Virus record (IMG/VR): IMGVR_UViG_3300030108_002220
Location: 1-26,768 of that record
From: a virus
DNA length: 26,768 bases
Reading direction: 5' to 3' (one strand)
The translations under genes were made by a program, and so were the position numbers. The notes beneath the pieces were generated by a model, which worked only from the letters and a program-made list of their open reading frames with translations, did not search any database and was not told where the DNA came from. Positions within the stretch are counted from its first letter, which is position 1; every line of letters starts with the position of its first letter. This document shows, one piece after another, positions 1 to 26,768 of this stretch.

Positions 1-3000
1 TGCACAATAACTATTGGGCCTAACACGGTAAGTAAGCTTTGGCTCATAGAAAACGCAACGAGTGGCTCACAGAATATTATTATTAGTCAAGGCTCTGGCG
101 CGAACATCACTATAGCTAATGGTCAGACCAAAGCGATTTATTCAGATGGCGCTGGATCTGGTGCTGCGATGGTGGATGCGTTTCAAGATCTGTCGATCCC
201 TGATCTATTCATTGACGATGACTTAACCTTTACCTCAGATAGCGCAGTCATCACATTTGGAGCTGATGGAGATACCACTCTAACTCACACCGATGGCACA
301 GGCCTTACTCTTAATGGAACTAATAAACTCACATTTGGTGATGTTGCTTCTTTTGTGCAGCAATCTAGTGATGGTGTTCTCAGGATAGATGGCGAAGCTA
401 CCATTGATTTAAATGCATCTACTGCTGTCACTGTCAGTAACGATCTAAAACTGGATAGTGATTCTGCTGTTCTAGGTTTTGGTGCAGACAATGATACGAC
501 ACTAACTCATACCGATGGATCTGGTCTGACGTTGAACTCTACGAACAAGATCATGTTCAACGATGCGAGTCAGTTTATCCAGGGATCAAGTGCAACGGTT
601 TTATCTCTTGGTGCAACTGATGAAATAGATCTGACTGCTACGTTGATTGATATCAACGGTAACGCAGATGTATCGGGTACGGTAACAGCAACAGGTACTT
701 CTGTATTCGCAAGCTTAGATATCTCAGGAGACATAGATGTAGACGGCACAACGAACCTCGATGTCGTAGACATTGACGGAGCCGTAGACATGGCCTCTAC
801 GCTTCAAGTAGATGGAGCTATTACTTCTTCGGCTGGAGCAACCATATCAACCGCTGATAATTCTACACAGCTTACTCTGAAATCTACGGATGCAGATGCA
901 AACTTAGGCCCAATACTTGATTTACTGCGAGATGGTGGTTCTCCTGCTGACAGTGATTTTATCGGGCAAGTGCGTTTCCAAGCTAAAGATGACGGAGGCA
1001 ATGTTCACGAGTATGGAAAAATACTAGGACAGATTGCGGATGTAACTGGTGGAACTGAAGATGGCATTTTAGCTATTAGAACAGTGCTTGCTGGGACTGA
1101 TACGAGGCGAATTGATTTAGGGGTCACTGAAACAGTGATAAACGAAGATCATGCAAACCTAGATTTTCGCGTAGAAGGAGATACAGCCACTCATATGATC
1201 TTTGTTGATGCTTCAACTGATACAGTGGGAATCAACATGAGCAATCCTACCTCTAGTGCCGCTTTCCAAGTCAGGACAGCAGCAAATAAAACGATAGCAT
1301 TTACAGATGCTATAAGCGAAACAGGAAATGTGATTACACTGCAGGGTGTAAATGACGATGGTACCTCAATGGTTGGCATTGGCCTTGCGGGTAGCAGCAT
1401 CGTATTGGAGAGAGGCCCAGTTACAATAAATGATAATAGTGGAGATTTCGATTTTCGGGTTGAAACAAATGCTAGATCTAATGGCTTTGTAATCGACGCA
1501 AGCACTGATAATGCTGGCTTCATGGTTGCTCCTGTAACCGATAGTTTGTCTTCTTTTAATGCGGTGCAGTTCGGTCAATCAGGTCTGATTCAATCTAGAC
1601 AAGCTGCTGTGTCTATGACGGTAGCTGATAATGTATATAGAGCAAGTTCTGGAAGCACTGGATACAAGGCTGTCGTAACTGGTGCATCTTCCATGATTTC
1701 TCAAAGTTCGGGCCAAATAGACTTCTACACTAACGCAAGTGCGAGTGCTGGTGCGGATGTCACGTTAGGCAAAATGATGACCATTTTTTCTAATGAAGTT
1801 CGCTTCAACGATGATGGTGCAGATAATGACTTCCGAATAGAGTCAACTGGATTCGCTAATCAATTTGTGGTGGACGCTGGAGATAACGCTATAGGAATTG
1901 GTCGTAATCCTAGTTCTATGGTGCTTGATCTTGAATCTGCTTCCAGCGGAACGCTCAACGCTTTTAGAATCCGTAACTCAAGCACAGCAGCGGCAGCGGC
2001 AGTTAAACAACATTTTTCTCTGAACAGGTCAGGTAGTGCTATTGATTTTGAATGTGCAAGTATAGTTGTCGGAAAAGAACAAGAATGGACAACAACTGCG
2101 TCCACTGTAGATGGCTTTATGGCTTTCCACACTATTCTAAATGAAACCGCCGCTGAAAAAATGCGTATTACTAGCGACGGACTCATTGGCATTGGTACTA
2201 CTTCCCCGACGAATGTTCTTGATACCGCATTCACAGCATCTGCACATACATCTGGGATCTCTGCAACTAACCTACAAACTGGAGGGTTTGGCTCAACTTT
2301 AGCATTCAACTCTACTAGATCTGATGATTCTAGTATAAAAACTGCTGCAAGAATTAGAACAGAGGGACATGAAAACTGGAGTTCGGATAATACCTGTTCT
2401 AGTAATTTAATTTTTGAAACAAGAAAAGATAACACACTAGCCGAAAGAATGAGGCTCGTTACGGATGGAAAATTCGGCGTGGGCACTACGACCCCACAGA
2501 CTCGTATCCATGCGATGACAAACAGCTCTACGCAAATTAGATGTAGTGGGGAGTCTAATAACAATAGAGCCGTTGCGATTGAATATGATGCCAGTGATGG
2601 CCCATTAGTAAGAGCTTTTAGCAGTGGAATAACAACTCTGAAATTCTTCGTCGATAATACGAGCTTGGCGGGAAAGTTCGACTCAAACGGTGACTTTTAC
2701 TCCAACGATGGAACGGTTCACAGCCTGTCAGATGTAAGAATAAAAACTGACATCAATGACCTAGAAGATGGCTTAGACATTGTTAAGCAACTCAAGCCGA
2801 AGACATTTAAATACACTGAAGACGCTGAGTTTTTTACAGAAGCTAAAAAAGACGAGATTAGTTACGGGTTTGTGGCTAACGAAGTGGAAAAGGTTGCTCC
2901 ACAATATACAGACATAGGCAAAGGAAAAATTGGCGGTGTAGAGGTGGATGACTTAAAAAGTTTATCCACAACGAAGATGATCCCGATGCTCGTAAAAGCG

Positions 3001-3069
3001 ATCCAAGAACAACAAGAAATAATCGAAACACTTCAAACAAAAGTGGCTGCACTAGAAGGGGGTAGTTAA
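1..3069 (+). CDS. Tail fibre/tail spike protein with C-terminal S74 chaperone, 5' partial
   Basis: The reading frame is open from base 1, so the ATG at 169 is internal and the true start lies left of the window; at least 1022 residues are encoded here. The N-terminal part holds two copies of a 74-residue beta-type repeat (about 220-441 and 442-663) with the shared core TTLTHTDG. The middle repeats DFRVE/DFRIE...VDAS and GIGT/GVGTTTP motifs typical of trimeric phage fibres. The C-terminus is an intramolecular chaperone (peptidase S74): SDVRIK at 2728-2745 supplies the Ser and Lys dyad that in this family cleaves the chaperone off after trimerisation. It is followed by the usual LKPKTFKY and GFVANEVEKVAP motifs and a C-terminal coiled coil. 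Role: receptor binding at the tail tip. The stop lies 2 bases before the next ATG. Confidence 0.9.
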   Translation, partial: CTITIGPNTVSKLWLIENATSGSQNIIISQGSGANITIANGQTKAIYSDGAGSGAAMVDAFQDLSIPDLFIDDDLTFTSDSAVITFGADGDTTLTHTDGTGLTLNGTNKLTFGDVASFVQQSSDGVLRIDGEATIDLNASTAVTVSNDLKLDSDSAVLGFGADNDTTLTHTDGSGLTLNSTNKIMFNDASQFIQGSSATVLSLGATDEIDLTATLIDINGNADVSGTVTATGTSVFASLDISGDIDVDGTTNLDVVDIDGAVDMASTLQVDGAITSSAGATISTADNSTQLTLKSTDADANLGPILDLLRDGGSPADSDFIGQVRFQAKDDGGNVHEYGKILGQIADVTGGTEDGILAIRTVLAGTDTRRIDLGVTETVINEDHANLDFRVEGDTATHMIFVDASTDTVGINMSNPTSSAAFQVRTAANKTIAFTDAISETGNVITLQGVNDDGTSMVGIGLAGSSIVLERGPVTINDNSGDFDFRVETNARSNGFVIDASTDNAGFMVAPVTDSLSSFNAVQFGQSGLIQSRQAAVSMTVADNVYRASSGSTGYKAVVTGASSMISQSSGQIDFYTNASASAGADVTLGKMMTIFSNEVRFNDDGADNDFRIESTGFANQFVVDAGDNAIGIGRNPSSMVLDLESASSGTLNAFRIRNSSTAAAAAVKQHFSLNRSGSAIDFECASIVVGKEQEWTTTASTVDGFMAFHTILNETAAEKMRITSDGLIGIGTTSPTNVLDTAFTASAHTSGISATNLQTGGFGSTLAFNSTRSDDSSIKTAARIRTEGHENWSSDNTCSSNLIFETRKDNTLAERMRLVTDGKFGVGTTTPQTRIHAMTNSSTQIRCSGESNNNRAVAIEYDASDGPLVRAFSSGITTLKFFVDNTSLAGKFDSNGDFYSNDGTVHSLSDVRIKTDINDLEDGLDIVKQLKPKTFKYTEDAEFFTEAKKDEISYGFVANEVEKVAPQYTDIGKGKIGGVEVDDLKSLSTTKMIPMLVKAIQEQQEIIETLQTKVAALEGGS
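220..663 (+). repeat. Two tandem 222-bp (74-residue) repeats in the tail fibre
   Basis: Copies start at 220 (DLTFTSDSAVITFGAD) and 442 (DLKLDSDSAVLGFGAD). They share TTLTHTDG(T/S)GLTLN, then TNK and a (V/Q)FVQ/FIQ(Q/G)SS block. They are protein-level repeats with diverged DNA, so this is an old duplication within the fibre shaft. Confidence 0.75.
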
Positions 3070-3071
3070 AA

Positions 3072-3395
3072 ATGGCAATCACATGGGAAGTGAGTCAATT
3101 AGATAGACAATTAAAATACGGCGATAAAGATGATGTCGTTACAACCGTACATTGGCAAGTAACCGATTCTGAGGTTGATGGAAAGAATACCTACAGTGGT
3201 TCCGCTTATGGTTCTGTCGGCTTGGCTGCGCCAGGTGATTCATTTACGCCTTATGCCGACATCACAGAAGAGCAAGCGATAGGTTGGGCCAAAGCTGCGC
3301 TTGGTGACGATCAGGTTGCAGACGCTGAGAAGTCGGTTGAAAATCAGATAGATCAACAAAAGAATCCAACGACAGGTGAAGGAGTACCTTGGTAA
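3072..3395 (+). CDS. Small phage protein with EGVPW C-terminus (copy 1)
   Basis: A 107-residue acidic soluble protein with no signal peptide or membrane segment. It is paralogous to the next gene: both start MAIT, then a Trp-x-Val/Ile strand, a V(H/Y)WQ(V/L) strand, a central F..Y.D..E....GW block, a helical V..QID segment, and the C-terminal GEGVPW/SEGVPW. I do not recognise a characterised family. Small proteins of this kind sit next to tail fibres in marine phages, so a fibre-associated or assembly role is possible, but this is inference from position. The start has a GGGGG-type ribosome binding site in the fibre's last codons. The stop TAA overlaps the next ATG (TAATG). Confidence 0.8.
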   Translation: MAITWEVSQLDRQLKYGDKDDVVTTVHWQVTDSEVDGKNTYSGSAYGSVGLAAPGDSFTPYADITEEQAIGWAKAALGDDQVADAEKSVENQIDQQKNPTTGEGVPW

Positions 3396-3397
3396 TG
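3378..3397 (+). promoter_or_regulatory. Junction 1: EGVPW codons containing the RBS and start of the next gene
   Basis: GAAGGAG encodes the Glu-Gly of EGVPW and is also the Shine-Dalgarno sequence for ATG 3395, which overlaps the stop codon (TAATG). The almost identical sequence recurs at 3740-3759, differing at one base, and a partial copy is at 3994-4008. Confidence 0.65.
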
Positions 3398-3757
3398 GCA
3401 ATAACAACAACTTGGAAAATCAACAACATGACTCATGTTGATGCGGATGGCGGTGTTATCATCGTGTACTGGCAACTTTTAGCGGCTAGTGATGCTGGTG
3501 GAGGTGAAACAGCTACCGAGGGCGGTAAGCAGCGTTTTGAGTACGATGCGTCAAGCAGTGACTTTATTAAGTACGACGATCTAAAAGAGAGCGATGTTTT
3601 AGGTTGGGTCTATGATGCCAACAAAGGGCCAGGTTCTGGTGGGCCAGCAGATGAGACAGCGAGTCAATACAAAGCTAGAATAGAATCTGAACGAACAGCC
3701 AAAGTTCAAGCACAAATTGATCGGGCTGCTTCACAATCAGAAGGAGTGCCTTGGTAA
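3395..3757 (+). CDS. Small phage protein with EGVPW C-terminus (copy 2)
   Basis: A 120-residue paralogue of the preceding gene. I start it at ATG 3395, which overlaps the upstream TAA and has AAGGAG 10 bases ahead; the in-frame TTG at 3389 has no such support. Conserved with copy 1: MAIT, VYWQL, the F.KYDDLKE..VLGWV block, the VQAQIDRA helix and the terminal SEGVPW. It has a Gly/Ser-rich loop in the middle that copy 1 lacks. Function is unknown. Its last codons again form the ribosome binding site of the next gene. Confidence 0.8.
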   Translation: MAITTTWKINNMTHVDADGGVIIVYWQLLAASDAGGGETATEGGKQRFEYDASSSDFIKYDDLKESDVLGWVYDANKGPGSGGPADETASQYKARIESERTAKVQAQIDRAASQSEGVPW

Positions 3758-3759
3758 TG
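3740..3759 (+). promoter_or_regulatory. Junction 2: EGVPW codons containing the RBS and start of the next gene
   Basis: Second copy of the stop/start module: GAAGGAG, then CCTTGG, then TAATG. It sets the start of the third gene at 3757 rather than the upstream in-frame TTG at 3751. Confidence 0.65.
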
Positions 3760-4029
3760 GAAGAGCAAAAAGAAGCAACAGTTGTTTTTAACGATAAGAA
3801 GATCCCAATGTCACAGTTGAGTTTTCAAACCCAGCGAAACATGCAAAGGCTAAGTCAGTTGCAGAATCTCATTCCTAATCTGCAAGAGCAGCTATCAGAG
3901 GCGCAAGTGTTGCTCAAAGACTACAGCTCTAAGGTAAACGCCGCATTAGAAGAGGTGGCATCGAGACAAAATGATGAAGTGGTGGAAACTTCTGAAGGTA
4001 AGCCTTGGGAAGAAGAGGCGACTCACTGA
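3757..4029 (+). CDS. Small helical protein, DUF6447-like, with EGKPW near C-terminus
   Basis: A 90-residue protein. The start is ATG 3757, overlapping the upstream TAA with AAGGAG 10 bases ahead. It opens with a short strand (ATVVFNDKKI), then MSQLSFQTQRNMQRLSQLQ and a long heptad helix through about residue 68, and ends SEGKPWEEEATH. The layout (short strand with N-D/G-K, then 'LS' helix, then long helix) resembles the small DUF6447 proteins of marine phages; I recall this from the family pattern and could not check it. It shares the EGxPW signature with its two upstream neighbours although the rest of the fold differs. A scaffold or chaperone-like role is possible but unproven. Confidence 0.75.
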   Translation: MEEQKEATVVFNDKKIPMSQLSFQTQRNMQRLSQLQNLIPNLQEQLSEAQVLLKDYSSKVNAALEEVASRQNDEVVETSEGKPWEEEATH

Positions 4030-4094
4030 TAGTCGGAGCAGTAATAGCTGTTCTGGTAGTGATGCCTTACTTGGCGTTGGCCTGGATGTGGTAG
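4005..4094 (+). CDS. Candidate 29-residue single-TM peptide (TTG start)
   Basis: A short frame from TTG 4005 to TAG 4092-4094 reads (M)GRRGDSLIVGAVIAVLVV, then ends MPYLALAWMW. Two arginines precede about 20 hydrophobic residues, a classic single-pass membrane peptide. GAAGGT lies 5 bases ahead of the TTG, in the same relative position as the EGxPW-encoded ribosome binding sites of the upstream genes, and the frame overlaps the end of the preceding gene. Without it, 4030-4103 would be the only non-coding gap in this tight cassette. The start codon is uncertain. A holin-accessory or other small membrane role is a guess from position. Confidence 0.4.
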   Translation: MGRRGDSLIVGAVIAVLVVMPYLALAWMW

Positions 4095-4103
4095 GAGAAA
4101 AAT

Positions 4104-4298
4104 ATGATGGATCTGATGGAGATACTCACACTTGCTACTACGGTAGTCACGGTTGCATCTGCGGTATGTGCGGCTACCCCTACCCCAAAAGACGATCAAT
4201 TTATGGGGCGATACGTCTATCCATTCCTAGAGGCTTTAGCTCTTAATGTTGGCAAAGCTAAACAAGCTGCTCCTAAAGAAGAAATTTTAGATGGATGA
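4104..4298 (+). CDS. Small membrane protein, hypothetical, in lysis region
   Basis: A 64-residue protein starting at ATG 4104 with AGGAG 5-6 bases ahead. Residues 5-24 (MEILTLATTVVTVASAVCAA) form one hydrophobic segment, followed by TPTPKDD, an amphipathic stretch (YPFLEALALNVGKAK) and a charged tail. Short proteins with this ATPTPKDD...LALN(I/V)GKAK pattern are, as I recall, common next to marine phage lysis genes, but they have no assigned function. It overlaps the next gene by 8 bases. It could be a holin-like protein or a membrane adaptor. Confidence 0.75.
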   Translation: MMDLMEILTLATTVVTVASAVCAATPTPKDDQFMGRYVYPFLEALALNVGKAKQAAPKEEILDG

Positions 4299-4479
4299 TG
4301 GGAAGAAAGCTCTGCAAGAAATAAACACTCATGAAAGAGAGTGTGCTTTGAGATATCAGCGTATCGAAGAAAGATTAGCAGATGGATCCAGGCGTTTTGA
4401 CAGACTAGAAAGAATGTTATGGGGCGTTATTGTTTTAATAATAGGGAGCCTTTTGGTTCCTCAATTTTTAGGGGTTTAG
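4291..4479 (+). CDS. Small coiled-coil protein with C-terminal TM (XhlA-like architecture)
   Basis: A 62-residue protein. Residues 1-42 are a charged helix with heptads (HERECALRYQRIEERLADGS), and residues 43-60 (LWGVIVLIIGSLLVPQFL) are a membrane segment. A C-terminal anchor with an N-terminal coiled coil is the layout of haemolysin XhlA-type lysis accessory proteins; this is an architectural resemblance, not a sequence match I could verify. It overlaps the upstream gene by 8 bases and is separated by 1 base from the next ATG. Confidence 0.7.
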   Translation: MDDGKKALQEINTHERECALRYQRIEERLADGSRRFDRLERMLWGVIVLIIGSLLVPQFLGV

Positions 4480-4480
4480 T

Positions 4481-4786
4481 ATGAGTGATGCAAACACTAT
4501 AAAAGTTCCGACATGGGCTTTGCCCATAGCAGCTGCAGCTTTATCTGGAGCTATCGCATGGGGATCTATGCAAGCAAGAGCAGAGGCTACAGATGCAGAG
4601 GTTCAAAGGATTGAGCAAGCTGTAAAAAAGACAGCGGAACAGGCAGTAGCCAACGGCCAACTGTCAGCGGTCAACCAGACGCAGATCAAGGCAGTGGTGG
4701 ACAGTCTGAGTCAGCAGCAGGAAACTCTGAAGGCGACGGACGAGAAGCTGGCTCAGTTGATCCAGATAATGCTACAGAAGCAGTAA
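4481..4786 (+). CDS. TM-anchored coiled-coil protein (spanin/holin-accessory-like), zero frame
   Basis: A 101-residue protein. Residues 10-29 are a hydrophobic segment (P.WALPIAAAALSGAIAWGS), followed by a long Ala/Gln/Lys coiled coil to the C-terminus. The N-terminal anchor plus coiled coil resembles inner-membrane spanins, but no partner lipoprotein is seen. Codons for residues 48-50 (GTA AAA AAG) contain an A AAA AAG heptamer at 4624-4630. From there a -1 frame is open to 5067, so ribosomes may make both this short form and a 195-residue fusion. Bases 4630-4786 are visibly richer in GCG, ACG, CTG and CAG codons than nearby genes, as expected if two frames are read. Confidence 0.75.
   Translation: MSDANTIKVPTWALPIAAAALSGAIAWGSMQARAEATDAEVQRIEQAVKKTAEQAVANGQLSAVNQTQIKAVVDSLSQQQETLKATDEKLAQLIQIMLQKQ
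4624..4630 (+). promoter_or_regulatory. Candidate programmed -1 frameshift site A AAA AAG
   Basis: The heptamer is in the correct zero-frame register (GTA|AAA|AAG). An AAAGGA at 4605-4610 lies 13 bases upstream, resembling the stimulatory Shine-Dalgarno of dnaX. Downstream, GACAG (4630-4634) can pair with CTGTC (4661-4665), or GCC (4649-4651) with GGC (4655-4657) inside CAGT/ACTG. The -1 frame is closed by TGA at 4612-4614 just upstream and open for 450 bases after it. Confidence 0.6.
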
Positions 4787-5067
4787 GACTAGATTACGAT
4801 CCCGAAAACCCTAATCTGTTCTGTGACCTAAGAGAGTGGAATAAACTCAAGCTCGTAAACCCACCGGCAAAACGTCACGAGGTCGCAAAGGATTGGTTGA
4901 AGTTCAACTACCGACAGTGTGGTTATGGGGCAATGATTTACGTGAGAAACTCTATGCCAAGAGTGTTAGGGACGGCGCATCAAGTTGATGTAGATGTGCT
5001 GACATGGGAACTAGTTGCTCCGCAAGCTGAAAGAACTCAAGCACTGAAGAAGAAACGAAGACTATGA
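4630..5067 (+). CDS. Hypothetical protein in -1 frame, probably expressed by frameshift from the 4481 gene
   Basis: The frame is open from 4615 to TGA 5065-5067 and has no ATG, GTG or TTG before 4897. The region 4783-5064 reads as a credible protein (VRLDYDPENPNLFCDLREW, then a basic NPPAKRHEVAKDWLKF segment, RQCGYGAMIYVRN, and a KKKRRL C-terminus), and without it there would be a 277-base hole in a cassette that otherwise has no gaps. The stop overlaps the next start (ATGA), as at other junctions here. Entry by -1 slippage at 4624-4630 would give 50 residues of the membrane protein plus 145 from this frame, joined by a Gly/Ser/Asp/Gln-rich linker (about 51-100). Initiation at a rare codon near 4783 is the alternative. 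Function unknown. Confidence 0.65.
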   Translation, partial: DSGTGSSQRPTVSGQPDADQGSGGQSESAAGNSEGDGREAGSVDPDNATEAVRLDYDPENPNLFCDLREWNKLKLVNPPAKRHEVAKDWLKFNYRQCGYGAMIYVRNSMPRVLGTAHQVDVDVLTWELVAPQAERTQALKKKRRL

Positions 5068-5324
5068 CGCTGATGATATTTGTTTTAGTTCTTTTGACAC
5101 CAGGAGGTAGGCCAACAGGCACTGAACTATACTTCCAAGAATTAACAAGTTGCCTAGAATATCGAGATGCTCTTGTTCATCAAAGCGTCCATACTCACAA
5201 CTGGTTACGCAGTAAGACCAACAAGTTTGATGGGTATTGCGAGGTAAGATTAATTCCTTCGGCAGAAGCTGGAAAAGGTAAGTATATATTTAGAGATCCT
5301 GTCAGGAAGAAAGAAGATGAGTGA
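5064..5324 (+). CDS. Small exported protein, hypothetical
   Basis: An 86-residue protein whose start overlaps the upstream stop (ATGA). Residues 1-12 (MTLMIFVLVLLT) followed by PGGRPTG look like a short signal peptide or a membrane anchor. The remainder is soluble with two cysteines (Cys30 and Cys58) that could form a periplasmic disulfide, and it ends in a charged tail. No lipobox cysteine is present, so it is not an outer-membrane spanin of Rz1 type. I do not recognise a family. It overlaps the next gene by 8 bases. Confidence 0.7.
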   Translation: MTLMIFVLVLLTPGGRPTGTELYFQELTSCLEYRDALVHQSVHTHNWLRSKTNKFDGYCEVRLIPSAEAGKGKYIFRDPVRKKEDE

Positions 5325-5541
5325 AATACCACCGTTCCCAAACAGTGTGAACGCTGTGCAGCCTGCGCCCAAGCATCACATACAAAAGATTGATATGGAG
5401 CGGATGCAAGGCAAAGAAATAAATGCCAAGCAGGAAGTTATTACCACCATATACGATTCCAAGGTGTATACCTACAAAGGGGGTCAACTAAGCTATACAA
5501 CCCCTAAAGTTACTGGTCAGCACATTCTGGTAACAGTATGA
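5317..5541 (+). CDS. Hypothetical phage protein
   Basis: A 74-residue soluble protein. The start overlaps the previous gene by 8 bases and is preceded by AGGAAG. The first 20 residues are Pro/Asn-rich (PPFPNSVNAVQPAPKH); the rest is a short helix and beta-rich C-terminus (EVITTIYDSKVYTYKGGQLS). I recognise no family. It overlaps the next start by 4 bases (ATGA), so it is probably coupled with the membrane genes on both sides. Confidence 0.7.
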   Translation: MSEIPPFPNSVNAVQPAPKHHIQKIDMERMQGKEINAKQEVITTIYDSKVYTYKGGQLSYTTPKVTGQHILVTV

Positions 5542-5858
5542 CTCCTAAAAAGCTAGAACCTAAATCCCGTTACGCAGAATATGACGCAGATGGTGATGGG
5601 GTAGTAAGTGATCAAGAAATATCGCGTCATCAGGAGATGTTACAACTTGAACTTCAAGAAGAAAAAGCAGACTCGCAAAGAAGAATGGCCTGGGTTGCTA
5701 TTGGGAGTATGTGCGTTTTCGCTGTTTTGCCTGTTATTCCTTTTGTCCCATCTGATCGACTTGATACGTTAGCAAGCATTAGCGATATGTTGTTTCTTAG
5801 CCAAGCCTCCATCGTTGGACTATACTTTGGAGCAACAGCATACATGGCGAAAAAATGA
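5538..5858 (+). CDS. Two-TM protein with N-terminal EF-hand loop, holin-like
   Basis: A 106-residue protein. Residues 16-27 (DADGDGVVSDQE) are a textbook 12-residue EF-hand loop with acidic ligands at positions 1, 3, 5 and 12 and Gly at 6, flanked by a helix on the C-side. Two membrane segments follow, about residues 50-70 and 84-104, with a short loop containing PSDRLD. A calcium-binding head on a small two-TM protein next to the 3TM holin suggests a holin or holin regulator; that function is inference. The stop overlaps the next start (ATGA). Confidence 0.75.
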   Translation: MTPKKLEPKSRYAEYDADGDGVVSDQEISRHQEMLQLELQEEKADSQRRMAWVAIGSMCVFAVLPVIPFVPSDRLDTLASISDMLFLSQASIVGLYFGATAYMAKK

Positions 5859-6232
5859 GTATTCTTGGATCTTTGATAGAACCCGCAACAAAGCTTCTCG
5901 ATAAAGTTATTGAGGACAAAGATCAGAAAAATGCGCTGGCCCATGAGATTGCCACTATGGCCGAAAAACATGCCGTCGAATTAGCCAAGGGCCAGATCGA
6001 AATCAACAAGCTTGACGCAAAAGGAAACTGGTTCCAGTCCAGTTGGAGGCCTTTAGCTGGATATACTTGCGTCCTGGGGCTGATGGTTAATTTTCTTATA
6101 GCTCCCATTGCAGCAGGCTTTGGAGTAATTATTCCTCAAGCTGATGCTGGCACTATGATGCCTCTGTTGCTTGGCATGCTAGGTCTGGGCGGTGCTCGTT
6201 CATTCGAGCGTGTTAAAGGCGTAGGCAAATAA
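5855..6232 (+). CDS. Holin, GTA 3TM type
   Basis: A 125-residue protein. An N-terminal amphipathic helix (residues 1-55, rich in Lys/Glu) is followed by SSWRPLAGY and hydrophobic segments at about 70-92 and 99-114, and it ends ARSFERVKGVGK. The (S)WRPL motif before the membrane segments and the Gly-rich C-terminal end with RSFE match the 'holin of 3TMs' family (PF11351) known from the Rhodobacter gene transfer agent and many alphaproteobacterial phages. Its role is to permeabilise the inner membrane so that the signal-less lysozyme encoded 1 base downstream reaches the cell wall. Confidence 0.85.
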   Translation: MSILGSLIEPATKLLDKVIEDKDQKNALAHEIATMAEKHAVELAKGQIEINKLDAKGNWFQSSWRPLAGYTCVLGLMVNFLIAPIAAGFGVIIPQADAGTMMPLLLGMLGLGGARSFERVKGVGK

Positions 6233-6233
6233 T

Positions 6234-6656
6234 ATGACAAAACTAATTGATATGTTAAAGCTGCATGAAGGTGTGCGAACCCATGCCTATCAATGCAGCG
6301 CAGACAAATGGACAATTGGCGTGGGCCGGAACATTGATGAAGATGGTGGGCTTGGTCTTACTGAAGAAGAGATTAATGTTTTATTAATTAACGATATAAA
6401 AAGAGTTCAAGATGAATTGGGCGCTAGTTATTTTTGGTTTAGAGAATTAGATGAGGTTAGGAGGGATGCAATGACTGATATCTGTTTTAACCTTGGATTA
6501 TCTCGTTTGAGAGGTTTTGTAAAAGCAATTACTGCCATGTCTAGAAAACAATGGGATATTGCTGCAGATGAATTTATGGACAGTCGCTGGAGCAAGCAAG
6601 TTGGGCAACGTGCTATAACAATCACTGAAATGATAAGAACCGGAGAATATCAATGA
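6234..6656 (+). CDS. Endolysin, T4-type lysozyme (GH24)
   Basis: A 140-residue muramidase that cleaves the beta-1,4 bond between N-acetylmuramic acid and N-acetylglucosamine. The start is ATG 6234. The active-site region is HEGVRTHAYQCSADKWTIGVGRN: Glu12 aligns with T4 lysozyme Glu11 and Thr27 with Thr26. Cys21 replaces Asp20; Cys at this place occurs in other members of the family, so activity is plausible. The C-terminal half has the family's DICFNLGLSRLRGF and RW..Q.G.R segments. There is no signal peptide or SAR domain, so export depends on the holin just upstream. The stop overlaps the next start (ATGA). Confidence 0.92.
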   Translation: MTKLIDMLKLHEGVRTHAYQCSADKWTIGVGRNIDEDGGLGLTEEEINVLLINDIKRVQDELGASYFWFRELDEVRRDAMTDICFNLGLSRLRGFVKAITAMSRKQWDIAADEFMDSRWSKQVGQRAITITEMIRTGEYQ

Positions 6657-7717
6657 GCCTGTATCCTGGTGATCTTTCTTCTCAAATAAGAGCAGCTGAA
6701 TCTGGCCTTGAGCCTTATCCTGGCGGCTTTGGCGGTAACTTCGGTAGCGGATTCGGAGGTGGCTTTGGTGGTGGTTTCCAGCCTATGCCTTCTCCAGGTA
6801 AAGGAAGACCATCTCCTCCACCAATGCAATCTCCAGGTAAAGGCAGGCCTCAGCCATCTTTTGGTTATGGTCAGACCACCTTTAATCCATACGGATTTAA
6901 CAGAGGGTTTGGCGGTGGTTTTGGTGGTGGTTTTGGCGGAGGATTCGGTGGTGGATTCTCACCTGGATATGGTGGAATGTTTGGTGGATTTGGAGTGCCT
7001 CAGCCTAGACCAATGCCAGCACCTGGAAGAAAAGGAGGAGGCAGTCCTTCAAAAGGAGGAAGACCAAGACCAACCCCAAGGCAAGATTTAGACATATCAA
7101 ATAGGCCTCCCCCGTTTGAGGTTCCAGGTGGTGGGCGGTTTGATGAGTTTGCTCCTTATGACGAGCCAATGCCATTTAATCCTGAGCCAGCTACGCCGAG
7201 TCCTAATGTTGCGGATCAAGGATTGTTGGATGCATTTGCAGCAAACCCAGCAAGTAAGCAATTTGGCTTGACGGCAACTTACGATCCAACAACCAATGAA
7301 TATGTGACAGATCTGTCAGGAGCTGGTTTTGCTGGTCAAACCAAGAGACAGACCCCAGCAGAGTTTGCTGCAGGGCTTGGTATGACTGGTCAACCAGCAG
7401 AACCAGTAGGTTTTTCGGCGCAGCCTGGGCCTATGGGTGGGAATGTTACTGATCAGCTTGAGGCGCTTGGATTTGAAAGAGAAATGAGGGTTGGTAGAGA
7501 TGGTACTGGTATGCCCATAATGATACCGACTGGGAATATTGTGCCGATGACAAGTGCAGCAGATCTTAATCGAGCTCAACAAGCTGCAGCTGCAGCTGCA
7601 ATAAACTCTCCTTTCGGCGCTCCATTACAAAGACCAGTCAATAGAGGGGCAATGATGGGTGGTGTTGCTGGTATGCCTGGAGGTAAGGCCAGGGGCGGAA
7701 GAACAAGGCTTTACTAA
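6653..7717 (+). CDS. Gly/Pro-rich virion-associated protein, hypothetical
   Basis: A 354-residue low-complexity protein. Two GGF/GGGF repeat blocks (about residues 23-42 and 84-112) surround two SPGKGRP motifs separated by PPPM. A basic Pro/Gly linker (KGGRPRPTPRQD) and a less repetitive acidic half (about 150-320) follow, ending in PGGKARGGRTRLY. I recognise no enzymatic domain. The position between the endolysin and the Gp10-like tail gene, and the tail-like low complexity, suggest a structural or assembly protein. Glycine repeats of this type also occur in phage adhesins. The start overlaps the lysozyme stop, and the stop is directly followed by the next ATG. Confidence 0.75.
   Translation: MSLYPGDLSSQIRAAESGLEPYPGGFGGNFGSGFGGGFGGGFQPMPSPGKGRPSPPPMQSPGKGRPQPSFGYGQTTFNPYGFNRGFGGGFGGGFGGGFGGGFSPGYGGMFGGFGVPQPRPMPAPGRKGGGSPSKGGRPRPTPRQDLDISNRPPPFEVPGGGRFDEFAPYDEPMPFNPEPATPSPNVADQGLLDAFAANPASKQFGLTATYDPTTNEYVTDLSGAGFAGQTKRQTPAEFAAGLGMTGQPAEPVGFSAQPGPMGGNVTDQLEALGFEREMRVGRDGTGMPIMIPTGNIVPMTSAADLNRAQQAAAAAAINSPFGAPLQRPVNRGAMMGGVAGMPGGKARGGRTRLY
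6718..6990 (+). repeat. GGTGGxTTT-type repeats encoding GGGF tracts
   Basis: Two blocks, about 6718-6780 and 6902-6990, of near-identical 12-base units encoding Gly-Gly-Gly-Phe. Such simple repeats are prone to length change by slippage. Confidence 0.7.
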
Positions 7718-9565
7718 ATGCCGCTAAGTAAGATTAGTTTTGCTCCAGGGGTTAACAAAGAAGGCACAGAGTATACAGCTGATGCTGGATGGTTTGACTC
7801 TGACAAGATTAGATTTAGAAAGGGCAGGCCAGAAAAAATAGGAGGCTGGAGGAAATACAACCAAGCCGCTTTTGTTGGTATATGTAGATCTATACACGAC
7901 TGGTCATCGCTTGAATCAATTAAGTACTTGGGTGTCGGAACAAACCTAAAGTTTTATATTGCCGAGGGCAGTGGATATAACGATGTCACCCCGATCAGAT
8001 CTACAACATCTGCAGGCGATGTTACCTTCTCTGCTTCAAACGGATCGAGCACAATAACAGTTACAGATACTTCTCATGGGGCTGTCGTAAATGACTTTGT
8101 CACATTTAGCGGAGCAGCCACGCTGGGAGGGAATGTTACTGCAGCTGTATTAAATCAAGAGTATCAAATAGCAAGCGTGCCAACGACCAATACCTTTACG
8201 ATAGAGGCCAAAGATACGAGCGGCAGCACAGTAACAGCAAACAGCTCAGATACAGGAAATGGTGGATCCTCTGTTGTCGGAACATATCAGATAAACACAG
8301 GGCTAAATGCTTTTGTACAAGGGACTGGATGGGGTGCTGGATCCTGGGGCTTTGGTACTTTTGGAAGCTCTAGCTCTGTAGCTGCATCAGGTCAATTGAG
8401 ATTGTTTAGCCAGGATAATTTTGGTGAGGATCTTATATTTAATATCCGAGGTGGCGGGATATTTTACTGGGACGAATCTGGAGGCACTGGAGCAAGAGCT
8501 GTTAATATCACCACTCTTACCGGATCAAATCAACCAACCGTTGCTTTACAGGTTTTAGTTTCTGATGAAGACCGACATGTGATTGCCTTTGGGTCTAATC
8601 CGATAGGATCCTCTGATATAGACCCTTTGTTGGTTAGATTTTCAGATCAAGAGAATGCTGGAGACTGGACTCCAACAGCAACCAACAGCGCTGGTGGTGT
8701 CCGTATAAACTCAGGATCTCAGATAATCGGGGCAGTCCAAACAAGACAAGAGATACTTATCTGGACAGACGCAAGCTTACATTCGATGAGATTTGTTGGT
8801 GCTCCGTTTATATTTAACTTCAGCACGTTGAGTACCGATGTATCAATGATATCTCCTAACGCAGCTGTAAACGCCAGGGGCGTTGTTTACTTCATGGATA
8901 GGGGTAACTTCTATGTTTACAACGGATCTGTACAGCCGCTTCCCTGTTCCGTTAAAGACTTTGTTTTTTCTAATTTAAATAAAGATCAGTCGTTCAAGGT
9001 CTTTGCAGCAGAAAACAATGATTACAATGAAGTAATATGGTTTTACCCTATTGGAGAGGGGAATACAGAGATAACCAATTATGTATCTTACAACTATGAA
9101 GAAGGTTTGTGGGCAGTCGGAACATTAGGCAGAGGGGCGTGGATAGCTGGAGCAACTAGACAGTATCCCATTGCATCCACTGCAATTGATGGTGGTGATA
9201 ACTTCTTGTTTGAGCATGAAGTTGGTTTTGATGATGATGGCTCAGCAATGACTGCTTTTATAGAATCTGGAGATCTAGAGATAGGTGAGGGCGAACACTA
9301 TATGTTTGTGAACAAAATAATACCTGACTTTACTTTTACCGGAAATCAAACTGAAGCGTCTGCAAATATAATTATGAAGGGTAGCGATTTTCCGTTGGAG
9401 ACTCCGACTACGTTATCTAGTTCTACTGTGACACCATCGACTAAACAGTCATTTATAAGAAATAGATCCAGGCATTCTGTGGTTAGGATAGAAAGCGATG
9501 GGTCTGGCTATAAATGGAGATTGGGGGATCTAAGGTTTGATATGCGCCAGGATGGCAGAAGATAA
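7718..9565 (+). CDS. P22 Gp10-like tail accessory / DNA-stabilising protein
   Basis: A 615-residue protein. The N-terminus ISFAPGVNKEGTEY...GWFD.DKIRFRKGRPEKIGGW is the signature found across marine podophages for the Gp10-type tail accessory protein that plugs the head-tail channel; I place it there from this pattern. A Thr/Ser-rich insert (about residues 95-200, TSHGAVVNDFVTFSG) looks like a small beta domain. The remainder is beta-rich with a W.PTATNSAGG region, RQEILIWTD and Y.EVIWFYP, consistent with a beta-propeller-like fold. It starts immediately after the upstream TAA, and its stop overlaps the next ATG. Confidence 0.6.
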   Translation: MPLSKISFAPGVNKEGTEYTADAGWFDSDKIRFRKGRPEKIGGWRKYNQAAFVGICRSIHDWSSLESIKYLGVGTNLKFYIAEGSGYNDVTPIRSTTSAGDVTFSASNGSSTITVTDTSHGAVVNDFVTFSGAATLGGNVTAAVLNQEYQIASVPTTNTFTIEAKDTSGSTVTANSSDTGNGGSSVVGTYQINTGLNAFVQGTGWGAGSWGFGTFGSSSSVAASGQLRLFSQDNFGEDLIFNIRGGGIFYWDESGGTGARAVNITTLTGSNQPTVALQVLVSDEDRHVIAFGSNPIGSSDIDPLLVRFSDQENAGDWTPTATNSAGGVRINSGSQIIGAVQTRQEILIWTDASLHSMRFVGAPFIFNFSTLSTDVSMISPNAAVNARGVVYFMDRGNFYVYNGSVQPLPCSVKDFVFSNLNKDQSFKVFAAENNDYNEVIWFYPIGEGNTEITNYVSYNYEEGLWAVGTLGRGAWIAGATRQYPIASTAIDGGDNFLFEHEVGFDDDGSAMTAFIESGDLEIGEGEHYMFVNKIIPDFTFTGNQTEASANIIMKGSDFPLETPTTLSSSTVTPSTKQSFIRNRSRHSVVRIESDGSGYKWRLGDLRFDMRQDGRR

Positions 9566-9762
9566 TGACAACGCAAAGAAACATACCGTTACCAATAGCG
9601 CCAGATGACTATCAGAAAGAAAACGAAGCTGTCACTAGAAGAACGATAGAGCTTGGCTTTCAGACAGTAGAAAACGATATTCAGTTGGCAAAAACCCAGG
9701 GAGATAAAAACGGATCTCTTGCTATGCGTCGATTTCAGTTCTTGTTGATGGGCGCATCGTGA
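9565..9762 (+). CDS. Small hypothetical phage protein
   Basis: A 65-residue protein starting at ATG 9565 inside the upstream TAATG junction. It has a Pro-rich start (IPLPIAPDDYQ), one helix (ENEAVTRRTIELGFQTVENDIQ) and a C-terminal LAMRRFQFLLMGAS. Small genes of this sort directly follow the Gp10-like gene in related marine phages. The function is unknown, and a head-tail or chaperone role is only suggested by position. It overlaps the next gene by 4 bases (GTGA). Confidence 0.7.
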   Translation: MTTQRNIPLPIAPDDYQKENEAVTRRTIELGFQTVENDIQLAKTQGDKNGSLAMRRFQFLLMGAS

Positions 9763-10088
9763 CAGATGTTATAAAGGTTCTGGGTCAGGTTGATGTGTCA
9801 GCAACAACTACGACAGTTCTTTATACGGTTCCTGATTTAAATCAAACAACAGTTAGTTCCTTGGTGATATGCAACAGAGGGGGATCGGGGATTACCTTCA
9901 GGGTTAGCATCCATGTCAACGGCGCTACAGCTGATGATAAACAGTTTATATTTTTTGATGAAGACCTAGCTGCGACAACAACTAGAACAGTTGTTATTGG
10001 TATGTGTCTATCGCAAGCAGACATAGTTAAGGTTTATGCAAGCGCAGCAAATGTGAGTTTTAATTTATTTGGAGTGGAGACAAGTTAA
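9759..10088 (+). CDS. Small beta-sandwich-like virion protein
   Basis: A 109-residue protein with a GTG start at 9759 overlapping the preceding TGA. The pattern is all-beta: alternating hydrophobic and Thr/Ser segments (VDVSATTTTVLYTVP, TVSSLVICNRGG, FRVSIHVNGA, RTVVIGMCLS, DIVKVYASAANVSFNLFGVE). It resembles the short decoration or tail-attachment proteins that marine phages carry at this locus, but I cannot name a family. It probably acts outside the capsid or at the tail. The stop overlaps the next ATG. Confidence 0.7.
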   Translation: MTDVIKVLGQVDVSATTTTVLYTVPDLNQTTVSSLVICNRGGSGITFRVSIHVNGATADDKQFIFFDEDLAATTTRTVVIGMCLSQADIVKVYASAANVSFNLFGVETS

Positions 10089-12505
10089 TGATGTATCCGA
10101 ATCAACAACCAGCACCAATGCAAAGGCAAGCTAATCAGATGGCCCGTCAAGGCCGTTATGGAGACAGCATGTTGGTTCACATGAATCCTGCAGAGGTGCA
10201 AGGCATTGCCGCACTTTCTCCAACAGGCCAGCTAACCAGGAACCCGATGACAGGTCAGCCAGAAGCTTTCTTACCTTTCTTGGCTCCCTTGATCGGTAGC
10301 ATGGCTGGTAAAGCTTTCTTAGGCAAGACAGTTGGATCTGCTTTGGCTGGAGCTATAGGATCTGGACTAGCGACAACTGCAGTTACAGGAGACATTAAAA
10401 AAGGACTAATGTCAGGGATCACTGGGTTTGGTTTAGGAAAGGCGTTAGGCGCTGCGAGTGATGCGCTAAACCCTGAGATATCTGGAACTGCTAGCGCTCT
10501 TGGAGAAGCTCAAAAAACAGCTGCAGAAGCTAGTGCAGATCTAGCTAAAGCTGGAATAGCTGGTGGATCTCAACCTTTTACTCCAGCTCAGATAGGAGAA
10601 TTCACTGCAGCAAAAACAGCTGCAGATGCAGCAACTCAAAATGTAACAGACCTGACTCAAAACCTTGCCGATCTAAGGGGAGAGCAAACAATAGCAGATA
10701 GTTTAACAGCTCCATTTAGGCGGCCAGGGGCTTTTGGAAAAGCCTTGATGGATCCCCTAACCCTGACAGCTATTGGCACAGGAGAGGGCCAGAGAGCCCA
10801 GATGGAGGCGGAAGAAAGCATCATGGATCGGAATCGTCGCTTTGAAGAAGAGCGACAAGCTGAGCTTGATCGTGCTTATGCAACAAGAGATGCTGCAATC
10901 GGACTGGCTCAAAGCAGATATCGTGCTGGAGGAATAACAAGCATAAATCCACAAAACTACCAAAGATCATTACAGGGTTTTGATAACTTAGTTAACGGAA
11001 CAAATAATTATTTCAGGGGCGGTCAAGCTAAAAAGAATAAAGAAAAAGAAGCCGGATCCGATGTTATGAACGAAGCAATATCAGGCGCATTAGCTTCTGC
11101 TGCAATAAACTATGGAAACCCATCTATGCGGTTTGGCCCTGGAGGGATACCTTCTGGAACTTCTATGGTTCCTGGTGGGGCTGCTGCAGCTGCTAGGCAA
11201 GCTGCCTTAAGAGGCGGTGTAAAAAGCGCTGCTGAACTAGCTCAAGAATATGGGGCTGATTTTAGACCTGGCTTTGGTGGAGAGATAAATTATTTTAAAG
11301 ACGCAAGGCCTAAAACAGAAGTTCCAGAAGGAGTTGCTGTAAATAACCCAGTTATTGGCAGCGGAGGTGTTGATGCAGCGCCGTTTGCTGGGTTTCCTAG
11401 CACAATGCCTTCTTTTAACATAACAAATCCAACCTTTAATATTGGTATGGAAGGGTTTGGCGGAGTAGAGCCGGAAGCATTAAGAGCGATGGCGGCCCCA
11501 CAATCGACAGCTTCTCCCGATGTCGGAGCGCCAAACGTAATGCGTGACCCTGTTGCTATGGGTATTCCGGCTCCTCCGCCATCTCCAATGGCTCCGCCTA
11601 TGCCAGATATGAAGCAATCTATACTAGATGATTTTATATCTGAAAGAGGAGAGCCGACTATGTCGGTAGGATCTAAACCTCCAGGTATAGGGGTGGTTCC
11701 CGATTCGGTATCAAGGCCTCCTGTTGTTAATTTACCGCCTCCACCACCGCCTGTGGTTAGACCACCTATGCCATCATCTCCTCCACCGCTAGCTCCTCTT
11801 CCTCCGCCACCAGTGGGCAGGCCTCCGATGCAGGAGCCTGGGTTGGATATGATGCCGCCACCACCGCCGCCGCCAGTTAGACCACCTCTACCTCCAGCGG
11901 CTGAGCCTTTAACGATTTCTAGACCGCCCCCTAGACCAAGGCCGATTTCTCCCCCTTTATTAGATGAAATTGATTCTGAACTAGGAAGATTGGACACAAG
12001 AAGAAGGCCTCGTTCTAGGATACCTGGTCTTCAAGAAGGCGGGGCAACTGATATGACGGACAGATCCATGAATCCAACTATGGAATCTAATGGACAGATG
12101 ATTATTGAAAGGGCTGTACAAGCTATATCAGGAAGACTTTCTGAAGATGAAGCAGAGGCTGCAATAAATAGATTTATTGATGAGTTTGGATCTGAAACAT
12201 TTGCAATGCTTAGGGACAGGGTTCTTAAGGATATAGTACCAGGAGCTCAGACAGAAGGCGAGATTACCGGCATCGGGGGAGGCATGGATGACATGATCCC
12301 TGGCATGATCGGTGAGCAGCAGCCAGTGGCAGTTAGCCCTGGAGAGTATATTGTTCCGGCAGATGTTGTTTCTGGGATCGGTGATGGAAGCACTGATGCT
12401 GGTGTAGATGAATTGAACGGTATGCTAGACAGAGTAAGAATGGAGCGTACCGGAACAACTATTCAACCTTCCCCAATGAGATCTGGAGGCATATTACCAG
12501 CATGA
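10088..12505 (+). CDS. Large virion protein with Pro-rich region, tail/internal protein
   Basis: An 805-residue protein. Near the N-terminus is GDSMLVHMNPAEVQGI, then NPMTGQPEAFLPFLAP and a Gly/Ala-rich hydrophobic stretch (about 60-125, IGSMAGKAFLGKTVGSALAG) that could insert in membranes. A coiled coil (about 140-200) and a charged helix (about 235-275) follow. A proline-rich region of runs of 3-7 Pro spans about residues 490-625. The C-terminal domain has SEDEAEAAINRFIDEFG and VSPGEYIVPADVVSGIGDGS (about 749). These end motifs recur in virion proteins of ocean podophages. Its place before the gp13-16-like block suggests a tail or ejected protein; exact role unknown. Confidence 0.65.
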   Translation: MMYPNQQPAPMQRQANQMARQGRYGDSMLVHMNPAEVQGIAALSPTGQLTRNPMTGQPEAFLPFLAPLIGSMAGKAFLGKTVGSALAGAIGSGLATTAVTGDIKKGLMSGITGFGLGKALGAASDALNPEISGTASALGEAQKTAAEASADLAKAGIAGGSQPFTPAQIGEFTAAKTAADAATQNVTDLTQNLADLRGEQTIADSLTAPFRRPGAFGKALMDPLTLTAIGTGEGQRAQMEAEESIMDRNRRFEEERQAELDRAYATRDAAIGLAQSRYRAGGITSINPQNYQRSLQGFDNLVNGTNNYFRGGQAKKNKEKEAGSDVMNEAISGALASAAINYGNPSMRFGPGGIPSGTSMVPGGAAAAARQAALRGGVKSAAELAQEYGADFRPGFGGEINYFKDARPKTEVPEGVAVNNPVIGSGGVDAAPFAGFPSTMPSFNITNPTFNIGMEGFGGVEPEALRAMAAPQSTASPDVGAPNVMRDPVAMGIPAPPPSPMAPPMPDMKQSILDDFISERGEPTMSVGSKPPGIGVVPDSVSRPPVVNLPPPPPPVVRPPMPSSPPPLAPLPPPPVGRPPMQEPGLDMMPPPPPPPVRPPLPPAAEPLTISRPPPRPRPISPPLLDEIDSELGRLDTRRRPRSRIPGLQEGGATDMTDRSMNPTMESNGQMIIERAVQAISGRLSEDEAEAAINRFIDEFGSETFAMLRDRVLKDIVPGAQTEGEITGIGGGMDDMIPGMIGEQQPVAVSPGEYIVPADVVSGIGDGSTDAGVDELNGMLDRVRMERTGTTIQPSPMRSGGILPA
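11718..11965 (+). repeat. Proline-tract region
   Basis: CCN-rich stretch encoding poly-Pro runs broken by VxRPPM or VGRPPM units. The antisense frame is open and Gly-rich only because of this composition. Confidence 0.6.
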
Positions 12506-13014
12506 AGCCAAGCATAGAGTTAGCGTCAGTTAAACCCTTTAAGGATCTTATAAAAGAGCCAAGAGTTAGTGCTAAGTCGGAAAAAAGAGAATCAACTCAC
12601 ACGATTGCTTTGGTTCCTACTAATTATGTTTACACATTATGGCCTGATGTTAGAGATCACTTAGGCAAGGCTGTTGCTAGATCTAAAGGCAGATGGAATA
12701 TGGAGATGTTGTTTGCATCCATATCACAAAACCAACAGCAGTTATGGGTTGCTTTTGATGAGGACAAAAACATCGACGGTGTAGGAACCACTGAGTTTGT
12801 AGATTACCCAAACAAAAGAATGTTAGCGGTTCAGTTTATGGGCGGAAGGAGATTTAACGACTGGGTTTGGGACATCATAGAAAAATTTGATTCATGGGCA
12901 AAAGATAATCATTGCTCTGGTATTGAAGCAACCGCTAGAAATGGATTCTGGAAATGGCTTGAACAAGATGGTTTCGAGCAATCATATACAGTATATGAAA
13001 AGAGGTTTGATTAA
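12502..13014 (+). CDS. GNAT-fold protein, T7 gp13-like internal virion protein
   Basis: A 170-residue protein. From about residue 75 it follows the GNAT acetyltransferase strand-helix order: LWVAFDEDKNIDGVGTTEF (strands 2-4), MLAVQFMGGRRFNDWVWDII (strand plus helix), then a helix-strand pair ending WLEQDGFEQSYTVYEKRF, the usual GNAT C-terminal strand. The acetyl-CoA binding Q/RxxGxG/A signature is degenerate here (MGGRRFN), so catalysis is doubtful. Phage GNAT-like proteins of this length stand in the position of T7 gp13, at the head of the internal virion cluster, as here. It overlaps both neighbours by 1-4 bases. Confidence 0.65.
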   Translation: MKPSIELASVKPFKDLIKEPRVSAKSEKRESTHTIALVPTNYVYTLWPDVRDHLGKAVARSKGRWNMEMLFASISQNQQQLWVAFDEDKNIDGVGTTEFVDYPNKRMLAVQFMGGRRFNDWVWDIIEKFDSWAKDNHCSGIEATARNGFWKWLEQDGFEQSYTVYEKRFD

Positions 13015-15710
13015 TGGGCAAAGGAAGCAGTAAGGCTCCTAGTGGGCCACAAGAGGTAGTACAGACAACCAGTAACTTACCTGAATATGCCAAACCATAT
13101 TTCGAGGAGTTGCTTGGTCGTACTATGTACGAGAGCACAACGCCATACGAAGCGTTCCCTGGTCAAAGACTTGCAGATTTTACCCCTTATGAGCAAATGG
13201 GCATGCAAGGCATGTACGACATGGCTATGGCTGGATCGCCAATACAGACAGGCATGGCATCAGACATTGCTGCTCAGATCGGTTATCAGCCAAGTAATAT
13301 GGGAATGGAGATTGCCAGTAGATTCCAGCCGGAATCACTGCCAACTGACTTTGCTGCTGGTCAAAGGGATGTTGGATACACACCAACAGCATTCGATTCT
13401 GGATATACAGCTGGAGATTTAGGCCCTGGCTACACAGCAAGAGAGCTTACATCTAATCTTACGCCAGTTGATTTTGATGCTGGATACACAGCAAGAGCCG
13501 ATCAGACATTTGATCCTTTAGGCACAGATATAGCATCCAGGTTTACAACAGAGAGAGCTGCATCGACTTATGTTCCTGGTGATATATCACAAGGTTACCA
13601 GGCCGGAACTTTTACTCCAGATTATCAAGCAACTACATTTGATCCAGGCTATGAGGCAGCTGTCAGGGACTCTGGGTTTAGGATGGATGACCTCGTTAGT
13701 GGTTATACAGCCACTGACTTTGACCCTGGATATCAAGCTGGGACACTAGATCAAGGCTATCGAGGTAGGGACATTGCTTCTGAGTATCAAGCAGGCACTT
13801 TTGATCCTGGCTATGTTGCTAGAGAGTTAGGTCAGGATTACACGGCTAGAGACTTAGAGTCAGAATACACTGGGGATCTTGGAGCTCTTCCCACATTTGA
13901 AGCTGGGACTATAGCTGATGCAGAAACTCTAGAAAAATATATGAATCCATATCAGCAGTTGGTGACTGATATAGAGAAAAGAGAAGCAGAAAGAGCTTCA
14001 GATATACAAGCAGCTGAGATATCTCAACAAGCAGCTCAAGCAGGGGGTTTGGGTGGATATCGAGAAGCTATATTACAGGCAGAAAGAGAAAGAAACCTGG
14101 GGCAGCAGCTTGCAGATATCCAGGCTAGAGGCGGTCAGGCTGCTTATGAGAGCGCATTAAAGACATTTGAGGCTGATAGAGCTGCAAGGTTGCAAGAAGC
14201 TGAGATCGGTCTTACAAGCGCTCAAGCTCAAGATCAAGCAAAACAAGAAGCAGAAAGACTTAAGCAGTCTGCATTCCAGACTACAGAGCAGGCAAGGCAG
14301 CAACAGCAAAGGATGGCAATTGAATCCTTTGAGGTTGGAGAAAGAGCGAAGCAACAAGCCGCTGAGTTAGGGTTGACAGCTAGTCAGCAAGAAGAAGCGG
14401 CAAGACAAGCTCAAGAGAAATACAGGTTGCAAGCTATAGAGCAATCAGAAGCAACCAGGCAAGCAGAGCAACAGTTTACCACGCAGGCTTTTGAGGCTGG
14501 TCAAAGAGCTCAGCAAGAAGCCGCAAGGTTAGGATTGTCTGCCCAAGAGCAGGCCGATGCATCCAGAAGGGCTGAAGAACAGTTCCGACAAAGCGCATAT
14601 GAGTCATCTGTGCAATCAAGATCTCTAACAGAGCAGTTTGCCCAAGGTGCATTTGAGTTTGGCGAACAAGCCAAACAGAGAGCAGCAGAGCTAGGATTAA
14701 ATGCTCAGCAGCAAACAGAAGCTGCAAGGCAAGCAGAACAGACGTTTAAACAATCTGCTTTTGAAATCAATGAAGCAAACAAAAGAGCACAGCAAGAGCT
14801 AGAAAACGCTGTCGTTCAGATCAGAGAGAATGCTTTACAAGAAGCAGCTCGATTAAATCTGTCGGCAACACAGCAAAACAATGCAGCAAATCAAGCTGAA
14901 GAAGAGTTTAGACAATCTGCTGAAGCTCAAAACATCAAACGTAGAGCCCAGGAAGCGCAGTTAGAACAGTCTGCTTTCCAGTTTGGAGAGCAAGCAAGAC
15001 AAACTGCTGCAGAGCTGGGACTAAGCGAACAGCAAGCACAACAAAGAGCTAACGAAGCTGCAGAGCAATTTAGGCAGTCAGCATTTGAAACAACTGAAAG
15101 AGCCAGACAGCAAGAAGATCAACTCAAGAATCAGGCATTTGAGATAGGTGAAAGAGCTAAACAAGAAGCTGCTAGGCTTGGATTAAACGCACAGCAGCAA
15201 GAGGATGCTTCCAGAAGAGCCGCTGAAGAGTTCAGACAAAGCCAGTTCTCAGAGAATGAAAGGCTTAGGTTGTCTGCACAGCAAGAAAACAGGGCTGCTC
15301 AAGAGTTTAATATTAGATCTGCAGAAACTGCAGCTAGGTTGGGTCTGGCTGGTCTGGGTGCTGACCAGGCTACTAGGGCTCAACAGTTAGATGCAGCTAG
15401 ATTGCTTGGCACTTTGGGCGGTCAAGAACAAGACATGGCATTCGAGAGATTGCGAAACTTGCAGGCAGCTGGTCAGATACAAAGAGAGCTGCAGCAAAGA
15501 GGATTAGATATTGGATATCAGGATTTCTTAAGACAACAGGCGTTCCCGAAAGAGCAGCTTAGTTACTTTAGTAACATATTAAGAGGTTTGCCAATATCGC
15601 CTGGATCTACGCAAGCATCCTACGGTGCTGCAACAAGTCCTTATCAACAAGCTTTAGGGGCTGGAATCGGTGGCGTTGGACTTTATAGAGCATTAGCTGG
15701 CGGTACTTAA
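13014..15710 (+). CDS. Large repeat-built internal virion (ejection) protein
   Basis: An 898-residue protein with three parts. Residues 1-120: start MGKGSSKAPSGPQEV, then LPEYAKPYFEELLGRT. Residues 121-292: a tandem nonapeptide array, consensus GYxA(G/R)xFDP. Residues 385-816: eight consecutive 54-residue units, consensus FExGERAKQEAARLGLNAQQ in the first half and EEFRQSAFE in the second, with no gaps. The last unit is degenerate. The C-terminus (LDIGYQDFLRQQAFPKEQLS, then a Gly-rich end) is a motif set seen in ocean podophage virion proteins. The place and order match T7 gp14, but it is far longer than T7's 196 residues. It probably forms a long helical part of the DNA ejection conduit. The start overlaps the previous TAA. 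Confidence 0.7.
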   Translation: MGKGSSKAPSGPQEVVQTTSNLPEYAKPYFEELLGRTMYESTTPYEAFPGQRLADFTPYEQMGMQGMYDMAMAGSPIQTGMASDIAAQIGYQPSNMGMEIASRFQPESLPTDFAAGQRDVGYTPTAFDSGYTAGDLGPGYTARELTSNLTPVDFDAGYTARADQTFDPLGTDIASRFTTERAASTYVPGDISQGYQAGTFTPDYQATTFDPGYEAAVRDSGFRMDDLVSGYTATDFDPGYQAGTLDQGYRGRDIASEYQAGTFDPGYVARELGQDYTARDLESEYTGDLGALPTFEAGTIADAETLEKYMNPYQQLVTDIEKREAERASDIQAAEISQQAAQAGGLGGYREAILQAERERNLGQQLADIQARGGQAAYESALKTFEADRAARLQEAEIGLTSAQAQDQAKQEAERLKQSAFQTTEQARQQQQRMAIESFEVGERAKQQAAELGLTASQQEEAARQAQEKYRLQAIEQSEATRQAEQQFTTQAFEAGQRAQQEAARLGLSAQEQADASRRAEEQFRQSAYESSVQSRSLTEQFAQGAFEFGEQAKQRAAELGLNAQQQTEAARQAEQTFKQSAFEINEANKRAQQELENAVVQIRENALQEAARLNLSATQQNNAANQAEEEFRQSAEAQNIKRRAQEAQLEQSAFQFGEQARQTAAELGLSEQQAQQRANEAAEQFRQSAFETTERARQQEDQLKNQAFEIGERAKQEAARLGLNAQQQEDASRRAAEEFRQSQFSENERLRLSAQQENRAAQEFNIRSAETAARLGLAGLGADQATRAQQLDAARLLGTLGGQEQDMAFERLRNLQAAGQIQRELQQRGLDIGYQDFLRQQAFPKEQLSYFSNILRGLPISPGSTQASYGAATSPYQQALGAGIGGVGLYRALAGGT
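13374..13889 (+). repeat. 27-bp / 9-residue tandem repeat array (GYxA motif)
   Basis: The first run is 13374-13508 (5 units: GYTPTAFDS, GYTAGDLGP, GYTARELTS, NLTPVDFDA, GYTARADQT). After four poorly matching units and one extra residue, a second run of 11 in-register units starts at 13593 (GYQAGTFTP, DYQATTFDP, GYEAAVRDS and so on to about 13889). The aromatic residue at position 2 and Phe/Leu/Ile at position 7 are the most constant. Confidence 0.8.
14166..15461 (+). repeat. 162-bp / 54-residue tandem repeat array, eight units
   Basis: Units start at 14166, 14328, 14490, 14652, 14814, 14976, 15138 and 15300. Each begins with an FExGERAKQ-like helix, continues (A/E)A(E/R)LGL(N/S/T)AQQ and, at unit position 32, FRQSAFE. 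Spacing is exactly 54 residues in all units; units 5 and 8 are the most diverged. The DNA is also similar between units but not identical. Confidence 0.85.
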
Positions 15711-17989
15711 TGAATATATTTGAGCAAGAAGACATTATAAAGGGGCTGCCTGATCAAGCTTTGATGAAAGAGGCACAGATGCCGAGTGGTCGATTACCTC
15801 AATATCTTGTGGTATCTGAGATCCAAAGAAGAGCAGACATGAGGAAGCGTTTTGCTGGACAGCAACAACAAGCTCCAGCCGGAACAATAAAGGATCAGGT
15901 TATCTCTGGAGGGATCGCTGAGGTTCAGCCAATGCCAAAAGCCATGCAGATGGGAATGCAAGGTATGCAGCAGGGTATGCAGCAAGGCATGGCTCCCAGA
16001 CCTCCTATGGCTGCTCCCCCAGCTATGCCGCAACAAGCTCAACTACCTCCGCCTCCTCCGCAAGCTATGGCCCCTCAAGGGCCAATGCCAGGTGCAGTTA
16101 GAATGTTTGACGGGGAAGACGTTCCTAATAATCTTGATGATCAAATAGCGGCATTGCAAAGAATGGGTGTATCTATGGACGATATACAAGCTTATCTTGC
16201 CGATCCAAGCTCAATACCTGGGGTTGGGGATCCATCTTTGAGGATAGGTGAAAGCCGAGCTCCTACTTTAGTTGACACCAGCTATGGAACAGGAGCTCTC
16301 TTAGCTGGAGAGATACAAAATAGAATGGATGCCCAGAGTATCCCTGCAAACATGCCTATGGAGGATAGGGGTGGGCCACTTGATCTGAATCTTATGGCTG
16401 ATCAGAGTCAGCAAAACCAGAACAGAGAACAACTCATAAACATGGCTGGGCCAAAACAAGAAAATGTGGAATTGATCCCTGGTCAAGTTAGTGATGCGTC
16501 ATCTCAAGCACAAGCTTCTCAAATAATTGTTCCGCCTCCAGGCCCTGATGGTGAAGATAACAGACCTAGTTACGCAAGACTGGATGATCCAGAGCAAGAT
16601 GCAGAGCTTAGGAAAATTTTAGAGTCTGGCAGAACAGCGGTTGTAAATGGAGTTGAGATTCGTCTTGCAAGGCCTGCTGATAACATCCCTGGAACATTTG
16701 GTATGACTAATGAAAGCATCATGGCAGAGCAAAGGGAGATGGCAGAAAGAAGGGCTGAGATAGAAAGAGAAGAGGCAAGAAGAAATATTCCGATATCAAG
16801 TGAATTGATGATTAATGAAATACTTGATAGCAGTGATAGCGGTTTAACTGAAGAAGAGATGCGAATGGAGGCTCCAGAGGACGCAATCATAAAGGAGCAA
16901 ACCCTGAATAGAGAGCAGCTTATAAGGATGGCTGCTGAGCCACAAGAAGAGTATCCCAATGCAATCCAAACTGATGCTAGTAAGGTTAATCTTGAGTCAG
17001 CAACAACGCCATCTGAAGAGTTAATTACCTACGGACTGGGCGTTTCAGACAATGTGACAAGGGGTTTGGGGGAGATTTCTGATGAGTTTAAAGTAGCCCC
17101 TGATGTTGATGTCCCTGGTCTAAGCCAACAGACTAGAGATCTACTCAGGGATCCTTACGAATCCCTAAGAGGCCCTTTAGACGATCTAGAGCAGATTAAG
17201 ACAGATTATCTTGAGAGCGGCAGACAGGCGCAAGAAAAAAGAGAGAGCCTTGCTGAACTTATAAGAGGTCAAAAAATACCAGAACTTTCTTACTCAGAGC
17301 TTATAGCTCAATCAGATCAAAGGATGAAGGAGAGATCCGGCAAGCTTCGAGAAGAGGGCATTAATCAAGCCCTCATTGCCTTTGGTGCAAAGATCGCAGA
17401 AGGTAAGATAGGAGAGGGTTTAAGTGACGCAGGCAAGGCTGTAGCGGCTTCTAACGCTCAAAGAAGAGCTCTTGAGGTACAGCAAGAAGCCACGAGGATG
17501 GGCCTTAATAAAGCAGAGATACAAGCTAAGTTTAACGCCGAGCTACGCAAGCAAGAAAATAACATCAAGGCTATGGAAGTTGAGATCCAAGGCCTAGAGA
17601 AGCTGGGTGTTGATGAATTTACTGCAAACAAGTTTATTGCTGATAAAGAAATAATTGTTGAAAAAGCAATTGCAACGTTAATTGCTAGTGCAGAACTACA
17701 AGAAGCTAAAGCTCTTAAGCAAGACGAAAAGGAAGAAGGCTTGATGAGAAGGGCTGTTCTTGAAGCTGTTGAAGAGTTAATTGAGTCGATTCCTTCCACG
17801 ACTAAGATTACTATGCAGAACAAAGATCCAGATGCTATATACAAGCTCTATCAGAAATACATAAATGATCTGTCTCAACAGTTTTCAGTTGAGGTAGGTC
17901 AAAGCGATATAACATCCTCTGCAACTTCTGGAGGATCTAAGTTTAAGGTAACAGAAAAAAGCCAGAATATGCCTCAAAAGGACAGGTAA
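15710..17989 (+). CDS. Large internal virion protein, T7 gp15-position
   Basis: A 759-residue protein starting at the TAATG junction. The N-terminal block MNIFEQEDIIKGLPDQALMK...LVVSEIQRR is a motif recurrent in ocean podophages. It is followed by a Met/Gln repeat (GMQQGM, about 15950-15993), a Pro/Ala/Gln-rich linker to residue 125, and DDQIAALQRMGVSMDDIQAYL. A (L/Q)NREQLI(N/R)MA motif appears twice (about 16420 and 16910). The C-terminal third is helical and charged (residues 490-680), with EGINQALIAFGAKIAEGKIGEGL, an amphipathic segment. No enzymatic motif is seen. At 759 residues it is close in length to T7 gp15 (747), which lines the ejection channel; the equivalence rests on order and size only. 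Confidence 0.65.
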   Translation: MNIFEQEDIIKGLPDQALMKEAQMPSGRLPQYLVVSEIQRRADMRKRFAGQQQQAPAGTIKDQVISGGIAEVQPMPKAMQMGMQGMQQGMQQGMAPRPPMAAPPAMPQQAQLPPPPPQAMAPQGPMPGAVRMFDGEDVPNNLDDQIAALQRMGVSMDDIQAYLADPSSIPGVGDPSLRIGESRAPTLVDTSYGTGALLAGEIQNRMDAQSIPANMPMEDRGGPLDLNLMADQSQQNQNREQLINMAGPKQENVELIPGQVSDASSQAQASQIIVPPPGPDGEDNRPSYARLDDPEQDAELRKILESGRTAVVNGVEIRLARPADNIPGTFGMTNESIMAEQREMAERRAEIEREEARRNIPISSELMINEILDSSDSGLTEEEMRMEAPEDAIIKEQTLNREQLIRMAAEPQEEYPNAIQTDASKVNLESATTPSEELITYGLGVSDNVTRGLGEISDEFKVAPDVDVPGLSQQTRDLLRDPYESLRGPLDDLEQIKTDYLESGRQAQEKRESLAELIRGQKIPELSYSELIAQSDQRMKERSGKLREEGINQALIAFGAKIAEGKIGEGLSDAGKAVAASNAQRRALEVQQEATRMGLNKAEIQAKFNAELRKQENNIKAMEVEIQGLEKLGVDEFTANKFIADKEIIVEKAIATLIASAELQEAKALKQDEKEEGLMRRAVLEAVEELIESIPSTTKITMQNKDPDAIYKLYQKYINDLSQQFSVEVGQSDITSSATSGGSKFKVTEKSQNMPQKDR

Positions 17990-17992
17990 GAT

Positions 17993-20900
17993 ATGCCGAC
18001 ATATGAGGTTCAAGACGAGTTTGGAAATTCGTTAACACTTGAAGGCGACAGGCCACCAACTGAAGAAGAGCTCGAAGAGTTATTTGCGGAAAACTTTCCT
18101 TCCGGCATTGAAGCTGTAAAAACACCAGAAGAATTATCCCCCCAAGAAATAGCTGCCCAGCTAGTTGATACAAATGAAAGGCTGCTTGCGGAACAACAAG
18201 CAGACGAAGACATGTATGGTGATCAGAGGACTATCCTGGGAAGCTCCTACGAGTTCTTTAAAGCCATACCCAGGGGCTTTGGTACATCCACATTAAGCTC
18301 TGGAGAAGGCATAGGAGAGCTGTCTGACGCTGTTACAAACCTATCTGGGTATGAGGATCTAATTGATGACGGCGATTCTAATGCGTTGATTGCTGCATCA
18401 AGAGAAGGCAGAAAGATATTAGAAAACAATCTGGGTGCAGACGAAGTATATAGAAATGCTTGGTCAACAAAGCTTGGTGAGGGTATAGGATCTTTTCTTT
18501 CTTTTCTTGGCCCAGCAGGGCTTGCGAAAATTGCTGGATTAACAGGCAAGGCAGCTAAGTATGTAGGCGGATTGGGTACAGGAACGTTTGCCCTTGGCAC
18601 TGGTTCCGGTGAACAAGCACAAAGGATCCAGGCTGCTCGTGACTCTGGTATCGATGTATCAGAAAAACAAGAAGATGCTGCAATATTAGCCAGCTCTTTT
18701 GTTGGCTTATCAGAGCTTTTGCCTATATCTAAATTTCTTAAATCAATTAGAAAGATAGATGACAATCAGTACGTCGAGGGCATAAAGAAACAATTAGAAT
18801 CGGCTCTTCTTACCGGAACAACAGAAGGTGTTCAGGAGGTAGTTGCAAAACTTTCTCAGGACGCTATTGAGAGAGGGATATACAACGAGAATCTGCCAGA
18901 CACAGAAACTTTATACTCAGAAGTTGTTGGTCTAGGAGATGACTTCACCATTGGCGCAACTATAGGATTTGGTGCTGATCTGGTATTAAACGCTGTTGCT
19001 GGAAGAGCGCAGAAGGCCAGAAGAGAAGCCCAGCTTGAGCATGAAGCTCAAGAAAGAAAACGTCATCAAGATAACGTAGCACTAGCAGAAATGGATCTTG
19101 CCTTAATAGAAAGAGGCAGAGCAGATCCTTCATCAATTGTTCAAGATATCAACCCAGAGTTGATAGAACAGCCAGCATCTTTAATCCCACCGACAGCAAC
19201 ATTAGCTGAAGCTCAAGCTTTATCTGATATGTATCCATACGCCCACCAAATAGCCAGGATTGAGGGGGCTAACTTTCCTTTTATAAGAAACAAATTTTCT
19301 GCAGAAAGTGATGGAGATAAGTTTGCTGTCTTAGATAGTGATGGCAATAGGCATGGAAGATTGTTGGATTCCCTGGAACAAGCCAATGCTTTAGCTGGCA
19401 ATCTTAACGACATTGTTATATCTAAAAACATAACTAAAGGCGTATTGGATCGGCTGGAGTCAAGCCCAGAAGCTTATGACAGGCAACAAACAAAAGATCT
19501 TCTTAATTACGGCCTTAAGTTAAACAATCCTGACGCTAATAGAGTGACAAAAGATGCTCTCAACCAAGCTGCAGAAACTACAGTTGAAGATGGTTACGAG
19601 ACAGAAGGATATTCTGTCCAACAGCTGATAGACAACAATGTTTCTCCCAGGAAATACACAGCATCTCAAAAGATAAATGCAAAGAGACTAAAACAAGGAC
19701 TACCAGAAGAATCTGATCACAGCCTTGAAGACGTAAAGTCTGTTATAGAGCCAAAGTTTTTTGATCAACTACCAACCAAAGTAGATCGTAAAGTTACTAC
19801 AGCTCAGATATTTAGGCTCTTAAAAGATAAAAACATTACATCAGAAGCTGGATCTCCAGAGCTAAGATACCTTTATCAAAAGTTTGCTGGCATCAAGGAG
19901 GACAGTCCCAGGAGGCTTAGCGATTACACCAAGGGTGAGATGAATCTTATCTTTGAAAAGCTTGATGCCTTACCCGCCTTTTCAAAACCCACCAAGTTAC
20001 CAAACTTCAGACTGCCTGATTACACAGGCCAGCAGTTTTCTAAAGCAGTATCTATTCTCAAGAAAGATCCAGAGATCGGGCCGCAAGAGTTAGCTAACTC
20101 TTTAGGTATAGATATATCAAAGAAAAAAGGATTTAGAACTCTAGCGGATCTTAAGGCTGACATAGCTAATCAAGGAGCTGTTACACAAAAATCTGAAGTA
20201 CCCCTGGTTGAAACCGTTGTTGACAGGGATCCTGATCAGACAGTTGATGACTCTTTGCTGAATGATTTGAGCTCTAAGCTATCAAAACAAATGAAAGCAT
20301 ATGGGCTAGAGGATGTGGGCGTAAATGTTGATGCTGCATTAAGAACGGTTGCCAGAGATGCTGGTGGTAATTTTGTATACGGAATAAAAGCTGTTCCGGT
20401 AAAGAAAGATTTAGACGAGCAAGACTTAGATCTATACGGAGCGGGAAACAATTTTGCGTTTATTAAGACAGGAGATCTGAGTTCTGACGCTCAAGGTTTT
20501 TATTCTCCTAACATAGGGCAAATATTCTTGGGCTTGGATAGAGTCAAGGCAAACAATCCAAACGCAACCCCAGAACAAGCTGCAAACGAAATGATAGAAA
20601 CGATGGATCACGAGATCGTTCATGCTATGCGCCAGCTTGATGTCTTTAAAAGAAAAGAATGGGAAGTGCTTTCAAAGCAGGCTAAGAAAAAAATCAAGCC
20701 AGATGATGGTAAGAGTTATATCAGATGGGCGAATGAGGCTTATGCAGATCAAAACTTAAGGCAGCCTGAGTTGGTTGAAGAAGCTGTTGCTGAGATGATC
20801 AAAGACGGTCTGAAAGATAACAGACTACTAAGCGGCAAGCCTAAGTCGTTAGCCTCTAGAACAAAAGAATTCTTTGTTAGGTTGGGCAATGCTCTTGATG

Positions 20901-23900
20901 GATCTGGCTTTACATCGTTTAACGATATCGTTCAGAAGATAGAATCAGGAGAGATAGGAAGAAGAGAGCGTGATGTTGTAAGAACTCCTTACAGACTAGA
21001 AAAGCTTGGGCTATCGAAGGTTGGTGAGTTTGATGTATTTAAACAGCCAGCCAGGACTGAGAGGCTAGAAGATTTTCCAGATGATCTAAAGCCAGTGTTT
21101 GTTGATCCAGATGAAACGCCTTTAGATGCTGTAGCTTTTGCAAAAAGAAAGTCATCCACTCCGATACAAAGCGCAATAAATATAGCAACTACCAAGTATG
21201 CTGATTATAACAGCGCTGTCGAAGAGGAGTTTTTTGGATCTTTCTGGCCCAAGGTAATGAAAGAAATCAAAGGAACGACATCGCCAGAGAAAGTTAGGAC
21301 TGCAGCAAAAAGAGCAATCAGGGATATAGAGGCCTTTATAGCGGAAAACCCTAAGTATCGTGATTACTATGCACAGGATATGGCGGCAACCAGAGAGGCC
21401 TTGGAGAAAGATTTTGGAACCATATCCGATGACGATATGTTGTTTTATCAGCTTGCTAACGGACTAACATCCCCAGCAACTGTGCTTTCTGCAAACGTTG
21501 GCGACTCAATCAACATGCTTAGGCTATACAAATCTAGAGGCAATCTAGATGACATAGAGATGGGATTGAGCAAGAAAGGCAATCCGGTAATAACAAAATC
21601 ACCATTTAAAGTTTCTGGCACAACAGCCCCAACAAAAGCCCGTAGCCTCAAGGTTATGGATTTCTTAATTAAGTCATTTAGCAATGAGGCTAATCCAGTA
21701 AAAAGCGCAGTGGATTATATGCGTGAGGGTGTTAGCCCAAGAGAGTTGCAAGAATTCAACAGGAAGATGGGATACAAAAGCAATATCCCTAACATGAAAT
21801 CAATCCGATCCCTTGTAGAAAAGGCTACTGGGCAAGATGAAAAGATACCCAGGATGTTTATCTTCGGTAAGAAGATCGGCGCTTACACTCTTAACTTGAC
21901 TGGCGACTCACGATACACGACAATCGACGTATGGGAATCTAGGTTTATTAGGAGCTACTTTGAGGGGCTCTTTGAAAATAACACTGGAGTTCCGGTAACA
22001 GTAGACGAAGACACTTTGTTTCAAGAGTTCTCCTCTTTGTTTAAGGAGGAGTTTGATAAGGTGTCTGGATTAGATGCTGACCCTGCATCACTGCAGGCAA
22101 TGCGTTGGTTCTACATGATCGATGCAGCAAAGAAATCAGGATATAGAGGAGCTTCTACAAATGAAACGATCTCAGAAATCACCGACAGGTACATCACAAG
22201 GGATAGAGACAAGCGCGAAGATAGCAGGCGACAGAGCGATGAAGCGCCTGTTAGAGAAGTACAAAGGGAAGAACAGCTACAAGAAGAACTTACCCCCAGA
22301 GATCTAGGGATCATAGAGCCTAAGCCAAGCACTTTCACATCTAATGAACTAGATAGCATATCTGCAAAGAACGAAGAGGTAGCAGCAAAAGCTCCACCAA
22401 CAGTTATCCCAAAGATAAATCTTAACTCTCCGCCGGAAGTTCAAGCTGTTGCAGCAGAGCCAGAGAAAGGTAGAAAGCTTGATGCCCTTGATCGTGATCT
22501 GTTCTCTAGAAAAAACAAACCCCAGTTACCACCGGAACAACAAGCAGAGTTGGATAAGCTTGTTGGAGACAAACCTGGAGTAGATAAAACCCCTGGAGAG
22601 GGCTACCTGGAAATAGTCGGTGGCGGCAAGCTGGGAGAGATGTTTGATAGAGTTAGAAAGCGCACTGCAAACAGATACGCAAGATTAGAAAGACTATATA
22701 AAAATTCATCTCTTGGATTAAAAGATCTTCTTGCAGACTCCAGTGCTATGGCTGCTGTGTTGCTTTCAGATCGAGCAAGTGCAATTACTTCATCTGCTTT
22801 GCGTTTTGGTGTTCCGGTATATGAAAACGGTGTAACTACCGTAGAGCCATTTGAATTCAAAGGCAAAAAGTATAAAGGCCTGATAGATGTAATGGCCCCG
22901 TTATACGATAACAAATACAAAGTAAACCTAGAGGACATTGCACAGGCTTATGCTGTTGCTAGGAGAGGAAAGAGACTTAACGCAGAGGGCAAAGCAGTCC
23001 CTGGCACAGAGGAATCTTTCCAAGAAATAAACAAGATAGCCCAGAAGTACATTAACCCAGAGACAGGCAACTCTATCATCGAAGAGTGGTATGCAGCATG
23101 GCAAGCGTATAACAAAAATACGGTTCAGTTTTTAAAGAACACTGGTGTTTTAGATAACGAAACCGCTGATCTATGGTTAGAGCAATCTGACTATGTGCCT
23201 TTTTACAGACAAGCTACAGAAGATGGGGCTGATCTAGGCAGCGATGTTCCGAGAGTGTTTTCTGGAATGACAGCTGCTGTCCAGTTCACAAAGCTCAAAG
23301 GTAGCGAAAGGGCTGTTGATGTTCCTTTGCAAGAGGCAATAGCCAGAAACTTAGCAACAGCTATCGAAATGGGCATGAAGAACGTTGCCCAACAAAGAAT
23401 AGCAAGGGATCTCGTTAAGATAGGTCTAGCCAAAGAGGTTCCTTCAGGAGCTCCGAAGGGAGAACAACCGATAGTTGACCTTAGAGTTCAGGGTAAAAAA
23501 AGAAGTTTTATAGTAAATGATCCGCTACTTTACGAAACAATGTTACCAATGGGTGGTGGTTATGAACTTTTAGAAAACGTTCTTGGCGCTCCAGCTAGTT
23601 TTTTAAGAGAGATGGTCACCAGGGATCCTATCTTTGCTATAAGAAACATGATGAGAGATACCCTGGCAGCTTGGGTTACTACAGGGTCTAGCTTTACTCC
23701 TGTCCTGGGAACGGTAAAAGGATTGGCATCTGGAGTAAGACAGCTAGAAAGATTTGGTGTTATAGGTGGTTACGATTTTAAAAACGATCCAAAAGATATC
23801 GTTGCTTTTGTAAACAAAGAATCCAGGAAAAGAGGCATACCGACAGGAAGCAAGTTAGATAATCCAGTGTTTCATGCATTTTCTAGAATGTGGGATGGCC

Positions 23901-25174
23901 TGGGTTATTTGAGTACTTTATCTGATGCTGCGACTAGAAATGCTGTATATGAAGATGTGTTGGCTAGAACAGGAAATGAAGCAGAGGCAGCGTTCCAAGC
24001 CTTAGAAGTTATTAACTTTGCTAGGCGAGGAGATAGCCCAGTTATGAGGGTTTTAACTGCAGCTATACCATTTTTAAATGCAAGGATCCAAGGCTTGGAT
24101 GTTTTAGCTAGGGCATACGCTGGATCTTATTCTGCGAGAAATCCTAAAGAGAGCAGGGGTAGTGTTGCTGCTAGTGCATTAGCAAGAAGTGCTATATTAA
24201 CTGGATTAACTGGTCTTTATTATTTGTTGGTCAGCGATGATGATCAGTACAAAGATCAGTCTGAGTTTATAAAAGACAATAACTTTATTATACCAACAGC
24301 TGCAGGCGTACCAATACTGATACCGATCCCGTTTGAAATAGGCCTGTTATTTAAAACCATACCAGAAAGGATTCTTGACAAGACGGTTGGAGAGTCATCA
24401 ACAAGAGATGTGGCACAAACTGTTGCAAGAGGCGTTACATCAACGTTAGAGATAAATCCTCTTGGAATACAGGCAGCTGCACCCGTAATAGAATCTTATT
24501 TAAACTATAGTTTCTTCACCGGAAGACCAATAGTTCCGTACTACATAGATCAGAATGTGATACCTATGCTTCAATCGAGACTTGACTCCAGCGTTATATC
24601 TCAAGCAGTGGCTGAGTTTTTGGATAAAGGTAACATCAAGGTTAGCCCGTTAAAGATAGATCACATACTGACCGGATATGGCGGTACTTTGGGAACGTAT
24701 GTATTGGATGCAGTCGATGCGCTTTTGAGAAACGTTGTCTTACCCCAGGACAATACAACAGTCTTACCAAAGATGAAGCTAACAGAGTACCCGTTAATAA
24801 AAAGATTCTTTGCCAAAGAGTTTCCAGCTGGCCCTGCAGAAGATTTTTATGAAATCAAAAACAGGATAGATGAACTAGTAGGATCTCTAAATCAACTTAA
24901 TAGACAAGGGAGAACAGACGAAGCTGTTGCCTTTATTGAATTGCATGGATCCATGCTAGGCATGAAAGATGCGGTTAATGAATTAGCAAAAGAGCTTTCT
25001 AATCTGAATAGACTTGAACGGGAAGTGCTAACGGCTGATATGACAGCAGAAGAAAAGAGAGATCTGCAAGATCAGATACGCAGCGCAAAGATGGTGATAT
25101 TGAAATCAGAGGGAGCAAAATTCCTAAGACAAGAGGCCCAACTACCAACAATGGAAGTCAGGCCTCTCAACTAA
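17993..25174 (+). CDS. Giant polyvalent internal virion protein with HExxH metallopeptidase and LPD38-like domain
   Basis: A 2393-residue protein, the largest in the window, in the position of T7 gp16. Residues 1-30: small beta start YEVQDEFGNSLTLEGD. Residues 155-330: Gly/Ala-rich hydrophobic helices (FLSFLGPAGLAKIAGLTGKA) that may be membrane active. Residues 869-934: MDHEIVHAMRQ, with His873 and His877 as zinc ligands, Glu874 catalytic, and EEAVAEM at 929-935 offering the third ligand, the layout of HExxH peptidases. Residues 1300-1380: a domain with VWESRFIRSYFEG and LQAMRWFYMIDAAKKSGYRG found in phage polyvalent proteins. From 1870: RDPIFAIRNMMRDTLAAW and AATRNAVYEDVL...EAAFQALEVINFARRG, matching the LPD38 pattern. 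Residues 2060-2120 are hydrophobic. Presumably ejected to breach the envelope and act in the host. No lytic transglycosylase motif is seen, unlike T7 gp16. Confidence 0.75.
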   Translation: MPTYEVQDEFGNSLTLEGDRPPTEEELEELFAENFPSGIEAVKTPEELSPQEIAAQLVDTNERLLAEQQADEDMYGDQRTILGSSYEFFKAIPRGFGTSTLSSGEGIGELSDAVTNLSGYEDLIDDGDSNALIAASREGRKILENNLGADEVYRNAWSTKLGEGIGSFLSFLGPAGLAKIAGLTGKAAKYVGGLGTGTFALGTGSGEQAQRIQAARDSGIDVSEKQEDAAILASSFVGLSELLPISKFLKSIRKIDDNQYVEGIKKQLESALLTGTTEGVQEVVAKLSQDAIERGIYNENLPDTETLYSEVVGLGDDFTIGATIGFGADLVLNAVAGRAQKARREAQLEHEAQERKRHQDNVALAEMDLALIERGRADPSSIVQDINPELIEQPASLIPPTATLAEAQALSDMYPYAHQIARIEGANFPFIRNKFSAESDGDKFAVLDSDGNRHGRLLDSLEQANALAGNLNDIVISKNITKGVLDRLESSPEAYDRQQTKDLLNYGLKLNNPDANRVTKDALNQAAETTVEDGYETEGYSVQQLIDNNVSPRKYTASQKINAKRLKQGLPEESDHSLEDVKSVIEPKFFDQLPTKVDRKVTTAQIFRLLKDKNITSEAGSPELRYLYQKFAGIKEDSPRRLSDYTKGEMNLIFEKLDALPAFSKPTKLPNFRLPDYTGQQFSKAVSILKKDPEIGPQELANSLGIDISKKKGFRTLADLKADIANQGAVTQKSEVPLVETVVDRDPDQTVDDSLLNDLSSKLSKQMKAYGLEDVGVNVDAALRTVARDAGGNFVYGIKAVPVKKDLDEQDLDLYGAGNNFAFIKTGDLSSDAQGFYSPNIGQIFLGLDRVKANNPNATPEQAANEMIETMDHEIVHAMRQLDVFKRKEWEVLSKQAKKKIKPDDGKSYIRWANEAYADQNLRQPELVEEAVAEMIKDGLKDNRLLSGKPKSLASRTKEFFVRLGNALDGSGFTSFNDIVQKIESGEIGRRERDVVRTPYRLEKLGLSKVGEFDVFKQPARTERLEDFPDDLKPVFVDPDETPLDAVAFAKRKSSTPIQSAINIATTKYADYNSAVEEEFFGSFWPKVMKEIKGTTSPEKVRTAAKRAIRDIEAFIAENPKYRDYYAQDMAATREALEKDFGTISDDDMLFYQLANGLTSPATVLSANVGDSINMLRLYKSRGNLDDIEMGLSKKGNPVITKSPFKVSGTTAPTKARSLKVMDFLIKSFSNEANPVKSAVDYMREGVSPRELQEFNRKMGYKSNIPNMKSIRSLVEKATGQDEKIPRMFIFGKKIGAYTLNLTGDSRYTTIDVWESRFIRSYFEGLFENNTGVPVTVDEDTLFQEFSSLFKEEFDKVSGLDADPASLQAMRWFYMIDAAKKSGYRGASTNETISEITDRYITRDRDKREDSRRQSDEAPVREVQREEQLQEELTPRDLGIIEPKPSTFTSNELDSISAKNEEVAAKAPPTVIPKINLNSPPEVQAVAAEPEKGRKLDALDRDLFSRKNKPQLPPEQQAELDKLVGDKPGVDKTPGEGYLEIVGGGKLGEMFDRVRKRTANRYARLERLYKNSSLGLKDLLADSSAMAAVLLSDRASAITSSALRFGVPVYENGVTTVEPFEFKGKKYKGLIDVMAPLYDNKYKVNLEDIAQAYAVARRGKRLNAEGKAVPGTEESFQEINKIAQKYINPETGNSIIEEWYAAWQAYNKNTVQFLKNTGVLDNETADLWLEQSDYVPFYRQATEDGADLGSDVPRVFSGMTAAVQFTKLKGSERAVDVPLQEAIARNLATAIEMGMKNVAQQRIARDLVKIGLAKEVPSGAPKGEQPIVDLRVQGKKRSFIVNDPLLYETMLPMGGGYELLENVLGAPASFLREMVTRDPIFAIRNMMRDTLAAWVTTGSSFTPVLGTVKGLASGVRQLERFGVIGGYDFKNDPKDIVAFVNKESRKRGIPTGSKLDNPVFHAFSRMWDGLGYLSTLSDAATRNAVYEDVLARTGNEAEAAFQALEVINFARRGDSPVMRVLTAAIPFLNARIQGLDVLARAYAGSYSARNPKESRGSVAASALARSAILTGLTGLYYLLVSDDDQYKDQSEFIKDNNFIIPTAAGVPILIPIPFEIGLLFKTIPERILDKTVGESSTRDVAQTVARGVTSTLEINPLGIQAAAPVIESYLNYSFFTGRPIVPYYIDQNVIPMLQSRLDSSVISQAVAEFLDKGNIKVSPLKIDHILTGYGGTLGTYVLDAVDALLRNVVLPQDNTTVLPKMKLTEYPLIKRFFAKEFPAGPAEDFYEIKNRIDELVGSLNQLNRQGRTDEAVAFIELHGSMLGMKDAVNELAKELSNLNRLEREVLTADMTAEEKRDLQDQIRSAKMVILKSEGAKFLRQEAQLPTMEVRPLN

Positions 25175-25317
25175 GAGTGCCGCCTCCAGGCCAAACCCTG
25201 GCGGCATAGGGCGTGTCACGTTCTTGTAAGGGGAACGTATGGCCTGAATTATTTCCGGTTATCGACCCTGCCACCGGAGGGACAGTTCTTAGGTAGGCGG
25301 AGTATAGCCCCCTTGGC
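25175..25317 (+). other. Convergent intergenic spacer, GC-rich with several inverted repeats (ncRNA or terminator candidate)
   Basis: This is the only non-coding stretch over 100 bases. Hairpin A: TGCCGCC (25178-25184) with GGCGGCA (25200-25206), alternatively including CCAGG/CCTGG. Hairpin B: ACGTTC (25218-25223) with GAACGT (25233-25238). Hairpin C: TCCGGT (25254-25259) with ACCGGA (25273-25278). AGGCCAA (25188-25194) can also pair with TTGGCCT (25313-25319) to close the whole segment. No T-run follows any stem on either strand, so a classic intrinsic terminator is not supported. Confidence 0.45.
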
Positions 25318-25542
25318 CTATTTCTGCCTTGGATCATCTCCAATGCAAAACCTTAAATACCATATTGCTTTCTTAATGTCCTCCTCTTCTTTGCCTTTAT
25401 GCAAAGATCTCCACAAATACTTAAAAGCATTACACAAACAATAATACTTTACTGCCTTTTTACCAAACACCTGAACCATTGCGTCGATAGCTTCTATGTC
25501 GCCTATCAGGTAATGCTTTGGTTGATTGACGTTATCTTCCAT
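25318..25542 (-). CDS. DUF3310 family protein
   Basis: A 74-residue protein. It shows the DUF3310 pattern throughout: VNQPKHYLIGDIEAIDAM at the N-terminus, then the CNAFKYLWRSLHKG helix and EEDIKKAIWYLRF. This family (PF11753, sometimes labelled 'nucleotide kinase-like') is widespread in phage early regions; its biochemical function is not established. Length is normal for the single-domain form. It is the last gene of the minus-strand operon and overlaps the upstream gene by 11 bases. Its stop borders the hairpin-rich spacer facing the late genes. Confidence 0.88.
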   Translation of the reverse strand: MEDNVNQPKHYLIGDIEAIDAMVQVFGKKAVKYYCLCNAFKYLWRSLHKGKEEEDIKKAIWYLRFCIGDDPRQK

Positions 25543-26044
25543 CGTTCTCTTTTAGAACAGGAAACCACCTACAATCAAACACATAGCTAGACTTTGCATT
25601 CCCCTGGGTGTCTTCCGTTCTTTCTTTATACTGATGTTCTTTTGCGAATCCGCTTTTAATAAGGCGGTTGATCCTGGTCATATCAACCCATCTCACTGTT
25701 TTGTAAACAGACAAGCCACCATCATTCTCGTTTATATATTCTATCTCGATATCTAAAATGATGATCATGTTTGGATAGATATCGTTATATCTATCAACAT
25801 CCTTTTTGTTTATCGAGATCGCATACTTTGGCTGTATGCCAAACAACTCTTGCGACTTTCTCCACGACGATCTAATAGTCTTAAGATCGGCTGGGAAAGA
25901 TATCCGCATATCATGGGCGTACTTGTCCACATCCTTTGTTACGTTGGGTAACACATGGACTAAATGAAAATCTTGGCGCTCAAGGAAGTTGCCTTCCTCA
26001 AGCTCACCAAGATCGCACCAAGCCTGTTTGTCTTGGAGATCCAT
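25532..26044 (-). CDS. Early protein, candidate PD-(D/E)XK nuclease fold
   Basis: A 170-residue protein. The conserved-looking core is KYAHDMRISFPADLKTIRSS (residues 41-60), in which Asp45, Asp53 and Lys55 fit the D...(D/E)xK pattern of restriction-like nucleases, with a basic helix behind it. It is followed by KYAISINKKDVDRYNDIYP and a strong strand, MIIILDIEIEY. The C-terminus has a W.DMTRINRLIKSG block. No family name can be assigned with certainty. It lies between the SSB-like gene (7 bases upstream) and DUF3310 (11-base overlap), which suits a DNA repair or replication role. Nuclease activity is inference from three residues. Confidence 0.6.
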   Translation of the reverse strand: MDLQDKQAWCDLGELEEGNFLERQDFHLVHVLPNVTKDVDKYAHDMRISFPADLKTIRSSWRKSQELFGIQPKYAISINKKDVDRYNDIYPNMIIILDIEIEYINENDGGLSVYKTVRWVDMTRINRLIKSGFAKEHQYKERTEDTQGNAKSSYVFDCRWFPVLKENDGR

Positions 26045-26051
26045 TCCCAGA

Positions 26052-26363
26052 CTAGAAAGGGAAATCGTCTTCGTCAGACTCAGGCTCAGGCTGGGGAGGC
26101 GGTGGAGGGGCCGCCTCTTCCTCTTCTAAGGGCATCACCTCCAGGGTGATACCAATGTACTTCCCTTGCGGCCCTGCGTTGATCCAAGCAGCCATCCTAA
26201 GATCTATCTCATCAGCACCAGCCTTGAAGTGCTGCATGATATACTTAGCTTGGTTCTTAGTTATGGTCAGTGGCCCCCTGTAATAGGGAGCCTTCTCGTT
26301 AGATCTGTTCTTTTCAATGAACAGAGCACCGGAACTTTCCTCTTTTAAATCGTAATTAGGCAC
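26052..26363 (-). CDS. DUF736-like/SSB-like protein with acidic DDFPF tail
   Basis: A 103-residue protein. The start is GTG 26363, chosen because AAGGAG lies about 9 bases ahead; the site is embedded in the last codons of the upstream gene. Residues 10-77: SGALFIEKNR...YYRGPLTI...IDLRMAAWINAGPQGKYIGI, the strand order and 'GALF...AW...GKY' signature of DUF736-like or OB-type ssDNA-associated small proteins. A Pro/Glu linker follows, ending in SDEDDFPF, which closely matches the partner-recruiting C-terminal tail of bacterial SSB (DDDIPF type). It probably coats single-stranded DNA and recruits replication or recombination enzymes, working with the annealing protein encoded just upstream. Confidence 0.72.
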   Translation of the reverse strand: MPNYDLKEESSGALFIEKNRSNEKAPYYRGPLTITKNQAKYIMQHFKAGADEIDLRMAAWINAGPQGKYIGITLEVMPLEEEEAAPPPPPQPEPESDEDDFPF

Positions 26364-26768
26364 TTTTCTTCTCCTTAATATCTATTTTCCGATTCGTAAA
26401 CAACACAATTAACTCTTCATAAAGATCTGGTAACTCGTTCTGAATCCAAGTGATCTGATCCTTATTCGCACTCCAAAACCCCTTAAGCTCTTTCTCTGTA
26501 TCGTGAGCAATAATGGTTGCACCCATCGCCTTGACAAAAGATTTAGCTTTAGAAACCTGTTCCTCATAATCCTTGCCCTTTTTGACAGCTTTGTTCTTAG
26601 CTGGTGTTGGGGTTGGTTTAGCTTTTGGTTTAGGCTTCTCTTCCTCTGCCTGTTCTTTATCTTCTCTGGGCAGATCCTCGCCCTGATAAATGTAAAGACC
26701 AAGCCCATACAAAGACACACACTTCACAAAGCAGCGCATCTTTGCATCAGAGATCATCCTAGCATCAG
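26356..26768 (-). CDS. Single-strand annealing protein, DUF1071/Sak-like, C-terminal part (cut by window edge)
   Basis: The frame stays open to base 26768, so the N-terminus lies beyond the right edge and ATG 26757 is not necessarily the start. The visible start SDAKMRCFVKCVSLYGLGLYIYQGEDLP strongly resembles the C-terminal part of DUF1071/Rad52-like annealing domains (pattern RC..KA...GLGLYIY.GEDLP). A Lys/Pro/Glu-rich linker (residues about 30-60 from ATG 26757) then leads to a small helical domain with EKELKGFWSANKDQI, LPDLYEELIVLF and a basic end. Expected function: annealing complementary single strands in phage recombination and replication. It overlaps the SSB-like gene by 8 bases. Confidence 0.72.
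   Translation of the reverse strand, partial: DARMISDAKMRCFVKCVSLYGLGLYIYQGEDLPREDKEQAEEEKPKPKAKPTPTPAKNKAVKKGKDYEEQVSKAKSFVKAMGATIIAHDTEKELKGFWSANKDQITWIQNELPDLYEELIVLFTNRKIDIKEKKSA

Follow-up and report, generated by a model that had tools for sequence, protein, structure and literature searches.

The locus considered here raises a simple question: how is a reading frame that looks protein-coding, but has no start codon of its own, translated? The window, that is, the whole stretch of DNA that was analysed, is the IMG/VR virus record IMGVR_UViG_3300030108_002220 (26,768 nucleotides), and the parts of the locus, together with the holin and lysozyme genes, lie on its plus strand. The original prediction was that the frame is reached by a programmed -1 frameshift within the preceding gene.

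The upstream gene is a zero-frame ORF of 101 amino acids (4481-4786, with a TAA stop at 4784-4786) that has homologues in all of the relatives; its product contains a hydrophobic export segment at about residues 9-30, followed by a predicted coiled-coil region. A TGA at 4612-4614 sets the upstream limit of the -1 frame, which is open from 4615 to 5064, and the TGA that closes it (5065-5067) shares an ATGA with the ATG at 5064 of the next gene (5064-5324), which encodes a small protein with a hydrophobic N-terminus. Just inside the upstream limit is a slippery heptamer, A AAA AAG (4624-4630), which is read in the zero frame as part of the codons GTA AAA AAG (4622-4630). Beyond it, the -1 frame encodes a hydrophilic linker rich in Ser, Gly, Asp and Glu in a stretch that is dual-coding as judged from stop count and composition (4630-4782), and then the conserved hidden domain (4783-5067; 94 amino acids plus the TGA), with four predicted helices, a basic C-terminal tail, and two cysteines that are invariant in the alignment, Cys 14 (4822-4824) and Cys 46 (4918-4920). 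No ATG, GTG or TTG occurs in this frame before residue 95, which is well within the conserved part. The predicted short product has 101 residues and the predicted fusion 50 + 145 = 195 residues. All of these coordinates (the ORF, the heptamer, the TGA at 4612, the TAA at 4784, the ATGA junction and the two product lengths) had been given in the original prediction, and all held.

The gene is located between a tail fibre gene and the lysis genes, namely, a holin of the 3TM type (5855-6232; PF11351, E 8.5e-17; phrog_3427) and a phage lysozyme or endolysin (6234-6656; PF00959, E 2.3e-15; phrog_7). A virion structural protein of phrog_3287 follows at 7718, and the records that match it carry the annotation stabilisation protein. 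Several other features of the window may be recorded here. The product of the small gene just upstream (4291-4479) begins with a charged helical stretch and ends in a membrane segment, the reverse of the zero-frame protein layout, and weakly matches a PHROG named hemolysin (E 0.25). The next two genes after the hidden frame (starting at 5064 and 5317, within 5064-5541) are, judging from match positions, apparently in swapped order in many relatives. The product of 5538-5858, just before the holin, is a small membrane protein whose DADGDGVVSDQE loop resembles an EF-hand (weak Pfam EF-hand match). Finally, an 898-amino-acid ORF (13014-15710) contains many short repeats of the F-D-x-G-Y-x-A type and then a long helical region rich in Gln, Ala and Glu.

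Relatives were gathered by scans of IMG/VR contigs and one scan of genome contigs, which yielded about 270 loci. After removal of identical copies, 170 loci had the complete arrangement, and these form the basis of the counts. Without exception, these 170 distinct relatives encode the hidden domain in the -1 frame relative to the same upstream gene, and an in-frame fusion of the two parts was not found in any of the relatives. Note that the 170 loci share descent, and counts taken over them, including the expected number of stop codons given below, do not represent independent events. The group is one of uncultured phages, and a tblastn search of 50,697 sequenced phage records found none carrying the pair. 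A match to Pseudomonas phage Ep020 was dismissed as chance. Two loci with this gene (L113 and L114) come from contigs assigned to the metagenome bin of a member of the Sphingobacteriales and could represent a prophage, host sequence or a mis-binned phage. We found no earlier description of this gene in the literature searched, although most subscription journals were outside the scope of that search.

The element common to the putative shift sites is an A-site lysine codon (AAA or AAG) preceded by A, i.e. A_AAR in register, which is present in all 170 complete loci. Six motifs contain it: AAAAAAG (50 loci), GGGAAAA (44), GGGAAAG (32), GGTAAAG (21), GGCAAAG (12) and AAAAAAA (11). Four of the six are complete heptamers, and a perfect XXXYYYZ heptamer is found in 137 of the 170 relatives. 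The remaining 33, with GGTAAAG or GGCAAAG, have only A_AAG and no matching P-site triplet, the first P-site base matching in both frames; the original claim of a perfect heptamer is refined to this extent. In E. coli, the most shift-prone tetramer is A_AAG, and the best heptamers are C_CCA_AAG, G_GGA_AAG and A_AAA_AAG (Sharma et al. 2014, PMC4066793). The site occupies three positions in the zero-frame protein, approximately 52-53, 47-48 and 40-43 codons from its end. When the motif labels are placed on a tree of the zero-frame protein, at least 15 changes are needed, and we therefore conclude that one shifty motif has repeatedly been exchanged for another, and that no locus with the domain has lost it. 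It should be noted that this tree is based on few columns, which include those of the site itself.

The variety of motifs bears on one alternative, in which RNA polymerase rather than the ribosome slips on a run of A. In favour of such transcriptional slippage, the window contains a run of six A (4624-4629). However, 109 of the 170 relatives use GGGAAAR, GGTAAAG or GGCAAAG, in which the A runs are short, and the codon register is strict in all relatives, so that we regard this explanation as highly improbable. The sequence around the site was also considered. In the group of relatives designated TGK, the codons ACG GGA are fixed in 76 of 76 loci, though both are fourfold degenerate; at other conserved residues of this group the codons vary (mean 1.26 bits), and one of ten is equally fixed. 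The downstream RNA folds only slightly better than shuffled sequence, and no conserved stimulatory hairpin was found across the relatives, with a possible one in the GGCAAAG group only.

If both frames of the overlap are translated, stop codons must be avoided in the -1 frame. To obtain an expectation, the overlap was randomly recoded by synonymous codons with the codon use of the window. For the window alone, such shuffling of the post-slip codons gives 3.8 expected -1 stops, whereas none is seen (P(none) = 0.005); for the 170 overlaps together, about 671 stops are expected (3.9 per locus) and 0 are observed. Synonymous variation in the overlap, the reduction of which had been proposed beforehand as a check, is indeed reduced within the window's group, where synonymous divergence is 0.654 ahead of the site and only 0.485 within the overlap. 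Another proposed sign of dual coding did not hold up. The overlap is richer in G+C than its neighbours in the window, as had been claimed (54.8% versus 45.6% before and 45.9% after), but the mean values over the relatives are 53.3% upstream, 50.9% in the overlap and 47.7% downstream; the enrichment is not general, and we have dropped it as evidence.

Given the kinship among the loci, a better test than the figure of 671 stops is offered by a natural control, namely, a sister group of 18 loci (within L242-L274, e.g. L252, L257 and L269) that contain a zero-frame homologue, 60-66% identical to the search query, and no hidden domain. Over the same 58 codons, these loci have 4-9 stops in the -1 frame, about as many as expected from synonymous shuffling or more, and no slippery heptamer. 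Their synonymous divergence does not drop either (0.706 versus 0.664). Because the controls lack all of these properties together, the slippery site and the open frame can be said to come and go with the domain. By comparison of relatives, it is shown that the two frames are obligatorily linked and that selection acts on the site. The hidden domain was not found elsewhere in three of the control phage records (28-46 kb). In most control loci, there is a directly following small ATG-started gene whose product has a hydrophobic N-terminus and several Cys.

A sequencing or assembly error, or a single gene broken recently, could produce a similar picture, since one base change could in principle merge both frames. 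However, the arrangement is common to 170 distinct loci from many contigs. Conservation of the zero-frame protein stays strong beyond the site (overlap pN/pS 0.027), and this protein also occurs in loci that lack the domain. This possibility is practically ruled out.

A more serious alternative is that the domain is translated alone, either because ribosomes initiate internally or because they re-initiate at an unusual start codon near the zero-frame stop. In support of this, the conserved domain begins near the zero-frame stop, and some loci have an ATT or ATC ahead of it. On the other hand, none of the 170 loci has an ATG, GTG or TTG of its own near the domain; in L124, a TTG and a GTG do occur, but they are 88 and 73 codons upstream and thus ahead of its slippery site. 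In addition, none of seven start-like codons precedes the domain in 68 loci, including the window. Independent initiation would leave unexplained the open -1 overlap, the conserved shifty site and their joint absence in the controls, and the separate product would have no export signal. We consider it very unlikely.

Programmed -1 ribosomal frameshifting remains by far the best explanation and is very likely correct, although the support is comparative and there is no protein, ribosome-profiling or reporter evidence. In other words, on all comparative criteria tested, and leaving aside the stimulatory element, this is a programmed -1 frameshift gene whose products are unobserved. The original prediction is supported in this respect, and none of the three findings that would have refuted it was met in the relatives: the domain does not have its own start codon in any relative with this arrangement, sequencing error is excluded by the breadth of the 170 distinct loci compared, and the site is not lost in the presence of the domain, only replaced by other shifty motifs.

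The proposed mechanism is as follows. Most ribosomes would read 4481-4786 and produce the 101-residue protein, a coiled-coil protein that is exported or anchored in the membrane. Some would slip back by one base at 4624-4630, with tRNA-Lys on the AAG of A AAA AAG, and produce the 195-residue fusion. This fusion would share residues 1-50 with the short protein, and with them the export segment, but would continue into the linker and the four-helix cysteine domain in place of the rest of the coiled-coil region. The shift would translate the start-less domain and at the same time supply its missing export segment, so that the domain would be delivered to the envelope in fixed proportion to its short partner. 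By analogy with lambda G/GT (PMC5009743), the short protein would be expected to predominate over the fusion at a constant ratio, and the two may co-assemble. Note that the occurrence of the shift, its rate, export, a disulfide and a role in lysis are inferred only, and that the efficiency may be low.

The hydropathy peak of the zero-frame protein starts at residue 9, inside the shared first 50 residues. An A-X-A motif follows the hydrophobic segment in all 22 distinct variants, and for this reason the segment could be a cleavable signal; to the extent that the features of the sequence allow a judgement, a membrane anchor and a cleavable signal peptide are both possible. The original description as a membrane protein is accordingly plausible, but not the only reading. 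Several zero-frame members have weak Rz-like PHROG matches (E 0.001 to 0.01), with no significant family match. With the Rz-type i-spanins (PMC6139136), the protein shares, as far as its sequence layout shows, an N-terminal hydrophobic segment, a helical coiled-coil region and a position in the lysis region; it differs in the frameshifted second form, in the A-X-A motif of a signal that is perhaps cleaved, and in the lack of an identified o-spanin partner. When positions 2900-7000 of the window were scanned for a relaxed lipobox, no o-spanin candidate emerged, the single match being an unconvincing LTSC in the ORF at 5064-5324, away from the hydrophobic stretch. Because no partner was found, we do not file the short protein as a spanin.

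The linker encoded by the -1 frame of the overlap consists of 18% Ser, 14% Gly and only 9% hydrophobic residues, and it is presumably flexible. Purifying selection acts on the 94-residue domain beyond it, with a pN/pS of 0.30 overall and 0.13 within the group of the window. A first AlphaFold model from 15 sequences was poor (pLDDT 51) and was replaced after the alignment was widened to 82 rows; the AlphaFold2 model from the 82 sequences predicts four helices with a mean pLDDT of 83.6. No relative of the domain was found in Pfam, PHROGs or PDB sequences, and a PDB fold search with the model gave nothing convincing (best Z 5.3, inside the usual background for helical proteins). A Foldseek search against predicted viral proteins matched three small uncharacterised phage proteins of 90-103 amino acids with probability 1.00 and TM of about 0.6 (BFVD entries A0A6J5QTX3, A0A6J5PMF2 and A0A6J5Q980).

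Sequence comparison also identified stand-alone genes for the domain: one in MW202825.1 (L275; tblastn E 2e-3) and others in the IMG/VR loci L276-L278. Two IMG/VR relatives of the former gave profile E values of 9e-11 and 5e-10. These proteins and the BFVD entries have the same domain by sequence or by predicted fold. They are encoded by separate genes of unknown function, and the sequenced ones have their own hydrophobic signal-like N-terminus, whereas the domain here has neither start nor signal. The two cysteines are invariant across the fused and stand-alone forms, while the zero-frame protein is cysteine-free in 162 of 170 loci. In very distant relatives, then, the domain does have a gene to itself. 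This does not refute frameshifting in the loci considered here, because the signal of the stand-alone form explains why a fusion is needed where the domain has none. Since the stand-alone relatives have a signal-like N-terminus and directly precede a holin-like gene and a lysozyme, we infer that the domain is exported, and that what the shift most likely does is attach it to the shared N-terminal export segment. As a separate observation, the GTG start of the stand-alone gene overlaps the stop of the previous gene (ATG GCA AAG TGA) in MW202825.1 (L275:3898-4207) and also in L276-L278. At this junction, the G GCA AAG motif already met among the fused loci directly precedes the stop, and a -1 shift could possibly join both proteins there too.

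Two known systems are useful for comparison. Lambda G/GT (PMC5009743) likewise has a small gene with a -1 shift close to its end, a minor fusion that shares the N-terminus and a second part without a start. The heptamer of lambda itself is GGGAAAG. This motif, which is among the most efficient heptamers (PMC4066793), is used by 32 of the relatives here. The gene described here differs in that it is not beside the tape measure gene, its short product has a hydrophobic export segment, and its second part is an exported-type cysteine domain that has stand-alone relatives and lies by the lysis genes. A tail assembly chaperone pair would directly precede the tape measure gene, and by position this is not a tail assembly chaperone gene. 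The frameshifts of IS1- and IS3-family transposases (PMC4066793) use the same set of motifs, A_AAA_AAG, A_AAA_AAA and, in some members, the A_AAG tetramer alone; the present locus differs in that it is not a mobile element, its products are of the envelope type, and no conserved stimulatory structure was detected.

As for the function, disruption of the envelope or its control beside the holin and lysozyme is the leading candidate, but it is a guess from position that we would not ourselves quite bet on. In the relatives, a holin was matched downstream in 73 of 141 loci and a lysozyme in 61 of 137. An alternative that we rate slightly below even is that the frameshift is real and the products are not lysis proteins, but, for example, envelope proteins for superinfection exclusion or virion assembly factors. 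In its favour, the lysis role is only positional and the holin was matched in only about half of the loci; genes for head-to-tail stabilisation proteins are also in the neighbourhood; and no o-spanin candidate was found in the part of the window that was scanned. Against it, the stand-alone relatives, too, are directly followed by a holin-like gene and a lysozyme, and there are the weak Rz-like spanin matches of several zero-frame members. A bolder version of the lysis reading is that the gene belongs to a widespread phage envelope system, in which frameshifting, instead of a separate gene, sets the ratio of the short exported coiled-coil protein to the form with the exported helical cysteine domain, as a G/GT-like stoichiometry device for envelope disruption or its timing. 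Such a system would have arisen from a secreted domain, once encoded on its own, that was deprived of its start and signal and became dependent on the export segment of the upstream gene. This remains speculative, and we think it rather more apt to fail than to hold.

The case is stronger than could be known when the prediction was made: frameshifting is very likely, with the biological role open. Tail assembly chaperone genes account for the overwhelming majority of annotated phage frameshifts (2,397 of the 2,476 in the SEA-PHAGES set; PMC10885494), and the present gene would be an independent and widely shared use of frameshifting in a protein, inferred to be exported, next to lysis genes. 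It also contains a conserved domain that is missed by ordinary gene callers, because it has no start codon. In addition, the comparative record is unusually complete, with three site positions, six motifs and domain-less relatives as a control, and for this reason the family is a good test bed for the origin, movement and persistence of shifty sites, including those that consist of the A_AAG tetramer only.

Follow-up and report, generated by a model that had tools for sequence, protein, structure and literature searches.

A putative phage ejection protein with two repeat arrays of coupled length around a fixed predicted hairpin

Results

The stretch of DNA analysed here (the window) comprises positions 1 to 26,768 of the IMG/VR record IMGVR_UViG_3300030108_002220, from a marine phage, and contains, on the plus strand, an open reading frame of 898 codons (13014..15710) with encoded relatives in IMG/VR. 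The product is probably an ejection protein of a short-tailed phage that is injected ahead of the DNA. All parts of the protein are given in plus-strand coordinates. The N-terminal core domain (NLPEYA...PYEAFPGQRLADF; residues 1 to ~107; 13014..13334), delineated by alignments and also kept in array-less relatives, is followed by an array of 21 units of 9 residues each (residues 108-296; 13335..13901) with the consensus FDPGYxAxx, which was recognised by periodicity at lags 9, 18 and 27 (z ~7) and by listing of the units, several of which are degenerate. Three FDPGY motifs of this array, at 13638, 13719 and 13800 (13638..13814), each face a helix break of the second array according to the register analysis described below. 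Between the two arrays lies the tip, a fixed segment of 76 residues (YMNPY...FEADRAAR; 13926..14165) that has the same spacing in all measured relatives and is predicted to form an alpha-helical hairpin that turns at GGLGG. The C-terminal array consists of 21 units of 18 residues, or 7 of 54 (residues 385-762; 14166..15299), predicted to form long helices; these are broken once per 54 residues by the motif LGL[TSN][AE] (14367, 14529, 14691, 14853, 15015 and 15177; 14367..15191), that is, at residues 452, 506, 560, 614, 668 and 722. The protein ends with the C-terminal core domain (QEFNIRS...LGAGIGGVGLYRALAGG; 15300..15707), which matches phrog_4287 and is also kept in array-less relatives.

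The genes around the array protein are ordered as follows: the phrog_3287 hub, a 109-aa protein, an 805-aa protein, a 170-aa protein, the array protein, a 759-aa protein and a 2393-aa protein. The succession of 109 aa, ~700 aa, 170 aa, array protein and ~700 aa is kept in most of the sufficiently long IMG/VR loci, and the gene order of phage CRP-901 is similar. The hub is a virion structural protein of 615 aa (7718..9565, plus strand) with homologues annotated as 'stabilization protein' or 'needle head protein'. The upstream partner of the array protein (170 aa; 12502..13014, plus strand) belongs to phrog_7642, and the syntenic gene of CRP-901 is annotated as a GNAT acetyltransferase. The position of the downstream partner (759 aa; 15710..17989, plus strand) is mosaic: the gene found there in locus L009 (L235:11245-13746) encodes a transglycosylase-type domain, and the window protein shows no family match. 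Transglycosylase-type domains also occur in ejection proteins of other podoviruses. The putative ejection cluster closes with the gene of the 2393-aa protein (17993..25174, plus strand), which contains a zincin-like HEIVH motif at residue 873 (~20609) and LPD38 near the C terminus; this giant protein is probably ejected as well, possibly with a protease domain. Elsewhere in the window, a tail fibre (169-3069) carries a C-terminal Peptidase_S74 intramolecular chaperone. The 805-aa protein (10088-12505) is proline-rich, ranges from 622 to 1247 aa in relatives and has no family match, and its length correlates weakly with the number of array units, n. The correlations between n and the lengths of neighbouring proteins (Spearman 0.38 and 0.26) are too weak to indicate a shared dimension.

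Searches of Pfam and of PDB sequences with the window protein gave no significant match. The profile of phrog_4287, annotated 'DNA ejection protein', matches 42 of the 57 family members (best E value 5.9e-21), although the match to the window protein itself is weak (E = 0.0022, residues 765-893); the homologues from MinM2 (2.1e-19) and DSL-LC04 (6.9e-9) are also recognised, and gp21 and gp22 of phage SU10 fall in the same family (9.5e-118 and 3.5e-109). Taken alone, the direct match between the core profile and SU10 gp22 is weak (probability 67%). The products gp20-24 of SU10, gp21 and gp22 among them, are present in the virion and gone after genome release (PMC9509320), and it is on synteny together with membership in PHROG 4287 that the identification as an ejection protein is based. 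The ejection setting proposed in the first-pass annotation of this DNA is thus upheld by the podoviral gene context and by the family whose SU10 members leave the virion (PMC9509320).

The same annotation had offered a tape measure among its readings. Helical repeats of variable length are what one would expect of a protein whose repeat number sets the length of a long tail, and a nearby gene of DSL-LC04 is annotated as a tape measure. However, the related genome G002, which harbors locus L009, encodes the phrog_3287 hub along with a podoviral portal (phrog_1216), the SU10-type adaptor (SU10_adaptor, PF24175) twice, a terminase and a capsid protein, and none of its genes was recognised as coding for a tail tube; moreover, PHROG 4287 is an ejection family, and the core is found in podoviruses as a protein of ~280-350 aa. 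A role in determining tail length is, therefore, very improbable. The window, being a fragment, does not include the head module, and its own evidence of a short tail is the phrog_3287 hub.

Autocorrelation of residues 385-816 yields 39% identity at both lag 54 (z = 18.8) and lag 108 (z = 17.5), with sub-peaks at lag 18 (z = 8.9) and lag 36 (z = 9.3), against a maximum z of ~4.3 in shuffled controls. The gapless 54-residue periodicity that had been noticed from residue 385 (nt 14166) on is, accordingly, real, and so is the LGL break in each unit, with LGL[TSN][AE] recurring every 54 residues at six sites from 452 to 722. The count of eight units over 432 residues has to be lowered to seven (385-762, nt 14166-15299): the last putative unit, residues 763-816, belongs to the C-terminal core, residues 763-898 of which align with array-less relatives. 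Residues 1-384 display a separate 9-residue periodicity (z 6-7 for lags 9, 18, 27 and 36, with 7.0 for lag 9 and 6.9 for lag 27), which reflects the N-terminal array (residues ~108-296). This second array lies outside the region covered by the first-pass annotation and consists of non-helical 9-residue units in the N-terminal half. A tube made of helices only is not supported.

The first scan of IMG/VR identified 22 loci, and profile scans gave 298 and 340 encoded relatives, ~80 from each of which were taken into the analysis; the family of the CRP-901 type was gathered in addition. The length of the N array was measured from NLPEYA to MNPY, and that of the C array from FEADRAAR to the C-terminal anchor. 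In all 58 distinct full-length relatives, the latter distance falls into a single class modulo 18, a constancy that covers 771 units, or 13,878 residues; modulo 54, the same relatives split into three classes (30, 21 and 7). Within the core repeat units of relatives, cyclic-profile alignment detected no indels other than whole 18-mers. Given that array length is constant modulo 18 and falls into three classes modulo 54, the latter value is ruled out as the basic unit, and the unit under selection, as judged from array lengths, is 18 residues, with 54 merely a superperiod. The earlier suggestion that unit length is under selection thus holds with respect to strict length but applies to a different unit; likewise, indels that break the 54-residue phase, which had been set as the observation that would count against it, do occur, but as whole 18-mers accompanied by a compensating change in the number of 9-mers. 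Eighteen residues make five alpha-helical turns at 3.6 residues per turn and span 27 A at a rise of 1.5 A.

The lengths of the two arrays are coupled. Among the 58 relatives, the N length equals 161 + 9n where the C length equals a constant plus 18n, with residuals from -1 to +3 that are exactly 0 in 38 proteins (Pearson r = 0.9998 for n = 0-25), and the 76-residue segment between the arrays is fixed in all measured relatives. A maximum-likelihood tree built from the sequence outside the repeats requires at least 30 changes of n, so the matching lengths are not a single inherited coincidence. The coupling was followed at the level of individual events in 21 disjoint close pairs that differ in n at 82-98% identity: 25 indels in the N array are matched by 25 in the C array, the ratio of C to N indel lengths is exactly 2.00 in 22 of the 25, and all array indels counted, from 5 residues upwards, have a partner. 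The two members of each pair of indels are about equidistant from the tip (r = 0.988; offset 1.41 +/- 0.61 units). For instance, between the window protein and L003, an insertion of 18 aa at 21.8 units pairs with one of 36 aa at 20.9 units, and a second insertion, of 27 aa at 5.2 units, pairs with one of 54 aa at 4.7 units.

The rule N = 162 + (C-143)/2 was also applied to six relatives from contigs of bacterial MAGs that had not entered the fit. The observed and predicted N arms were 279 and 279 residues in L242, 120 and 122.5 in L243, 107 and 108 in L244, 101 and 99 in L245, 108 and 108.5 in L246, and 136 and 137.5 in L247, so that all six are within 2.5 residues of the rule; L243-L247 are distant relatives, and L242 is close to L012 and hence not fully independent. 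The rule is broken by the N arms of the distant members L167, L168, L169, L171, L183 and L184, which are array-less or differently built. In one distant branch (L183, L184, L169, L171 and L168), the proteins are without arrays, and the N arm, with variable unrelated inserts, ranges from 129 to 186 residues at an almost constant C arm.

Could the matched numbers result from neutral expansion of tandem repeats, with ancestry or recombination habit, rather than structure, accounting for the match? Repeats expand readily, and the synonymous divergence of array segments is raised in some pairs, as though cassettes had been exchanged. Against this stand at least 30 independent changes of n, the 25 paired indels with their 1:2 lengths and equal positions, array lengths that are always multiples of 18 over 771 units, and the locked register of motifs (see below). 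In addition, purifying selection acts on the codons of the arrays, with dN/dS of ~0.01-0.24, well under 1, in the seven close pairs for which it could be estimated (no value was obtained for the C array of L018/L019). Compensatory indels in effect refute neutral expansion, which we regard as barely credible. As for the mode of change, some pairs, L001/L003 and L007/L013 among them, but not all show more synonymous divergence in the stretch bounded by the paired indel sites than on either side of it, as if the whole tip segment had been swapped; the paired indels may arise via cassette exchange by recombination.

The arrays are matched not only in length but also in the placement of motifs. Of 99 occurrences of [FI]DPG[YF] in N arrays, 98 share a single distance to a C-array helix break, defined by the pattern [LMF][GN][LM][STND], compared to 0-1 of the 99 at neighbouring offsets. 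Where the breaks have moved by one 18-mer, the FDPGY motifs have moved by one 9-mer, and this phase changes ~11 times on the tree; thus, in L085, the breaks are at 2.72, 5.72 and 9.72 units and the FDPGY-type motifs at 4.11, 7.11 and 11.11. Permutation of proteins at the observed offset of 2 left 40.4 of the 99 motifs in register on average and 63 at most, and pairing with partners from another phase class left 2.3%; the offset was picked from the data, and the neighbouring-offset and phase-class controls guard against an effect of that choice. The fit is loose in L099, L103 and degenerate N units, and among the helix segments of 54 residues some of 36 and 72 also occur. At the level of sequence, these comparisons demonstrate that the two arrays are quantised, coupled one-for-one and locked in antiparallel register around the fixed, predicted hairpin.

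Structure prediction with AlphaFold2 for the window protein (alignment of 13 sequences; mean pLDDT 48.6) gave helices of 50 residues with 4-residue breaks at each LGL, in agreement with the helical repeats noted at first pass. In the model of L125, a short homologue (57 sequences; mean pLDDT 56.1), helices 178-209 and 213-282 form the tip hairpin at pLDDT ~70-88, and the second of them runs on into the C array. In both models, the N array is coil (pLDDT 30-40), and neither shows it packed on the C helix. Nevertheless, the topology of the hairpin in the L125 model would set the N array antiparallel beside the C array, as the indels require. A Foldseek search of the PDB with the low-confidence model detected no fold with an E value below 1, and the matches in BFVD are mostly unnamed proteins of uncultured phages with very large rmsd.

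Discussion

The observations are best accounted for, with a probability of about 0.72, if the window protein is an ejection protein with an antiparallel hairpin stalk, in which the N strand runs along the C helix and which may have a role in setting length. Under this reading, a small core would carry one inserted array before the 76-residue alpha-helical hairpin and another after it. From the tip, the C array would return as helical 18-residue units with a rise of 27 A each. Alongside it and in the opposite direction would run the N array, whose extended 9-residue units, at 3 A per residue, would also cover ~27 A, with every C unit faced by one N unit. The n paired units would form a stalk that ends in the hairpin at the tip and has the two core domains, N-terminal and C-terminal, together at its base. 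Because 9 extended and 18 helical residues both span ~27 A, we strongly infer that the two arrays pair physically. The FDPGY turns would face the LGL[STN] breaks, so that both strands would kink at one place and form hinges, and stalk length would evolve in 2.7-nm steps, both strands together, from ~7 to 32 units in relatives.

Which chain supplies the N strand is a separate matter, given that the coupling of sequences fixes the register and not the chain. The N array of one copy could fill the groove between the C-array helices of its neighbours in a ring or tube, as gp16 of T7 tapes the interfaces between gp15 subunits (PMC8954989). Nothing in the sequences argues against such pairing between subunits, and equidistance from the tip fits intra- and intermolecular antiparallel pairing equally; we consider it a serious contender, if at somewhat less than even odds. 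An oligomeric tube of the window protein is plausible.

For the hairpin stalk, the next question is that of dimensions. If straight, stalks of 21 and 32 units would measure 57 and 86 nm, respectively, and straight rods of that size are longer than usual envelopes and than phage head interiors. A simple ruler in which n equals the width of the periplasm is therefore doubtful, and folding at the hinges, either in the head or as a permanent zigzag, has to be considered. In the latter case, each LGL break with the opposite DPG turn would reverse the chain, and the protein would form a compact internal core of ~8-nm segments whose number and length depend on n. Such a bundle is favoured by turn-forming motifs that coincide on the two strands, by the breaking of every helix at LGL in the AlphaFold2 models and by the difficulty of fitting a straight rod of 57-86 nm into a phage head, but the 36- and 72-residue segments tolerated among those of 54 would make it uneven, and we view this arrangement as possible but tentative.

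Returning to the extendable stalk, the hinges could allow a rod longer than the head interior to be packed and straightened later. The window protein itself would be ejected, and the stalk would fix the reach of part of a trans-envelope conduit, which is how we would interpret its presumed length-setting function. Conceivably, the protein is a self-calibrating rod, with unit-by-unit antiparallel arrays that evolve only by paired indels, comparable to the paired positions of an RNA stem, and with a length that is matched in each phage, by steps of 2.7 nm, to the host envelope or to the virion; we advance this more specific idea as a speculation somewhat less likely than its opposite.

Structure is routinely deduced from compensatory substitutions; insertions that compensate one another in distant arrays of one protein, with 1:2 lengths and a locked register, are a very unusual signal that provides, from sequence alone, a candidate topology (an antiparallel hairpin) and an axial spacing (9 extended residues to 18 helical ones). 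We found no description of a coupled double array with compensatory indels in the open-access literature, where publications on 18-residue repeats, tandem repeats in ejection proteins and ruler repeats contained nothing matching, and we know of no other protein with these features. The family is of a known kind, podoviral ejection proteins, and the coupled double array is apparently new within open-access coverage. The natural length series of ~7 to 32 units would allow a direct approach to the question of whether the ejected conduit has a set length and, if so, what this length matches, and the protein could serve as a natural model for extendable rods that combine a helix with an extended strand.

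Comparison with known systems

Tape measure proteins of siphoviruses are, like the window protein, long and helical, and theirs set a dimension by length; the setting differs in that the gene context here is that of a short tail, and we know of no paired second array in those proteins. The gp14/gp15/gp16 ejectosome of T7 resembles the present system in gene order, in likely role and in having an extended peptide that cements helices. The gp14-like proteins, of ~200 aa, are unlike the window protein, and the solved structures have no sequence match to it. In T7, the 'molecular tape' of gp16 cements gp15 helices between subunits (PMC8954989), that is, in trans, and the N strand of the window protein would be the in-cis counterpart of this tape on the gp15 tube.

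In SU10, a Kuravirus, gp21 and gp22 match the profile over the small Ala/Gln/Gly-rich core and occupy a similar place in an ejection-gene cluster that ends in a very large protein. Both are far shorter than the window protein (350 aa for gp21 and 322 aa for gp22), and gp22, on reading its sequence, has neither array. The two SU10 genes (L241:21904-23937) are adjacent members of PHROG 4287 and apparently paralogues. The same slot is filled in MinM2/Pag-Yong1, DSL-LC04, HTVC023P, HTVC027P and the Caulobacter phages RW/GB2A by proteins with related tip and C-terminal domains, most clearly so in MinM2; in contrast to the window protein, the core proteins of this group (MinM2, DSL-LC04, HTVC023P/HTVC027P and RW/GB2A) are ~280-320 aa long where read and lack arrays.

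The gp33 protein of the cultured Roseobacter phage CRP-901 shares a homologous core (hhalign E value 3e-23), lies in the same order of genes behind a GNAT gene and possesses both an 18-residue C array and a coupled N array. It differs in the sequence of the C unit (RFGAEDVMRGQFMEDRAA) and in an N unit of 12 residues (GQYQGASREELL). Among its homologues, a gain of 12 residues accompanies a gain of 18 in L108, L109, L112 and L118, and a loss of 24 accompanies a loss of 36 in L117; if it includes a short helix, the 12-residue N unit could cover 27 A as well.
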